Shown here piece after piece: positions 1 to 64,000 of a DNA stretch of 64,000 nucleotides. The position numbers and the translations under genes were made by a program. The notes under the pieces were generated by a model, which did no database searches, was not told where the DNA came from, and worked only from the letters and a program-made list of their open reading frames with translations. The stretch comes from Pseudomonas donghuensis (GTDB lineage: Bacteria > Pseudomonadota > Gammaproteobacteria > Pseudomonadales > Pseudomonadaceae): the NCBI RefSeq assembly GCF_000259195.1, contig NZ_JH650773.1, forward strand, positions 716 through 64,715, read 5' to 3'. The number at the start of each line of letters is the position of its first letter. Positions within the stretch are counted from its first letter, which is position 1.

Positions 1-2050
1 TGGTCTGGGCGACGAAGGTCGTGGCGCTGTCGACGTCGCTGATGGTCAGGGTGCCGTTGGTGCTCAGTGGGGCATTGGTTTCGGTCAGCGTGACGCTGGC
101 CGAGGACAGTACGGCGACGTCGTTGGTGCCGCTGACGGTAACGGTCACCAGTTGAGTGTCCACGCCACCCAGGCCATCGCTGACCTGCACGCTGAACACT
201 TCATCGTGACTCTCGCCCGCCTTCAGCGACTGCACCGCACTGGCGACGCCATCGGTGCCATTGGCCAAGGTGTAAGTCCATTTTCCGGTGCTGTCGACTA
301 CGATCGAGCCGTAAGTGCCGGTATTCGTACCGGCGATGCTCCAGGTCGCGGTGGCAGCGTGATCGATGTCGGCGGAACTGAACTGTCCGCTCACGCTGAG
401 TGTGGTGTCTTCCTGCACTGTACCGGCATCATCACCCGTTGCGAAGCTGAGTACGGGCGCGTCGTTAGTGCCGGTGATAGTGATGGTGACAGTCTGTGTC
501 GACGAGGCAGCGTTAGCCGCGCCGCTATCGTCGGTCGCGACCACCGCGTAAGAGAAAGCGATGGTTTCACCCGCACCGAGGAAGTCGAGGTTCTGATTGC
601 TGCTGTAGTCCCAGCTGTTCTGGTCGACCGAGAAACCGGTTACCAGCGCCGAGGCCACGCCCGCATTGAGCACGCCGGCGCTCCAGACGATGTCGTTGTT
701 AGCGGTCTGCGACACGGTCACTGTGTCGGCGTTGTCCAGATCGGCAAAGCTCAGGGCACCGCTGTCACTCAGGGTGGCCGTGCCGTTGCCTTCGTTCATC
801 GCTCCAGTGCTGTCGACAATCGTCAGCGTCGGCTGGTCGTTGGTGCCGGTAATCGTAATGCTCACGGTCTGCACCGCGCCGTCGCCGATTACCACGTTAT
901 AGGTTTGGGTGACGCTCTGGCCTTGGCCGAGGAACTGCAATGCGGAGTTGTTCACCGCAAAGTTCCAGCCAAGAGAACCGCTGCCCGTGCCGGTGCTGTC
1001 GCTCAGTGGGTTAGTGGTGAAAGTGCCCAGATAGCCGGAAGCACCTGGCGTGACGCTGACGCTATGGGTGTCGATCAGGTCGACGTCAGTGAAGGTGATG
1101 CTGCCGCTGGCCGCGTAGTCGCCGCTGTCTTCCTTGGCGTCGCCGGCCTGCACGCCGCTGGTGATCTGCACTTGGTCGTTGGTGCCGGTGATGGTGATAG
1201 TTACATCCCGCGTTGTCGTCGAGCCATGCCCATCATTGAGGGTGACCACATAGGTTTCGGTAGCAGTCTGACCCTGAGCCAGGTGCTGGGCTGCCGCATT
1301 ATTCAGGGTGTAAGTCCAGTTAACGGTGCCGTTTGCCGCGTTGGTCGCTTCACTCACTGGCGCAAGGACGAAGTTGCCCAGCGCTGTGGTGTTGCCTCCC
1401 GCAGCCACGAAAGAGGCGGTATGTGTGTCGCTCAGGTCTACATCGTTAAAAGCAATAGTGCCTGTCGTATTCAGCGAGTCGGTCGGGCTCAGCGTCGTAG
1501 CTCCCTCTTCGGTTACCGTGCCGGACTGTGCGCCGATGCTTATTGTCACAGCGTCATTCACGCCAGCGAATTGCACCTGCGCAGTGGCCCAGCTGAGCGT
1601 GCCGTTGCCCAGACGAATCGCATAGGTAAAGCTGTCTGTCAGGGAGCCTCCGGCAGCAAGCGACTGGAGTTGTGCCTTGAAAGCAGTCGACAACGTAGCG
1701 GCGTCGTAGCCGACCTTGCCATCCGACGAAATCCAGATCTTTGCCCCGTTGAAACTGGTGTCAGTACTCGTCGCCTCAATTCTGCCGGTGTCCTGGATCA
1801 GGAGGTCGGCCGGCGCATAAATCTTGGTGGCAGTAGAAAGACTGGTCGCGTCATCGAGTGACCAAAGTGTCTTTGCGTTGCCGCCGAGGTCATTGGACAT
1901 GACGTCCAGGTATATGACTCTCAGCAGGTCTTCAGTGATGGCCGCGGTGCTCGCGCCAATTACACCGGTAGTGAAAATGTCGTCCTGCGCCTGCGGAGTG
2001 TTGGAAAGCGAAGTAACGGTGCCGCCGCTGGTCGTTGTGGTGGTAGCCAT
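1..2050 (-). CDS. Large VCBS-repeat surface adhesin, N-terminal part (runs off left edge)
   Basis: The reading frame is open from an ATG at 2050 to the left edge, giving 683 residues. A good ribosome binding site (GGGAGA, 5 bases before the ATG) supports this start. After about 160 residues of unrecognised N-terminal sequence come five repeats of roughly 115 residues. Each has the ITGTND-type boundary and a later D-V/L-D motif (e.g. FTDVDLIDTHSV), as in VCBS/Ig-like domains of large, type-I-secreted biofilm adhesins. Asp, Thr and Ser are rich and Cys is absent, as expected for a Ca-binding secreted repeat protein. No TAAG LapG cleavage motif was seen in the visible part. The secretion signal and neighbouring transporter genes would lie outside the window. 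The family call is firm; naming it LapA, LapF or another adhesin is not possible. Confidence 0.85.
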   Translation of the reverse strand, partial: MATTTTTSGGTVTSLSNTPQAQDDIFTTGVIGASTAAITEDLLRVIYLDVMSNDLGGNAKTLWSLDDATSLSTATKIYAPADLLIQDTGRIEATSTDTSFNGAKIWISSDGKVGYDAATLSTAFKAQLQSLAAGGSLTDSFTYAIRLGNGTLSWATAQVQFAGVNDAVTISIGAQSGTVTEEGATTLSPTDSLNTTGTIAFNDVDLSDTHTASFVAAGGNTTALGNFVLAPVSEATNAANGTVNWTYTLNNAAAQHLAQGQTATETYVVTLNDGHGSTTTRDVTITITGTNDQVQITSGVQAGDAKEDSGDYAASGSITFTDVDLIDTHSVSVTPGASGYLGTFTTNPLSDSTGTGSGSLGWNFAVNNSALQFLGQGQSVTQTYNVVIGDGAVQTVSITITGTNDQPTLTIVDSTGAMNEGNGTATLSDSGALSFADLDNADTVTVSQTANNDIVWSAGVLNAGVASALVTGFSVDQNSWDYSSNQNLDFLGAGETIAFSYAVVATDDSGAANAASSTQTVTITITGTNDAPVLSFATGDDAGTVQEDTTLSVSGQFSSADIDHAATATWSIAGTNTGTYGSIVVDSTGKWTYTLANGTDGVASAVQSLKAGESHDEVFSVQVSDGLGGVDTQLVTVTVSGTNDVAVLSSASVTLTETNAPLSTNGTLTISDVDSATTFVAQT

Positions 2051-2644
2051 GTCTTTCTCCCGAAAATGCCATTTTTTATTTTTAGAATCGCTAGGGACTG
2101 CTAACAGGACGATGTCCCGTTCTTGCGCCGCTCAGGTTGTTCTTGGGCGGTGCGAGGCGGCCGTCGGACATCGTCGGCCAGCTGACGGGACAAGCGCTGC
2201 CGGCAGAGGCGCGCGGGTATTGCGGGGGTGGAAATGTTCGCCGCGCTTGAGCCGCGCATCGCAGGACAAGTCGGGCGAACGTGGACGCCAGCCTGGGGCT
2301 GCGCTGCGCATGGCACGCAATAGACTGAGAGTACCCATGTGGAAGGGTCTCCTGGAGAAAGGCTGGGTGAGGCCGTGTTTTGGGTAGCACCGACTCAGGG
2401 ATACGGCCATTCCTGATATCAGTTTGATGTTTGTTTAGTTGTGGGGTCAGGCTTTGTAAAGGTGTTAAGCGCAGTTAACAGTGCGGTGTGCCAATATTCC
2501 GACGGGTGGGTGTTTTGGTGTCAATATTATGTCGATTTGTTTTTGGCGAATGGACCGTGGGCGCTCAACAATGGCGTGTCTCGAATGAGCTGAAACCCCA
2601 ATGGGACGTGGGCTGGCTGAGTCATAAAACGTTGGTACCCATCA
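2051..2644. other. Adhesin upstream region, no gene recognised
   Basis: About 590 bases between the adhesin start and a gene relic. Several short open frames exist on both strands at 2090-2410, but none shows a recognisable domain or a convincing ribosome binding site. The part from about 2410 to 2560 is AT-richer and probably holds the adhesin promoter. I could not identify a specific promoter or operator. Confidence 0.5.
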
Positions 2645-2779
2645 AATCTCATCGTTCATCTATTAGAAAAGCCCCGCCGGAGTCTCTGCTTTTGCGGTAT
2701 TTCCACCAGGCAGCGCTAGATCGACCATGCCGGTCTCGATGGCTGCTCGTGGCATACCGTCGAACTCGGCGTCTTCCGG
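2645..2779 (-). pseudogene. Relic of a CheB-type methylesterase (C-terminal fragment)
   Basis: Read on the minus strand, the frame encodes APEDAEFDGMPRAAIETG followed by MVDLALP and then stops near 2645. The FDGMPRAAIxTGxVDLxLP pattern is typical of the end of the CheB methylesterase domain, particularly of CheB/CheR-hybrid proteins. In CheB the catalytic Asp lies close to this GMP motif. Upstream of it the frame is closed by a stop, and the sequence passes directly into integrase-derived sequence in another frame. Only about 40 residues remain, so this is a gene remnant rather than a working gene. Confidence 0.6.
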
Positions 2780-3091
2780 CGCCTATATTATGAAGGCGCG
2801 CAGGGTAGGGGAGGTCGCACCTTTACGGCCTTGGGGGACTGCCAGTTGTTCGCCGTGCTCGTGGGCATCGGCCAACTAGCGGGCAGCTTCCTGCCGGGCC
2901 TGCTCGAGCGTCATCTTGCCGACACGGCCAAGGGTGACGTTCTTGTTCCGTGCCCAGGTGACCATATAGCTCATGTGCCCGCTGGGCAGCACGCGGATGA
3001 AAAGCCCGGGCTGATTGGTGTCGTGGACGCGGTAGGGCTTATTCTCAGGCTTCAGGCCGTTGAGCAACTTCTGGCTGAACTTGGTTTTCAT
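2780..3091 (-). pseudogene. Phage-type integrase, broken N-terminal fragment
   Basis: The frame from ATG 3091 gives 71 residues (MKTKFSQKLLNGLKP...) resembling the Arm-binding N-terminal domain of tyrosine integrases. It includes the TLGRVGKMTLEQARQEAAR stretch usual in P4-like integrases. An in-frame TAG at 2876-2878 interrupts it. The same frame then continues with LADAHEHGEQLAVPQGRK, after which homology-like sequence (PTLRAFI) appears in another frame before the CheB relic begins. The catalytic domain is absent. It lies about 120 bases from the tRNA-Arg 3' fragment and reads away from it, so it is probably the remains of the element that used that site. Confidence 0.75.
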
Positions 3092-3214
3092 GGCTCACCA
3101 TGACAGCAGCATGGCAGCAGAAATTACAACATCAGGCGGTTTTACCGGATGCAACCAAACTATAAGTGTCTGTTTTTAAGGGTAAGCTATTGATATTGAG
3201 TATGTTTATTTGGC

Positions 3215-3260
3215 CCTCCTAAGGGGAAGGTTGCAGGTTCAAATCCTGCCTGGGACACCA
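3215..3260 (+). other. tRNA-Arg(CCU) 3' fragment, probable island attachment site
   Basis: The segment carries the anticodon loop CTCCTAA (anticodon CCT at 3218-3220), a perfect T arm (GCAGG TTCAAAT CCTGC), the 3' acceptor strand CTGGGAC, the discriminator A and CCA. No 5' half exists upstream: there is no matching GTCCCAG acceptor strand or D arm, and the anticodon stem is incomplete on its left side. A 3'-end tRNA duplication next to a broken integrase is the usual scar of tRNA-targeted integration. An intact tRNA-Arg(CCU) would be expected to the left, beyond the adhesin. Confidence 0.75.
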
Positions 3261-3377
3261 TCCTTTCAAGGCGTGCAGCGTAATCCGCTGTCACTCGACC
3301 AGCCTGATGCACATCGGTTTGCGTCTCTGTTCTAAAGTTGCCCGGTTCCTGTTGGTCATTTTGCCTGGAGTCGTGCA

Positions 3378-3833
3378 ATGGAGTTGAAGTTCAGCCATGT
3401 CGATGTGTTGGTCAAGAACCTCGACGAAGCCTGCGCCTACTACGCAAAGATACTCAAAGCCAGAATCTCCAGAACACTGGTGTGGGAGCGAGGTGGCCTG
3501 AGTGTACGGTACGCGATTGCGCTGATAGGTCAGGAGCGTTTCATGCTGGTGCAGCCATCGGCAGGGAACTTGAAGCAATTGCTGGATATCCAGGGCGAGG
3601 GCATGATTTATCGCCACTGTTACTCGACACCGGACATCGAGAAGGCCTACGACGAACTGCAGGCCGACGGCGTGCAGCCAGAAGACGAGAACGGCAATCC
3701 ACTGGCCCGTAGCGACCTGCAATCCCCGTCCGGAACACGCATCATCTGGCTGCCCAAGCGTTTCGGGCATTTCTCTATCGAGATTCTCGAAGAAAAGGCG
3801 CTGGAGCTGTTCATCCAGGCCGCGTTCGATTGA
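3378..3833 (+). CDS. VOC (glyoxalase/bleomycin resistance) superfamily protein
   Basis: A 151-residue single VOC protein with two beta-alpha-beta-beta-beta modules. The first starts with FSHVDVLVKNLDEACAYYAK and the second with YRHCYSTPDIEKAYDELQAD. Candidate metal ligands are the His in FSHVD, the His in YRHCY and the Glu in FSIEILEE, consistent with the His/His/Glu arrangement of the superfamily. TGGAG lies 9 bases upstream of the ATG. The family contains lyases, dioxygenases and resistance proteins, and nothing in the sequence fixes the substrate. It stands alone just right of the proposed attachment site. Confidence 0.8.
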   Translation: MELKFSHVDVLVKNLDEACAYYAKILKARISRTLVWERGGLSVRYAIALIGQERFMLVQPSAGNLKQLLDIQGEGMIYRHCYSTPDIEKAYDELQADGVQPEDENGNPLARSDLQSPSGTRIIWLPKRFGHFSIEILEEKALELFIQAAFD

Positions 3834-3905
3834 GCGCTGTAGTTTCCAGCGATCTACCAATCCTGCCTCAATGGCAACGGCGCAAAACAGCGGCTCTATT
3901 GCGTT

Positions 3906-4532
3906 TCAGGGGCCCGTGGCGGGTGCCGGCAGGTGGATGCCGCGCTGGACGGCAGGGCGCTGACCGAGTCGTTCGTGCCAGGCGCTCAAATGCCGGTACT
4001 GGCTGAAATCAAACTCGATGATCCGGGCGATATGGGTCCAGCCGAAGGTGGCAATGTCGGCGATCGAGTACTCGCTGCCGGCAAGCCAGGGGTGTTCGGC
4101 CAGGCGTTGATCGAGGGTGCTGAACAGTTCTTCACTCAGGCGCCGGTAGCGAGCGATGGCATCGGGGCAGGGGTGTTTGGCGAACCGTTCGAAATGCACT
4201 CGCTGGCCGAGAATCGGTCCCATGCTCGCCGCGTGGAACTGCAACCAGGTGATTGCTGCCCAGCGCTCGCTCGGGTTGTCCGGCAGCAAGCGTCCGTACT
4301 TTTGTGCCAGGTACAACAGGATCGCCGCAGACTCGAACAGGGTGATGTCGTGCTCAGGGTCAACCAGCACTGGAATGCGGCCGTGGGGGTTGAGCTTGAG
4401 AAAATCAGCCTGACGATGCTCGCCACGGTCGATCTGCACGTGCTTGAGGGTGTAGGGAAGCTCCAGTTCCGCCAGGGCGATGGTGATCTTGAAGCCATTA
4501 GGTGAACTATCGCTATAAAGGATCAACTGCAT
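3906..4532 (-). CDS. Glutathione S-transferase family protein
   Basis: A 208-residue cytosolic GST. The N-terminal thioredoxin-like domain (about 1-80) has the NPHGRIPVL cis-proline loop and the FESAAILLYLAQKYG glutathione-binding segment. The all-helical C-terminal domain (about 90-205) includes WLAGSEYSIADIATFGW, the conserved N-capping region of the family. No catalytic Tyr or Cys is obvious in the first strand. The SSPNGFK segment resembles the active site of YghU/YfcG-type (nu-class) enzymes that use Asn or Thr. It is transcribed divergently from the LysR gene at 4651, which may control it. Confidence 0.85.
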   Translation of the reverse strand: MQLILYSDSSPNGFKITIALAELELPYTLKHVQIDRGEHRQADFLKLNPHGRIPVLVDPEHDITLFESAAILLYLAQKYGRLLPDNPSERWAAITWLQFHAASMGPILGQRVHFERFAKHPCPDAIARYRRLSEELFSTLDQRLAEHPWLAGSEYSIADIATFGWTHIARIIEFDFSQYRHLSAWHERLGQRPAVQRGIHLPAPATGP

Positions 4533-4650
4533 GTCCCATCTCCTTGGTTACTGTTTTTGATGAGGGCTATGCTAGGCGGGCCTTGGCTGATTGAAAAACG
4601 ATCAATCCTGCGTTTAGGCGATAGATTTTCTAAACCATGGAGAGGTAAAA

Positions 4651-5532
4651 ATGGGCGCGGTCCTACCGTTACTGGCATTGCGGGCCTTCACTGAAGCGGC
4701 GCGTCTGGGCAGCCTCAAGGCGGCCGCCGAACGGATGGGGGTAACGCCGGGGGCGGTCAGCCAGCAAGTGCGCCTGCTCGAGGAGCGCATGGGCGTGGTG
4801 CTGTTCGTGCGCGGCCGGCATGGCGTGCACTTGAGCGAGGCCGGCGCGCGAGTGTATCCGGGGCTGCTTAAAGGCTTCGATCAGATCGAGGCATCGCTGG
4901 CATTGCTGGCGCACCTGGCGCCGGGCAAGACCTTGACCATCAGCACTGTGCCGTCTTTTGCGGCGTCCTGGCTGGTGCCGCGCCTGGGGCATTTCAATGC
5001 TCTGCATCCGCAGATTGAGGTGCGTGTGGAAGCCTCGGCCAAGCGGGTGGATTTTCAGCGTGAGCGCATTGACGTCGCCCTGCGCCATGGGCTGGGCCAG
5101 TATCCGGGGCTGGAGTCGATCCGGCTGATGGCGCCGGTACTGCTGCCGGTGGCCAGCCCCCGGCTACTGGCGCAGGGCCCGGTATTGAAGCGGCCTGCCG
5201 ATTGTTTGAAGTACCCGTTGCTGCACGATGCCGATCGCGCCGACTGGCAGCTGTGGTTGCAGGCCCATGGCGTTGCTGATGATCCGCGGGCCATGCGTGG
5301 GGCCAGTTTCGAGGATGACCTTCTGCTGCTGCGGGCAGCGGCTGCCGGCCAGGGGATCGCCCTGGTGCAGGACACTCATGCCGAGGAGGATCTTGCCAGC
5401 GGCAAGTTGCAACTGGCCCTCGACAAACCCTGGCCTGCGCGCTTTGCCTATTACCTGGTGTGCCGGGCCGATGCCTTGCAGCGGCCCCAGGTGCTGGCGT
5501 TCATTGACTGGATCAGAGCTCAAGCGCGGTAG
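4651..5532 (+). CDS. LysR-family transcriptional regulator (GcvA-like)
   Basis: A 293-residue regulator. The N-terminal winged helix-turn-helix (about 5-63: LRAFTEAARLGSLKAAAERM...VTPGAVSQQVRLLE) is followed by a linker helix and a periplasmic-binding-protein-like effector domain (about 90-290). GAGAGG precedes the ATG. The sequence style is closest to GcvA-type regulators. By the usual LysR arrangement it may regulate the divergent GST gene, with the operator in the 118-base gap. Its end overlaps the convergent aminotransferase gene by 20 bases. Confidence 0.9.
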   Translation: MGAVLPLLALRAFTEAARLGSLKAAAERMGVTPGAVSQQVRLLEERMGVVLFVRGRHGVHLSEAGARVYPGLLKGFDQIEASLALLAHLAPGKTLTISTVPSFAASWLVPRLGHFNALHPQIEVRVEASAKRVDFQRERIDVALRHGLGQYPGLESIRLMAPVLLPVASPRLLAQGPVLKRPADCLKYPLLHDADRADWQLWLQAHGVADDPRAMRGASFEDDLLLLRAAAAGQGIALVQDTHAEEDLASGKLQLALDKPWPARFAYYLVCRADALQRPQVLAFIDWIRAQAR

Positions 5533-6664
5533 ATGAAGAGCGGGTCTGTTCGGCATGGCAGGCCAGCGCCAGGTCGATGATCTGCTGTTGTATCTCGGTG
5601 GACAGCTGCGGATGAATCGGCAGGCACAGTACCTGACGCGATACCTGCCAGGCATGAGGCAGGCCGCTGAGGTCGGCGCTTGGCAGGCCCCGGTACATCG
5701 GGAACTCGTTGATCAACGGGTAGAAGTAACGGCGTACGAGGATGTCCTGGTCCCGATAGCGCTGGTACAGCGCGTCGCGGCTGCAACCGAAACGCTCGGC
5801 ATCGATCAGGATCGGGCAGTAGGCGTAGTTCCATTCCAGGCCTGCCGGTGGCTCCAGCAGGCGCACGCCTGGTACGCCTTCAAGGGCCTGGCGGTAGCGT
5901 TCGAACACCGCCCGGCGGCGGACCAGGGCATCATCGATGTGACGCAACTGCAGCAAGCCGAAGGCCGCCTGCACTTCGTTCATCTTGCCATTGATGCCGG
6001 GCGCCATGACCGTGACTTCATCGGCAAAGCCGAAGTTCTTCAGGTAATCGATGCGCTGCTTGATCTTGGCGTCGGGGCAGATGATGGCGCCGCCCTCGAA
6101 TGTGTTGAACACCTTGGTCGCATGAAAACTGAGGATCGACAAGTCACCATGGTTGAGCACGCTCGCACCATTATCGCGAACGCCAAAGGCATGGGCGGCA
6201 TCGTAGATGACTTTCAGGCCATAGGTGTCGGCGACCCGCTGGATGCCTTCGACATCGCAGGGAATGCCGTAGCAATGCACTGGCAGGATCGCGGTGGTTG
6301 CCGAGGTGATGGCTTCTTCCACGCGTTTGGGGTCGAGGTTGTTGGTCAGCGGGTCGATGTCGACGAAGACCGGCTTGAGGTTGTTCCACAGCAGCGAATG
6401 GGCGGTCGCGACGAAGGAGTAGGGTGTGGTGATGACTTCGCCGGTGATGCGCAGTGCCTGCAGCGCGGTGACCAGGGCCAGGGTGCCATTGGAAAACAGC
6501 GAGATGTGTTTCACCCCGAGGTAATCGGCCAGTTCCTGCTCCAGTTGCTCATGAAAGGGGCCGCCGTTGGTCAAGCGCTTGCTGTCCCAGATTTGCTGCA
6601 GGTAGGGAATGAACTCCTCCAGCGGTGGCAGCAGCGGGCTGGTGACGGGAACGGATTCGGCCAT
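5513..6664 (-). CDS. vioA: DegT/DnrJ/EryC1 (VioA-like) nucleotide-sugar aminotransferase
   Basis: A 383-residue PLP-dependent aminotransferase that would convert a dTDP-4-keto-6-deoxy sugar to its 4-amino form, using glutamate as donor. Visible motifs are SNGTLAL (phosphate cup), DAAHAFGV (Asp contacting the PLP ring nitrogen) and SFHATKVFNTFEGG, where Lys forms the Schiff base. FHATK with EGGAI strongly recalls VioA, the dTDP-viosamine transaminase. The frame is open upstream to 6919, but the family-like sequence begins at MAESVPVTSPLLPP, so ATG 6664 is chosen; its ribosome binding site is weak. No other sugar-biosynthesis gene adjoins it. In P. syringae vioA feeds flagellin glycosylation, and the glycosyltransferases here suggest the same role by inference. 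Confidence 0.7.
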   Translation of the reverse strand: MAESVPVTSPLLPPLEEFIPYLQQIWDSKRLTNGGPFHEQLEQELADYLGVKHISLFSNGTLALVTALQALRITGEVITTPYSFVATAHSLLWNNLKPVFVDIDPLTNNLDPKRVEEAITSATTAILPVHCYGIPCDVEGIQRVADTYGLKVIYDAAHAFGVRDNGASVLNHGDLSILSFHATKVFNTFEGGAIICPDAKIKQRIDYLKNFGFADEVTVMAPGINGKMNEVQAAFGLLQLRHIDDALVRRRAVFERYRQALEGVPGVRLLEPPAGLEWNYAYCPILIDAERFGCSRDALYQRYRDQDILVRRYFYPLINEFPMYRGLPSADLSGLPHAWQVSRQVLCLPIHPQLSTEIQQQIIDLALACHAEQTRSSSTALEL

Positions 6665-6866
6665 GGCAATGGGTGCTCGTGATGACTGAAAAATGGCACA
6701 TGGCATTGCTGGGGCTACGCCACGGCACCGAGTCATGGTCTGGATCAACCGGCGTGGGCGCCATGAATCCGACAATTGACTGTGATTACCCTGGCTCAGC
6801 AAGAAGTCGGCCAACATTGGCTCGGTAGGGCGCTGCCGCCGCGCGCGGCAGCAGCGGGGAGGAGGG

Positions 6867-7445
6867 TCAGGCGCTGAAGTCTTTTTCCCGATGGTCATCG
6901 CCAGTGCCTTGGCTGGCACCTTGGGTCGCTGTCAGGTTGGCCACCAGTTTGCTCGACAGCTCAGGCGCTTGCAGATGAGCGTTGAGGCTGGCCAGGGACT
7001 CCAGCTCGGTTTGCTTCTTCATCTGCTCGGCGATCTTGCGTTCGATCTTGTCCTTTTCGGCAGGCGGCAAGGCCTCGAACTCTTCCTTGCTGATGCCCAG
7101 TTCGTTCAGCAGCTTGAGCTTGATCTTCTCTGCCGGGCTCAGGGCCATGTAGTCGCGAAATTCCTGGGCGGCGCTCTTGCCGGTTTCGCTGTTGCCGATA
7201 CTGGCTTGCTCACGCATGTCCACATCCGGGTTCTGCAGCTGCACCTTGAGCTTGGCGAAGGCCTCCTCGCGGGCATCTTCGGCACTTTGCTGCGAGGTGT
7301 TGGCATGGCTGTGCTGCTGCCGGTCGGCGCTGCTGATTGGTACGGGCGGGCGGAACTGGGCCTGTTCGGCGGCGGCTGCTTCGGCCACGCCACGGGTCGG
7401 GTTGATGGCCAGCGGCTGAGCGCCGACTGCGTTGATGCTACTCAC
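6867..7445 (-). CDS. Unrecognised Ala/Gln/Glu-rich protein
   Basis: A protein of about 192 residues. The frame is open upstream, but an AAGGAG ribosome binding site lies 8 bases before the GTG at 7445 (VSSINAVGAQPL...), which decides the start. The first 80 residues are low-complexity and Ala/Gln-rich, probably disordered. Residues about 90-160 are charged and helical (FRDYMALSPAEKIKLKLLNE, FEALPPAEKDKIERKIAEQM), suggesting a coiled coil. No signal peptide, membrane segment or cysteines were seen. I do not recognise the family. It lies between the VioA-like gene and the bkd operon, on the same strand as both. Confidence 0.65.
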   Translation of the reverse strand: MSSINAVGAQPLAINPTRGVAEAAAAEQAQFRPPVPISSADRQQHSHANTSQQSAEDAREEAFAKLKVQLQNPDVDMREQASIGNSETGKSAAQEFRDYMALSPAEKIKLKLLNELGISKEEFEALPPAEKDKIERKIAEQMKKQTELESLASLNAHLQAPELSSKLVANLTATQGASQGTGDDHREKDFSA

Positions 7446-7647
7446 CTGATCACTCTCCTTGATGGATGCAAGTTGACCTTCGGTCAGTGGCAAGTCTTGT
7501 GCCAGCTCTTCTGGCAGGGCCAAGAGCTAGTATTTTCGGGGGGTGGCGCTATACGCCAGGGAGGGATGCGGAGCATGCTTTGCCTCGAAGAGGACAACCC
7601 TTGCCGTCTGCGGCAAGTCAATTCAAATCGCCGCCGGTGGGCGAAAT

Positions 7648-7679
7648 GAAAAAGGACCCGCTGCGCAGGGCAGCGGGTC
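7648..7679 (-). terminator. Rho-independent terminator of the bkd operon
   Basis: On the minus strand a perfect 10-bp stem (GACCCGCTGC/GCAGCGGGTC) with a 5-base loop is followed by CCTTTTT. It lies 26 bases after the lpdV stop. Confidence 0.85.
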
Positions 7680-7704
7680 AAATCGGCCTCAGCCGCTTCA
7701 GTGT

Positions 7705-9090
<1,386 letters not shown>

Positions 9091-9092
9091 GG

Positions 9093-10364
9093 TCACTCCA
9101 CAAACAGGCTGGCAGGTTGTTCGAGCAGGCCGCGAATGGCCTGGATGAAGAGTGCCGCGTCCATGCCATCGACCACCCGGTGGTCGAACGAGCTGGAGAG
9201 GTTCATCATCTTGCGAATGACGATCTGGCCGTTGATGACCATTGGCCGTTCAACCATGCGGTTGACTCCGACAATCGCCACTTCCGGGGTGTTGACCACC
9301 GGTGTGGTAACGATGCCGCCGAGGGCGCCAAGGCTGGTCAGGGTGATGGTCGAGCCCGACAGTTCTTCACGGCTGGCCTTGTTGCCGCGGGCGGCATTGG
9401 CCAGGCGCACGATCTCGCCGGCGTTGCTCCACAGGCTGCCGGCTTCGGCGTGACGCAGCACCGGTACCATCAGGCCGTTGTCGCCCTGGGTGGCGATGCC
9501 GACATGCACCGCGCCGTGGCGGGTGATGACCTGGGCTTCGTCGTCGTAGGTGGCGTTGATCTGCGGGAATTCGCGCAGGGCGACGACCATGGCGCGCACC
9601 AGGAACGGCAGCAGGGTCAGCTTGCCGCGGCTGTCGCCCCACTTCTTGTTCAGGTGCTGACGCAGCTCTTCGAGGGCGGTGACGTCGATTTCCTCGACGT
9701 AGCTGAAGTGGGCGACGCGACGCTTGGCATCCTGCATGCGCTGGGCAATCTTGCGGCGCAGGCCGATCACCGGGATCTGTTCGCTGTCGTTGCGTTTGGC
9801 GTAACCTCCAGGGGCGCTTTGGCTGCGGGTGGTTGGCTGGGCCAGGAACGCGTCGAGGTCGTCGTGAAGGATGCGCCCGGCTGGGCCGCTGCCGTGTACA
9901 TAGCGCAGCTCGATACCGGCATCCAGGGCGCGCTTGCGTACCGCAGGCGAGGCCAGTGGGCGTGCGTTGGCTTCGCGCGGGACGATAGCGGCGGGCTGGT
10001 GTGCTGCGGCTGCGGGTGCTGCAACAGGTGCTGGTGCAGCCGGTTTGGCGGCAGGTTCCGGGGCCTTTGCGGTGATCGCCGGGGCCTCTTCGCGGGGCAA
10101 GCCCGCGCCTACGTTGCCGGCGCCTTCGACTTCGATGCGGATCAGCTCGCTGCCCACCGCCATGACTTCACCGGGCTGGCCGCCCAGGGCCAGGACCTTG
10201 CCGCTGACCGGCGAAGGGATTTCGACGGTGGCCTTGTCGGTCATGACATCGGCCACGACCTGGTCTTCGGTGACGGTATCGCCGACCTTGACGAACCATT
10301 CCACCAGTTCAACTTGTGCGATGCCTTCACCGATATCCGGCATCTTGATGACGTGCGTGCCCAT
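9093..10364 (-). CDS. bkdB: Branched-chain 2-oxoacid dehydrogenase E2 (dihydrolipoyl transacylase)
   Basis: A 423-residue E2 subunit. It has one lipoyl domain (about 1-80) with the lipoylated Lys in [12 protein letters not shown], then an Ala/Pro-rich linker. A peripheral-subunit-binding domain follows ([19 protein letters not shown], about 145-180). The catalytic domain of about 230 residues ends with the acyltransferase motif DHRVVDG. It transfers the branched acyl group from E1 to CoA and forms the core of the complex. Its ATG directly abuts the bkdA2 stop codon, so translation is probably coupled. Confidence 0.95.
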
Positions 10365-11423
10365 TCAGACCTCCATGACCCGTTTCAATGCCGCGCCCAC
10401 TCGCGAAGGGCCGGGGAAATACGCCCACTCCTGCGCGTGCGGGTAGGGGGTGTCCCAACCGGTGACGCGTTCGATCGGGGCTTCGAGGTGATGGAAGCAG
10501 TGCTCCTGGACCAGTGCGATCAACTCGGCACCAAAACCGCAGGTGCGCGTGGCTTCATGGACCACCACGCAACGGCCGGTCTTCTTCACCGACTCGACGA
10601 TGGTCTCCAGGTCCAGCGGCCAGAGGCTGCGCAGGTCGATGACTTCGGCGTCGACGCCGGTCTCTTCAGCGGCCACCTGGGATACATACACGGTGGTGCC
10701 GTAGGTCAGCACGGTGACGTCCTTGCCCGGGCGGGTGATTGCCGCCTTGTCCAGCGGCACGGTGTAGTAGCCGTCCGGCACGGCGCTGGCCGGGTGTTTC
10801 GACCACGGGGTTACCGGGCGGTCGTGGTGGCCGTCGAACGGGCCGTTGTACAGGCGCTTGGGCTCAAGGAAGATCACCGGGTCGTCGTTTTCGATCGAGG
10901 CGATCAACAGGCCCTTGGCGTCGTAAGGGTTGGACGGCATCACCGTGCGCAGGCCGCACACCTGGGTGAACATCGCCTCGGGGCTCTGGCTGTGCGTCTG
11001 GCCGCCGTAGATACCGCCACCGCAAGGCATGCGCAGGGTCAGCGGGGCGACGAACTCGCCGGCCGAGCGATAGCGCAGGCGGGCCATCTCCGAGACGATC
11101 TGGTCGGAGGCCGGGTAGAAGTAGTCGGCGAACTGGATTTCCACCACCGGGCGCAGGCCATAGGCACCCATGCCCACGGCGGTACCGACGATGCCGCTTT
11201 CGGAGATCGGCGCATCGAAGACCCGCGACTTGCCGTACTTGGCCTGCAGGCCTTCGGTGCAACGGAATACGCCACCGAAGTAGCCGACGTCCTGGCCATA
11301 CACCACGACGTTGTCATCGCGCTCTAGCATGATGTCCATGGCCGAGCGCAGGGCCTGGATCATGGTCATGGTGGTGGTCGCCATGGCGGTTTCCAACTGG
11401 ATTGAAGTGTTGTGATCGTTCAT
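10365..11423 (-). CDS. bkdA2: Branched-chain 2-oxoacid dehydrogenase E1 beta subunit
   Basis: A 352-residue ThDP-dependent E1 beta subunit. Residues such as VYGQDVGYFGGVFRCTEGL and FDAPISESGIVG form the conserved cofactor-side region. The C-terminal domain carries WPLDLETIVESV and VVHEATRTCGFGAEL. The start MNDHNTS at 11423 matches my memory of the P. putida protein. It lies one base after the bkdA1 stop codon, so coupled translation is likely. Together with BkdA1 it decarboxylates 2-oxoisovalerate, 2-oxoisocaproate and 2-oxo-3-methylvalerate in valine, leucine and isoleucine catabolism. Confidence 0.95.
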   Translation of the reverse strand: MNDHNTSIQLETAMATTTMTMIQALRSAMDIMLERDDNVVVYGQDVGYFGGVFRCTEGLQAKYGKSRVFDAPISESGIVGTAVGMGAYGLRPVVEIQFADYFYPASDQIVSEMARLRYRSAGEFVAPLTLRMPCGGGIYGGQTHSQSPEAMFTQVCGLRTVMPSNPYDAKGLLIASIENDDPVIFLEPKRLYNGPFDGHHDRPVTPWSKHPASAVPDGYYTVPLDKAAITRPGKDVTVLTYGTTVYVSQVAAEETGVDAEVIDLRSLWPLDLETIVESVKKTGRCVVVHEATRTCGFGAELIALVQEHCFHHLEAPIERVTGWDTPYPHAQEWAYFPGPSRVGAALKRVMEV

Positions 11424-11424
11424 G

Positions 11425-12858
<1,434 letters not shown>

Positions 12859-13350
12859 ATGCGCAAACTGGATCGTACGGACATCGGCATACTCAACAGC
12901 CTCCAGGAAAATGCCCGCATCACCAACGCCGAACTGGCGCGCTCGGTAAACCTCTCGCCGACACCCTGCTTCAACCGGGTCAAGGCCATGGAAGAACTGG
13001 GGGTGATTCGCCAGCAGGTGACCTTGTTGGCGCCGGAGGTATTGGGCCTGGATGTGAACGTGTTCATTCATGTCAGCCTGGAGAAGCAGGTCGAGCAATC
13101 CCTGCACCGCTTCGAAGAGGAGATTGCCGAACGCCCGGAGGTCATGGAGTGCTACCTGATGACCGGCGATCCGGACTACCTGCTGCGCGTTCTGCTGCCA
13201 AGCATCCAGGCCCTGGAGCGCTTTCTCGATTACCTCACCCGTTTGCCGGGGGTGGCCAACATCCGTTCGAGTTTTGCCTTGAAGCAGGTGCGCTACAAGA
13301 CCGCCTTGCCGCTACCGGCGAATGGTCTGACCCTGCCGGGGACCGTGTAG
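12859..13350 (+). CDS. bkdR: Lrp/AsnC-family activator of the bkd operon
   Basis: A 163-residue Lrp-family protein. The N-terminal helix-turn-helix ([20 protein letters not shown], then [20 protein letters not shown]) is followed by the RAM/AsnC effector domain (about 65-150) with the [11 protein letters not shown] signature. In P. putida BkdR activates bkdA1A2B-lpdV in response to branched-chain amino acids, and the divergent position here agrees. The product acts as an oligomer that wraps the regulatory gap. Confidence 0.95.
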
Positions 13351-13471
13351 CCAGGCGCCCATAACGCGCTGGCTTGGAACTTGCTTTGGCGCTAGGCGCG
13401 GCTCGCGGTGTCGGCTTTTTGGCTGTTCGGCGCGGGTGTCCTGTCTATTTGTCGGTGGTGCCTGAATTCCT

Positions 13472-16400
13472 ATGCTTACGTCGAACCCGCTGGTCAGCGT
13501 TGTTATTCCCGCCTATAAGTCTGACTACTTCGAGGTAGCGCTGCAGAGCGCCTGTAACCAGACGTACGAAAATCTCGAGATCGTGATCTGCGACGATAAT
13601 CGCAGCGGTGCGATCGCGGCGATCGTCGAGCGTTATCGCGACAGCAGCCGGGTACCGATTCATTACATCTACAACGAGCAGCCGCTTGGTGAGATCCCCA
13701 ATGCCGTCGCCTGTGTCGAGGCGGCGCGTGGCAAGTACATCAAGACCCTGCACGATGACGACGAGCTGTTGCCCGATTGCGTTGCCACGCTGGTCGAGGT
13801 CATGGAGCGCGATCCCTCGATCGCCCTGGCATCCTCGCGACGGCTGGTGATCAACGAGAAAGGTGAAATCACCCCGCCGAAATTGCCGTACATGTTCCCC
13901 TTCGCTGACGATGTGGTGATCGATGGGCCGCAACTGGTCGCGTTCCTGGCGCGCTACCCGCTCAACTTCATCGGTGAGCCGAGCTGCATGCTGTGCCGAC
14001 GTGAGGATCTGCTGGCATTCGGCGACCAGGTGATGTCGCTGCAGGGGAAACTGATCGTCGGCTTCGGTGACATGGCGATGGCGGCGCGCTTGTTCCAGCG
14101 GGGCAACCTGGCCTTGCTGGAGCGGCCATTGACCCGCTATCGGGTGTCGCAACAGCAGTTCAGTCGGGTCAATTGGGCCCAATTGGAGGCTGGCCAAGGG
14201 CAGAAGGACTTTACCCGCAGCGTCTATGAGCTGGGCTGGGCTGATCCTTCAGGCGGTGTGATGGTTGATGTGGCACCGCTGCAACCCGGCTCGCTGTTCC
14301 AGCCGGTCAACCTCATGAAGATGATCATCGATAACTCGATCCGTGTGCAAACGGCGCTGTTCACTGCCCACTGGATGGACGGGCGTGTGCTGGGTGCTGA
14401 ACATCGCCGGTTGCTTGCCGAGCATTTGCAGGGCCGGGCACAGCAGCCGAACATCGGCATTATTGTCCTCGACCCTGACGCTGACCGCCAGGCGCTGCAG
14501 CTTACGCTTGACAGCCTGTATCGCCAGGATTCGGCCTATACCCCGCAGGTCATGGTGCTCAGCGCCGACCCGCAAGTGCAGGCTGGCCCTTCGCCTTGCA
14601 CGTTGATGCAGCTGCTGCCGCACGCACTGGCTGCCCAGCTCAACCAGTTGCTTGAGCAAAGCCGCTGTGATTGGGTGCTGCTGGCCCGGGCAGGGGAGGA
14701 ATTTACCGCCGCCGGCCTCACTTGCGTCGCCCTCGAGCTGCCGGGTGCTGCAGCCTGTGCGGCGGTGTTCGCAGATTACGCCACGCGTGATGCCAAGGGG
14801 CAGGTCAGCGTAGGGTTGCGGCCGGGCTTCAACCTGGACTTTTTGCTCAGCAATCCTTCGGTGATGGCTGGCCACTGGCTGTTCAGCCGAGAGGCACTGC
14901 TGGCCTGTGGCGGCTTTAGCGAAGGCTTCGCTGGGGCGATGGAGTTCGAGCTGATTCTGCGCCTGGTCAACCAGCATGGCATCAATGGTTTCGGGCACAT
15001 TCCAGAACCGCTGTTGTTCAGCCGGCCGCCCGTTATTGAGGCCAATACCGGGCACTTGGCAATCACGCAGCACCTGGATGCGCGTGGCTACAGTGATGCC
15101 CAGGTGTCGGCGTTCGGTGAGGGCCGCTTTGCCATTGATTATGGGCATGTGCATCAGCCCCTGGTCTCGATCGTGGTCGTCGCCAACAGCGATCTGGCGG
15201 CACTGGAGCGCTGCCTCACCAGCGTGCTGGAGCATACGCAGTACCCGCACTACGAATTGCTGGTGGTTGAGTGCGGTGACGCGCCGCAGGAGGTCAGCCA
15301 GTGGTTGCAGGATGTCGAACAGTTCACCCCGGGGCAATTGCGCATCGTGCGTGCCGAAAGCCTGTGCACTGCCAGTGCGGCAAGGAACCTCGGTGCCGAG
15401 TACGCCTCGGGTGAGTTGCTGTTGTTCTTCTCCAGCCAATCGGCGGTGATCGAGGGGCAATGGTTGCAGCACCTGCTCAATCACGGTTTGCGCCCGGAAG
15501 TGGCAGTGGTCGGCGGCAAGGGTTTTTCGGCGGATGGCAAAATTTCCCACGCCGGTTTGCTTCCCGGGGTGTTTTCCGGGGCCGGCCGGGTGTTTGCCGG
15601 TGACAGCGGCGAAGCGTCCGGTTACCTCGGTCGTCTGCAGCTGGACCAGAACTACAGCGCGGTGACACAGGATTGCCTGTTGGTGCGTACGGCCTTGTTT
15701 GCCGAGGCGGGCGGCTTCGATGCGTCGGCTTTCGCCGACGAAGGCGCCGATGTCGACCTGTGCCTGCGCCTGGGGCAGCATGGCTATCTGACGGTGTGGG
15801 CAGCGCGCTGCCTGTACATGAACACTGCCGAGCTCGCGCCGTTTGCCGGCACGACCCAGCGTGCACTGTGTGAGCGCTGGCTGGCGAAGCTTGCCCGCGA
15901 CCCGGCCTGCAACGGCAATGTTTCGCTGGATGATCGCAGCGCCAGCATGCTCGGCTCGCTGGCCTTGAACTGGCGGCCGTTGTTCAGCCTCGGCGCGCCG
16001 GTCGTTCTGGCCCATGTCGATCAGCAAAGCTACAGCGCCTGGGATCGTCTGGGCCAGCCGCTGCACCGCCATCAACAACTGGCAACGATTCAGACCGCTC
16101 AGGTTGGAACCCTGCCCGGGGCTGTCGAGCTCGAACGCTTTGGTGCCCAGGTGATCGTCATGCACGGGCGTGCAGAGCCGGCCAAGCTCCAGGCGCTGCG
16201 CAGCATCAAGGCGTACTCCAGCGCTGCCCGGGTCTACGAGCTGGATGTGCTGCCCGAGTCCCGTGAAGACATGCAGTTGCTGCGTGAAATGCTGGCTGAG
16301 GTCGACCGGGTGGTGGTGGCGACTTCGATGATGGCCGAGGTCGGGCGGCATCTGCATGCAGATGTGCGCTTGATCGAAAGTCGTCTGGACCCTGAGCAGT

Positions 16401-16942
16401 GGCTGCTGCCGGAACCTGCGGCGCAGCGTCCGGCGCGGCCGCGGGTGGGTTGGTTTGGGGCGCCGGCGGAGGCGGACGATCTTGCCTCGATTGCCGAGGT
16501 GATCGAGGCCCTGTCGGCAGAGGTCGACTGGGTCATGTACGGCTGCTGTCCGCCCGCGCTGCGTGCGCATATCAAGGAGCTTCATCCCGTTGTTGCGCCA
16601 GCACAGCGTGCCCAGGCGCTGGCCCGCCTCAATCTGGATCTGGCCCTGGCACCTTTGCGGGCGAGCCTGGGCAGCGAGTTCAAGGGCCCTGAGCGTCTCT
16701 TGGAGTATGGTGCCTGCGGCTTCCCGGTAGTCTGCAGTGACATGCCTGGCTATCGCACGACGTTGCCGGTCACTCGCGTCAACAACAGTCCCGCTGACTG
16801 GGTACAGGCCATCCGTGCGCAGTTGGCCGACCGCTGCGCGTTGCGCCAGGCGGGTCTGCAATTGCGGGCGGCGGTGCAGCGTGAGTGGATGCTTGACCAG
16901 GGTACTTTGGATGCATGGCGCAGCGCCTGGCTCGGCGACTGA
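13472..16942 (+). CDS. Giant multidomain glycosyltransferase (GT2 x3 plus GT4-like), Fgt-type
   Basis: An 1156-residue cytoplasmic protein. Domain 1 (about 5-240) is a GT-A/GT2 domain with PLVSVVIPAYKSD, CDDNRSG and the metal-binding LHDDDELL. Two further GT2-like domains start near 327 (GIIVLDPDADRQAL) and 564 (LVSIVVVANSD), but their acidic metal motifs are degenerate (RAGEEF, FFSSQSA). The C-terminal part (about 890-1150) is GT4-like, ending in RLLEYGACGFPVVCSDMPGY. The layout closely parallels the protein at 36475-40029, so it is a paralogue. It stands alone between bkdR and a glutamine synthetase-like gene, 28 kb from fliC. Flagellin or LPS glycosylation is inferred; the substrate is unknown. 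Confidence 0.75.
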   Translation: MLTSNPLVSVVIPAYKSDYFEVALQSACNQTYENLEIVICDDNRSGAIAAIVERYRDSSRVPIHYIYNEQPLGEIPNAVACVEAARGKYIKTLHDDDELLPDCVATLVEVMERDPSIALASSRRLVINEKGEITPPKLPYMFPFADDVVIDGPQLVAFLARYPLNFIGEPSCMLCRREDLLAFGDQVMSLQGKLIVGFGDMAMAARLFQRGNLALLERPLTRYRVSQQQFSRVNWAQLEAGQGQKDFTRSVYELGWADPSGGVMVDVAPLQPGSLFQPVNLMKMIIDNSIRVQTALFTAHWMDGRVLGAEHRRLLAEHLQGRAQQPNIGIIVLDPDADRQALQLTLDSLYRQDSAYTPQVMVLSADPQVQAGPSPCTLMQLLPHALAAQLNQLLEQSRCDWVLLARAGEEFTAAGLTCVALELPGAAACAAVFADYATRDAKGQVSVGLRPGFNLDFLLSNPSVMAGHWLFSREALLACGGFSEGFAGAMEFELILRLVNQHGINGFGHIPEPLLFSRPPVIEANTGHLAITQHLDARGYSDAQVSAFGEGRFAIDYGHVHQPLVSIVVVANSDLAALERCLTSVLEHTQYPHYELLVVECGDAPQEVSQWLQDVEQFTPGQLRIVRAESLCTASAARNLGAEYASGELLLFFSSQSAVIEGQWLQHLLNHGLRPEVAVVGGKGFSADGKISHAGLLPGVFSGAGRVFAGDSGEASGYLGRLQLDQNYSAVTQDCLLVRTALFAEAGGFDASAFADEGADVDLCLRLGQHGYLTVWAARCLYMNTAELAPFAGTTQRALCERWLAKLARDPACNGNVSLDDRSASMLGSLALNWRPLFSLGAPVVLAHVDQQSYSAWDRLGQPLHRHQQLATIQTAQVGTLPGAVELERFGAQVIVMHGRAEPAKLQALRSIKAYSSAARVYELDVLPESREDMQLLREMLAEVDRVVVATSMMAEVGRHLHADVRLIESRLDPEQWLLPEPAAQRPARPRVGWFGAPAEADDLASIAEVIEALSAEVDWVMYGCCPPALRAHIKELHPVVAPAQRAQALARLNLDLALAPLRASLGSEFKGPERLLEYGACGFPVVCSDMPGYRTTLPVTRVNNSPADWVQAIRAQLADRCALRQAGLQLRAAVQREWMLDQGTLDAWRSAWLGD

Positions 16943-16954
16943 GGCTTGTCTCTA

Positions 16955-16981
16955 CAGGGCAATGCCAATGGCATTGCCCTG
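16955..16981. terminator. Perfect 12-bp hairpin after the glycosyltransferase gene
   Basis: CAGGGCAATGCC and its exact complement flank a 3-base loop, 13 bases after the stop codon. There is no T tract right after it, so termination is plausible but not certain. Confidence 0.45.
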
Positions 16982-17067
16982 GTGTGAGTGCTTGATATTT
17001 TTAACACCCCGAGACTATGTTGAGGGGTCGCCGTTCGCGGCTTGTTAAAGATAACAAGGACCAAGTC

Positions 17068-18411
17068 ATGACGAGCAATGGCCAACGTTCTCTCGCCGAG
17101 CGATTGACGGGCATTGATGAAATCGAGTGCATTACCCCGGACCTCAACGGCGTTGCTCGCGGCAAGGTGATGACCGCCGAAGGCTTTCTCGAAGGTCGCC
17201 GCCTGCAGATGGCCCGCGGCGTTCTGCTGCAATGCATCATGGGCGGTTACCCGGCGGCGCGCTTCTATGGCAGCGACGACGGCGACCTGGCGCTGGTGGC
17301 CGATCCACACCATATTTATCGCCTGCCCTGGAGCGATGAGCCCCGGGCCCTGGCGATTTGTGATGCGCTAGAGCTCAGTGGTGAAAGCTCGGGCCTGTCC
17401 ACTCGCGGACTGCTCAAGGCCGTGCTCGCCCGTTACGCTGCCCGTGGCCTGGCGCCAGTGGTGGCGACGGAGCTCGAGTTCTTTGTCTTCGCCCCCAACA
17501 GCGATCCCAACCAGCCGTTTCAGCCGCCGCTGGGCAAGGATGGTCGCCGCGAGCAAGGTCATTCGGCGTTCAGCGTCAGTTCCAACAACGGCTTGCGACC
17601 GTTCTTCAACGAGGTCTATCGCTGCATGGCCGCCCTGGGCTTGCCGCGCGATACCTTCATGCACGAGATGGGCGTCAGTCAGTTCGAGATCAACCTGCTG
17701 CACGGCGACCCGCTGCTGCTGGCCGACCAGACCCTGCTGTTCAAGCACCTGCTCAAGGAAGTTGCGCTCAAGCATGGCCTGACCGTGGTGTGCATGGCCA
17801 AGCCGCTGGCGCACACGCCGGGCAGTTCCATGCACATTCACCAGAGCGTGGTCGAGGTGGCGGGCGGCGGCAATGTGTTCAGCGATGCACAGGGCAAACC
17901 GACGCCGACCTTCTATCACTTCATCGGCGGCCAGCAGGCGTGCCTGGCGGATTTCACCGCCTTGTTCGCGCCGAACGTGAACTCCTATCAGCGCCTGTGT
18001 CACCCCTATGCCTCGCCCAACAATGCCTGCTGGTCCGAAGACAACCGTGCCGCCGGCCTGCGCATCCCGGCCAGCTCGGCGGAGGCGCGGCGGGTCGAGA
18101 ATCGCTTGCCGGGCGCTGACGCCAACCCGTACCTGGCGATCGCCGCAAGCCTGGCGGCGGGCCTGCACGGCATCGAGCGGCAGCTCGAACCCGCCCCGGC
18201 TATCCAGGGCGAGTTCGAGGTGCCGGATCAATTGAGCCTGCCATGTACCTTGCATGCGGCCCTGGAGCGTCTGAAGCGTAGCGACTTGGCGCGGGAACTG
18301 TTCGGCAAGGAGTTCATCGAAGGCTACATCGCCACCAAGACGCTGGAGTTGAGCAGTTTCCTCGATGAGATCACTCCGTGGGAGCGCCGCGTACTGGCCG
18401 CCCAGGCATAG
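17068..18411 (+). CDS. Glutamine synthetase-like ligase (gamma-glutamylpolyamine synthetase type)
   Basis: A 447-residue member of the glutamine synthetase family. Catalytic segments are present: ATELEFFVF, HEMGVSQFEINL and GSSMHIHQS, with NRLPGADANPYLAIAASLA near the C terminus. The start at 17068 has AAGGA at good spacing. The sequence is closer to PuuA/SpuI-type enzymes, which join glutamate to polyamines or other amines, than to GlnA; the adenylylation-site region of GlnA is not evident. The amine substrate cannot be read from sequence. A strong terminator follows. Confidence 0.8.
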   Translation: MTSNGQRSLAERLTGIDEIECITPDLNGVARGKVMTAEGFLEGRRLQMARGVLLQCIMGGYPAARFYGSDDGDLALVADPHHIYRLPWSDEPRALAICDALELSGESSGLSTRGLLKAVLARYAARGLAPVVATELEFFVFAPNSDPNQPFQPPLGKDGRREQGHSAFSVSSNNGLRPFFNEVYRCMAALGLPRDTFMHEMGVSQFEINLLHGDPLLLADQTLLFKHLLKEVALKHGLTVVCMAKPLAHTPGSSMHIHQSVVEVAGGGNVFSDAQGKPTPTFYHFIGGQQACLADFTALFAPNVNSYQRLCHPYASPNNACWSEDNRAAGLRIPASSAEARRVENRLPGADANPYLAIAASLAAGLHGIERQLEPAPAIQGEFEVPDQLSLPCTLHAALERLKRSDLARELFGKEFIEGYIATKTLELSSFLDEITPWERRVLAAQA

Positions 18412-18419
18412 CATCAAGG

Positions 18420-18464
18420 CAGGTGGCGGACATTTTTCGAAAACGCTCTGCCACCTGTTTTTTT
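18420..18464 (+). terminator. Terminator after the glutamine synthetase-like gene
   Basis: CAGGTGGC pairs with GCCACCTG across a 22-base loop and is followed by seven Ts, 8 bases after the stop codon. Confidence 0.75.
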
Positions 18465-18548
18465 ATGCTCGCCGACGGCAAGGCGGTTTTTTTCACTTAT
18501 GCTTTCAAGCAGTTTTTCCATCCGCTCAAGGAGCCAATCGGGACGCTG

Positions 18549-19886
18549 ATGCGACAGATCTGGAAGTCTTTTCGCGCGCTGTATTTCGCGGCGCTGATGA
18601 TGTTGATCGGCTCCGGCTTGTTGAGTACCTACCTGGCCCTGCGCCTGGCTGCCGATCATGTCGACAGCCTCTGGGTCGGTGCACTGATGGCCGCCAACTA
18701 TTTCGGCCTGGCCCTGGGCGGCAAGATCGGCCACCGGCTGATTGCCCGGGTCGGGCATATCCGTGCCTACGCTACCTGCGCCGGTATCGTCGGGGCGGCG
18801 GTGCTCGGCCATGGTCTGGTCAGCTGGTTGCCGGCCTGGGTGGTACTGCGGGTCATCGTCGGCCTGGGAATGATGTGCCAGTACATGGTCATCGAGAGCT
18901 GGCTTAACGAGCAGGCTGACGCCAAACAGCGTGGTGCGGTATTCAGTGGCTACATGATCGCCTCGTATTTGGGGCTGGTGCTCGGCCAGTTGATTCTGGT
19001 GGCGCACCCGCAGCTGGGCCTTGAGCTGCTGATGCTGGTGGCCATGTGTTTTGCCCTGTGCCTGGTGCCGGTGGCGCTCACTCGGCGGATTCACCCGGCG
19101 CCGCTGCGGCCTGCGCCGATGGAGCCGCGCTTCTTTATCAAGCGTGTGCCGCAGTCGCTGAGTACGGTGCTCGGTGCCGGGCTCATTGTCGGTTCCTTCT
19201 ATGGCCTGGCACCGTTGTATGCAGCCAAGCAGGGGTTGAGTACCGAGCAGGTCGGTCTGTTCATGGGCTGCTGTATTTTTGCCGGGCTGCTGGTGCAGTG
19301 GCCGCTGGGCTGGTTGTCCGATCGCTACGACCGCGCCGTGCTGATTCGCAGTGTTGCGGTGGGCCTGGCGATTGTCGCCTTGCCGCTGGCGATCATGCCC
19401 AGCGTGCCGCTGGAGGTGCTGTTCGTAGTCGGCTTTGCCGTGTCATTGCTGCAGTTCTGCCTGTACCCGCTGGCGGTGGCGTTCTCCAACGACCACGTCG
19501 AGAGCGAGCGACGGGTTTCGCTGACGGCAATGCTGCTGGTGACCTATGGCGTAGGCGCGAGTATCGGGCCGCTGGTGGCTGGGGTGCTGATGAAGGTGCT
19601 GGGCAACCAGATGCTCTATGCCTTCTTCGTCTTCTTCGCCCTGGTGCTGGTCTGGCGCATCCGTCCGAAAGCGGTTACCGGCCTGCACCAGGTCGACGAC
19701 GCGCCGCTGCATCACGTGGCCATGCCGGCGGCCGGTTCGCCATTGTCGGCAGCGCTGGACCCACGGGTTGACGAGCAGGTGGTGCAGGATCAGATGCAGA
19801 CGCCGGTGGCAGCAGAGGATACCGAGGCGGAGGAGGGGGCTGAAGCTGAGGTTGTGGCTGAAGAGGTCAAGCCGATGCAGGTGTGA
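18549..19886 (+). CDS. Major facilitator superfamily transporter
   Basis: An inner-membrane transporter of about 445 residues with twelve hydrophobic segments, e.g. LYFAALMMLIGSGLLSTYLA and VLGAGLIVGSFYGLAPLYA. The MFS loop motif is recognisable in GGKIGHRLIARVGHIR and again in GWLSDRYDRAVLIR. The last 70 residues are a polar, strongly acidic cytoplasmic tail (EDTEAEEGAEAEVVAEE), unusual for the family. The frame is open upstream, but a terminator ends at 18464, so the start is ATG 18549 or ATG 18465. The substrate is unknown. It resembles the YcaD-like group by general style only. Confidence 0.8.
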   Translation: MRQIWKSFRALYFAALMMLIGSGLLSTYLALRLAADHVDSLWVGALMAANYFGLALGGKIGHRLIARVGHIRAYATCAGIVGAAVLGHGLVSWLPAWVVLRVIVGLGMMCQYMVIESWLNEQADAKQRGAVFSGYMIASYLGLVLGQLILVAHPQLGLELLMLVAMCFALCLVPVALTRRIHPAPLRPAPMEPRFFIKRVPQSLSTVLGAGLIVGSFYGLAPLYAAKQGLSTEQVGLFMGCCIFAGLLVQWPLGWLSDRYDRAVLIRSVAVGLAIVALPLAIMPSVPLEVLFVVGFAVSLLQFCLYPLAVAFSNDHVESERRVSLTAMLLVTYGVGASIGPLVAGVLMKVLGNQMLYAFFVFFALVLVWRIRPKAVTGLHQVDDAPLHHVAMPAAGSPLSAALDPRVDEQVVQDQMQTPVAAEDTEAEEGAEAEVVAEEVKPMQV

Positions 19887-19914
19887 TGGAGTGGTCGGGG
19901 CCGCGTTGCGGCCC

Positions 19915-19977
19915 ATCGCCGGCAAGGCCGGCTCCCACGTATGCAGCGCACCTGTGGGAGCTGGCGTTGCCAGCGAT
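19915..19977. repeat. REP-type palindrome pair
   Basis: Two 24-base units in opposite orientation (19915-19938 and 19954-19977) share the ends ATCG...CTCCCAC and GTGGGAG...CGAT. Each holds its own small palindrome (GCCGGCAAGGCCGGC; GCTGGCGTTGCCAGC). This is the paired REP layout common between convergent Pseudomonas genes, here the MFS gene and flgZ. A unit like the second one recurs at 62485. Confidence 0.8.
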
Positions 19978-19987
19978 TGGTTGCGAC

Positions 19988-20731
19988 TCAGTAGTCGTCT
20001 TTATCGAAGCGCCGCGCTTCACGCTGCAACTGATAGACAAAGGTTTCAATCTTGCGCTGCATCTGCCCGTTGAGGTTGTGAAAGCGCACGCCGGCGAAGG
20101 TGGCGTTGATACGCTCTTCGAAGTGCAAGTGGCGCAGTTCCACCTCAACCTGAGACAAGCCCAGCGGCACACCGGTGGCGAACTTTTCGTAGACCTGGCC
20201 CAGTTGCAGGCGCTCTTCGACATTGCCTTCGAAGCGCAACTTGCAGCCGGTGGCGGAAATGTCCAGCAGTTTGCCGCGCAGGGCACCATTGCCCTTGAGC
20301 TTGTCGCCGTCGAGGACAACATCCACTAGCTGGGTAAGCTTGAGTGCCGCGCGAAAGGCATTGCGGCGCTGGTGATAGGCCACTTCGCTGGGCAGGGTGC
20401 CGCGGTAGCTGCGATGGCCGTCGGCCTCGACAATGCTCAGTGGGGTGTTGCACTCCCAGGCGATGCGCACACCATCATGAAAGCCTTCGACGCGAAACGG
20501 TTCGCCATTCTGCAGGTAGCGTTCGCCGTCACGGGGGATCATTTCATCAAGGGCCAGGCGATTGCCTTCGCGGTCGACTTCGACCACATAGCTTTGAAAA
20601 CGCTGGCTGCGTTCGTGGAAGGTGATGATCAGCGGGTCATGGCTCTCTTGCAGCGACCGCAAGTTGGCGGCAATTTCCAAAGGGGTAGTCAGCACCTTCG
20701 GAGGCTGCGGAGCTTCTGCTTCATTGAACAC
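19988..20731 (-). CDS. flgZ: YcgR/FlgZ-type c-di-GMP receptor with PilZ domain
   Basis: A 247-residue protein. The N-terminal YcgR domain (about 15-120) is followed by a PilZ domain (about 130-235) with both c-di-GMP binding motifs: RRNAFR (RxxxR) and [11 protein letters not shown] (D/NxSxxG). Such proteins slow flagellar rotation when c-di-GMP is high. The start is GTG 20731, with GGAG about 10 bases upstream. It is the last gene of the minus-strand group with flgN and flgM, matching the P. putida flgZ neighbourhood. Confidence 0.9.
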
Positions 20732-20811
20732 GGTTAATCAATCTCCAGGCAAAAACGTCACACGCAAGTTACGGCATTTTGCCAGTATGTTCCGTGCCTT
20801 GATACAGGGAA

Positions 20812-21279
20812 TCAAGCCTGGCTGAGTGCCTGTGGCTTGGCAAGGGGAGAGGTTGACCCACGGCTGTCGTAAAGCGACGGTGTTTCGCCGCCCATGAGGA
20901 TTTTGATCTGGTTGGCCGTGGTGCTCTGCTGGAGCAGGATGGCGCGGCCGTTGCGCTCATTGACTGCCTGGCAGTCGCCCAGCAATTTGCCCAGTGCGTC
21001 CAGTTGTTGCAGCAGCAGTTCACCCAGAGGCGACTGGCTGGCCAGTTGGGCAACACCCTCGCGGTCCTGGGAAAGGCCCAGGCTGGCCAGCAGCTCGCTG
21101 CGTCGGCGGCCTTGCTGATCGAGCTGGATCACCAGCGACTGTTTGCGCGCCAGGATGTTTTCCAGCAGCGGCATGTCGCGACCGTGCAGGGCAGCGGCTT
21201 CGGTTTGCAGTAACTCGAGCAGATCTTGCGCAGGAGCAATATCGCTCTCGATCAGTTGCAGCAGAGTGGTGTCGTGCAT
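20812..21279 (-). CDS. flgN: Flagellar export chaperone FlgN
   Basis: A 155-residue, mostly helical cytoplasmic protein (LIESDIAPAQDLLELLQTEA, LLENILARKQSLVIQLDQQG) of FlgN length and pattern. FlgN escorts the hook-filament junction proteins FlgK and FlgL to the export gate. It lies directly downstream of flgM, as in other Pseudomonas, and probably shares the sigma-28 promoter at 21680-21706. Confidence 0.88.
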   Translation of the reverse strand: MHDTTLLQLIESDIAPAQDLLELLQTEAAALHGRDMPLLENILARKQSLVIQLDQQGRRRSELLASLGLSQDREGVAQLASQSPLGELLLQQLDALGKLLGDCQAVNERNGRAILLQQSTTANQIKILMGGETPSLYDSRGSTSPLAKPQALSQA

Positions 21280-21324
21280 GGCTGGCTCTTTGGTTCAAGC
21301 GTCCTGAAGTCAGCGCGCCAGGGG

Positions 21325-21642
21325 CTAGCGCTGGGCTTCGAAATTAAGCAGTTTGCTGGCGACGCGGTTGCTGTCGACCTGGTAGCTGCCGTCGGCGATA
21401 GCCTGTTTCAACTCGGCCACCCGGGCGCTGTTGACAATCGGCTGGTCGCGCAGCTTGTCGCTGACCTTTTGCAACTGCTGGGCCTCGTGGCTCAGGTGTA
21501 CGGTTTCCCCGCTGGCGCTGTGCTCAACGGCGCTGCCGGCCTTGGCCGAAGCCGTGCTGGCAGTACTTTCCTGGCTGCTGCCAGTGCGCACGCCGCCGGC
21601 AACCGACGGGGAGTTATTCAAACGACTGAAGTCGATGACCAT
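21325..21642 (-). CDS. flgM: Anti-sigma-28 factor FlgM
   Basis: A 105-residue protein. The N-terminal half is Ser/Thr/Ala-rich and probably disordered. The C-terminal half ([32 protein letters not shown]) is the FliA-binding region. FlgM holds FliA inactive until the hook is complete and is then exported. ATG 21642 has GAGG about 10 bases upstream; the frame stays open further, but upstream residues do not look like FlgM. A near-perfect sigma-28 site lies 38 bases upstream, giving feedback control. Confidence 0.92.
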
Positions 21643-21679
21643 GATCAGAAAACCTCTGGGTATTTGGACGCTTGCCTTG

Positions 21680-21706
21680 TTTTCGGCCAACCCGAAAGAA
21701 ACTTTA
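21680..21706 (-). promoter_or_regulatory. Sigma-28 (FliA) promoter of flgM-flgN
   Basis: On the minus strand TAAAGTTT, 11 bases, then GCCGAAAA. This differs from the TAAAGTTT-N11-GCCGATAA consensus by one base. Confidence 0.9.
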
Positions 21707-21810
21707 GGCGCAAATGCACGGCGGCCTGCGCGGCCAGTTCTGGGCACCCAATGGGACACAGTTTAGGAAAAGCAGTTCCTGATCGCCAGTGTTGTTCCTG
21801 ATTCAAGTAC

Positions 21811-22563
21811 TTACATGGCCACTTCCACCTGGCCCGGGCCGGTCACCCTGGCCTTGACCACCCGCTTGGAGTTGAGGTTGCGCACCCGGATCTGTTCGCT
21901 CAGGCCGCCCTTGCTCAGGGCTTCGCCGGGCATGCGCACGGCCAGGCTGCCGCTGCGCGCGGTAATCACCACCTGATCACCCTTGCGCACCACCTCGGCC
22001 TGCTCCAGGTGCTGGGGGGTGAGTACCTGGTCCATGACCGTTGGTCGGATAACCTTGAGCCCGACCGCCTGGTCGAGGTTGCCGAGAAAACCCTGGTTGA
22101 GCATGCCTACATCGCGCTCGCGCAGGGCTACGTCCTGTTCGCCGACAATGCTGTCGCGCTTGAGCGGGCGGACCACGGTCACGACATTGCGAAACAGGCG
22201 TACCTGGGCGGGCACGAACACCGTCCACGGTGAGCTGCCGTCGCAGCGAACCCGCACGGTGACACGGCCCAATGGCTGCGCCGGGCTCTCCAGCGAGGCG
22301 CCCAGTTGCTGGTCGCACAGCGGCATGCGCAGGCGCGGGTCGAGGTTGTTGACCTGGATCTCGTAGCGGCCCTCGGTCTGGCTGGTGGCCAGATAGTCTT
22401 CTACGGTGAATTCAAGAAACCCCTGGGTGACACCGATAAGCTGTTCAGGCAAGGTGAAAGCGTCAGCCAGAGTTCGAACGCCAGGGGCCAGCAGGCACAG
22501 CGCAGCAAGGAAGCCGGGCAGGTGGCGGGTCAGGCGTCGGAAAAATGTCGTTTTCGTGTTCAT
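21811..22563 (-). CDS. flgA: Flagellar P-ring assembly chaperone FlgA
   Basis: A 250-residue periplasmic protein. A basic, hydrophobic N terminus (RRLTRHLPGFLAALCLLAPG) forms a signal peptide of about 33 residues. The C-terminal SAF-like part (about 110-250: EQDVALRERDVGMLNQG, VLTPQHLEQAEVVRKGD) is typical of FlgA, which helps FlgI assemble into the P ring. The frame is open far upstream on the minus strand through cheV, but the signal peptide fixes ATG 22563. No Shine-Dalgarno sequence precedes it, and a sigma-54 site lies so close that the mRNA may have almost no leader. Confidence 0.9.
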   Translation of the reverse strand: MNTKTTFFRRLTRHLPGFLAALCLLAPGVRTLADAFTLPEQLIGVTQGFLEFTVEDYLATSQTEGRYEIQVNNLDPRLRMPLCDQQLGASLESPAQPLGRVTVRVRCDGSSPWTVFVPAQVRLFRNVVTVVRPLKRDSIVGEQDVALRERDVGMLNQGFLGNLDQAVGLKVIRPTVMDQVLTPQHLEQAEVVRKGDQVVITARSGSLAVRMPGEALSKGGLSEQIRVRNLNSKRVVKARVTGPGQVEVAM

Positions 22564-22568
22564 ACGAT

Positions 22569-22595
22569 TAAAAAAAGCAAAGCGCGTGCCGACTG
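22569..22595 (+). promoter_or_regulatory. Sigma-28 promoter candidate for cheV-cheR
   Basis: TAAAAAAA, 11 bases, then GCCGACTG: a good -35 and a partial -10 (GCCGA). cheV-cheR is a FliA-dependent unit in P. aeruginosa, which supports the assignment. Confidence 0.6.
22576..22592 (-). promoter_or_regulatory. Sigma-54 promoter candidate for flgA
   Basis: Minus strand TCGGCACGCGCTTTGCT matches the -24/-12 consensus with the GG and GC pairs correctly spaced. The predicted start of transcription is near 22565, only about 2 bases before the flgA ATG. It overlaps the cheV sigma-28 site on the other strand. Confidence 0.65.
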
Positions 22596-22632
22596 GGTAC
22601 GAAGCTCGAAGCGTTTGGTGAAGGAGTCTGGC

Positions 22633-23562
22633 ATGGCTGGTGTAATGGATTCGGTGAACCAGCGCACGCAACTGGTAGGGCAGAACCGCCTGGAGCTGCT
22701 GTTGTTTCGCCTCAATGGCGAGCAGCTCTACGGCATCAACGTGTTCAAGGTGCGGGAAGTGTTGCAATGCCCGAACCTGACGGTGATGCCCAAGTCCAGC
22801 CCGGTAGTGCGCGGGGTCGCGAATATTCGTGGGGCAACCATCCCGATCCTCGATCTGGCGATGGCGACCGGGATGCCCGGTCTGAGTGAAGAAACAAGCA
22901 AGAGCTTCGTCATCATCACCGAGTACAACACCAAGACCCAGGGGTTTCTGGTGCATTCGGTGGAGCGCATCGTCAACATGAACTGGGAGGAGATCCATCC
23001 GCCACCCAAGGGCACCGGGCGCGATCACTACCTGACGGCAGTGACCCGGGTCGACAACAAGATGGTCGAAATCATCGACGTGGAGAAAATCCTCGCCGAA
23101 GTGGCGCCGACCTCCGAGGCGATTTCCGCCGGTGTGGTCGATGCCGAGGTGCAGGACAAGGCGGTGATGCTGCGGGTGCTGACGGTCGATGACTCGTCGG
23201 TGGCGCGCAAGCAGGTCAGCCGTTGCCTGCAGACCGTCGGCGTCGAGGTGGTGGCGCTCAACGATGGCCGCCAGGCGCTCGACTACCTGCGCAAGCTGGT
23301 CGACGAGGGCAAGCGTCCGGAAGAAGAGTTCCTGATGATGATCTCCGATATCGAGATGCCGGAGATGGACGGCTACACCCTGACCGCCGAGATTCGCAGC
23401 GACCCGCGCATGCAAAAGTTGCACATCATCCTGCATACTTCGCTGTCCGGGGTGTTCAACCAGGCGATGGTCAAGAAGGTCGGTGCCGATGACTTCCTGG
23501 CCAAATTCCGGCCGGACGACCTCGCCCAGCGCGTTGTTGATCGGATCAAGGCCACGCACTAA
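22633..23562 (+). CDS. cheV: Chemotaxis coupling protein CheV (CheW + receiver)
   Basis: A 309-residue protein. The CheW-like domain (about 15-160: LELLLFRLNGEQLYGINVFK, PIILDLAMATG-type core) couples receptors to CheA. The receiver domain (about 180-305) has VDDSS, the phosphoacceptor Asp in MISDIEMPEMDG, and Lys in FLAKF. AAGGAG precedes the ATG. It forms a unit with cheR, divergent from flgA. Confidence 0.93.
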   Translation: MAGVMDSVNQRTQLVGQNRLELLLFRLNGEQLYGINVFKVREVLQCPNLTVMPKSSPVVRGVANIRGATIPILDLAMATGMPGLSEETSKSFVIITEYNTKTQGFLVHSVERIVNMNWEEIHPPPKGTGRDHYLTAVTRVDNKMVEIIDVEKILAEVAPTSEAISAGVVDAEVQDKAVMLRVLTVDDSSVARKQVSRCLQTVGVEVVALNDGRQALDYLRKLVDEGKRPEEEFLMMISDIEMPEMDGYTLTAEIRSDPRMQKLHIILHTSLSGVFNQAMVKKVGADDFLAKFRPDDLAQRVVDRIKATH

Positions 23563-23614
23563 CGGCCAGGGGCGATCGCCCCTGGCGGTACATACGATTT
23601 AAGAGGCGGCATCA

Positions 23615-24442
23615 TTGTCTACGGGTAATTTGGATTTCGAACAGTTCCGGGTCTTCCTGGAAAAAGCCTGTGGCATCCTGCTGGGCGAAAATAAGCAATA
23701 CCTGGTCTCCAGCCGTCTCAACAAGCTGATGGAGCAGCAGGGCATCAAGTCCCTGAGCGAACTGGTGCAACGGATCCAGAGCCAGCCGCGCAGTGGCTTG
23801 CGCGAGCAGGTGGTCGATGCCATGACCACCAACGAAACCCTCTGGTTTCGCGACACCTATCCGTTTGAAGTGCTCAAGAACAAGGTATTGCCCGAGCAGA
23901 TCAAGGCCAACCCCGGTCAGCGCCTGCGCATCTGGTCGGCGGCCTGCTCGTCGGGGCAGGAGCCGTATTCCATCTCCATGGCCATCGACGAGTTCGAGCG
24001 CAGCAATATCGGCCAGTTGAAGATGGGGGCGCAGATCGTTGCCACCGACCTGTCCGGCTCGATGCTGACCAACTGCAAGACCGGCGAGTACGACAGCCTG
24101 GCGATTGCCCGCGGCCTGTCCCAGGAGCGTCTGCAGCGCTACTTCGACGTCAAGGGGCCGGGGCGCTGGGCGATCAAGGCGCCGATCCGCAGCCGTGTCG
24201 AATTTCGCTCGTTCAACCTGCTCGACAGCTACGCGAGCCTGGGCAAATTCGACATCGTGTTCTGCCGCAACGTGCTGATCTACTTCTCGGCCCAGGTCAA
24301 GAAGGACATCCTCCTGCGCATTCACGGCACGCTCAAGCCGGGTGGCTACCTGTTCCTTGGCGCTTCCGAGGCGCTCAATGGCTTGCCGGATCATTACCAG
24401 ATGGTCCAGTGCAGCCCGGGGATCATTTATCAGGCCAAATAG
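23615..24442 (+). CDS. cheR: Chemotaxis protein methyltransferase CheR
   Basis: A 275-residue enzyme that methylates glutamates of chemoreceptors using S-adenosylmethionine. The N-terminal helical domain (FRVFLEKACGILLGENKQYL...) is followed by the SAM-binding domain with WSAACSSGQEPYSI and FCRNVLIYF. The likely start is TTG 23615, with AGAGGCGG upstream; no in-frame ATG exists before the conserved N terminus. A terminator ends the cheV-cheR unit at 24582-24612. Confidence 0.92.
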   Translation: MSTGNLDFEQFRVFLEKACGILLGENKQYLVSSRLNKLMEQQGIKSLSELVQRIQSQPRSGLREQVVDAMTTNETLWFRDTYPFEVLKNKVLPEQIKANPGQRLRIWSAACSSGQEPYSISMAIDEFERSNIGQLKMGAQIVATDLSGSMLTNCKTGEYDSLAIARGLSQERLQRYFDVKGPGRWAIKAPIRSRVEFRSFNLLDSYASLGKFDIVFCRNVLIYFSAQVKKDILLRIHGTLKPGGYLFLGASEALNGLPDHYQMVQCSPGIIYQAK

Positions 24443-24447
24443 GCCTT

Positions 24448-24538
24448 AGCGGCAAGCCACAAGCTTCAAGCGGCAAGAAAGAGCAGATCGTGCACCGCCT
24501 GGCTTGTTCTTGCCGCTTGAAGCTTGCCGCTTGCCGCT
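24448..24538. repeat. 32-bp inverted repeat between cheR and flgB
   Basis: Arms at 24448-24479 and 24507-24538 match at 30 of 32 positions. They are made of repeated GCGGCAAG/AAGCTTCAAG words with a 27-base loop. It begins 6 bases after the cheR stop and is distinct from the REP type at 19915. Such AGCTTCAAGC-type palindromes occur between Pseudomonas genes. Confidence 0.8.
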
Positions 24539-24581
24539 CTTTTGCCACTTTTCTGGCATTGCCGCCAGCGGCAAACGCCTC

Positions 24582-24612
24582 AAAGCCCCGTATTTACGGG
24601 GTTTTGTTTTTT
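24582..24612 (+). terminator. Terminator of cheV-cheR
   Basis: AAAGCCCCGT pairs with ACGGGGTTTT across a 4-base loop, continuing into a T-rich tract that touches the -24 box of the flgB promoter. Confidence 0.8.
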
Positions 24613-24627
24613 GGCATGGCTCTTGCT
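24611..24627 (+). promoter_or_regulatory. Sigma-54 promoter of flgBCDE
   Basis: TTGGCATGGCTCTTGCT fits the -24/-12 consensus. The predicted transcription start is near 24638, 30 bases before the flgB ATG. Confidence 0.88.
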
Positions 24628-24644
24628 CTAGCTCAGTCAACGAA

Positions 24645-24660
24645 AAACCTTCGAAGGTTT
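24645..24660 (+). promoter_or_regulatory. Perfect palindrome holding the flgB ribosome binding site
   Basis: AAACCTTCGAAGGTTT is a perfect 16-base palindrome in the short flgB leader. Its right half contains the AAGG Shine-Dalgarno sequence. In RNA it could form a small hairpin or a dimer and so limit translation. Confidence 0.5.
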
Positions 24661-24667
24661 CCCCGAC

Positions 24668-25075
24668 ATGAGCATCAGCTTCGACAAAGCGCTCGGCATC
24701 CACGAAAAGGCATTGGGCTTTCGCGCCCAGCGCGCCGAGGTGCTGGCCAACAACATCGCCAACGCCGACACGCCGAACTACAAGGCGCGCGACATGGACT
24801 TCGCTTCGGTCCTGGCGGCCCAGGCCGAGCAGACCAGCAAGGGCCATTTCTCGCTGGATCGTACCAACGCCCGGCACATCGAGGCCGAAGGCCTGAGCAT
24901 GGGTGACGAGTCCCTGCAGTACCGTACGCCGATGCAACCGTCGATCGACCAGAACACCGTCGATGCCCAGCTCGAGCAATCGAGCTACGCGGAAAACGCC
25001 GTGGGCTTCCAGGCCAGCTTCACGCTGCTCAACAGTAAATTCAAAGGGCTGGTATCGGCCCTGCGCGGAGAGTAA
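24668..25075 (+). CDS. flgB: Flagellar proximal rod protein FlgB
   Basis: A 135-residue rod protein exported through the flagellar secretion apparatus. The rod/hook signature appears as LANNIANADTPNYKARDMDF near residue 27-46. The C-terminal helix (FQASFTLLNSKFKGLVSALRG) is typical. First gene of flgBCDE, behind a sigma-54 promoter. Confidence 0.95.
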   Translation: MSISFDKALGIHEKALGFRAQRAEVLANNIANADTPNYKARDMDFASVLAAQAEQTSKGHFSLDRTNARHIEAEGLSMGDESLQYRTPMQPSIDQNTVDAQLEQSSYAENAVGFQASFTLLNSKFKGLVSALRGE

Positions 25076-25078
25076 GTC

Positions 25079-25522
25079 ATGTCCCTCGCCAGTGTCTTCA
25101 ACATTGCCGGTAGCGGCATGAGCGCCCAGACCACGCGTCTGAACACCGTCGCTTCGAACATCGCCAACGCCGAGACTGTCTCGTCGAGCATCGACCAGAC
25201 CTACCGCGCCCGTCATCCGGTATTCGCCACCACCTTCCAGCAGGCCCAGGCCGGTGTCAGCCAATCGCTGTTCCAGGACCAGGACGCTGCAGGGCAGGGC
25301 GTGCAGGTGCTTGGCGTGGTCGAAGACCAGAGCAACCTCGAGGCGCGCTACGAGCCGAATCATCCGGCGGCGAACAAGGACGGCTATGTCTACTACCCGA
25401 ACGTCAACGTGGTGGAAGAAATGGCTGACATGATCTCCGCCAGCCGCTCGTTCCAGACCAATGCCGAGCTGATGAACACGGCTAAAACCATGATGCAGAA
25501 GGTCCTGACCCTGGGTCAGTGA
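25079..25522 (+). CDS. flgC: Flagellar proximal rod protein FlgC
   Basis: A 147-residue rod protein. The N terminus has GSGMSAQTTRLNTVASNIAN and the C terminus has YPNVNVVEEMADMISASRSF, both hallmarks of FlgC. It follows flgB by 3 bases and is exported to form the rod together with FlgB, FlgF and FlgG. Confidence 0.95.
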   Translation: MSLASVFNIAGSGMSAQTTRLNTVASNIANAETVSSSIDQTYRARHPVFATTFQQAQAGVSQSLFQDQDAAGQGVQVLGVVEDQSNLEARYEPNHPAANKDGYVYYPNVNVVEEMADMISASRSFQTNAELMNTAKTMMQKVLTLGQ

Positions 25523-25537
25523 TAAAGGACTAAGCCA

Positions 25538-26260
25538 ATGGCTACTACCGTCAAAGACAGCACGCTCAGCCTGAACGACGTCATCAAGTCTTCCGGCAAG
25601 AAGACCACTGAGACCAGTTCCCTGGGCAGCACCGTCGCCGCCAAGGCCGGCAACAAGCAAACCCTGGGCAAGGATGCGTTCCTGCAGCTGCTGGTTACCC
25701 AGATGCAGCACCAGAACCCACTCGACCCGCAGGACAACAGTGAATTCGTCGCCCAGCTGGCGCAGTTCAGTAGCCTGGAAGGCATTACCAGCCTGAACGA
25801 GTCGGTCAACGCGATCACCGGCAACTACAAGTCGTCCCAGGCCCTGCAGGCCTCGTCGCTGGTCGGCCGCTCGGTCATCACCCAGAGCGACAAGGCGGTG
25901 GTCGACACCACCAAGAGCTTCACCGGCTCCGTGGTGGTGCCACAGAGCATCAGTGCCGCGACCATCACCATCACCGACAAGGATGGCAAGGTGGTCAAGA
26001 CCCTGCAGATGGGCGAAACCAAGGCGGGCAACGCCGAGTTCATCTGGGACGGTACCAACGACGCGGGCCAGAAAGTCGACCCGGGCACCTACAGCTTTGC
26101 CGCCAAGACCAAGGTCGAGGGCAAGCAGGTGGAGATGTACACCTTGCTGCCGGCCACGGTCAGCAGCGTCACTATCAGTCAGACGGGTGGCGAGCTGATG
26201 CTCAACCTCGCCGGCCTGGGCAGCGTTGCCCTGTCCAAAGTCCAAACCATCGGTATATAG
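25538..26260 (+). CDS. flgD: Flagellar hook cap/assembly protein FlgD
   Basis: A 240-residue hook scaffold protein. The N-terminal region (LGKDAFLQLLVTQMQHQNPL, DPQDNSEFVAQLAQFSSLEG) is the conserved FlgD signature. The C-terminal part contains a FlgD Ig-like/Tudor segment (FIWDGTNDAGQKVDPGTYSF). It caps the growing hook so that FlgE can polymerise. Confidence 0.95.
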   Translation: MATTVKDSTLSLNDVIKSSGKKTTETSSLGSTVAAKAGNKQTLGKDAFLQLLVTQMQHQNPLDPQDNSEFVAQLAQFSSLEGITSLNESVNAITGNYKSSQALQASSLVGRSVITQSDKAVVDTTKSFTGSVVVPQSISAATITITDKDGKVVKTLQMGETKAGNAEFIWDGTNDAGQKVDPGTYSFAAKTKVEGKQVEMYTLLPATVSSVTISQTGGELMLNLAGLGSVALSKVQTIGI

Positions 26261-26291
26261 AGCCGGCTAACGCGGCACAAGGAGTGGAAAG

Positions 26292-27665
26292 ATGTCTTTC
26301 AATATCGGCCTTAGCGGTCTCTATGCAGCCAACAAGCAACTGGACGTGACCGGCAACAACATCGCCAACGTTGCCACCACCGGCTTCAAATCGTCCCGTG
26401 CCGAGTTCGCTGACGCCTATTCGGCGAGCAAGCTCGGTGTCGGCAGCAAGACCGTCGGTAACGGCGTGACCCTGGCAGCGGTGTCGCAGCAGTTTGGCCA
26501 GGGTGATGTCAACAACACCGGCAACGTGCTGGACATGGGTATCCAGGGGCAGGGCTTTTTCGTCCTCAGCGACAATGGCTCGCTGAGCTACACCCGTGCC
26601 GGTGCGTTCCAGACCAACAAGGACAACTACGTTGTCACCGCGGACGGTATCCGCCTGCAGGGTTACGCCGCTGACTCCACCGGCAAGATTGCCAAGGGCG
26701 TGCTGACCGATCTGAAGATCGACACCTCGGCGCTGGCGCCGAAGTCGACCACGCTGATCGACCAGGGTATCAACCTGAACTCGTCGGCATCGCCGATTCC
26801 GTTGACCAAGCCTGATCCGAGCAACCCGGCTGCCACTATCCCCAACGCGCCGTTCAACCCGACTGACGAAAGCACCTACACCAAGTCGTTCCCGACCAAG
26901 GTCTACGACAGTCAGGGTAACGAGCACGTCATGGAGCAGTACTACCGCAAGACCGACACCAACGAGTGGACCATGTACACCCTGGTCGACGGTCGCAACC
27001 CCTACGATCCGGCCAGCGCCACGCCACTGACCGGCACCATGAGCTTCAACTCCGATGGCAGCATCAAGGCCATGTCCACCAGTGCCGCCGGTGTGCCGAC
27101 CACGCCGCCAGGTCAGTACGAGTTCAGTGTGGCCAACAACACCTTCACCATGAAGGGCTGGATTCCGGCGGTGTATAACAAGACTACCAATACGTGGGGT
27201 CCTAACGGTTCGAGCGGCAACCCGGATGGCATGCGTCTGTCGATGAACAGCACCACCTCCTACAACACCGAGACGGCGCGGATGTCCCAGTCCCAGGACG
27301 GCTATGCCACCGGCATTCTCTCCAGCCTGAGCATCGACTCCACCGGTGTAATGTTCGCCAGCTTCAGCAACCAGCAGTCTCGCGCCATTGGCCAGGTGGC
27401 CATCGCCAGCTTCGCCAACGAGCAGGGCCTGGAGCAGATGGGCGGTACGCGCTGGAAAGAAACCTTCGCCTCGGGCATTCCGGGTATCGATGCGCCGACC
27501 ACTGGCACCCTGGGCGCGATCAAGTCCAACGCGCTGGAGGCCTCGAACGTCAACCTGACCAACGAGCTGGTCGAGCTGATCAAGGCGCAGAGCAACTACC
27601 AGGCCAACGCCAAAACCATCTCCACCCAGAGCACCATCATGCAGACCATCATTCAGATGACCTGA
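26292..27665 (+). CDS. flgE: Flagellar hook protein FlgE
   Basis: A 457-residue hook subunit. The N terminus (MSFNIGLSGLYAANKQLDVT, NNIANVATTGFKSSRAEF) and the C terminus (SNVNLTNELVELIKAQSNYQ) form the axial-protein ends. The central part holds the FlgE D2 domain. AAGGAG lies upstream of the ATG. A strong terminator follows the gene, ending the flgBCDE unit. Confidence 0.96.
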   Translation: MSFNIGLSGLYAANKQLDVTGNNIANVATTGFKSSRAEFADAYSASKLGVGSKTVGNGVTLAAVSQQFGQGDVNNTGNVLDMGIQGQGFFVLSDNGSLSYTRAGAFQTNKDNYVVTADGIRLQGYAADSTGKIAKGVLTDLKIDTSALAPKSTTLIDQGINLNSSASPIPLTKPDPSNPAATIPNAPFNPTDESTYTKSFPTKVYDSQGNEHVMEQYYRKTDTNEWTMYTLVDGRNPYDPASATPLTGTMSFNSDGSIKAMSTSAAGVPTTPPGQYEFSVANNTFTMKGWIPAVYNKTTNTWGPNGSSGNPDGMRLSMNSTTSYNTETARMSQSQDGYATGILSSLSIDSTGVMFASFSNQQSRAIGQVAIASFANEQGLEQMGGTRWKETFASGIPGIDAPTTGTLGAIKSNALEASNVNLTNELVELIKAQSNYQANAKTISTQSTIMQTIIQMT

Positions 27666-27689
27666 TTCGGGTGGCGTGAATTGAGTGTG

Positions 27690-27722
27690 GACAGACCCCT
27701 TTCTCGGAAGGGGTCTGTCGTT
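27690..27722 (+). terminator. Terminator after flgE
   Basis: GACAGACCCCTT pairs perfectly with AAGGGGTCTGTC across a 6-base loop and is followed by GTTT, 25 bases after flgE. Confidence 0.8.
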
Positions 27723-27737
27723 TCAAGGGTAAGGATC

Positions 27738-27929
27738 ATGCTGCGACGTTTAAGTGTTGCCTTGCTGCTCGCGGGAGTGCTGGGTGCTCAGGCCTGGGCC
27801 GACATGGCGCCCTGGTATCGCTGGGAAAGCCAGGCCGACGGTCGCCTGGTGTGCGCGCAGTTTTCCCCGGGGCCGGGCTGGAAGCTGTTTGCCGGGCCGT
27901 TCAACAATGCCGGTTGCCGTGACTACTGA
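27738..27929 (+). CDS. Small secreted protein of unknown function between flgE and flgF
   Basis: A 63-residue protein from ATG 27738 with AAGGA at 5 bases. The N terminus (LRRLSVALLLAGVLGAQAWA) is a clear signal peptide, predicted to be cut after residue 21. The mature 42 residues are aromatic-rich (APWYRWESQADG, FSPGPGWKLFAGPF) and contain two cysteines that could form a disulfide. It sits after the flgE terminator and before the flgF promoter, so it may be made by readthrough or from its own promoter. I do not recognise a named family. Confidence 0.65.
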   Translation: MLRRLSVALLLAGVLGAQAWADMAPWYRWESQADGRLVCAQFSPGPGWKLFAGPFNNAGCRDY

Positions 27930-27932
27930 AAC

Positions 27933-27978
27933 TTGCCGCTAGCGGCAAACCGGCGCCGTATTTTCGACGGCGCTTCTC
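27933..27978 (+). terminator. Paired hairpins after the small secreted gene
   Basis: A perfect 16-base palindrome (TTGCCGCTAGCGGCAA) at 27933-27948 is followed by GCGCCGT/ACGGCGC at 27953-27973 and TTCTCT. The second hairpin is a plausible weak terminator. Confidence 0.45.
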
Positions 27979-28043
27979 TCGCGGTTCTCTTCGTGCGCCG
28001 CTCAAGCCCTTGTCTGCCGGGCGTTTTCCGTTGTTTGTAAAAG

Positions 28044-28060
28044 TTGGTTTGAAACTTGCT
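28044..28060 (+). promoter_or_regulatory. Sigma-54 promoter of flgF-flgL
   Basis: TTGGTTTGAAACTTGCT keeps the GG and GC pairs at the right spacing but lacks the central CAC. The predicted start is near 28071, about 49 bases before the flgF start. Confidence 0.7.
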
Positions 28061-28119
28061 ACAGGCACTGCAGAGCAGCGGCGGACGGCAAGTGTTCGCC
28101 AGCGCAGCGGAGGATGACT

Positions 28120-28860
28120 GTGGACAAGATGCTATACGTGGCCATGACCGGCGCTAGCCAGAACGCGCTGGCGCAAAAGGCCCATGCCAACAACCTGGCG
28201 AACATTTCCACCAGCGGTTTTCAGCGCGACCTGGAGCAGGCGCGTTCGATGCCGGTGTTTGGTGACAGCTTTCCGGCGCGGGCCTATGCCATGACCGAGC
28301 GCCCGGCCACCGATTTTAGCCCGGGCTCGATGCAGGAGACCGGTCGCGACCTGGATATCGCCATCGGCGGTGACGGTTTTATCGCCGTGCAGGCCCCTGA
28401 TGGCAGTGAAGCCTATGTGCGCACCGCCAGCCTGAACATTGACGGTCTGGGCGTGCTGCGGGCCGGCAACGGCATGCCGGTGATGGGCAACGGCGGTCCG
28501 ATTGCCGTGCCGCCAGAGCAGAAGGTCGAGGTCGGCCAGGACGGCACCATCAGTATTCGCGCCATGGGTGAAGGCCCGCGGGTGATGGCCGAGGTCGACC
28601 GCATCAAGCTGGTCAACCCGGACCTGAAGAACATGACCAAGGGCCTGGACGGCATGATCCATACCAAGAACGGCCAGCCTGCCGCTGCCGATGCCAACGT
28701 CCAGGTGGTCTCCGGTTTCCTGGAGTCAAGCAACGTCAATGCGGTCGAGGAAATGACCTCGGTGTTGGCGCTGTCCCGTCAATTCGAATTGCACGTCAAG
28801 ATGATGACCACGGCCAAGGAAGGCGACGAAGCCATGGCTCGGGTTTTGCAGATCGGCTAA
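28120..28860 (+). CDS. flgF: Flagellar proximal rod protein FlgF
   Basis: A 246-residue rod protein (VDKMLYVAMTGASQNALAQK, ANNLANISTSGFQRDLEQAR; C-terminal SNVNAVEEMTSVLALSRQFE). An ATG at 28114 lies only one base after the GGAGG ribosome binding site, so the GTG at 28120, at 7-base spacing, is the better start. It heads the flgFGHIJKL unit behind a sigma-54 site. Confidence 0.93.
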   Translation: MDKMLYVAMTGASQNALAQKAHANNLANISTSGFQRDLEQARSMPVFGDSFPARAYAMTERPATDFSPGSMQETGRDLDIAIGGDGFIAVQAPDGSEAYVRTASLNIDGLGVLRAGNGMPVMGNGGPIAVPPEQKVEVGQDGTISIRAMGEGPRVMAEVDRIKLVNPDLKNMTKGLDGMIHTKNGQPAAADANVQVVSGFLESSNVNAVEEMTSVLALSRQFELHVKMMTTAKEGDEAMARVLQIG

Positions 28861-28905
28861 TTACACAGACGTAGCGCCGTAAAACAGGCGCGCGAGGAGA
28901 ACAGC

Positions 28906-29691
28906 ATGCTTCCGGCTCTTTGGGTCAGTAAAACCGGTTTGTCCGCCCAGGACACCAACCTGACCACCATTTCCAACAACCTGGCCAACGTTTCGACCAC
29001 CGGCTTCAAGCGTGATCGTGCCGAGTTCCAGGACCTGCTCTACCAGATCAAGCGTCAGCCGGGTGCCCAGTCGACCCAGGACAGCGAACTGCCGTCGGGC
29101 CTGCAAGTCGGTACCGGTGTGCGCATCGTCGGCACCCAGAAGAACTTCAGCACCGGCAGCCTGCAGACCACCGAGAACCCGCTGGACATGGCGGTCAATG
29201 GCCGTGGCTTCTTCCAGATTTTGCAGCCGGACGGCACTGTTTCGTACACCCGTGACGGTACCTTCCACCTGAACTCCGATGGCCAGATCGTCACGGCCAA
29301 CGGCTTTGCCCTGGAGCCTGCGATCGTCGTGCCGCCCGAGGCGCAGACCTTCACCGTCGGCCAGGACGGCACCGTGTCGATCACCACTGCCGGCAACCCG
29401 GCGGCGCAGATCATCGGCAACATCCAGACCGCCGACTTCATCAACCCGGCCGGCCTGCAGGCCATGGGCAGCAACCTGTTCCTGGAAACCGCCGCCAGCG
29501 GCGCGCCGCAAATCGGTACCCCGGGCCTCAACGGTTTTGGCGTGGTGCAGCAGCAGACCCTGGAAAACTCCAACGTCAGCACCGTGGAAGAGCTGGTCAA
29601 CATGATCACTACCCAGCGTGCCTACGAAATGAACTCCAAGGTCATCTCCACCGCCGACCAGATGCTCTCGTACGTTACCCAGAACCTGTAA
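28906..29691 (+). CDS. flgG: Flagellar distal rod protein FlgG
   Basis: A 261-residue distal rod protein of standard length. It contains LWVSKTGLSAQDTNLTTISN, NLANVSTTGFKRDRAEFQDL, and the C-terminal SNVSTVEELVNMITTQRAYE signature. It extends the rod through the P and L rings up to the hook. Confidence 0.96.
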   Translation: MLPALWVSKTGLSAQDTNLTTISNNLANVSTTGFKRDRAEFQDLLYQIKRQPGAQSTQDSELPSGLQVGTGVRIVGTQKNFSTGSLQTTENPLDMAVNGRGFFQILQPDGTVSYTRDGTFHLNSDGQIVTANGFALEPAIVVPPEAQTFTVGQDGTVSITTAGNPAAQIIGNIQTADFINPAGLQAMGSNLFLETAASGAPQIGTPGLNGFGVVQQQTLENSNVSTVEELVNMITTQRAYEMNSKVISTADQMLSYVTQNL

Positions 29692-29745
29692 GTGAAGTCT
29701 TCGAGGTCGCTTGAACGGCGCCTGTTACACCGTGAGGTCAGAGTC

Positions 29746-30441
29746 ATGAGTCGTTTGTTTTGCATACTAGCCCTGAGTGGGGTCGCCTTGCTGGCCGGTT
29801 GCGTCGCGCCGACGCCCAAGCCCAACGATCCCTACTACGCGCCGGTATTGCCGCGCACGCCATTGCCGGCGGCGGCCAACAACGGCTCGATCTACCAGGC
29901 CGGTTTCGAACAGAACCTGTACAGCGACCGCAAGGCTTTCCGGGTCGGTGACATCATCACTATCACCCTCAACGAGCGCACCCAGGCGAGCAAGAATGCC
30001 AACTCGCAGATCGACAAGAACAGCAAGGCCGAACTCGGCCTGACCTCGTTGTTCGGCAGCAGCGTGACCACCAACAATCCGTTTGGTGATGGCGACCTCA
30101 GCCTCAGTGCCGGCTACAGCGGCGACCGCTCAACCAAGGGTGATAGCAAGGCGGCCCAGGGCAACACCCTGACCGGTTCGATCACCGTCACCGTTGCCGA
30201 CGTGCTGCCCAACGGCATCATTGCCGTGCGCGGCGAGAAGTGGCTGACCCTCAACACCGGCGACGAGCTGGTGCGCATCGCCGGGATGATCCGTGCCGAT
30301 GACATTGCCACCGACAACACCGTGCCTTCGACCCGTGTTGCCGATGCGCGCATTACCTACTCGGGCACCGGCTCGTTCGCCGATGCCAGCCAGCCGGGTT
30401 GGCTTGACCGGTTCTTCATCAGCCCGCTTTGGCCTTTCTAG
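29746..30441 (+). CDS. flgH: Flagellar L-ring lipoprotein FlgH
   Basis: A 231-residue outer-membrane lipoprotein. The signal sequence ends in the lipobox LLAGC, with Cys19 as the acylated residue. The mature part has the FlgH pattern [20 protein letters not shown] and [23 protein letters not shown] 29746 is chosen because the lipobox lies at the right distance from it; the open frame extends further upstream. Confidence 0.95.
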
Positions 30442-30447
30442 GTTCGG

Positions 30448-31563
30448 ATGACCATGTTCAACTTCAAGCAGCTGATTGCCGCTACGATTCTGCTGTCCAC
30501 TGCGTTCGCCGTGCAGGCCGAGCGTCTGAAGGACATCGCCAGCATTTCCGGCGTGCGCACCAACCAGCTGATCGGCTACGGCCTGGTGGTGGGGCTCAAC
30601 GGCACAGGTGACCAGACCACGCAAACGCCGTTCACCCTGCAGACCTTCAACAACATGCTCTCGCAGTTCGGCATCAAGGTGCCGCCGGGGTCGGGTAACG
30701 TGCAGCTGAAGAACGTCGCTGCGGTGTCGGTGCATGCCGACCTGCCGGCGTTCGCCAAGCCGGGGCAGGTGGTGGACATCACCGTCTCGTCGATCGGTAA
30801 CTCCAAGAGCCTGCGCGGCGGCAGCCTGTTGATGACCCCGCTCAAGGGTATCGACGGTAACGTCTACGCCATCGCTCAGGGCAACCTGGTGGTCGGCGGT
30901 TTCGATGCCGAAGGCCGCGATGGCTCGAAGATCACCGTCAACGTCCCTTCGGCTGGCCGCATTCCTGGCGGTGCCTCGGTGGAGCGTGCCGTGCCCAGCG
31001 GTTTCAACCAGGGCAACAGCCTGACCCTGAACCTCAATCGCCCGGACTTCACCACCGCCAAGCGCATCGTCGACAAGGTCAACGAGCTGCTCGGCCCGGG
31101 TGTGGCCCAGGCCCTGGACGGTGGTTCGGTGCGAGTCACTGCGCCGCTCGATCCAAGCCAGCGGGTCGACTACCTGTCGATTCTCGAGAACCTCGAAATC
31201 GATCCGGGCCAGGCCGTGGCCAAAGTCATCATCAACTCGCGCACCGGCACCATCGTCATCGGCCAGAACGTCAAGGTCTCGCCGGCGGCGGTGACTCACG
31301 GCAGCCTGACGGTGACCATCACCGAAGACCCGATCGTCAGCCAGCCTGGGCCGTTCTCCAATGGTGAGACTGCCGTAGTGCCGCGCTCGCGAGTCAATGC
31401 CGAGCAGGAAGCCAAGCCGATGTTCAAGTTCGGCCCGGGTACCACCCTGGATGAAATCGTCCGTGCGGTGAACCAGGTGGGCGCCGCGCCCGGTGACCTG
31501 ATGGCGATCCTCGAAGCCCTGAAACAGGCCGGCGCCTTGCAAGCCGACCTGATCGTGATCTGA
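30448..31563 (+). CDS. flgI: Flagellar P-ring protein FlgI
   Basis: A 371-residue periplasmic P-ring protein. A signal peptide of 24 residues ends in FAVQA. The mature protein begins [20 protein letters not shown], followed by [13 protein letters not shown], both strong FlgI markers. Its ATG is 6 bases after the flgH stop. FlgA assists its assembly around the rod. Confidence 0.96.
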
Positions 31564-31574
31564 GGGGGCGGACC

Positions 31575-32774
31575 ATGGATATGCCGAAAAGCGCCTTCAA
31601 TGCTGCCGACAGTGGCGCCTACACCGACCTCAATCGCCTGAACTCGCTGAAGGTCGGCGATCGCGACAGCGACGCCAACCTGCGCAAGGTGGCCCAGGAA
31701 TTCGAGTCGCTGTTTCTCAACGAGATGCTCAAGTCGATGCGCTCGGCCAGCGATGTACTGGCCAAGGACAACCCGCTCAACACCGAGACCACCAAGCAGT
31801 ACCAGCAGATGTACGACCAGCAACTGGCGGTGAGCATGTCCCGCGAGGGCGGTGGTATCGGCTTGCAGGAAGTGCTGATGCGTCAGTTGTCCAAGCAGAA
31901 GGCCAGTGCCGCGAGCAACAACAGCCCGTTCCCGCGGGTGGATATCCAGCAGCGTCCGTTGTGGGCGGCCAAGGTGGCCGAGCCTGAGCGCGGTGAACAC
32001 GCCACGGCCGCACGCAACGACATGGCCGCACTCAATTCGCGGCGCCTGGCACTGCCGGGCAAGCTGACCGATCGCCTGCTGGCTGGCATCGTGCCGTCGG
32101 GCGGTGCCGCCGCAGCCACCACCAACACCGCGGCCTTGCCGCAGCGCACCACGGCGATGACCGATGCCGTGGTCAAGGGTGACTGGCAGTCGGCGCAGAG
32201 CTTTGCCGCGCCGGGCTCGATGCGCATCTATGGTCGCGCCGTGGCCCAGCCGCCATTGGCGCCGGCCAAGCGCGCATTCGGCTCCTCCGATGAGTTCGTC
32301 GCCACCATGCTGCCGATGGCCGAGCAAGCCGCCAAGCGCATCGGTATCGATCCGCGCTACCTGGTGGCCCAGGCTGCGCTGGAAACCGGCTGGGGCAAGT
32401 CGGTCATGCGTCAGGCCGATGGTAGCAGCAGCCACAACCTGTTCGGCATCAAGGCCACCGGCAACTGGCAGGGCGGCCAGGCGCGGGCGATCACCAGCGA
32501 GTTCCGCGACGGCCAGTTCGTCAAGGAGACCGCAGCGTTCCGTTCCTACGACTCCTACCAGGACAGCTTCCATGACCTGGTCAGCCTGCTGCAGAACAAC
32601 GCGCGCTATAAAGAAGCGGTGAAGTCGGCCGATAAGCCAGAACAGTTTGTGCGGGAGCTGCAGAAGGCCGGGTATGCAACCGACCCGGACTACGCCAGCA
32701 AGATTTCGCAGATCGCAAAACAGATGAAGTCGTACGAGAGCTATGCGGCTGTCGGTACTACAACGAAACTATAA
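31575..32774 (+). CDS. flgJ: Rod cap and peptidoglycan hydrolase FlgJ
   Basis: A 399-residue dual-domain protein. The N-terminal rod-binding domain (about 30-120: VAQEFESLFLNEMLKSMRSA) is followed by an Ala-rich linker. The C-terminal GH73 glucosaminidase domain (about 235-395) has AALETGWGKSVMRQ, with the catalytic Glu, and HNLFGIKATGNW. It opens the peptidoglycan for the rod. It is longer than enterobacterial FlgJ (about 313) because of the linker, as is usual in Pseudomonas. Confidence 0.95.
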   Translation: MDMPKSAFNAADSGAYTDLNRLNSLKVGDRDSDANLRKVAQEFESLFLNEMLKSMRSASDVLAKDNPLNTETTKQYQQMYDQQLAVSMSREGGGIGLQEVLMRQLSKQKASAASNNSPFPRVDIQQRPLWAAKVAEPERGEHATAARNDMAALNSRRLALPGKLTDRLLAGIVPSGGAAAATTNTAALPQRTTAMTDAVVKGDWQSAQSFAAPGSMRIYGRAVAQPPLAPAKRAFGSSDEFVATMLPMAEQAAKRIGIDPRYLVAQAALETGWGKSVMRQADGSSSHNLFGIKATGNWQGGQARAITSEFRDGQFVKETAAFRSYDSYQDSFHDLVSLLQNNARYKEAVKSADKPEQFVRELQKAGYATDPDYASKISQIAKQMKSYESYAAVGTTTKL

Positions 32775-32784
32775 GGTTTGAACC

Positions 32785-34821
32785 ATGGCGAGTTTGATCA
32801 ATATCGGCTTATCCGGTGCCAGCAATGCCCAGTCCGGCATGCACACCACGGGTAACAACATCACCAACGTCGATACCGCCGGTTACTCGCGCCAGCAGAA
32901 TATCCAGAGCACAAAAGGCTCGATTCGCGAAGGCCATGTGTTCATCGGAACCGGTACCACCCTGGCGGACGTGCGCCGGGTGTACAACAACTTCCTGGAA
33001 AACCAGCTGCGGACCACTTCGTCGCTGAGCAGCGACAGCAATGCCTATCTGGACCAGATCGGGCCGATCGACAAACTCCTGTCGGACAAGGACACCGGTA
33101 TTACCGGTGCCCTGAAAAGCTTCTTCTCGTCGCTGCAAAATGCCGCGGCCAAACCTACCGAAGATGCTTCGCGGCAGTTGCTGCTGACCAGTGCCCAGGC
33201 CCTGAGCAAGCGCTTCAATACCATCGCCGCGCAGCTCAACCAGCAAAACAGCAACCTCAACGGCAACCTGTCGTCGATGAGCACCCAGGTCAACAACCTG
33301 ACCGCAGCCATTGCCCAGTACAACGACCAGATCTCGCGGGTCTCGGTGGTGCAGGGCAGCCCCAACGACCTGCTCGACAAGCGCAACGAAGCGGTGCGCC
33401 AGCTCAGCGAGCTGGTGGGCGTGGATGTGACCGAGCGCGAAGGCAACCTGGATGTCTACCTGAAAAACGGCCAGTCGCTGGTGTTGGGTACGAGCACCAA
33501 TACCCTGTCCACGGTCGCCAGCCCGACCGATCCGACGCGGATGAACCTGCAGCTCAATCGCGGTACTACCAAGATCGATATCACCGCCAGCGTCACCGGT
33601 GGTGAAATCGGCGGCGTGCTGCGCTACCGCACCGATGTGCTCGACCCGAGCCTGAACGAGCTGGGGCGGGTCGCGCTGGTGGTTGCCGATCAGATCAACA
33701 GCCAGTTGGCCCAGGGGATCGACAAGAACGGCAACTTCGGCGCGTCGATGTTCAATGACATCAACAGCGCGGCCCTGATCAGCCAGCGCAGCATTGCCAA
33801 GGCCGGTAACAGTGCCGGCTCCGGCAACCTTGATGTGACTATCAAGAACACCGGCAAGCTGACCACCAGCGACTATCAGGTGACCTTCACCAGCGCGACC
33901 GGCTACAGCGTCAAGAAACTGCCTGACGGTACCGACATGGGGTCCTTCGACCTTAACGACAATCCGCCCAAGGTGATCGATGGCTTTAGCCTGAACCTCA
34001 ATGGCGGTGCGGTGCAGGCTGGCGATTCGTTCAAGATCACCCCGACTCGCGGGGCGGCCGGCAGCATCGATACCGTGCTCACCGATCCCAAGCGCATTGC
34101 CCTGGCGGCGTCGCTCAATGCCACCAGTGGCGCGGGTAACCAGGGGACCGGGATCATCGGCCAGCCGAACCTGACGTCCAAGCTGGATATCTACGATTCG
34201 ACCCAGCGCCTGGCGCTGGAGAACGGTCTGAAGTACTCGACGCCGGTCAAGCTGGTGTTCGGCGATGAGAAGAGCGTCCCGCAGACCTACACCGTGCACA
34301 ACGCCAAGGGTGATCCGATCGCGAGCGGGACCATCATTCCGGGGCAGGAAAACAAGCTGCAGATCAACGTGCCGATCGTCGATGCCAATGGCAACGCCGT
34401 CACGCCGGCGGCGACCTTCAGCTTCGACATGACCGTGGCCGGTGCGCCGAAGAAGGGTGACAACTACACCGTGGCCATGACCGGTGCCGGCTCTGCCGAC
34501 AACCGCAACGGCCAGGCAGTCATTGACCTGCAGACCAAACAGACCATCGACCTGGGCGATAACGGCAGGGGCGTCAGTTTCACCGATGCCTACGGCAAGC
34601 TGGTCGAGAACGTTGGCGGCAAGACTGCCCAGGCCAAGCTCGACAGTGATGCGACCGGTGCCCTGCGCAAGTCGGCCAGCGAAGCCAGTAACTCGGTGTC
34701 GGGTGTCGACCTGGATGAAGAGACCGGCAACCTGATCAAGTACCAGCAGTATTACACGGCCTCGTCGCAGATCATCAAGATCGCCCAGGAAACTTTCAGC
34801 ACGCTGATCAACAGCCTTTAA
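32785..34821 (+). CDS. flgK: Hook-filament junction protein FlgK (HAP1)
   Basis: A 678-residue junction protein. The N terminus (LINIGLSGASNAQSGMHTTG, NNITNVDTAGYSRQQN) and the C terminus (EASNSVSGVDLDEETGNLIK, YQQYYTASSQIIKIAQETF) are diagnostic. The central domain is longer than in E. coli FlgK (547). It is secreted with the help of FlgN and forms the first of the two junction zones. Confidence 0.96.
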   Translation: MASLINIGLSGASNAQSGMHTTGNNITNVDTAGYSRQQNIQSTKGSIREGHVFIGTGTTLADVRRVYNNFLENQLRTTSSLSSDSNAYLDQIGPIDKLLSDKDTGITGALKSFFSSLQNAAAKPTEDASRQLLLTSAQALSKRFNTIAAQLNQQNSNLNGNLSSMSTQVNNLTAAIAQYNDQISRVSVVQGSPNDLLDKRNEAVRQLSELVGVDVTEREGNLDVYLKNGQSLVLGTSTNTLSTVASPTDPTRMNLQLNRGTTKIDITASVTGGEIGGVLRYRTDVLDPSLNELGRVALVVADQINSQLAQGIDKNGNFGASMFNDINSAALISQRSIAKAGNSAGSGNLDVTIKNTGKLTTSDYQVTFTSATGYSVKKLPDGTDMGSFDLNDNPPKVIDGFSLNLNGGAVQAGDSFKITPTRGAAGSIDTVLTDPKRIALAASLNATSGAGNQGTGIIGQPNLTSKLDIYDSTQRLALENGLKYSTPVKLVFGDEKSVPQTYTVHNAKGDPIASGTIIPGQENKLQINVPIVDANGNAVTPAATFSFDMTVAGAPKKGDNYTVAMTGAGSADNRNGQAVIDLQTKQTIDLGDNGRGVSFTDAYGKLVENVGGKTAQAKLDSDATGALRKSASEASNSVSGVDLDEETGNLIKYQQYYTASSQIIKIAQETFSTLINSL

Positions 34822-34834
34822 GGAGACGTAGACC

Positions 34835-36403
34835 GTGCGTATCTCTACCGCCCAGTTCTATAACAACAGTACGTCGAACTATCAGCGTAACTTCGCCAAG
34901 GCTGTTGAATCCCAGCAGCAAGCCAGTGACATGCTGCGCATCCGTACTGCCGCCGATGATCCGGTCGGCGCTGCTCGCCTGCTGCAACTCGAGCAGCAAA
35001 GCAACATGATCGACCAGTACAGCGGCAACATCGCCAGCCTTCGCAGCAGCCTGAGCACCTCTGAAACCACCCTCACCAGCATTACCAACGTGCTGGCGCG
35101 GGTAAAGGAGCTGGCGATCAGCTCCGGCAGCGGCAACATGACCGACAAGGATCGCCTGGCCAACGCGCAAGAGCTGACCCAGCTCGAAGAGCAGCTGTTC
35201 AGCCTGATGAACAGCCGCGACGAGAACGGCAAGTACATCTTCTCCGGCTCCCGTGGCGATACCAAGCCGTTCGAACGCAACGCCGATGGCACGTACTCGT
35301 ACAAGGGTGACCAGGGCACCACCAGCCTGCAGGTTGGCGACATGCTCAGCGTTGCTTCCAACGAGAGCGGCTACAGCGTCTTCGAACAAGCGCTCAACCC
35401 CAGCCGCAGCCAGACTACGATGACCGCGCCGACCCCGAATGACGGACGCGTCAGCCTGTCCAATGGCCAGGTGTCGGGCAGCACCATCTATAACGACCGC
35501 TTCCGCAGTGGTGAGCCGTACACGATCGAATTCACCAGCAGCACCCAGTTCAAAGTCACCGACGCCGGTGGTAATGACGTGACGCTGGAGGCCAGCAAAG
35601 GCGGTACCTTTGATCCCAAGGGTGACGACGACTACATCAGCTTCCGCGGTGTCGACCTGCGCCTGGGCATTACCTTCAAGCCGGGCGATGAAGCCAACCC
35701 GGATGCCGCCATCGCCGGGCATACCTTCACCCTGGGCTCGAAGCCGGACGAGATCGGCGGCTCGCGCAGCCCGGGCAACACCTCCATGGCCCAGCTGGGC
35801 AACGTGGTGATTGGCGACAAGGCCAAGTATGACGCCGCATTCCCAGGCGGTGGCGCGGTCATCAAGTTCAAGACCGCCACCACCTTTGATGTCTACGCTC
35901 AGCCGATGACCGCCGACAGCCGGCCCTTGGGCAGCGGCGATACAACGGTCAGCCCGACGCGGGTCATGGGTGTCGACTTCTCGTTCAGCGGCGCACCGGC
36001 AACGGGCGACCAGTTCTCGGTGCAGGTCAACAACCACCAGAACCAGAACGTCCTGGACACCATCAAGCAGTTGCGTACCGCGCTGGAAAGCCCGGTCGAT
36101 AAGGATCCGGTCGCGCGTCAGAACTTCCTCGCGTCGATGGACTCGGCCATTGCCAACCTGGCCAGTGCAGCGGACAAGGTCGCTGAATCGATCAGTTCGG
36201 TCGGTGGGCGCGGCGCGGCGCTGGACGTCCAGGCGGAGACCAACGAAGCGCTGCAATCGGCCAATACCATCACCCAGAGTTCGATCCGTGAAGCCGATCC
36301 GGCTGAAGTGCTGATTCGTCTGAACCTTCAGCAGAACATGCTGCAAGCCTCGCAGTTGGCCTTCAGCAAGCTTGCCGGACTTGGCTTGTTCAACCGCCTC
36401 TGA
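34835..36403 (+). CDS. flgL: Hook-filament junction protein FlgL (HAP3)
   Basis: A 522-residue flagellin-like junction protein. The start is GTG 34835, with AAGGAG upstream. The N terminus (MRISTAQFYNNSTSNYQRNF) and the flagellin-type C terminus (ADPAEVLIRLNLQQNMLQAS, QLAFSKLAGLGLFNRL) are clear. It is much longer than enterobacterial FlgL (about 317), owing to a large central insert rich in Gly, Asp and Thr. An imperfect GC-rich hairpin (36427-36453) separates it from the glycosyltransferase gene. Confidence 0.95.
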   Translation: MRISTAQFYNNSTSNYQRNFAKAVESQQQASDMLRIRTAADDPVGAARLLQLEQQSNMIDQYSGNIASLRSSLSTSETTLTSITNVLARVKELAISSGSGNMTDKDRLANAQELTQLEEQLFSLMNSRDENGKYIFSGSRGDTKPFERNADGTYSYKGDQGTTSLQVGDMLSVASNESGYSVFEQALNPSRSQTTMTAPTPNDGRVSLSNGQVSGSTIYNDRFRSGEPYTIEFTSSTQFKVTDAGGNDVTLEASKGGTFDPKGDDDYISFRGVDLRLGITFKPGDEANPDAAIAGHTFTLGSKPDEIGGSRSPGNTSMAQLGNVVIGDKAKYDAAFPGGGAVIKFKTATTFDVYAQPMTADSRPLGSGDTTVSPTRVMGVDFSFSGAPATGDQFSVQVNNHQNQNVLDTIKQLRTALESPVDKDPVARQNFLASMDSAIANLASAADKVAESISSVGGRGAALDVQAETNEALQSANTITQSSIREADPAEVLIRLNLQQNMLQASQLAFSKLAGLGLFNRL

Positions 36404-36474
36404 TTGATCCTTTCGCGTTGTATTCACCCGGGTGACGCCAGCCGTCACCCGGGGCCTTCTCCAGGTCTGTCCTC

Positions 36475-39400
36475 ATGAACCAACTGCCTCTCGTCAGTAT
36501 CGTCATTCCCGCCTTCAACCCCGAATTCCTGACCCGCACCCTGATCAGTGCCATCTCCCAGCGTTACTCCAATCTTGAGGTGATTGTCTGTGATGACAGT
36601 CCGGGCGACGAGGTCAAGGCCATTTTCGATGAGTGGGCCGGGCAGGCGAGCTGTGAGCTGCGCTATGTACGCAACCCGCGCACCCTGGGGTTTGCCCGTA
36701 ACTTGCTGAGCGGCCTGGCGCAGGCGCGCGGGGCCTTCATCAAGTTCCTTTGCGATGACGACTGGCTGGTCGACGGCTGTATCAGCCAGCAGGCACAGAC
36801 GCTGATCGATTGCCCGCAAGTCAGCCTGGTGGTCAACCATCGGCTGATCTGCGCCGCTGATGAAACGCTGCTGCCGCCGCGTCCGGCCAACTGTCTGCTG
36901 TCGCAGTGCAGCGCGGTGATCAAGGGTGGGGACTTGCTTGAGGCCATCGAGGCCAACGTGTCGAACCTGTTCGGGGGTATCAGTCATGCCCTGATGCGTC
37001 GTGATCAGGTGCAAGAGCTCTTGCCAATGCTGGTCGAGGAGGGCGGTTTCCAGGCGCGCCTGGATTTCGCCCTGTTCATCTGCCTGTTGCGCCGCGGTCA
37101 CCTGGGGTATCTGGTCTCGTTACTCAGCATGGAGCGGATGCATCCAGGGCGTTTGAGCAACCATGCGAGCATGACCCTGGCGTTCAAGAGTGAAACCGAA
37201 TGGCTTTCGCAGATGCTGCTCTCGCGCACCAGCGAACCGGCGCCAGCGGCCGGCTGGTTGCGCTTCAAGCCGATCGAGGAATATCAGGCTGGTGAAGAAC
37301 AGGACTGGGAAGAGTTCGAGCTGACGCGGTTCTATGCCGGGCAGATTGCCGGGTTCCAGCAGCAGGTGGGTACGTACAGTACGAGCTTTGCCGAGCTCTA
37401 TAGCGAGTGGCTGAGTTGCCGCACGCTGTCGCCGGCACAGACCCGTTTGCTGCCCAAGCGTATCGAGCAATGGCCACTGCAGCCGCGCATCGCCGTGGTG
37501 GTCTTCGATCCCCAGGATAATGCATCGGCGCTGAAAGCGACCTTGGCCAGCGTTGGCGAGCAGTCTTATGCCGCCAGCCAGGTCTGGGTTTTCGGTACTG
37601 GCCTGGCGCAACCCGGGGTTGAGCATATTGCCTTGCGCGGCAACCCTTTCGAGCAACTCAACCAGCGCCTCGCGCAGGCCAATGGCGTTGACTGGATCTT
37701 CCTGCTGCAAGCGGGTGATCGCCTGCATCCGCATGCCCTGGTGATCATGGCCGAGCGCATGGCCCTGCATGCTGACCGCTATTGCCTGTACACCGATGAG
37801 GGTACCGACGATGGCCTGCAGGCTGGCCAGCCCATTTTCAAGCCGGACTTCAACCTCGACCTGATGCGCACCTTCCCCTATGTCGGGCGCATGCTGGCTT
37901 TCGAGCGAAACCGCTTGCTTGAAGTGGGCGGGTTTGCCACCGAATTCGAAGGTTTGGCACCTCAAGACATGCTCTGGCGGCTGGTCGAAGCCCATGGCTT
38001 GCACGTTGTCGAGCATGTCGCCGAGCTGCTGGTGCAATGCCGTGACGGTTATGCCCAGTGGCAGGTCGATCCAGGCTGCATAGACCAGGCACCCAAGGTC
38101 CTCAAGGCGCATCTGCAGCGCCTGGGGGTGGCTGCCGAGGTGATCAGTGCCGAGGGCTCGATGCTTGCCCGGGTTCAGTATCTGCATGAGCAGACCCCCC
38201 TGGTGTCAGTCCTCATCGCTGCCGGGCAGGATTTGCGTGCCCTGATACGCTGTGTCGAATCAATATTCGAACATACCGCCTACGCGCACTATGAAGTGTT
38301 ACTGGCGGTCACTGGCGATGAGCCTGCGGATGTCCAGGGATGGCTCGAGGCCATGCGTCACCTTGGTAGCGATCAGTTGCGGATCGTGCCGGTGGTCGCC
38401 AAAGATGGCCCGCAGATGTTCAACCAAGCCAGTGAGTACGCCCAGGGCAGTTATCTGCTGCTGACCGATGTCGGCAGCGTGTTCTTCGACAAGTACTGGC
38501 TGAATGAAATGCTTGCCCAGGCCCAGCGCCCGGAAGTGGGGGTGGTGGGGCCCAAGCAGGTCAGCACGGCAGGCTTTGTAGCGAATGCCGGGCTGGTGCT
38601 CGGTTTGTATGGGGCGGCCAGCACGCCATTCGTTGGTCAGTCGTCCGATGCCAGTGGCTACATGAATCGGCTGATTGCCGTGCAGAACCTGAGTGCGGTG
38701 AGTGCCGACTGCCTGCTGGTGCGTCGGGAAATCTTCGCTGAGCTTGGGGGGCTGGATGCCGCGGCGTTCGAGTCCACGCTGTTCGACGCCGACTTGTGCC
38801 TGCGGGTTCGCAACCATGGCTATCTGGTGGTCTGGACCCCGTATGCACTGATCGCCCGGCTGCCTGTGTCTGGGCTGTCGAGCCCGGTGCGCAAGGACCA
38901 TGACCAGGACGCCTTCTATGAGCGCTGGTTGCCGAATGTGGCCAATGACAGTGCCTACAACCGCAACCTCAGCCTGAGAATGTCCAGCTACAACCTCGAC
39001 CCCGGGTTACGCAGCGGTTGGGATCCGTTCAGCAAACGCATCCTGCCATATGTGATGGCACTGCCGATCAACAACACTGCCGTTGGCCATTACCGCGTCG
39101 CGCAGCCCTTTACCGAGCTGGAGAATGCTGGCTGGATCCAGGGGCAGATGGACTACGGAACGCCAAACACGATTGCGCTGGGTCGTCATCAACCCGACGT
39201 TATGATTCTGCAGTGTCGCTACATGCCGCGCTCACTTGAGGATTTTGAGCGAATCAAGCGCTTCTCCAATGCGCGGCGCATCTACGAGATCGACGATTAC
39301 ATCATTGATGTGCCGAAGAAGAACGCGCACGCCCGCCACATGCCGGGCAACATGCGTGAAATGGTCAGCCGCGGGATTGCCATGTGCGATCGGGTAGTGG

Positions 39401-40029
39401 TGTCGACCGCGCCGCTGGCCGATGCCTTGTCGAGCATGCACCACGATATTCGCGTGGTGCCGAACATGCTCGCCTCGCACCTGTGGAGCGGACTGAAAAG
39501 CCGCCGGCAGACCTCGATCAAGCCGCGCGTGGGCTGGGCCGGCGGCACCAGTCACCGCGGCGACCTGGAACTGATCGCCGACGTGGTCAAGGCGCTGGCC
39601 GACGAGGTGGACTGGGTGTTCTTCGGCATGTGTCCGGACCTGCTGCGGCCCTATATCAAAGAGTTTCATAGCGGTATCGCGCTGGCCTATTACCCGCAAA
39701 AACTTGCCGGCCTCAACCTGGACCTGGCAGTGGCGCCGCTGGAGTCGAACCTGTTCAACGACTGCAAGAGCAACTTGCGCCTGCTTGAATATGGCGCCTG
39801 CGGTTTTCCGGTGGTATGTGCCGATACCAAGGCGTACCAGGGCTACCTGCCTTGCACCCGGGTGTTGGGTAATTCGCCGCAGGCGTGGCTGGAGGCGATA
39901 CGCATGCACCTGGCCGATCCGCAGGCCAGCTACCGCATGGGGGATGAACTGCGCGAGGTCGTGTTGCGCGACTACGTGTTGACCCAGGACAACCTGCAGC
40001 ATTGGGCCAACGCCTGGTTGGCCGATTGA
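36475..40029 (+). CDS. Giant multidomain flagellin glycosyltransferase, Fgt1-like
   Basis: An 1184-residue protein. Domain 1 (about 5-235) is a canonical GT2 with PLVSIVIPAFNPE, CDDSPGD and the metal motif LCDDDWLVDG. Two more GT2-like domains start near 337 (IAVVVFDPQDNASALKATLA) and 577 (LVSVLIAAGQDLRAL), with weaker acidic motifs (LLQAGDRL, LLTDVGSVF). The C-terminal GT4-like domain (about 865-1184) includes HYRVAQPFTELENAGW, GWAGGTSHRGDLELI and RLLEYGACGFPVVCADTKAY. Genes of this size between flgL and fliC are the fgt genes of P. syringae, which add rhamnose to flagellin. The role here is inferred from position and architecture. Confidence 0.8.
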   Translation: MNQLPLVSIVIPAFNPEFLTRTLISAISQRYSNLEVIVCDDSPGDEVKAIFDEWAGQASCELRYVRNPRTLGFARNLLSGLAQARGAFIKFLCDDDWLVDGCISQQAQTLIDCPQVSLVVNHRLICAADETLLPPRPANCLLSQCSAVIKGGDLLEAIEANVSNLFGGISHALMRRDQVQELLPMLVEEGGFQARLDFALFICLLRRGHLGYLVSLLSMERMHPGRLSNHASMTLAFKSETEWLSQMLLSRTSEPAPAAGWLRFKPIEEYQAGEEQDWEEFELTRFYAGQIAGFQQQVGTYSTSFAELYSEWLSCRTLSPAQTRLLPKRIEQWPLQPRIAVVVFDPQDNASALKATLASVGEQSYAASQVWVFGTGLAQPGVEHIALRGNPFEQLNQRLAQANGVDWIFLLQAGDRLHPHALVIMAERMALHADRYCLYTDEGTDDGLQAGQPIFKPDFNLDLMRTFPYVGRMLAFERNRLLEVGGFATEFEGLAPQDMLWRLVEAHGLHVVEHVAELLVQCRDGYAQWQVDPGCIDQAPKVLKAHLQRLGVAAEVISAEGSMLARVQYLHEQTPLVSVLIAAGQDLRALIRCVESIFEHTAYAHYEVLLAVTGDEPADVQGWLEAMRHLGSDQLRIVPVVAKDGPQMFNQASEYAQGSYLLLTDVGSVFFDKYWLNEMLAQAQRPEVGVVGPKQVSTAGFVANAGLVLGLYGAASTPFVGQSSDASGYMNRLIAVQNLSAVSADCLLVRREIFAELGGLDAAAFESTLFDADLCLRVRNHGYLVVWTPYALIARLPVSGLSSPVRKDHDQDAFYERWLPNVANDSAYNRNLSLRMSSYNLDPGLRSGWDPFSKRILPYVMALPINNTAVGHYRVAQPFTELENAGWIQGQMDYGTPNTIALGRHQPDVMILQCRYMPRSLEDFERIKRFSNARRIYEIDDYIIDVPKKNAHARHMPGNMREMVSRGIAMCDRVVVSTAPLADALSSMHHDIRVVPNMLASHLWSGLKSRRQTSIKPRVGWAGGTSHRGDLELIADVVKALADEVDWVFFGMCPDLLRPYIKEFHSGIALAYYPQKLAGLNLDLAVAPLESNLFNDCKSNLRLLEYGACGFPVVCADTKAYQGYLPCTRVLGNSPQAWLEAIRMHLADPQASYRMGDELREVVLRDYVLTQDNLQHWANAWLAD

Positions 40030-40088
40030 TGAATGCGGCCGGCAATTGTGCCGGCCCGAACCAGAACAACGAGAGTATTGGGTGCGCT

Positions 40089-42887
40089 ATGGGCGAAAAA
40101 ATGATCGATTCGACTGCCGGGGCGCAAGACCTCAGTATCGTACTGCTGGGCCAAGGCGACGCCAGTTACCGTGAGCGCGCCGGCTACTACTACCGGCAGA
40201 ACTTCCCGGGCCATGCGCTGTTCGAGATTGCGGTGCAAGGCGCCGATGCCGAGGGCTGGCAGGCGCAACTGCTCGATACCCTGGAGCGCTTGAGCACACC
40301 GTTCGTGGTATTGACGCCAGACAGCGACTTTCTCCTGGCCGCTGCCACTGCATCGCTGGTGCAGTCTCTGCGTGATGCCCCGCACTGCCTGATGGCCCAC
40401 GGCTATGCGCTGGGTTACCGGCCTGGTAACAGTGAAGTTGCCTACCATAAGCTGGGTGGCGCGATTGCGCCGGCGGCGGTGGTCGACGACGCATGCGAGC
40501 GTATTGCCCTGTACGGTGACAACGGGCTGCAGGCCTGGCGCTCGGTCGTCAGGGTCGAGGCCCTGAAAGCGTTGCTGCGCAGTGTGCCGGTCGACCTGGG
40601 CTTCGAAGCCTGGTGTGTGGCGGTATCCTTTGGCCTGCTGGCCCAGGGTGTGGCCACGGTCGTCGAGCAAACCACCCTGGTCGCCGAGTACAGTCCCTCT
40701 GCGCTTTCGCAGCTTGCACGCGAAGAGCGGCAGGCCCTGGCCGTGCGTCAGATTCGTCAGTGGGATGCCCAGCAGGGCGCGGTGTGCGCTGACGCCAAGG
40801 GCTTTGAGGCGCTGACGGCATTCGTCGCCAGCACCTGGGCGGGGCTCGAGGCGCCGCGCGTGGTCACCTCGCGCTGGATCAGCATAGTGGCTGCGCCGCA
40901 GTGCGTATTCGAACCTGTGCAGTATGTCGAGATGCCGTACTACACCGCGCCGCTGTTCGAGCAGTTGCGTCAGCTGGAGTTTTTCCTCCACGCCTGGCCG
41001 GCTGGCAAGGTTCACACTGAGGCGCTGGAGGGGGTCTGGGTCCAGCAGCAGGCGCTGATGGTCCGGCATCCGAATGACAGCGCCGAAAGTCTCAAGGCGC
41101 GTTATTGGCAGGCCTTTGAGTTGGGCGTTTTCAATCCGGGCGTCTGCCACAACCTGCTCGGTGCATTGGGCAGTGATGAAGAGCAGGATTTCGTCCCCCA
41201 TCTGCACCACTGGGTGGCGCAGCTCGATCAGTTGCCGGCGACCGATCTGCAAGCACGACTGGCGGCATCACCTTCGGGGCAAGTGCTCGCGGCCATTGCT
41301 GCTGCAACCCCGGACAGCGACGCTCGTCAGCGTATTCAGGCCCACCTGGGCTCGATCCAGTCGCCACAGATCGCCTTCCTGGTGGTGGATCTGGAGAACA
41401 ACGACGCGGCCCTGCAAGCCACCTTCGACAGCTTGCTGGCCAGCGGTTTGCGTGATTTCAAGATAGTGGTGTTCAAGGCCGGTGCGTTGCCCGCCATTAC
41501 CACTGCCAAGGATACGCTGCATTTCATCCGCGTCACTGCCAGCAATCTGGTCGCTCACCTCAATCAGGTGGTGGAGCAGTTGTCCAGTGCCTGGCTGCTG
41601 CAACTGCAAGCGGGTGATGTGCTGGCACCAGGCGGGCTGTTGCGTCTGCAGGTGGAGTTGTCTGCGGCGCAAGCCTGCCAGGCCATCTGTGCCAATGAAG
41701 TCCAGCGTGATGAGCAGGGCCGATTGCTCAGTGTGGTGCGTCCGGGGGCCAACCTGGACCTGTTGCGCGCGCGTCCGGACTTGATGTCTCGCCACTGGCT
41801 GGTGCGTCGGCAAAGCCTTGTCGAGCTGGGTGGCTACAGCGAAACCTGCCAGGCGGCGCTGGAGTTCGATGTCCTGCTGCGCCTGATTGAGCGCAATGGC
41901 GTTGCAGGCCTGGCCCATCTGGATGAGTACCTGGTCATCGGCCAGCAGGCGGGCGAGGCGATGCAGGCCGACGCGCAGGCAACGCTCAAGCGTCACTTGA
42001 GCGTACTCGGTTACCGGGGGCAGGTCAGTGAGGGGCGAGATGGCGCCTTGCAGATCGATTTCCGTCACCCGACCACCCCTCAGGTCAGCATTCTGCTGTC
42101 GATCGACTCGGACCTTGAGCAGCTCAAGCGCAGCTTGGCGAGCATCGTCCAGCGGACCCGCTATGCCCGCTACGAAGTGATCGTGATGACCGATGCGGCC
42201 AGTGCTGAGGCGACGGCGGCAAGCCTTGGCAACCTCCAGGGGCTGGGTGGCCGGGTGAAGTTGATGGCCAGTGAGTTCGCCGGCACCCGTGCGCAAATGG
42301 TCAAGATGGCGGCCAAGCAGGCCCAGGGCGAGTACCTGGTGCTGATGTCCAGCCGCTGCCAGGTGGTCACGCCGGCCTGGATCGAAGCTTTGCTCAACCA
42401 GGCGCAGCGCCCTGAAGTGGGGGTCGTGGGTTGCCAGATGCATGACGCCGAGGGCTTGATCAGCCATGGCGGCTATGAGCTGTTGGCCAGCCAGCAGGTG
42501 CGTGGGGCCTGGCAAGGCGTGGCGCGCCAGGCTGCTGTGGCGGCGCTGGGGCTGGCGGCGGTGCGCAGTTGCCAGGCGGTATCCGATGATTGCCTGATGA
42601 TCGGCAAGGCGTTGCTTGAGCAGTGCGCTGGCCTGGATGACATTGAAGGGGCCGATGTCGATCTGTGCCTGAAGGTCGGCCAGGCCGGTCAGCTGGTCCT
42701 GTGGACACCGCAAGCGCAAATGCTCAATGCGGGTGTGCCGACCCTGGATGCACAGGCGCTGAGTGCACGCTGGCCCGCCGCGTTCAGCACTCGGGTAGTG
42801 GTCGATGTGCGCAACGCGGTCGATATCTCGCGTTCGCCAACGGTCGGCAAGCCGGCTGAGCTGGAGTGGTTGGCCGAACTGGCCTGA
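40089..42887 (+). CDS. Multidomain glycosyltransferase, Fgt2-like, divergent
   Basis: A protein of about 932 residues. The N-terminal part (about 10-250: LSIVLLGQGDASYRERAGYY, FVVLTPDSDFLL) resembles a divergent GT-A fold. GT2-like domains follow near 427 (IAFLVVDLENNDAALQATFD) and 664 (QVSILLSIDSDLEQLKRSLA). Unlike its neighbour it has no DDD metal motif and no GT4-like C-terminal domain. The frame is open to 40002, but ATG 40089 follows a small hairpin and gives the first domain-like sequence; ATG 40029 is the alternative. It is probably cotranscribed with the Fgt1-like gene, and a strong terminator follows. Confidence 0.72.
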   Translation: MGEKMIDSTAGAQDLSIVLLGQGDASYRERAGYYYRQNFPGHALFEIAVQGADAEGWQAQLLDTLERLSTPFVVLTPDSDFLLAAATASLVQSLRDAPHCLMAHGYALGYRPGNSEVAYHKLGGAIAPAAVVDDACERIALYGDNGLQAWRSVVRVEALKALLRSVPVDLGFEAWCVAVSFGLLAQGVATVVEQTTLVAEYSPSALSQLAREERQALAVRQIRQWDAQQGAVCADAKGFEALTAFVASTWAGLEAPRVVTSRWISIVAAPQCVFEPVQYVEMPYYTAPLFEQLRQLEFFLHAWPAGKVHTEALEGVWVQQQALMVRHPNDSAESLKARYWQAFELGVFNPGVCHNLLGALGSDEEQDFVPHLHHWVAQLDQLPATDLQARLAASPSGQVLAAIAAATPDSDARQRIQAHLGSIQSPQIAFLVVDLENNDAALQATFDSLLASGLRDFKIVVFKAGALPAITTAKDTLHFIRVTASNLVAHLNQVVEQLSSAWLLQLQAGDVLAPGGLLRLQVELSAAQACQAICANEVQRDEQGRLLSVVRPGANLDLLRARPDLMSRHWLVRRQSLVELGGYSETCQAALEFDVLLRLIERNGVAGLAHLDEYLVIGQQAGEAMQADAQATLKRHLSVLGYRGQVSEGRDGALQIDFRHPTTPQVSILLSIDSDLEQLKRSLASIVQRTRYARYEVIVMTDAASAEATAASLGNLQGLGGRVKLMASEFAGTRAQMVKMAAKQAQGEYLVLMSSRCQVVTPAWIEALLNQAQRPEVGVVGCQMHDAEGLISHGGYELLASQQVRGAWQGVARQAAVAALGLAAVRSCQAVSDDCLMIGKALLEQCAGLDDIEGADVDLCLKVGQAGQLVLWTPQAQMLNAGVPTLDAQALSARWPAAFSTRVVVDVRNAVDISRSPTVGKPAELEWLAELA

Positions 42888-42901
42888 ACGCCGTGTACAG
42901 G

Positions 42902-42926
42902 AGCCGGGTCTTAGACCCGGCTTTTT
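42902..42926 (+). terminator. Terminator after the glycosyltransferase pair
   Basis: AGCCGGGTC and GACCCGGCT form a perfect 9-bp stem with a 3-base loop, followed by TTTTT, 14 bases after the stop codon. Confidence 0.9.
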
Positions 42927-43239
42927 CATTGCTGCTCGCCGCAGCAGGCAGTCGGGGTGCAATGCCCCGCGCAGATGCGGGCTGACAATGTTGCACATAC
43001 GCCTTGGACTTCTGCACGACACCTCACCTTTCCCTGCTGTTTGGCCTGGTTTTTCCGGTTGGCCGTCGCTTTGTATTGAGTAATGATTGCGCAACAGTGA
43101 CTTGGCAGTCGAAACGGGCATCTTTAATCTATTGAGTCGTCGGGCGGTACTGGCGAGCGGGGGCTGCGCAGGCTCGCAACACCCCGGGTTATCCGGTTCC
43201 AGTGCCCGTGAAAATCCGCATATCTATCGGGAAGCCACA
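42927..43239. promoter_or_regulatory. KAS III upstream region
   Basis: About 310 bases without a supported gene. It must hold the promoter of the KAS III gene, because a terminator precedes it. Small hairpins occur (e.g. GGGGTGCAATGCCCC near 42954). A sigma-54-like string (GTTGGCCGTCGCTTTGT, from 43059) has the correct GG position but GT instead of GC at -12, so I do not call it. Confidence 0.45.
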
Positions 43240-44169
43240 ATGATTGGCATCAAAAGCATTGCGAGTTACGTACCTGTCGAGGGTGTGGACAACTACGCCC
43301 AGGGTGCGAAGTTCGCCAAGGACCAAGAGTTCATTCTCGGCAAGATCGGTTCGACCTTTCTGCCGCGCAAAGAAGCAGGCCAGGAAACCTCCGACCTATG
43401 TGTGGAGGCGGTCAAGGCCCTGTTCGCTGCCAATCCGAGCCTGGCGCCTGAGTCCATCGATGCCTTGATCGTCGTTACCCAGAATGGCGACGAAGAAGGG
43501 TTGCCGCACACCGCTGCCATCGTTCAGGACAAGCTCGGCCTGCCGACCCATGTCGCTGCCTTCGATATTTCCCTGGGCTGCTCGGGTTATGTCTATGGCC
43601 TCTACGCCATGAAAGGCTTCATGGAAGCGGCAGGGCTGAAAAACGGCCTGCTGATCACTGCTGATCCGTACTCCAAGATCGTCGATCCGGAAGATCGCAA
43701 CACCACCATGCTCTTTGGTGATGCGGCGACCGTGACCTGGATGGGCGAGGGCGCCCCTTGGCAGCTGGGCAAGGCCAAGTTCGGTACCGATGGTGGTGGT
43801 GCCGCGCATCTGAAGGTCAGCGACGGGGTGTTCTTCATGAATGGCCGCCAGGTGTTCAACTTCGCCTTGCTCAAGGTGCCGGCGCACCTGCATGAGTTGC
43901 TGGGCGAAAGCCAGTTGGCACCGGCGGATATCGACCTGTTCTGCATTCACCAGGGCAGTGCGGCAATTGTCGATGCGGTGGCGCGTCGGTTCGAGGATGA
44001 CCCGGACAAATTCGTCAAGGACATGGTCGAAACCGGTAATACCGTGTCGTCGAGCATTCCGCTGCTGCTGGAGAAGCATGTGCTGGGTTCGCAGCACCAG
44101 CGTGTTGCCCTGAGTGGTTTTGGCGTTGGCCTGTCATGGGGTTCGGCGATCATCGAGCGCAAGGGTTGA
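43240..44169 (+). CDS. 3-oxoacyl-ACP synthase III (KAS III) of the flagellin glycosylation locus
   Basis: A 309-residue thiolase-fold enzyme with all three KAS III catalytic residues: Cys in DISLGCSGYVYG, His in FCIHQGSAAIVDAV and Asn in ETGNTVSSS. The GDAATVTW and GFGVGLSWGS glycine loops are also present. ATG 43240 has GGGAAG upstream; the open frame beyond lacks family sequence. No ACP or other fatty-acid gene adjoins it. The same gene (orf3) lies next to fgt1-fgt2 and fliC in P. syringae, where it is thought to help make the acyl group on the flagellin sugar. That role is an inference here. Confidence 0.85.
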   Translation: MIGIKSIASYVPVEGVDNYAQGAKFAKDQEFILGKIGSTFLPRKEAGQETSDLCVEAVKALFAANPSLAPESIDALIVVTQNGDEEGLPHTAAIVQDKLGLPTHVAAFDISLGCSGYVYGLYAMKGFMEAAGLKNGLLITADPYSKIVDPEDRNTTMLFGDAATVTWMGEGAPWQLGKAKFGTDGGGAAHLKVSDGVFFMNGRQVFNFALLKVPAHLHELLGESQLAPADIDLFCIHQGSAAIVDAVARRFEDDPDKFVKDMVETGNTVSSSIPLLLEKHVLGSQHQRVALSGFGVGLSWGSAIIERKG

Positions 44170-44185
44170 TATAGAGCCTTGCGGT

Positions 44186-44226
44186 AAAAAAAGCGCTGCC
44201 GGTTTCACCGGTGGCGCTTTTTTTTT
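44186..44226. terminator. Terminator after KAS III
   Basis: A run of seven As, a GC-rich stem (AGCGCTGCCGGT/ACCGGTGGCGCT with one mismatch, 2-base loop) and nine Ts. The A tract means it could also work on the other strand. Confidence 0.88.
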
Positions 44227-44235
44227 GGGGGGGCT

Positions 44236-44405
44236 TTACGGAATCCTGGGGACCATGATCCTTGGGTTGGGTTGTTCAGGCTGTGGACTTATCCATTCTG
44301 GAAGGGGCCGGCAGCAGCGCCATCCAAAATGGATAAGCCCGCAACCTCAACATCCCATCCCATCCCATCCCATCCCCAAAATCATAGTCCCCGAAATGCC
44401 GTGAA
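44236..44405. repeat. Long imperfect palindrome (MITE-like) with ATCCC repeats, upstream of fliC
   Basis: Left arm 44236-44302 and right arm 44323-44405 are reverse complements with many transitions. The inner parts (44288-44302 and 44323-44337) match at 14 of 15. The outer ends (TTTACGGAATCCTGGGGACC against TTCACGGCATTTCGGGGACT) still align. The right arm is longer because ATCCC occurs five times in tandem (44352-44376). The layout is that of a small non-autonomous palindromic element or a folded leader. No target duplication was recognised. Confidence 0.65.
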
Positions 44406-44512
44406 GAACCCTTTTTTCAACCCAGGTGTTGGCCAGTAAGCGATTTTTCTGGCGTCAAACCCTTGATTTCATTGGGGTGGCAGGGTGCCATTAAAAAATT
44501 TCTAAAAAGCCC

Positions 44513-44539
44513 TAAAGCAACCGCGCCAGACGACGATAA
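44513..44539 (+). promoter_or_regulatory. Sigma-28 (FliA) promoter of fliC
   Basis: TAAAGCAA, 11 bases, then GACGATAA, which is one base from the GCCGATAA -10 consensus. It lies 80 bases before the fliC ATG. Confidence 0.88.
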
Positions 44540-44619
44540 CTATTACGAAGGTTCTCTAGGCCACACCCGGCGGATGCCAGGGCCGGAAGCCGCAGTATCC
44601 CAAACACGAGGAATTCGTC

Positions 44620-45468
44620 ATGGCATTAACCGTTAACACTAACACTACCTCTCTGGGCGTTCAGAAGAACCTGAACCGCGCTTCCGACGCTCTGAGCACC
44701 TCGATGAGCCGTCTGTCCTCCGGCCTGAAAATCAACAGCGCCAAAGACGACGCCGCTGGCCTGCAGATCTCTACCCGTATGACCTCGCAGATCCGCGGTC
44801 AGACCATGGCAATCAAAAACGCCAACGACGGTATCTCGATCGCCCAGACCGCTGAAGGCGCGATGCAAGAGCAGGTCAACATCCTGCAGCGTATGCGTGA
44901 ACTGGCTCAACAGTCGCGAAACGACTCGAACGACTCGACTAACCGTACCTCGCTGGACGGCGAGTTCAAGCAGCTGACTGCGGAACTGACTCGTATCGCC
45001 CAGTCCACCCAGCTGAACGGCAAGAACCTGCTGGACGGTTCGGCTAGCGTCATGACCTTCCAGGTCGGTTCCAACACTGGTGCTGAAAACCAGATCAAGA
45101 TCGACCTGACCGGTAAGTTCCTGGCCAGCGACCTGGGTATCACCAGCGCCATCACCATCGCCGGTAGCGACAGCGCCACTGCCGAAACCAACTTCTCGGC
45201 TGCCATGGTTGCAATCGACAAGGCTATCGGCACCATCGGTGACTCCCGCGCTGCGCTGGGTGCTGTACAAAACCGTATGACCAGCACCATCAACAACCTG
45301 CAAAACATCAACGAGAACGCCGAAGCTGCTCGTAGCCGTGTACAAGATACCGACTTCGCCGCTGAAACTGCTCAGATGACCAAGCAGCAAACTCTGCAAC
45401 AAGCTTCGACTTCGGTTCTGGCCCAGGCCAACCAACTGCCGTCGGCGGTACTGAAGCTGCTGGGCTAA
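44620..45468 (+). CDS. fliC: Flagellin FliC
   Basis: A 282-residue flagellin, the short type with little variable domain. The N-terminal D0/D1 part contains the region recognised by plant FLS2 ([20 protein letters not shown], about residues 31-50). The C terminus has [20 protein letters not shown] and ends in VLKLLG. The central segment is Ser/Thr-rich. Serines at 143, 176, 183 and 193 coincide with four of the six glycosylated serines of P. syringae pv. tabaci flagellin; 164 is Thr and 201 is Lys here. It is preceded by a sigma-28 promoter and followed by a terminator. Confidence 0.97.
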
Positions 45469-45484
45469 TCTCCTAGTGGTTATC

Positions 45485-45521
45485 GGCGGAGGAGTGCAAC
45501 TACGGCGCTCCTCCGCCTTTT
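45485..45521 (+). terminator. Terminator after fliC
   Basis: GGCGGAGGAG and CTCCTCCGCC form a perfect 10-bp stem with a 13-base loop, followed by TTTT. Confidence 0.88.
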
Positions 45522-45539
45522 GCATTGAGAGGTGGTGAC

Positions 45540-45905
45540 ATGGATATGAGCGTCAAGCTGAACCTGTCGTACCCGACGGTGAAGCCGGTCGAAGCGACCA
45601 CCGAACGCCCTGCGGCGAAGCCCGTAGCGGGTGTTGAAGCCATCACGCCGGCCAAGGATGCTGCCGACAAAGGCTTGTCCGAAGCTGAGAAGGTGAAGAA
45701 CGCGGTCAAGGATATCGAGAAGTTCCTTGCTTCATCGCGACGTAACCTTGAATTTTCCACGGATGAAGAATCCGGCCGAATTGTAGTTAAAGTCATCGCC
45801 AGTGAGACCGGAGAGCTGATCCGCCAACTTCCTTCGGAAGAGGCGTTGAAGATCGCTCACAGTCTGAGCGATGTAAACAGCCTGCTGTTCAACGCCAAGG
45901 TCTGA
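45540..45905 (+). CDS. flaG: Flagellar protein FlaG
   Basis: A 121-residue FlaG-family protein. The N-terminal half is Pro/Ala/Thr-rich and variable. The C-terminal half (LEFSTDEESGRIVVKVIASE, GELIRQLPSEEAL) is the conserved FlaG domain. ATG 45540 has GAGAGGTGG upstream. FlaG affects filament length in Pseudomonas and related bacteria, but its mechanism is unclear. It lies between fliC and fliD, as usual. Confidence 0.9.
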   Translation: MDMSVKLNLSYPTVKPVEATTERPAAKPVAGVEAITPAKDAADKGLSEAEKVKNAVKDIEKFLASSRRNLEFSTDEESGRIVVKVIASETGELIRQLPSEEALKIAHSLSDVNSLLFNAKV

Positions 45906-45981
45906 AGCTGACCTGGCAGTTGAGTGGCAAGTTCGCTAGCCTGGCAAGGCTAGGGCGGCGCGTAACCATGAGGGAGTAGTT

Positions 45982-47388
45982 ATGGCGAGTACAATTTTAC
46001 CGAGTGTCGGTCTGGGTTCCGGCGTAGACATCAACAAGATCGTTGATGTGCTCGTCAAGGCGGAAACCAATCCCAAGGCGAATCAGATCAAGCGCCAGAC
46101 CGCCAACAACACGGCCATGCTTTCCGGGGTAGCGTCGCTCAAGAGTGCGCTTTCTGTGTACCAGGAAGCGATGAAAAAGCTCAATGATCCGAAGGCTCCG
46201 TCCTTCAACGCCTATACCGCGACCTCCAGCAGCGACGCCACGGTCAAGGCGACCTCGAACAATACCGCAGTACCGGGTACCTACTCGGTACTGGTCGAAA
46301 AACTCGCCACCTCGTCCAAGGTGGCCAGTCAGAACTTTACCGGCGGTGCCAGCACGTCGATACCTGAAGGTGACCTGACCATCACCCAGGATGGTGTGAT
46401 CCATACCGTGAAGGTTGGCCCAGGGGCGACCTTGCAGACGGTACGCGACTCGATCAACACCTCGTTGGCCGAGAAGGGCATCAGTGCCAACATCGTCAAC
46501 GGCAAGGACGGCTCGCGCCTGGTGTTCAGTTCGACCAAGACCGGTGAGGGTACCGACATCTCGGTCGATGGCATTGCCGAGCTGAAGATCGACGGCACTG
46601 TCTCGATGGCGAGTAACGGTGCCGGCTATATCGACGGCGTTGCCCAGAGCGCCAAGCTGACCATCGATGGTCTGCCGGTTACCAGCAAGACCAATACCGT
46701 TGATGGTGCCATCAGCGGCATCAGCCTGGAGCTGCTCCAGGTCACCGGGCTTGATAAGGACAAGGCAATCAAGGTTACTGTCGGTGAAAACACCGAAGGC
46801 CTGAAGACATCGGTCAAGGCTTTTGTCGATGCCTACAATACGCTGGTCAAGGCCGCCAATGCGCTGAGCGCGGTGTCCAAGGATGCAGACGGCAAAACCG
46901 TACTCGGGCCGTTGACCAGCGATCCGACCACTCGCTCGCTGCTGTCCGAGCTGCGCAAGCAGCTGTCTACCCCGTCGGGGAGTGGTCGCCTGACCACGCT
47001 CAGTCAGCTGGGTATCAACACGGCCAAGGACGGTACCCTGGAGTTCAACTCCACCAAGTACGACGCGGCGATGAAGGATAAAAAGCTCGGCCCTGACGTG
47101 CAGGAGCTGTTCACCGGCACCAATGGCGTGTTCGCGAACATGACCAAGGCTGTCGAGCCGTACCTGCAGACGGGCGGCATCCTCGACTCGCGCAAGGCCG
47201 GCCTGGACAAGCTGCAAAAGGACCTGTCCGATCAGCAACTGGCGCTTGACCGTCGTATCACCTCGCTCACCGAGTCGCTGACCAAGCGCTATGTGGCCAT
47301 GGATACCCTGGTCGGCAAGCTCGAGGCGCAGCGCAAGAACATCGCCTCGATGTTCGCCTCGATCGAGGCGCAGCAGAAAAACTCCTGA
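45982..47388 (+). CDS. fliD: Flagellar filament cap protein FliD
   Basis: A 468-residue cap protein (HAP2). The N terminus (ILPSVGLGSGVDINKIVDVL) is diagnostic, and the C-terminal coiled coil (LDRRITSLTESLTKRYVAMD, IASMFASIEAQQKNS) is typical. It forms the pentameric cap under which flagellin folds. GAGGGAG precedes the ATG. In Pseudomonas FliD can also act in mucin adhesion. Confidence 0.95.
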   Translation: MASTILPSVGLGSGVDINKIVDVLVKAETNPKANQIKRQTANNTAMLSGVASLKSALSVYQEAMKKLNDPKAPSFNAYTATSSSDATVKATSNNTAVPGTYSVLVEKLATSSKVASQNFTGGASTSIPEGDLTITQDGVIHTVKVGPGATLQTVRDSINTSLAEKGISANIVNGKDGSRLVFSSTKTGEGTDISVDGIAELKIDGTVSMASNGAGYIDGVAQSAKLTIDGLPVTSKTNTVDGAISGISLELLQVTGLDKDKAIKVTVGENTEGLKTSVKAFVDAYNTLVKAANALSAVSKDADGKTVLGPLTSDPTTRSLLSELRKQLSTPSGSGRLTTLSQLGINTAKDGTLEFNSTKYDAAMKDKKLGPDVQELFTGTNGVFANMTKAVEPYLQTGGILDSRKAGLDKLQKDLSDQQLALDRRITSLTESLTKRYVAMDTLVGKLEAQRKNIASMFASIEAQQKNS

Positions 47389-47404
47389 TTCAGCGCGGTG
47401 ACAC

Positions 47405-47442
47405 AAGCCCGGCAGTATCCCTAGGGGGACTCCGGGCTTTTT
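47405..47442 (+). terminator. Terminator after fliD
   Basis: AAGCCCGG pairs with CCGGGCTT across a 19-base loop and is followed by a T run. Confidence 0.75.
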
Positions 47443-47453
47443 GCCGTACGCGC

Positions 47454-47480
47454 TAAAGTTTTTTGACGCGCAGACGATAC
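47454..47480 (+). promoter_or_regulatory. Sigma-28 promoter of fliS-fliT
   Basis: TAAAGTTT, 11 bases, then GACGATAC: a perfect -35 and a near-consensus -10, 42 bases before the fliS ATG. Confidence 0.8.
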
Positions 47481-47521
47481 AAGCGGTATATGAAACCTTT
47501 TTTGCGGTGACGAGGTAGAGC

Positions 47522-47917
47522 ATGAATCCGATGTTGGCCCTTCGGCAGTACCAGAAAGTCAACGGCGTGGCGCAGACCTCCGTGGCCAGCCCGCACCGTC
47601 TGGTACAGATGTTGATGCAGGGTGGTCTGGATCGAATTGCCCAGGCCAAGGGCGCCATGGCGCGCAACGATGTGGCCCAGCGCGGCATCCTGATCGGCAA
47701 GGCCATAGGTATCGTTGGCGGCCTGCGCGAAGGCCTGGACCTGGAAAACCATGCTGACTCGCTGACTGACCTGGACAACCTGTATTCGTACATGAGCAAG
47801 CGCCTGGTCGAGGCGAACGTGCAGAACGACCCGGAGATCCTCAATGAGGTGGCCCGGTTGTTGATTACTGTCAAGGAAGGTTGGGACGCTATCGGCGAGC
47901 AGCCCGCCGACGTCTGA
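47522..47917 (+). CDS. fliS: Flagellin export chaperone FliS
   Basis: A 131-residue helical-bundle chaperone that binds the C terminus of flagellin and prevents early polymerisation. Typical segments are ALRQYQKVNGVAQTSVASPH, RLVQMLMQGGLDRI and LEANVQNDPEILNEVARLL-like C-terminal helices. It probably starts from the sigma-28 site just upstream. Confidence 0.94.
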   Translation: MNPMLALRQYQKVNGVAQTSVASPHRLVQMLMQGGLDRIAQAKGAMARNDVAQRGILIGKAIGIVGGLREGLDLENHADSLTDLDNLYSYMSKRLVEANVQNDPEILNEVARLLITVKEGWDAIGEQPADV

Positions 47918-47930
47918 ACAGGAGATTGCC

Positions 47931-48227
47931 ATGAGTGTCGTGCTCGAACGTATCGAACAAACCCGCGAGGCATTGCTCGGGGCCCTGGCCAGTCGCGACT
48001 GGGAGGCGATCAGCGAGCTCGACGTCAGTTGCCGTCTGTGTGTCGATGACGTGCTGGCCGAGGCGTCGGTCGATGAGCTGACGCTGCGCAGCAAGCTTGA
48101 AGAGTTGCTGGGCGTGTACAAGGAATTAATCGAGGTTGCAAGCGGGGAGCGTCAATCAATAGTCGATGAGATGATGCAGATCCGACAAGCCAAAAACGCG
48201 GCAAAGGTATACCATTTGTTCAGCTGA
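47931..48227 (+). CDS. fliT: FliT-like flagellar chaperone
   Basis: A 98-residue helical protein directly after fliS, with AGGAG before its ATG. In this position Pseudomonas carries a FliT-type chaperone for FliD (also annotated as a second fliS-like gene). The helices (LERIEQTREALLGALASRDW, LRSKLEELLGVYKELIEVAS) fit that fold. Sequence conservation in this family is low, so the call rests mainly on size, helical pattern and position. Confidence 0.75.
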   Translation: MSVVLERIEQTREALLGALASRDWEAISELDVSCRLCVDDVLAEASVDELTLRSKLEELLGVYKELIEVASGERQSIVDEMMQIRQAKNAAKVYHLFS

Positions 48228-48397
48228 AACTGGGCAAAACAAAAAGCAGTGCGCCATAAATTTGACTATGTACGGTTTTTTGACTTAACTAGTGGCTGTT
48301 TTCTAATTTCAGACGTCCGAACACTGACCGTTCAGTCGGAATGATGTCGAGCTTGCCCTTACAAGGGCGCCGAGATGACTAGGGAAGTTGTTATTGC

Positions 48398-49873
48398 ATG
48401 TGGCGTGAAACCAAAATTCTCCTGATCGATGACGATAGCGCTCGCCGCCGTGATCTGGCAGTAGTGTTGAATTTTCTTGGCGAAGAAAATTTGCCCTGCT
48501 CGAGCCATGATTGGCAGCAGGTTGTCGAGTCGTTGTCATCCAGTCGTGAAGTGCTCTGTGTCCTGATCGGGGCCGTGAATGCTCCGGCAAGTCTGATGGG
48601 CTTGCTTAAGACAGTGGCTGGGTGGGATGAGTTCCTTCCGGTTCTGCTTTTGGGCGAAATTTCTTCTGCCGAGTTGCCGGAAGACCTGCGCCGTCGCGTT
48701 CTCTCCAACCTTGAAATGCCGCCGAGCTACAGCAAACTGCTCGATTCGCTGCACCGTGCCCAGGTCTATCGCGAGATGTACGACCAGGCCCGCGAGCGCG
48801 GTCGCCAGCGCGAACCCAATCTGTTCCGCAGCCTGGTCGGTACCAGCCGGGCCATTCAGCACGTCCGGCAGATGATGCAGCAGGTGGCGGACACCGACGC
48901 CAGCGTGCTGATCCTCGGCGAGTCGGGGACCGGCAAGGAAGTGGTCGCGCGCAATCTGCACTACCATTCCAAGCGCCGCGAAGCGCCGTTCGTGCCGGTC
49001 AACTGCGGCGCGATTCCGGCCGAGCTGCTTGAAAGCGAACTGTTCGGCCACGAAAAGGGCGCCTTTACCGGGGCGATCACCAGCCGCGCCGGGCGTTTCG
49101 AGCTGGCCAATGGCGGTACCCTGTTCCTCGACGAGATCGGCGACATGCCGTTGCCGATGCAGGTCAAGCTGTTGCGCGTGTTGCAGGAGCGCACCTTCGA
49201 GCGCGTGGGCAGCAACAAGACCCAGAGCATCGACGTGCGCATCATCGCCGCGACCCACAAGAACCTCGAAAGCATGATCGAGGTGGGTACCTTCCGCGAA
49301 GACCTGTATTACCGCCTCAATGTCTTCCCCATCGAGATGGCCCCGCTGCGCGAGCGCGTCGAGGACATTCCGTTGCTGATGAACGAGCTGATCTCGCGCA
49401 TGGAGCACGAGAAGCGTGGCTCGATCCGTTTCAACTCGGCGGCGATCATGTCGCTGTGCCGTCATGGCTGGCCGGGCAACGTCCGTGAACTGGCCAACCT
49501 GGTCGAGCGCATGGCGATCATGCATCCGTACGGGGTCATCGGTGTGTCGGAGCTACCGAAGAAGTTCCGCTACGTCGACGACGAAGACGAGCAACTGGTC
49601 GACAGCCTGCGCTCGGACCTGGAAGAGCGCGTGGCCATCAACGGCCATACGCCGAACTTCGCCAGCCACGCCATGCTCCCGCCTGAAGGCCTGGACCTCA
49701 AGGACTACCTCGGTGGGCTTGAGCAGGGTCTGATCCAGCAGGCGCTGGATGATGCCAACGGTATCGTCGCCCGCGCCGCCGAGCGCCTGCGCATTCGCCG
49801 CACGACCTTGGTGGAGAAGATGCGCAAGTACGGCATGAGCCGTCGCGACGGGGATGAGCAGGCGGAGGATTGA
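48398..49873 (+). CDS. fleQ: Master flagellar regulator FleQ
   Basis: A 491-residue enhancer-binding protein and c-di-GMP sensor. The receiver-like N-terminal domain (1-120) lacks a usable phosphorylation site. The LFRS motif at 142-145 is part of the known c-di-GMP site. The AAA+ domain has GESGTGKE (Walker A), GAFTGA (sigma-54 contact) and [10 protein letters not shown] (Walker B). The C-terminal Fis-type helix-turn-helix includes [20 protein letters not shown]. FleQ with sigma-54 activates the class II genes in this window and, with c-di-GMP, controls exopolysaccharide and adhesin genes elsewhere. Confidence 0.96.
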
Positions 49874-49883
49874 CGCCTGTGTC

Positions 49884-49917
49884 GCCATGATGAGTTGCGT
49901 AGCGCGCTCATCATGGC
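49884..49917. terminator. Hairpin after fleQ
   Basis: GCCATGATGAG pairs with CTCATCATGGC across a 12-base loop, 10 bases after the stop codon. There is no T run, so it is only a possible terminator. Confidence 0.45.
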
Positions 49918-50008
49918 CAATAACCCTATCTTTCAAAGGGCTGTAAAGCCCGCCCCATCGGCCTTTGCCAGCGCCCTGCAGCGTTGCTCGCAGCCACTCT
50001 GAAACTAT

Positions 50009-50025
50009 CCGGCACGGCTATTGCT
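50009..50025 (+). promoter_or_regulatory. Sigma-54 promoter of fleSR
   Basis: CCGGCACGGCTATTGCT has GGCAC and TTGC at the exact -24/-12 spacing. The predicted start is near 50036, 42 bases before fleS. Confidence 0.85.
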
Positions 50026-50077
50026 ATATCGCTGACACCATACCGTTTTATGACGGTCAGTCACGCGAGAGAGCACG

Positions 50078-51288
50078 ATGCCCCAGGTCGCCACCATCTC
50101 CTGTGTCCCTGAACCGAAGGGGCCGAACGCCGCCGAGCAGGAAAGCCGCCTCGGTCTTGAGCAGGCCTTTGCCTTGTTCGATCAGGTGTCCACCCAGCTC
50201 AGTGAGTCTTATAACCTGCTCGAAGCCCGGGTCACCGAACTCAAGGGTGAGCTGGCAGTGGTCAGTGCCCAGCGCATGGCCGAGCTTGCCGAGAAGGAGC
50301 GCCTGGCCAACCGTTTGCAGAACCTGCTCGACCTGTTGCCGGGCGGGGTCATTGTCATCGATGGCCTGGGCCGTGTGCGCGAGGCCAATCCAGCGGCCTG
50401 TGACCTGCTCGGCGAGCCGCTGGTGGGCGAGCTGTGGCGCCAGGTGATTGCCCGCAGTTTTGCCCCGCGCGAGGATGACGGTCATGAGGTGTCGCTGCGC
50501 GATGGCCGGCGCCTGTCGATCGCCACGCGCTCGCTGGATGCCGAGCCTGGGCAACTGGTGCTGCTCAACGACCTTACCGAAACCCGTCGCCTGCAAGACC
50601 AACTGTCCCGGCACGAGCGCCTGTCGTCCCTGGGGCGCATGGTTGCCTCCCTGGCTCATCAGATTCGCACGCCGTTGTCGGCGGCCATGCTCTATGCCAG
50701 CCATCTGGCCGAGCAAAGCCTGCCGGTTGAAACCCAGCAGCGATTTGCCGGCAGCCTCAAGGAGCGCCTGCATGAACTGGAGCACCAGGTGCGCGACATG
50801 CTGGTGTTTGCCCGCGGTGAGTTGCCGCTGACCGATCGGCTGACACCCAAGGCGCTGTTCCAGGCGTTGCAGCAGGCGGCTCAGACCCATGTCCAGGGGC
50901 ATGCCGTGCGCTGGCAGTGCGACAGTCACTTGGGCGAGTTGCTGTGTAATCGCGACACCCTGGTCGGCGCCCTGCTCAACCTGGTCGAAAACGCGGTGCA
51001 GGCCAGTGGCGAGCCTGCGCGGCTCAAGGTTCACCTGTATCGGCGCGAGCAGGTGCTGCACCTGTGCATCAGCGATGCCGGTGGCGGTATCGACAGCGCC
51101 TTGCTGGCGCGCCTGGGCGAGCCGTTCCTGACCACCAAGGCCACCGGTACCGGGCTGGGCCTGGCGGTAGTCAAGGCGGTGGTGCGCGCCCATCAGGGCA
51201 GTTTGCAATTACGTTCGCGACCGGGTCGCGGCACCTGTGCCCGGATCAGCCTGCCGCTGATCGGCGCGCAGCAGGCGGAGACAGAGTA

Positions 51289-51289
<1 letters not shown>
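50078..51289 (+). CDS. fleS: Flagellar two-component sensor kinase FleS
   Basis: A 403-residue cytoplasmic histidine kinase without membrane segments. A PAS-like domain (about 80-150: LLDLLPGGVIVIDGLGRVRE) is followed by the H box SLAHQIRTPLS, with the phosphorylated His at 194. The ATPase domain includes LVENAVQASG (N box) and DAGGGI/GTGLGLAVVKAV (G boxes). It phosphorylates FleR. Its TAA overlaps the fleR ATG by one base. Confidence 0.94.
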
Positions 51290-52671
<1,382 letters not shown>

Positions 52672-52713
52672 CAGGGTGTTGAATTAGAGTTTTTGTTCGG
52701 GCCGCGGGCAGAG

Positions 52714-52730
52714 CTGGCACTCTTGTTGCT
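52714..52730 (+). promoter_or_regulatory. Sigma-54 promoter of fliEFGHIJ
   Basis: CTGGCACTCTTGTTGCT matches the -24/-12 consensus almost perfectly. The predicted start is near 52741, 51 bases before fliE. Confidence 0.92.
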
Positions 52731-52791
52731 ATGTCCTGCCTATCCGCTGCGTGAGTGTCAAAAAAATGCGGGCCGTCGGAGAGAGAAGTCC

Positions 52792-53118
52792 ATGAGCCAA
52801 GGTGTTGAATTTAATCGATTGATGTTGGACATGCGGGCCATGCAAATGGACGCCATGTCGATGCCGAAGGCTGCGGCTGCGCCAGAGCTCGGTTCGAGCA
52901 ATTTTGCCGACATGCTGGGGCAGGCCATCAACAAGGTCAGCGATACCCAGCAGGCCTCCACGCAGTTGGCCAACGCTTTCGAAATTGGTAAAAGCGGCGT
53001 AGACCTCACCGACGTGATGATCGCTTCGCAAAAAGCCAGTGTGTCGTTCCAGGCCTTGACCCAGGTGCGCAACAAGCTGGTGCAGGCCTATCAAGACATC
53101 ATGCAGATGCCGGTATAA
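52792..53118 (+). CDS. fliE: Flagellar hook-basal body complex protein FliE
   Basis: A 108-residue protein that links the MS ring to the rod. The C-terminal part ([37 protein letters not shown]) is the conserved FliE signature. ATG 52792 lies after GGAGAGAGAAG. It is the first gene behind the sigma-54 promoter at 52714. Confidence 0.95.
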
Positions 53119-53133
53119 GGGCGAGATTGAGTC

Positions 53134-54915
53134 ATGGCCGAAGCAGTCGTCGATAACGTGCCCGCCAAAAGCAGCGGGTCAGCGCCCAAGCCGCCGTTGT
53201 TCGGCATGTCGTTCCTGGAAAACATCTCGCAGATGCCGATGCTGCGTCAGGTCGGCCTGCTGGTCGGTCTGGCCGCGAGCGTGGCGATCGGCTTTGCCGT
53301 GGTGCTGTGGTCGCAGCAGCCGGACTACCGGCCGCTGTACGGCAGCCTGGCCGGCATGGACACCAAGCAGGTCATGGACACCCTGGCCGCTGCCGACATC
53401 CCCTACAACGTCGAACCCAATTCCGGGGCCCTGTTGGTCAAGGCCGACGATATTTCCCGTGCCCGCCTGAAGCTGGCTGCCGCCGGCGTGGCGCCGAGCG
53501 ATGGCAATGTCGGCTTCGAGATCCTCGACAAGGAGCAGGGCCTGGGCACCAGCCAGTTCATGGAGGCCACCCGTTACCGTCGTGGCCTGGAAGGCGAACT
53601 GGCGCGGACTATCTCCAGCCTCAACAACGTCAAGGGTGCCCGCGTGCACCTGGCGATTCCTAAAAGTTCGGTGTTCGTACGTGACGAGCGCAAGCCCAGC
53701 GCTTCGGTACTGGTCGAGCTGTACCCGGGGCGCGCCCTGGAAGCCGGTCAGGTGATGGCCATTGTCAACCTGGTGGCGACCAGCGTGCCGGAGCTGAACA
53801 AGTCCCAGGTCACCGTGGTCGACCAGAAGGGCAACCTGCTGTCCGATCAGGCGGAAAACTCCGAGCTGACCATGGCTGGCAAGCAGTTTGACTACAGTCG
53901 CCGCATGGAAGGCCTGCTGACCCAGCGTGTGCACAACATCCTCCAGCCGGTGCTGGGCAACGATCGCTACAAGGCTGAAGTGTCGGCCGATGTTGACTTC
54001 AGCGCGGTCGAGTCGACCTCCGAGCAGTTCAACCCTGACCAGCCGGCGCTGCGCAGCGAGCAGTCGGTCAACGAACAACGCTCCAGCAGCATGGGGCCGC
54101 AAGGTGTGCCCGGTGCCCTGAGCAACCAGCCACCCGGCCCGGCCTCGGCGCCGCAGACCACCGGCGGCACGCAAACCGCTGCCAGCGCCATTCAGCCGGG
54201 TCAGCCGCTGCTCGATGCCAACGGCCAGCAGATCATGGACCCGGCCACCGGCCAGCCGATGCTCGCGCCGTACCCGGCCGACAAGCGTCAGCAGTCGACC
54301 AAGAACTTCGAGCTGGACCGTTCCATCAGCCATACCCGTCAGCAGCAGGGGCGCCTGACCCGCCTGTCGGTGGCCGTGGTGGTCGATGACCAGCTCAAGG
54401 TCGACCCGGCCACCGGCGATGCCGCCCGCACGCCGTGGGCTGCCGAGGACCTGGCGCGCTTTACCCGCCTGGTGCAGGACGCGGTGGGCTTCGACGCCAG
54501 CCGCGGTGACAGCGTCAGCGTGATCAACGTGCCGTTCGCCGCCGACCGTGGCGAGGTGATCAGCGAAATTCCGTTCTACTCGCAGCCATGGTTCTGGGAC
54601 ATCATCAAGCAGGTCATGGGTGTGCTGTTCATCCTGGTCCTGGTGTTCGGCGTGCTGCGTCCGGTCCTCAACAACATCACCGGCAATGGCAAGCAAGGCG
54701 CCGGTGCCGATGGCGACATGGAACTGGGCGGCATGCTCGGTCTGGATGGCGATCTGGCCAACGACCGCGTCAGCCTGGGTGGTCCGCAAAGCATTCTGCT
54801 GCCAAGCCCGAGCGAGGGTTATGACGCACAGCTCAATGCAATCAAGAGCCTGGTGGCCGAAGACCCGGGTCGTGTGGCCCAGGTCGTGAAAGAGTGGATC
54901 AACGCCGATGAGTGA
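53134..54915 (+). CDS. fliF: Flagellar MS-ring protein FliF
   Basis: A 593-residue inner-membrane protein. The N-terminal transmembrane segment (LLVGLAASVAIGFAVVLW, about 45-65) and C-terminal one (IIKQVMGVLFILVLVFGVLR, about 490-510) flank the periplasmic ring-building domains (YRPLYGSLAGMDTKQVMDTL; ARVHLAIPKSSVFVRDERKP). The cytoplasmic tail binds FliG. It overlaps fliG by 8 bases, so translation is probably coupled. Confidence 0.96.
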   Translation: MAEAVVDNVPAKSSGSAPKPPLFGMSFLENISQMPMLRQVGLLVGLAASVAIGFAVVLWSQQPDYRPLYGSLAGMDTKQVMDTLAAADIPYNVEPNSGALLVKADDISRARLKLAAAGVAPSDGNVGFEILDKEQGLGTSQFMEATRYRRGLEGELARTISSLNNVKGARVHLAIPKSSVFVRDERKPSASVLVELYPGRALEAGQVMAIVNLVATSVPELNKSQVTVVDQKGNLLSDQAENSELTMAGKQFDYSRRMEGLLTQRVHNILQPVLGNDRYKAEVSADVDFSAVESTSEQFNPDQPALRSEQSVNEQRSSSMGPQGVPGALSNQPPGPASAPQTTGGTQTAASAIQPGQPLLDANGQQIMDPATGQPMLAPYPADKRQQSTKNFELDRSISHTRQQQGRLTRLSVAVVVDDQLKVDPATGDAARTPWAAEDLARFTRLVQDAVGFDASRGDSVSVINVPFAADRGEVISEIPFYSQPWFWDIIKQVMGVLFILVLVFGVLRPVLNNITGNGKQGAGADGDMELGGMLGLDGDLANDRVSLGGPQSILLPSPSEGYDAQLNAIKSLVAEDPGRVAQVVKEWINADE

Positions 54916-55927
54916 TAACCGAGCCCTTACCGCCAAACTGACCCGCGTCGACAAGGCCGCGATCCTGCTGCTGTCGCTGGGTGAAACCGATGCCGCGCAA
55001 GTGCTGCGGCACATGGGCCCCAAGGAAGTGCAGCGGGTCGGCGTGGCCATGGCGCAGATGGGCAACGTCCATCGCGAGCAGGTCGAGCAGGTGATGAGCG
55101 AGTTCGTCGAGATCGTCGGCGACCAGACCAGCCTGGGCGTCGGCTCCGACGGCTACATCCGCAAGATGCTCACCCAGGCCCTGGGCGAGGACAAGGCCAA
55201 CGGCCTGATCGACCGCATCCTGCTGGGTGGCAACACCAGCGGCCTGGACAGCCTCAAGTGGATGGAGCCGCGCGCCGTGGCCGATGTCATCCGCTACGAG
55301 CACCCGCAGATCCAGGCCATCGTGGTCGCCTACCTGGACCCGGATCAGGCCGGTGAAGTGCTGGGCAACTTCGACCACAAGGTGCGCCTGGACATCATCC
55401 TGCGCGTGTCGTCGCTGAACACCGTGCAGCCGGCGGCGCTCAAGGAGCTGAACCAGATCCTCGAGAAGCAGTTCTCCGGCAACTCCAACGCCGCGCGCAC
55501 CACCCTGGGTGGTATCAAGCGGGCTGCGGACATCATGAACTTCCTCGACAGCTCCGTCGAAGGCCAGTTGATGGATGCGATCCGCGACATCGACGGCGAA
55601 CTCTCCGAGCAGATCGAAGACCTGATGTTCGTCTTCAACAACCTGGCCGATGTCGACGATCGTGGTATCCAGGCGCTGTTGCGTGAAGTGTCTTCCGACG
55701 TGCTGGTGGTGTCGCTCAAGGGCGCCGACGAGAAGGTCAAGGAGAAGATCTTCAAGAACATGTCCAAGCGTGCGTCCGAGCTGCTGCGCGACGACCTCGA
55801 GGCCAAGGGCCCGGTGCGGGTCAGCGATGTCGAGACGGCACAGAAGGAAATCCTCACCATCGCCCGCCGTATGGCCGAAGCCGGAGAAATCGTCCTCGGT
55901 GGCAAGGGCGGCGAAGAGATGATCTAA
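54908..55927 (+). CDS. fliG: Flagellar motor switch protein FliG
   Basis: A 339-residue rotor protein. The N-terminal domain (KAAILLLSLGETDAAQVLRH) binds FliF, the middle has the EHPQ motif (RYEHPQIQAIVVAYLDPDQA), and the C-terminal torque domain has DDRGIQALLREVSSDVLVVS with the charged helix contacting MotA. Its start overlaps the end of fliF. A large perfect palindrome lies between it and fliH. Confidence 0.96.
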   Translation: MSDNRALTAKLTRVDKAAILLLSLGETDAAQVLRHMGPKEVQRVGVAMAQMGNVHREQVEQVMSEFVEIVGDQTSLGVGSDGYIRKMLTQALGEDKANGLIDRILLGGNTSGLDSLKWMEPRAVADVIRYEHPQIQAIVVAYLDPDQAGEVLGNFDHKVRLDIILRVSSLNTVQPAALKELNQILEKQFSGNSNAARTTLGGIKRAADIMNFLDSSVEGQLMDAIRDIDGELSEQIEDLMFVFNNLADVDDRGIQALLREVSSDVLVVSLKGADEKVKEKIFKNMSKRASELLRDDLEAKGPVRVSDVETAQKEILTIARRMAEAGEIVLGGKGGEEMI

Positions 55928-55933
55928 GACCTT

Positions 55934-55990
55934 ATCGCGGGTCAAGCCCGCTCCTACAGAGGTCCTGTAGGAGCGGGCTTGACCCGCGAT
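55934..55990. repeat. REPIN-like perfect palindrome between fliG and fliH
   Basis: Arms 55934-55959 and 55965-55990 are perfect reverse complements of 26 bases around a 5-base loop (AGGTC). Each arm contains GCGGGTCAAGCCCGCTCCTA, the classic Pseudomonas REP core. It is a different REP class from that at 19915 and lies inside an operon. Confidence 0.9.
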
Positions 55991-56011
55991 GCTTTACGAG
56001 TGCGTGAAATC

Positions 56012-56773
56012 ATGTCAACCAACGAGCACCTCAGTGAGCTGATTCGCGCCAACGATCTCGAGGGCTTCGATCGCTGGGCGCTGCCCAGCTTCGATCCCGA
56101 GCCAGAACCGGAGCCAGAGCCGGAACCTGAAGAGGTTCAGGAAGAAATCGAAGAAGTACCGCTGGAAGAAGTCCAGCCACTGACCCTCGAAGAGCTCGAA
56201 AGCATCCGCCAGGAAGCCTACAACGAAGGCTTTGCCACGGGTGAGCGCGAGGGCTTTCACAGCACCCAGCTCAAGGTCCGCCAGGAAGCCGAAGAGGCCC
56301 TGGGCGCCAAGCTGGCCAGCCTTGAACAGCTCATGGGGCATTTGCTCGAACCCATCGCCGAACAGGACAGCCAGATCGAAAAGGCCGTTGTGCACCTGGT
56401 CGGGCATATCGCCCGCGAGGTCATTGGCCGCGAACTGCGCAGCGATTCCAGCCAGATCAGCCAGGTGCTGCGTGAAGCGCTGAAACTGCTGCCAATGGGC
56501 GCCGAGAACATCCGCATCCATATCAACCCGCAGGACTTCGAGTTGGCCAAGGCCCTGCGCGAGCGCCACGAAGAGCGCTGGAAGCTGCTCGAAGACGAGG
56601 CGTTGCTGCCGGGCGGCTGCCGCATCGAAACCGATCACAGCCGCATCGACGCGACCATGGAAACCCGTATCGAGAAAGCCATGGCGCAACTCTTTGATCA
56701 GCTCCATGACCAAGGCCTGCACCCGGCCGCGCCAGACCTGCAGGTTGACCTGGGCAACGCCGATGCGCCTTGA
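56012..56773 (+). CDS. fliH: Flagellar export ATPase regulator FliH
   Basis: A 253-residue protein that holds FliI in check and ties it to the C ring. Residues about 30-45 form an acidic Pro-Glu repeat ([14 protein letters not shown]). The middle is a long helix, and the C terminus has the FliH/HrpE globular domain ([40 protein letters not shown]). ATG 56012 gives the family-like N terminus, but its ribosome binding site is weak; the REPIN ends 21 bases upstream. Its end overlaps fliI by 11 bases. Confidence 0.92.
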
Positions 56774-58124
56774 GCGAACCAGTTTTGGCAAGCGCCTTGG
56801 CGCCTACGCCGATGCCGTCAATTTACCGTCTCAGCCGGTGGTCGAAGGCCGCCTGCTGCGCATGGTCGGCCTGACCCTGGAAGCCGAGGGCCTGCGTGCG
56901 GCCGTTGGCAGCCGCTGTGTGGTGATCAACGACGACAGCTATCACCCGGTGCGGGTCGAGGCCGAAGTCATGGGCTTTGCCGGCGGCAAGGTATTTCTCA
57001 TGCCGGTTGGCAGCGTTGCCGGCATCGCGCCCGGTGCGCGCGTGGTACCGCTGGCCGACAGTGGCCGCCTGCCCATGGGCATGAGCATGCTCGGGCGGGT
57101 GCTCGATGGCGCCGGTCGGGCGCTGGATGGCAAGGGCGGAATGAAGGCCGAAGACTGGGTGCCAATGGACGGTCCGACCATCAACCCGCTCAATCGCGAC
57201 CCGATCAGCCAGCCGCTGGATGTCGGTATTCGCAGCATCAACGGTTTGTTGACGGTTGGCCGCGGTCAGCGCCTGGGCTTGTTTGCCGGTACCGGCGTGG
57301 GCAAGAGTGTGCTGCTGGGCATGATGACCCGCTTCACCGAGGCGGACATCATCGTCGTCGGCCTGATCGGTGAGCGTGGGCGTGAGGTCAAGGAGTTCAT
57401 CGAGCACATTCTCGGTGAGGAAGGCCTCAAACGCTCGGTAGTGGTGGCATCGCCTGCCGATGACGCGCCATTGATGCGCTTGCGCGCCGCCATGTACTGC
57501 ACGCGCATCGCCGAGTATTTTCGCGACAAGGGCAAGAACGTCCTGTTGCTGATGGATTCACTGACCCGTTTTGCCCAGGCCCAGCGGGAAATCGCCCTGG
57601 CCATCGGCGAGCCGCCAGCCACCAAGGGTTATCCGCCATCGGTGTTCGCCAAGCTGCCCAAACTGGTGGAACGCGCCGGTAACGGCGAGGCCGGAGGTGG
57701 CTCGATCACCGCCTTCTATACCGTGCTGTCCGAAGGCGATGACCAGCAAGACCCGATTGCCGACTCGGCGCGGGGTGTCCTCGATGGCCACATCGTGCTG
57801 TCCCGGCGTCTGGCCGAGGAGGGGCACTACCCGGCCATTGATATCGAGGCTTCGATCAGCCGGGTCATGCCGCAGGTGGTCAGCCCCGAGCAGATGACCG
57901 AGGCGCAGCAGTTCAAGCAGCTGTGGTCGCGCCTGTCGCAAAGCCGCGACCTGATCAGCGTCGGTGCCTATGTGGCCGGCGGTGATGCCGAGACCGACCT
58001 GGCCATTGCCCTGCAGCCACGCCTGGTGCATTTCCTGCGCCAGGGCCTGAACGAAAACGTTGGCATGCAACAGAGCCGCGAGCATCTGGCCAACGTGTTC
58101 GCCCAGCCTGCGACTGGCGGCTGA
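56763..58124 (+). CDS. fliI: Flagellum-specific export ATPase FliI
   Basis: A 453-residue ATPase related to F1-beta and the type III secretion ATPases. It contains Walker A ([13 protein letters not shown]), the family signature [14 protein letters not shown], and Walker B ([18 protein letters not shown]). The start [20 protein letters not shown] overlaps the fliH stop. It energises unfolding and release of export substrates at the FlhA/FlhB gate. Confidence 0.96.
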
Positions 58125-58130
58125 TAGGCC

Positions 58131-58583
58131 ATGGCCCAGCCCAGTCGTGCCGCGCGCCTGGCACCAGTGGTGGAAATGGCCGAAAACGCCGAGCGTCAGG
58201 CTGCCCAGCGCCTGGGGCAGTTCCAGCAGCAGGTGAACATGGCCCAGGCCAAGCTCAGTGAGCTCGACCGCTTTCGCGAAGATTACCAGTTGCAGTGGAT
58301 CAACCGTGGCGGGCAGGGCGTGTCCGGTAGCTGGCTGGTCAACTACCAGAGCTTCCTTGGTCAGTTGGAAGCTGCCATGACCCAGCAGCGCCAAAGCCTG
58401 GCCTGGCACCAGAGCAACCTGAAGAACGCCCGGGGCACCTGGCAGCAGGCTTACGCCCGGGTCGAGGGCTTGCGCAAGCTGGTGCAGCGCTATATCGATG
58501 AAGCGCGAGTGGCCGAAGACAAACGTGAACAGAAGCTGCTCGACGAACTGTCCCAGCGTTTGCCGCGTCACGACCGCTACTGA
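58131..58583 (+). CDS. fliJ: Flagellar export protein FliJ
   Basis: A 150-residue, nearly all-helical protein forming an antiparallel coiled coil (AENAERQAAQRLGQFQQQVN, MAQAKLSELDRFREDYQLQW). This is the FliJ stalk that inserts into the FliI hexamer and links it to FlhA. It follows fliI by 6 bases. Sequence conservation in the family is low, but length, position and coiled-coil pattern agree. Confidence 0.92.
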   Translation: MAQPSRAARLAPVVEMAENAERQAAQRLGQFQQQVNMAQAKLSELDRFREDYQLQWINRGGQGVSGSWLVNYQSFLGQLEAAMTQQRQSLAWHQSNLKNARGTWQQAYARVEGLRKLVQRYIDEARVAEDKREQKLLDELSQRLPRHDRY

Positions 58584-58676
58584 GGCAGGTATTGGTCGCC
58601 AAGGGTTGCCGCTGGGTGGCTGGGCTGCTAAACCTTCTAGTTGTCTGTAATCGTCGTAACGGAAGGAATCGCCTAC

Positions 58677-58982
58677 ATGGCAGTTGAATCTGTGGTGTCC
58701 CAGGATGGGAAAAAGCTGACGATCAAGGTCAAAGGGCGTTTTGACTTTGGCAAGCATCAGGAGTTTCGCAATGCCTATGAGCACAAGCCAGCCAGGCCGG
58801 ACTCGGTAGTGGTAGACCTCAAGGAGGCGACCTACCTCGACAGTTCAGCGCTGGGCATGCTGCTGTTGCTGCGTGATCATGCCGGGGGTGACGAGTCGGA
58901 TGTGCGGGTGGTCAATGCCAGTTCCGACGTGCGCAAAATCCTGGCTATCTCCAACTTTGACAAGTTGTTTGACATCAGTTGA
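58677..58982 (+). CDS. hsbA: Anti-sigma factor antagonist HsbA (STAS domain)
   Basis: A 101-residue single STAS-domain protein. The phosphorylatable Ser lies in TYLDSSALGMLLLL (Ser56 or Ser57). ATG 58677 has GGAAGG upstream. In P. aeruginosa HsbA switches between FlgM and the diguanylate cyclase HsbD, under control of HsbR and HptB, linking flagellar output to biofilm formation. The adjacent hsbR and hptB genes support the name. Confidence 0.9.
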   Translation: MAVESVVSQDGKKLTIKVKGRFDFGKHQEFRNAYEHKPARPDSVVVDLKEATYLDSSALGMLLLLRDHAGGDESDVRVVNASSDVRKILAISNFDKLFDIS

Positions 58983-60694
58983 ACCAGGTCTGTGCTGATG
59001 TCGAGGCGCTCAGCGTACTGATCGCCGAAGATGGCGCGGCCGATCGCTTGCTGCTCGCCACCATCGTACGCAAGCAGGGGCACCAGGTGCTCACTGCCGA
59101 GAATGGCGAGCAGGCGGTTGCCCTGTTCGCCGAGCGGCGCCCGCATGTCGTCCTGCTCGATGCCATGATGCCGGTGATGGACGGCTTCGAGGCGGCCCGG
59201 CAAATCAAGGCCCTGGCGGGTGAGGCGCTGGTGCCGATCATCTTTCTGACGTCGTTGAGCGAAGAGCAGGCGCTGGTGCGCTGCCTGGAGGCGGGTGGTG
59301 ACGATTTTCTGGCAAAGCCTTACAGCCCGGTGATCCTGGCCGCCAAAATCAAGGCCATGGACCGCTTGCGCCGGCTGCAGGCAACGGTGCTTGAGCAACG
59401 TGACCAGATTGCCCGGCATCACAATCACCTGCTCAACGAGCAGCGGGTAGCCAAGGCGGTATTTGATCAGGTGGCCCATGCTGGCTGCCTGAGTGCGCCG
59501 AACATCCGCTACCTGCAATCGCCCTATGCCTTGTTCAACGGTGATTTGCTGTTGGCCGCCTACACGCCGGCTGGCGACATGCATGTGTTGCTGGGGGATT
59601 TTACCGGGCATGGCTTGCCGGCCGCGGTCGGCGCCATGCCCCTGGCCGAAGTGTTCTACGGCATGACGGCCAAGGGCTACGGCCTGGCCGAAACCCTGCG
59701 GGAGATGAATGCCAAGCTCAAGCGCATTCTGCCGGTGGACATGTTCTGTTGTGCGCTGCTGCTGAACCTGAGCTTCCAGAGGCGGGTGGTCGAAGTGTGG
59801 AATGGCGGCATGCCCGACGGCTACCTGTTGCCGGCCAGTGGGGGCGAGCCGCAGCCGCTGGTGTCGCGGCACCTGCCGCTGGGCATCCTGGCGCCTGAGC
59901 AGTTCGACGACACCACCGAGGTGCTGCCGCTGGCGTTGGGAGAGCGGTTGTTCTTGCTGTCGGACGGGGTGGTCGATACCAGTGATGAAAACGATCAGTT
60001 GTTTGGCGTCGAGCGCTTGCGCCGGGTGCTGGCGGCCAATCGTCAGCCGGCGCTGTTGTTCGAAGAGGTGCTGCAGGCGCTCGACGGCTTTCGCGGGCGC
60101 TCGCGCGACGACGTCAGCCTGCTGGATATCGAGGTGGTGGAGCCGCAACTGTCGTCGCCGTTGCCTGTGATCTATTCTGATAGTGGCCAGTCCAGCCCGC
60201 TGGACTGGTCATTGCAGTTCGAGTTTCGTGCCGAGACGCTCAAGCGCTTCAACCCCTTGCCTTACCTGCAGCAGTTGCTGCAGGAAATTCACGGCCTGCG
60301 GGCTCAGGGCGGGGCGCTGCACAGCGTGTTGACCGAACTGTATTCCAATGCCCTGGAGCACGGGGTGCTGGGCCTGGATTCTGCGCTCAAGCGCGATGCG
60401 CGCAGCTTTGCCAGCTATTACCAGATGCGCAACGAGCGTCTACAGGCGCTGAGCGCAGGCTTCATCCGCGTGCACCTGCGGGTTGAACCTCTTGGTCAGG
60501 GCGGGCGTCTGATTATCGAGGTCGAAGATAGCGGCAAGGGCTTCAATGTGAGTAAAGTGCTGGCCAGGCCTGTGTCCGAGCAAGGGTTGTGCGGGCGCGG
60601 GCTGAATCTCGTGCGCCGCTTGAGCCGGCGTGCCGAATGGGCCGACGAGGGGCGCCGCGCATGCGTGGAGTTCGCCTGGGAGGCTCAGGCATAA
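58979..60694 (+). CDS. hsbR: Response regulator HsbR (receiver, PP2C phosphatase, kinase domain)
   Basis: A 571-residue three-domain protein. The receiver domain (about 10-130) has the Asp in VVLLDAMMPVMDG. A SpoIIE-type PP2C phosphatase (about 180-390) has GDFTGHGLPAAVGAM and LFLLSDGVVDT. The C-terminal HATPase/anti-sigma kinase part (about 430-571) has ELYSNALEHGVLGLD and EDSGKGFN. No ATG or GTG exists near the start; TTG 58979, overlapping the hsbA stop, is the only fitting start and implies coupled translation. It sets the phosphorylation state of HsbA according to its own phosphorylation by HptB. Confidence 0.92.
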   Translation: MNQVCADVEALSVLIAEDGAADRLLLATIVRKQGHQVLTAENGEQAVALFAERRPHVVLLDAMMPVMDGFEAARQIKALAGEALVPIIFLTSLSEEQALVRCLEAGGDDFLAKPYSPVILAAKIKAMDRLRRLQATVLEQRDQIARHHNHLLNEQRVAKAVFDQVAHAGCLSAPNIRYLQSPYALFNGDLLLAAYTPAGDMHVLLGDFTGHGLPAAVGAMPLAEVFYGMTAKGYGLAETLREMNAKLKRILPVDMFCCALLLNLSFQRRVVEVWNGGMPDGYLLPASGGEPQPLVSRHLPLGILAPEQFDDTTEVLPLALGERLFLLSDGVVDTSDENDQLFGVERLRRVLAANRQPALLFEEVLQALDGFRGRSRDDVSLLDIEVVEPQLSSPLPVIYSDSGQSSPLDWSLQFEFRAETLKRFNPLPYLQQLLQEIHGLRAQGGALHSVLTELYSNALEHGVLGLDSALKRDARSFASYYQMRNERLQALSAGFIRVHLRVEPLGQGGRLIIEVEDSGKGFNVSKVLARPVSEQGLCGRGLNLVRRLSRRAEWADEGRRACVEFAWEAQA

Positions 60695-60719
60695 TCCAAC
60701 TTGATCAAGGAGTGAGCAA

Positions 60720-61067
60720 GTGTCCGACATTCACATCGATCGCAAGGTGCTTAGCGATTTGCAGGAGGTCATGGAAGATGGCTACCTGTACTTGCTGGAA
60801 ACCTTTCTTGACGATTCCGAAAAACGCCTCAGCCAGTTGCATGAAGCGAAAAACGCCGACGAGCTGGCGCATGCCGCGCACAGCTTCAAGGGCAGTAGCA
60901 GCAACATGGGCGCCTTGGCGTTGGCCGAGTTGTGCCGGCAGCTGGAAGACCGGGTCAATAATGGGCCGCTGCAGGGGATCGAGGATCTGATCAATCAGAT
61001 CGACCGCGAGTATTCGGCGGTGCGTCAGTTATATCGCGAAGAGCGTCGGCGCGTATCGATCGGCTGA
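60720..61067 (+). CDS. hptB: Histidine phosphotransfer protein HptB
   Basis: A 115-residue HPt protein with the phosphorylated His in AHAAHSFKGSSSNMGA. GTG 60720 has AAGGAG at ideal spacing. In P. aeruginosa HptB receives phosphate from several hybrid kinases (for example RetS, PA1611) and passes it to HsbR. The hsbA-hsbR-hptB order here, between fliJ and fliK, is like that of P. putida, whereas in P. aeruginosa the trio lies beside cheR and flgM. Confidence 0.92.
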   Translation: MSDIHIDRKVLSDLQEVMEDGYLYLLETFLDDSEKRLSQLHEAKNADELAHAAHSFKGSSSNMGALALAELCRQLEDRVNNGPLQGIEDLINQIDREYSAVRQLYREERRRVSIG

Positions 61068-61158
61068 GCAAATTGTGGCGTCAGTAATGGAACCTGGCGC
61101 GACTTTTGCGTGAACTTCGCCAACTTACGCTTTCGACCCCTGTAGTGGAGACGCCTAC

Positions 61159-62469
61159 ATGCCCGTCGCTTCCAATTCCCTGCTGCAAGCCAGTGCGCCG
61201 GCAAAGCCATCGCGCGTCGCTACCGGCGCGCCGGAAAAATCGCCGCAGGCCTCCAACGACAAGGCTGGCGGCTTTTCTCAGGTGTATGCCAAGGAGTCTC
61301 GCGAGGCGAACGCTACGGCTGGCGACCCGCCGCTGCGGGAAAACGCCAGCGCCACGCCTGCCTCCGTCAACGACGGCAAGAAAACCGCCGGTGATGACGC
61401 GAAGGTTGCCGATAGCGGCAAAAAGTTGCCTGAGGAGCAGGATGGCGCTGAAGCGGATCCGGCGCTGAGCGCAGATCCGACCTTGCTCGACTCCAGCCTG
61501 GTGGCTGGCCAGGTGACCGATGCGCAGCCGGGCGCCCAACTGATTCAGGCCCAGGCCGAAGCGGTGGCGCCAGTGGTGCAGGCTGCTGCGCAGCTTCAGG
61601 TACAGCCTGCGGTCGTGGCGTCGCCGGCAGCAGAAGCTGTGCTTGAACCGCAGGCTGCTTTTGACCCTGAGGCAGATCCTCTGGCCGACCTGCCGGCCTT
61701 GCGCCTGGCCCTGGAGCAGAGTGCCCAGGCCCAGGGCACTACCTCCACCCACGCGGCCAAGCCTGCTGCTGCCCAGCCTGAGGCGATGCCTGCCCAGCCT
61801 GCCGTCAATACCCTGGCGGCCCTGCTGGACAAGCCGGGTGCCGATGCCGAGCAGGGTGAGCCGGGCGAAAAAGCCTTCAGCGGCCTGATCGATGATGGGC
61901 TCAAGGACCTGAAAAGTGCTTCGAGCGATACCCGCGTCGACAACTTTGCCGAGCGCCTGAGCAGCCTGACCCAGGCGGCCACGGCCAAGACTGCCAATGC
62001 CGTGCCGGTGGCGACGCCGCTCAACCAGCCGTTGGCGATGAACCAGGGCGGCTGGACCGAAGGCCTGGTCAACCGGGTCATGTACCTGTCCAGCCAGAAC
62101 CTCAAGTCGGCGGATATCAAGCTTGAGCCCGCCGAGTTGGGGCGCCTGGACATCCGCGTCAACCTGGCGCCGGAACAACAGGCCCAGGTGACCTTTGTCA
62201 GTGGTCATGCCGGGGTGCGCGAAGCGCTGGAGAACCAGGTGCACCGGCTCAAGGAAATGTTCGCCCAGCAGGGGTTGGGGCAGCCGGACGTCAACGTCGC
62301 CGATCAGTCCCGTGGCGGGCAGCAGCAGGGCGCCCAGGATGCACCGAAGTTCAGTGGCGTGGCGGCGCGGCGCAATGAAGCTGGTGAATCCGCTGAAATT
62401 GCACCGGGCGCAATGCCGGTCGAGCAGCAGTCGGTTGTGGGCTCCAGCGCGGTGGATTACTACGCCTGA
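61159..62469 (+). CDS. fliK: Flagellar hook-length control protein FliK
   Basis: A 436-residue secreted ruler. The first 300 residues are Ala/Pro/Gln-rich and of low complexity. The conserved C-terminal domain (about 320-400) contains LKPAELGRLDI-type sequence (IKLEPAELGRLDIRVNLAPE), then AQVTFVSGHAGVREALENQV and HRLKEMFAQQGLGQPDVNV, which switches FlhB specificity. ATG 61159 follows GGAGACG. A REP unit follows the gene. Confidence 0.94.
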   Translation: MPVASNSLLQASAPAKPSRVATGAPEKSPQASNDKAGGFSQVYAKESREANATAGDPPLRENASATPASVNDGKKTAGDDAKVADSGKKLPEEQDGAEADPALSADPTLLDSSLVAGQVTDAQPGAQLIQAQAEAVAPVVQAAAQLQVQPAVVASPAAEAVLEPQAAFDPEADPLADLPALRLALEQSAQAQGTTSTHAAKPAAAQPEAMPAQPAVNTLAALLDKPGADAEQGEPGEKAFSGLIDDGLKDLKSASSDTRVDNFAERLSSLTQAATAKTANAVPVATPLNQPLAMNQGGWTEGLVNRVMYLSSQNLKSADIKLEPAELGRLDIRVNLAPEQQAQVTFVSGHAGVREALENQVHRLKEMFAQQGLGQPDVNVADQSRGGQQQGAQDAPKFSGVAARRNEAGESAEIAPGAMPVEQQSVVGSSAVDYYA

Positions 62470-62484
62470 TTGGCTGCGGTCTTT

Positions 62485-62508
62485 GTGGGAGCTGGCCTTG
62501 CCAGCGAT
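62485..62508. repeat. Single REP unit after fliK
   Basis: GTGGGAGCTGGCCTTGCCAG followed by CGAT differs by one base from the right-hand unit at 19954-19977. It has no partner here. Confidence 0.75.
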
Positions 62509-62534
62509 GCAAGGCGCAGCCTTGCCCTTCCAGG

Positions 62535-62551
62535 TTGGCATAACACTTGCT
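62535..62551 (+). promoter_or_regulatory. Sigma-54 promoter of fliL-fliM
   Basis: TTGGCATAACACTTGCT fits the -24/-12 consensus. The predicted start is near 62562, 39 bases before fliL. Confidence 0.88.
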
Positions 62552-62600
62552 CAACCCTCGCCATGTGACTGAAATCTCCGATGAATGACGGATTATTGGC

Positions 62601-63095
62601 ATGGCGAAGAGCGAAGCAGAGAAAGACCCCGCCGCAAAAGGCAAACTCAAGCTGATCCTGCTGTTGGTACTGGCGTTGTTGCTGGCCGTCGGTCTGTCGG
62701 TTGGTGCCACCTGGTTCTTCCTGCACCAGTCCGAGAGCAAGCCGGCCGTCGATCCGGCCCTGGCCAACCTTAAGCCTGCGGCCATCTACGAGCCCCTGGC
62801 GCCAGCGTTCGTGGTCAACTTCAACCAGAACGGCCGCCAGCGTTTCATGCAGGTGAGCATCACCATGCAAGGCCGCGACCAGGCTGCACTGGATGCCCTC
62901 AAGGTGCACATGCCGGTGATCCGCAACAACCTGGTCATGCTGTTCTCGGGGCAGGGGTTCGATACCCTGGCCAGCCCGGTCGGTCAGGAGATGCTGCGTC
63001 AGAAAGCCACTGCCAGTGTCCAGGAAGTGGCACAGAAGGAAGTCGGCAAGCCGGTCGTCGACCAGCTGCTGTTCACCAATTTCGTATTGCAGTAG
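62601..63095 (+). CDS. fliL: Flagellar basal body-associated protein FliL
   Basis: A 164-residue inner-membrane protein. One transmembrane segment (LKLILLLVLALLLAVGLSVG, about 13-35) is followed by a stomatin-like periplasmic domain (PAFVVNFNQNGRQRFMQVSI). FliL surrounds the stators and supports torque under load. It starts a unit that continues with fliM and, beyond the window, presumably fliNOPQR. Confidence 0.94.
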   Translation: MAKSEAEKDPAAKGKLKLILLLVLALLLAVGLSVGATWFFLHQSESKPAVDPALANLKPAAIYEPLAPAFVVNFNQNGRQRFMQVSITMQGRDQAALDALKVHMPVIRNNLVMLFSGQGFDTLASPVGQEMLRQKATASVQEVAQKEVGKPVVDQLLFTNFVLQ

Positions 63096-63104
63096 GAGCC
63101 CCAG

Positions 63105-64000
63105 ATGGCCGTGCAGGACCTGCTGTCCCAGGATGAAATCGATGCCTTGCTGCATGGCGTCGACGATGGGCTGGTGCAAACCGAAAGCAATGCCGAACCC
63201 GGCAGTGTCAAAAGTTATGACCTGACCAGTCAGGATCGGATCGTCCGCGGACGCATGCCGACCCTGGAAATGATCAACGAGCGCTTCGCCCGCTATACCC
63301 GCATCAGCATGTTCAACCTGCTGCGTCGCTCCGCCGACGTGGCGGTGGGCGGCGTGCAGGTGATGAAGTTCGGCGAATACGTGCACTCGCTGTACGTGCC
63401 TACCAGCCTCAACCTGGTGAAGATCAAGCCGCTGCGGGGTACCTCGCTGTTCATCCTCGACGCCAAGCTGGTGTTCAAGCTGGTGGACAACTTCTTTGGC
63501 GGCGACGGTCGTCACGCCAAGATCGAAGGGCGTGAGTTCACCCCGACCGAGCTGCGCGTGGTGCGCATGGTCCTGGACCAGGCTTTCGTCGACCTCAAGG
63601 AGGCCTGGCAGGCGATCATGCCGGTCAACTTCGAGTACATCAACTCCGAGGTCAACCCGGCCATGGCCAACATTGTCGGGCCGAGCGAGGCGGTGGTGGT
63701 CTCGACTTTCCACATCGAGCTCGACGGCGGCGGCGGTGACCTGCACGTGACCATGCCGTACTCGATGATCGAGCCGGTGCGCGAGATGCTCGACGCCGGT
63801 TTCCAGTCCGACCTGGACGACCAGGACGAGCGCTGGATCAAGGCCCTGCGCGAAGACGTGCTGGACGTCAGCGTGCCGCTCAGTGCCACGGTTGCCCGTC
63901 GCCAGCTCAAGCTGCGCGACATCCTGCACATGCAGCCGGGCGACGTGATTCCGGTCGAGCTGCCGGAAGAGCTGATCCTGCGGGCCAACGGCGTGCCGTC
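63105..64000 (+). CDS. fliM: Flagellar motor switch protein FliM (runs off right edge)
   Basis: The first 298 residues of FliM. The N terminus (VQDLLSQDEIDALLHGVDDG) is the CheY-P-binding segment. The CheC-like middle domain contains RIVRGRMPTLEMINERFARY and GRHAKIEGREFTPTELRVVR. The start of the C-terminal SPOA domain (ALREDVLDVSVPLSATVARR) is visible before the edge. FliM forms the C ring with FliG and FliN. AGGAG precedes ATG 63105. Confidence 0.96.
   Translation, partial: MAVQDLLSQDEIDALLHGVDDGLVQTESNAEPGSVKSYDLTSQDRIVRGRMPTLEMINERFARYTRISMFNLLRRSADVAVGGVQVMKFGEYVHSLYVPTSLNLVKIKPLRGTSLFILDAKLVFKLVDNFFGGDGRHAKIEGREFTPTELRVVRMVLDQAFVDLKEAWQAIMPVNFEYINSEVNPAMANIVGPSEAVVVSTFHIELDGGGGDLHVTMPYSMIEPVREMLDAGFQSDLDDQDERWIKALREDVLDVSVPLSATVARRQLKLRDILHMQPGDVIPVELPEELILRANGVP

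Follow-up and report, generated by a model that had tools for sequence, protein, structure and literature searches.

The flagellin locus and its giant transferases

The window, i.e., the whole 64,000-nucleotide (64-kb) stretch of Pseudomonas donghuensis DNA analysed here, carries flgL, fgt1, fgt2, a KAS III gene and fliC in that order and all on the forward strand (34835-45468), as read from open reading frames, Pfam and NCBIfam, which confirms the gene order given in the initial annotation. The flgL gene (34835..36403) takes its NCBIfam name above cut-off. It is followed by fgt1 (36475..40029), encoding a giant glycosyltransferase of 1184 aa with a Pfam GT2 domain at residues 8-115, a second GT2-like stretch at 577-796 and a weak GT-B-like match, below cut-off, at the C-terminus. 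The second giant glycosyltransferase gene, fgt2 (40092..42887), encodes 931 aa from its ATG, with a Pfam GT2 domain; Pfam found no C-terminal third domain in this protein. The KAS III gene ('orf3'; 43237..44169) encodes 310 aa from its ATG with both the N and C domains of the family, and its motifs GCSG (114), IHQG (237) and GNT (267) are intact and fit the Cys-His-Asn triad. The mechanically called reading frames of fgt2 and KAS III begin earlier, at TTG codons at 40002 and 43087, respectively. Scanning the window for Rfam families and tRNAs returned no matches.

Both flagellin domains (Pfam N and C) are present in the product of fliC (44620..45468), the sole flagellin found in the genome. 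Its 282 aa had initially been described as short; the length stands but is not unusual, given that P. syringae flagellins span A2-Q282 (PMC3927599) and that the flagellin is also of 282 aa in all three syringae-type-island genomes in which it was read. Serine is kept at four of the six glycosylated serine positions of P. syringae (143, 176, 183 and 193), while position 164 is threonine and position 201 lysine.

The scanned loci hold 38 giant transferases, and in a tree built from 36 of them (both L134 entries were left out) Fgt1 forms a clade with the Fgt1 proteins of syringae-type-island genomes and Fgt2 groups with their Fgt2, each with support of 100/100; the genomes taken as syringae-type (G065, G017 and G025) were recognised by island gene sizes, glycosylated serine positions and peptide borders. 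Fgt2 is very divergent, with a branch of 1.13 leading to the pair formed by the window and a close relative (G095). The window's third giant transferase falls in the VioT-type group (support 91/87). Besides these three, no giant transferase was found in the P. donghuensis genome, and a single-protein scan of the named genomes with the third returned one locus (L080). With four input sequences, AlphaFold2 gave only a poor model of this third protein (pLDDT 40), which was dropped. The initial annotation had proposed a flagellin glycosylation locus of the fgt1-fgt2-orf3 type; the placement of Fgt1 and Fgt2, together with the gene order, supports that proposal.

vioA and vioT, separated by the bkd operon

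Two further genes lie upstream, and the identities first suggested for both, a VioA-like aminotransferase and a third similar transferase, were upheld. The first, on the reverse strand (5513..6664), encodes a DegT/DnrJ sugar-nucleotide 4-aminotransferase of 383 aa that Pfam and the ortholog search identify as a VioA ortholog; it matches syringae-type VioA at 67-71% (tblastn), its best PDB match is 2po3, and its best NCBIfam match, below cut-off, is dTDP-4-dehydro-6-deoxyglucose aminotransferase (DesI family). The second, on the forward strand (13472..16942), encodes a giant transferase of 1156 aa that is VioT-like by Pfam, tree and domain comparison and matches syringae-type VioT at 38-39%. 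Full-length VioT-like matches of at least 38% identity were found, among the matches listed, in eight genomes of a sample of 119 that includes P. donghuensis, and all eight have VioA. The N-terminal GT2 domain (residues 1-290) is of a type common to many vioA loci: the top 26 of the best 28 matches listed sit in VioA-bearing loci, in a comparison made mostly of VioA loci. Next to vioA, three loci (L222, L223 and L229) have a gene whose match to VioT is confined to residues up to ~257 and which looks like a stand-alone version of this domain. Both reading frames are intact, and dN/dS against the pair's nearest relative (G075) is 0.08 for vioA and 0.18 for vioT, pairwise values that are not specific to the lineage of the window.

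These genes do not form one island but flank the bkd operon on opposite sides. Between them lies a housekeeping block (7705..13350; Pfam) of lpdV, bkdB, bkdA2 and bkdA1 on the reverse strand and bkdR on the forward strand, the bkd names following from the families. By blastn, the close relative G095 (locus L148) lacks two separate segments, one with vioA (5527..6916, 1390 bp, against 34 other bp in G095) and one with vioT (13341..16989, 3649 bp, against 40 other bp in G095); repeats were sought at the ends of both segments and none were convincing. The flagellin of G095 is 95% identical to that of the window, so that its clean empty sites would allow caps to be compared on almost the same protein. 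At the flagellin locus of G095 (L076), fgt2 and KAS III are separated by a third giant transferase; the corresponding interval of the window holds 263 unaligned bp. Downstream of vioT lies a glutamine synthetase gene (17017..18411, forward strand; Pfam), which corresponds to the 'gs' at the border of the viosamine island in P. syringae (PMC3927599). Stretches corresponding to this site were guessed by synteny, and seven of the 18 hold the glutamine synthetase (L148, L151, L159-L161, L163 and L165), the other 11 being without it. The view that the pathway is split holds for vioA and vioT, with bkd between them; of the other syringae island genes, those sought elsewhere in the genome (vioM, vioB and a second KAS III) yielded one unlinked orphan of the VioB family and otherwise nothing but minor matches.

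Both genes are preceded by the same candidate promoter. Upstream of vioA (6760..6813, reverse strand) a sigma-54 (-24/-12) core, TGGC-N7-TTGC (6799-6813), is followed 25 nt downstream by a FleQ-like box, GTC-N8-GGC, and upstream of vioT (13370..13423, forward strand) the same core and box recur with identical spacing. The composite has two matches in the window, those of vioA and vioT, against 0.02 expected, a figure that is optimistic since the pattern was defined after both sites had been seen. All of the 30 best vioA orthologs, that of the window included, have the core upstream, and 27 of the 30 have the box (shuffles average 1.9). Sorted by context, the core precedes vioA at 34 of 41 loci, other than the window, with a flagellar or giant-transferase context, and in its strict form at none of 19 loci outside such a context; seven vioA loci of flagellar context lack the strict core, and related loci in these counts are not independent. 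Compared with the FleQ consensus GTCaNTAAAtTGAC, the boxes fit in their GxC ends and 14-bp length but only partly in their inner bases; FleQ binding motifs are reported to be unreliable predictors in P. fluorescens (PMC6120874). The proposed activator of both promoters, fleQ, lies downstream of fliC (48398..49873, forward strand; Pfam). No mention of a sigma-54 promoter before vioA was found in the literature excerpts searched, and the word 'promoter' is absent from PMC3927599.

From these patterns, vioA and vioT seem to be switched on for the flagellum in one common manner. Provided that the promoter rule is sound, sequence alone could assist in telling flagellar vioA genes apart from vioA genes of other polysaccharides, and unlinked capping genes could be flagged in the same way.

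Acyl genes and the nature of the cap

An acyl-bearing 4-amino-4,6-dideoxy sugar had been suggested from the sequence; its VioA and VioT part is supported, its acyl pathway only partly. A joined VioM and VioB query had no match on the contig of the window. The genome search proposed in the initial annotation, run with one representative query each, gave for VioM nothing beyond weak short matches and for the VioB family a single unlinked orphan, a NeuD/VioB-family acetyltransferase (contig C19, 96972-97604). Cassette partners sought in the genome (WbqC, a 347-aa protein, GNAT, PhyH, methyltransferase, ATP-grasp and Glyphos_transf) returned weak matches only, and a literature search linking wbqC, flagellin, glycosyltransferase and Pseudomonas found nothing.

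The initial annotation had placed the fliC-adjacent KAS III in the viosamine acyl pathway. A KAS III at ~80% identity or more occurs in 98 of 119 genomes, P. donghuensis included, and VioA (E ≤ 1e-100) in only 16 of these 119, with both in 15, making KAS III uninformative about a viosamine acyl group. Furthermore, it is not VioS, the KAS III paralog that sits in syringae-type islands as a second copy, and besides it the P. donghuensis genome gave no noteworthy KAS III match. An acyl-viosamine cap made with this enzyme is thus quite improbable, despite its adjacency, its intact triad-fitting motifs and the acyl-viosamine cap known from P. syringae (PMC3927599). N-acetyl-viosamine, made by the orphan acetyltransferase, is an unlikely cap. 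This protein scores 176.8 against a cut-off of 160.8 in the NCBIfam NeuD/PglB/VioB family and is 36% identical to VioB across almost the full length; it has no match (E ≤ 1e-20) in G095, the relative that is without vioA and vioT too, and in G118 a homolog has a giant transferase and a distant DegT nearby. Its closest homologs (54-59%), however, come from three genomes in which no vioA passed the threshold applied, and a GG-N10-GC site is absent from the 323 bases upstream.

It is rather unlikely that vioA and vioT are decaying leftovers of a larger island, leaving flagellin with rhamnose only, as in P. syringae vioA, vioB and vioT mutants. P. syringae VioT is reported to require an acylated donor and not to use unacylated dTDP-viosamine, and the same paper doubts VioT function in a strain having only vioA, vioM and vioT (PMC3927599), so that vioA and vioT on their own might do nothing. 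Neither VioM nor a syringae-type VioB lies beside the pair, WbqC, ATP-grasp and the other partners are the weak matches noted above, and in G075 (L067 and L184) additional cassette genes adjoin. Set against this are the intact frames, the low pairwise dN/dS and the retention of both promoters, identically spaced, on two separate segments. A role of VioA in O-antigen or another surface polysaccharide is very improbable. Of 60 vioA ortholog loci, 19 lack both flagellar genes and giant transferases within the stretch retrieved, some stretches ending at contig ends, and vioA therefore seems to occur in other contexts; yet none of the 19 has the strict sigma-54 core of the window's vioA, and no giant transferases beyond the three of the window were found in this genome.

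We consider it probable that the locus is a variant of a known system, a P. syringae-type flagellin O-glycosylation system with a reduced, split capping module. By orthology, Fgt1 and Fgt2 most likely attach rhamnose to Ser/Thr residues of central FliC. RmlA and RmlB, encoded elsewhere in the genome (rmlB, rmlA and rmlD are present), would supply dTDP-4-keto-6-deoxyglucose, which VioA most likely turns into dTDP-4-amino-4,6-dideoxyglucose, and the N-terminal GT2 domain of VioT most likely adds the 4-amino-4,6-dideoxyglucose as end cap. The matching sigma-54 and FleQ-like promoters would hold vioA and vioT in the flagellar programme, although the two lie apart and outside the flagellar cluster. 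Given this separation and shared switch design, the cap may differ from that of plant-associated relatives. By calculation, a cap residue would weigh 231 as 3-hydroxybutyryl-viosamine (also the demethylated value in PMC3927599), 187 as N-acetyl-viosamine and 145 as free viosamine, compared with 146 for rhamnose.

A more speculative reading, rather less likely than not, is that flagellin caps are exchangeable modules in Pseudomonas, here split and reduced to vioA and vioT. Such a module might consist of a sugar-nucleotide gene set and a giant transferase with an N-terminal domain suited to the sugar in question, and when landing outside the flagellar cluster might bring its own sigma-54/FleQ promoter, so that it could be split, as around bkd, yet stay in the flagellar programme. 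The viosamine cap would then lack the syringae acyl and methyl groups and, if so, be a flagellin glycan for which no description was found in the literature excerpts examined. In P. syringae, flagellin glycans affect virulence and plant recognition (PMC3927599, PMC3402453). Across the genus, such glycans look widely varied in the present comparison.

Comparison with known glycosylation islands

The window resembles the P. syringae fgt1-fgt2-orf3 island in gene order (flgL-fgt1-fgt2-KAS III-fliC), transferase clades and its 282-aa flagellin, and differs from it in the divergent Fgt2 and in FliC residues Thr 164 and Lys 201. The P. syringae viosamine island comprises tp, gs, vioA, vioM, vioT, vioS, vioB, vioR, acp and hk (PMC3927599). 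The window likewise has vioT adjoining gs and tp and an ortholog of vioA, in the same neighbourhood beside ycgR, flgN, flgA and cheV as at three other loci (L072-L074), but this vioA lies across the bkd operon, and vioM, vioS and vioB are not beside either gene. The 'Group III' island of P. syringae pv. syringae 642, with vioA, vioM and vioT only (PMC3927599), is similarly reduced, without vioS and vioB, whereas in P. donghuensis vioM was not found either and vioA and vioT are split. In the P. aeruginosa PAK island (orfA-orfN), orfA and orfN are homologs of vioA and vioT, respectively, according to Table 1 of PMC3927599. That island sits between flgL and fliC (PMC4020848), whereas the vioA and vioT of the window lie outside this interval.

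The flagellin locus and its transferases

The gene order proposed in the initial annotation, flgL, two glycosyltransferases, KAS III and fliC, was confirmed at 34835-45468, where flgL, fgt1, fgt2, the KAS III gene and fliC follow in sequence with intact frames and the expected domains. The third giant transferase (vioT, 13472-16942) and the VioA-like aminotransferase (5513-6664, minus strand, DegT-type) were also borne out. Only these three giant transferases were found in the genome, the single other match being a 307-aa frame. By its matches, the genome would belong to the genus Pseudomonas. We built a transferase tree without LPS or capsule outgroup from 36 of the 38 giant transferases of the scanned loci, omitting the two of locus L134. 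In this tree Fgt1 and Fgt2 each grouped with their namesakes in three syringae-type reference genomes, G065, G017 and G025 (support 100/100), and the third transferase fell in the VioT group (91/87), which also contains two unlabelled rows. The Fgt2 proteins of the window and its close relative G095 share a long branch (1.13).

FliC is the single flagellin of the genome; the second match to the family is flgL. Set against the six glycosylated serines of P. syringae pv. tabaci 6605, FliC has Ser at 143, 176, 183 and 193, Thr at 164 and Lys at 201. Glycosylation of the flagellin is very likely. At the left edge of the window, an open frame of VCBS/LapA-like adhesin repeats, named by eye from those repeats, runs off near the contig end (2-2131, minus strand).

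The initial annotation also read the gene set, KAS III included, as suggesting a 4-amino-4,6-dideoxy sugar with an acyl group, a reading that we could not support for KAS III. A copy at about 80% identity or more occurs in 98 of 119 genomes, against 16 with VioA and 15 with both (own genome included), and syringae-type islands have a separate second KAS III, VioS, 36-39% identical to that of the window; KAS III is therefore no evidence for such a group.

A putative promoter composite before vioA and vioT

Counting its own, 60 of 398 genomes have a VioA ortholog (E<=1e-100). The sigma-54 core TGGC-N7-TTGC lies in one or two copies within 300 bp upstream of vioA in all 30 best orthologs, window included, where mononucleotide shuffles give 0.1 expected loci. 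When the loci are aligned on this site, information content reaches 1.8-2.0 bits per base in TTGGC and TTGCT, against 0-0.5 in most columns around them. In 27 of the 30, a second element, GxC-N8-GxC, follows with its start 25-28 nt downstream (shuffles: mean 1.9, largest 6 loci). Published FleQ sites are 14-bp pseudopalindromes that have GxC at both ends (consensus GTCaNTAAAtTGAC), and according to the title of one cited paper FleQ is able to bind downstream of the RpoN site.

Exactly two composites of core and FleQ-like box occur in the window, before vioA and before vioT, with identical spacing (0.02 expected; two in 0 of 100 shuffles), a chance figure that is optimistic because both sites were already known when the pattern was defined, and that of vioA is among the 30. 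Only the composite is specific, since the sigma-54 pattern alone has 19 matches in the window against 5.7 expected. The other 59 genomes have 60 vioA loci, of which 34 show the core (0.3 expected) and 29 core plus box. The core followed context, being found at 34 of 41 loci whose fetched stretch includes a flagellar gene or giant transferase, and at 0 of the 19 others (Fisher p 3e-10, with loci counted as independent despite relatedness); a one-mismatch site was present in five of the seven flagellar-context exceptions and also in 3 of the 19. RpoN2/FleQ control is reported for Xanthomonas flagellin glycosylation genes (PMC8657755).

The same composite stands at L134 9067, L137 9423 and L139 8851 (all minus strand), where it adjoins a second, divergent gene set that includes a distant DegT at all three loci and a Polysacc_synt_2 epimerase in L134. 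This promoter design may thus mark flagellar sugar genes in general.

Position of vioA and vioT in relatives

In G095, locus L148 runs GST, LysR, hypothetical, lpdV, bkdB, bkdA2, bkdA1, bkdR, glutamine synthetase (GS), MFS and ycgR at 86-100% protein identity to the window, with neither vioA nor vioT in this stretch. DNA alignment showed 5527-6916 and 13341-16989 as extra in the window, replaced by 34 and 40 bp, a pattern that either gain in the window or loss in G095 would explain. In G101, bkdR immediately precedes GS, as in G095. In G075, with two contigs treated as neighbours, vioA (83%) and vioT (62%) are adjacent and divergent between bkdR and GS, flanked by WbqC, ATP-grasp and epimerase genes towards bkdR and a 2-hydroxyacid dehydrogenase gene towards GS. 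At loci L222, L223 and L229 a vioA cassette lies downstream of lpdV; in other genomes, genes of this kind thus sit on both flanks of the bkd block. Between its hypothetical gene and lpdV, G095 has about 1 kb (L148 9529-10596) that is missing from the window, and an integrase fragment (2876-3094, minus strand; Arm-DNA-bind_3, E 7.5e-9) lies in a window stretch mostly unmatched in L148.

The flagellins of the window and G095 are 95% identical. The third giant transferase of G095 is of a different type and sits between fgt2 and KAS III (locus L076), at a place where 263 bp of the window stay unaligned; lacking vioT, G095 thus differs reciprocally from the window in the third transferase. No such promoter site precedes this G095 gene, which would fit readthrough from the flgL-fgt operon.

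The VioT middle and C-terminal parts are common to giant transferases generally. The 26 best matches to its N-terminal 290 residues are all in VioA-bearing loci (75% identity to G075, about 43-52% to the others), among compared loci skewed towards VioA and with many VioA loci outside those 26; the 27th, L185, has a distant DegT. Among matches listed in an even sample of 119, full-length VioT-like matches of at least 38% occurred in eight genomes, own included, all eight with VioA. At L222, L223 and L229 the transferase match beside vioA is limited to the N-terminal domain, which we infer from sequence to be the part that would transfer the cap. In the WbqC-GNAT-PhyH-methyltransferase cassettes L125-L130, the alignment of the giant transferase to syringae-type VioT begins only at about VioT residue 278-301, so vioA is also found with transferases that have another N-terminal part.

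Sugar supply and comparison with syringae-type islands

The closest solved structure to VioA was 2po3 (E 4.6e-69; runner-up 9.1e-47), a PDB chain which we take to be DesI, and the top NCBIfam match was DesI (dTDP-4-dehydro-6-deoxyglucose aminotransferase; 304 of 650 bits, below cut-off). On contig C2, rmlB, rmlA and rmlD lie side by side. The flagellin is likely to carry a viosamine-based cap, whatever its N-substituent.

The initial annotation had proposed looking genome-wide for a vioB-like gene. A joined VioM and VioB query gave one strong VioB-family match (contig C19, 96972-97604; above the NeuD/PglB/VioB cut-off) and no VioM. The three closest homologs of this protein (54-59%) are in genomes lacking vioA at the threshold used; the homolog in G118 has a giant transferase and a distant DegT in its neighbourhood. 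No GG-N10-GC site was found upstream of the C19 gene, and for the other cassette partner sets the genome gave nothing beyond weak matches. PMC3927599 describes VioT of strain 6605 as not using viosamine that lacks the acyl group, and questions whether a reduced viosamine island is functional. Three points speak against decay of the vioA/vioT pair in the window: both frames are intact, pairwise dN/dS is low (0.08 for vioA, 0.18 for vioT) and both promoters are kept.

The three reference genomes carry tp, gs, vioA, vioM, vioT, vioS, vioB, vioR and an acp, the last some 3 kb beyond the other island genes in G065. The G065 products of vioA, vioM, vioT, vioB and vioR (372, 241, 1173, 213 and 253 residues) equal in size those tabulated for strain 6605 in PMC3927599; the mechanically called vioS frame has 360 residues against 338 tabulated there. 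All three flagellins fit the Asp-N and trypsin borders published in that paper, those of G017 and G025 have all six serines of strain 6605, and that of G065 has the six reported for DC3000. Against these islands, the system of the window is one of a known kind, in a reduced and split variant.
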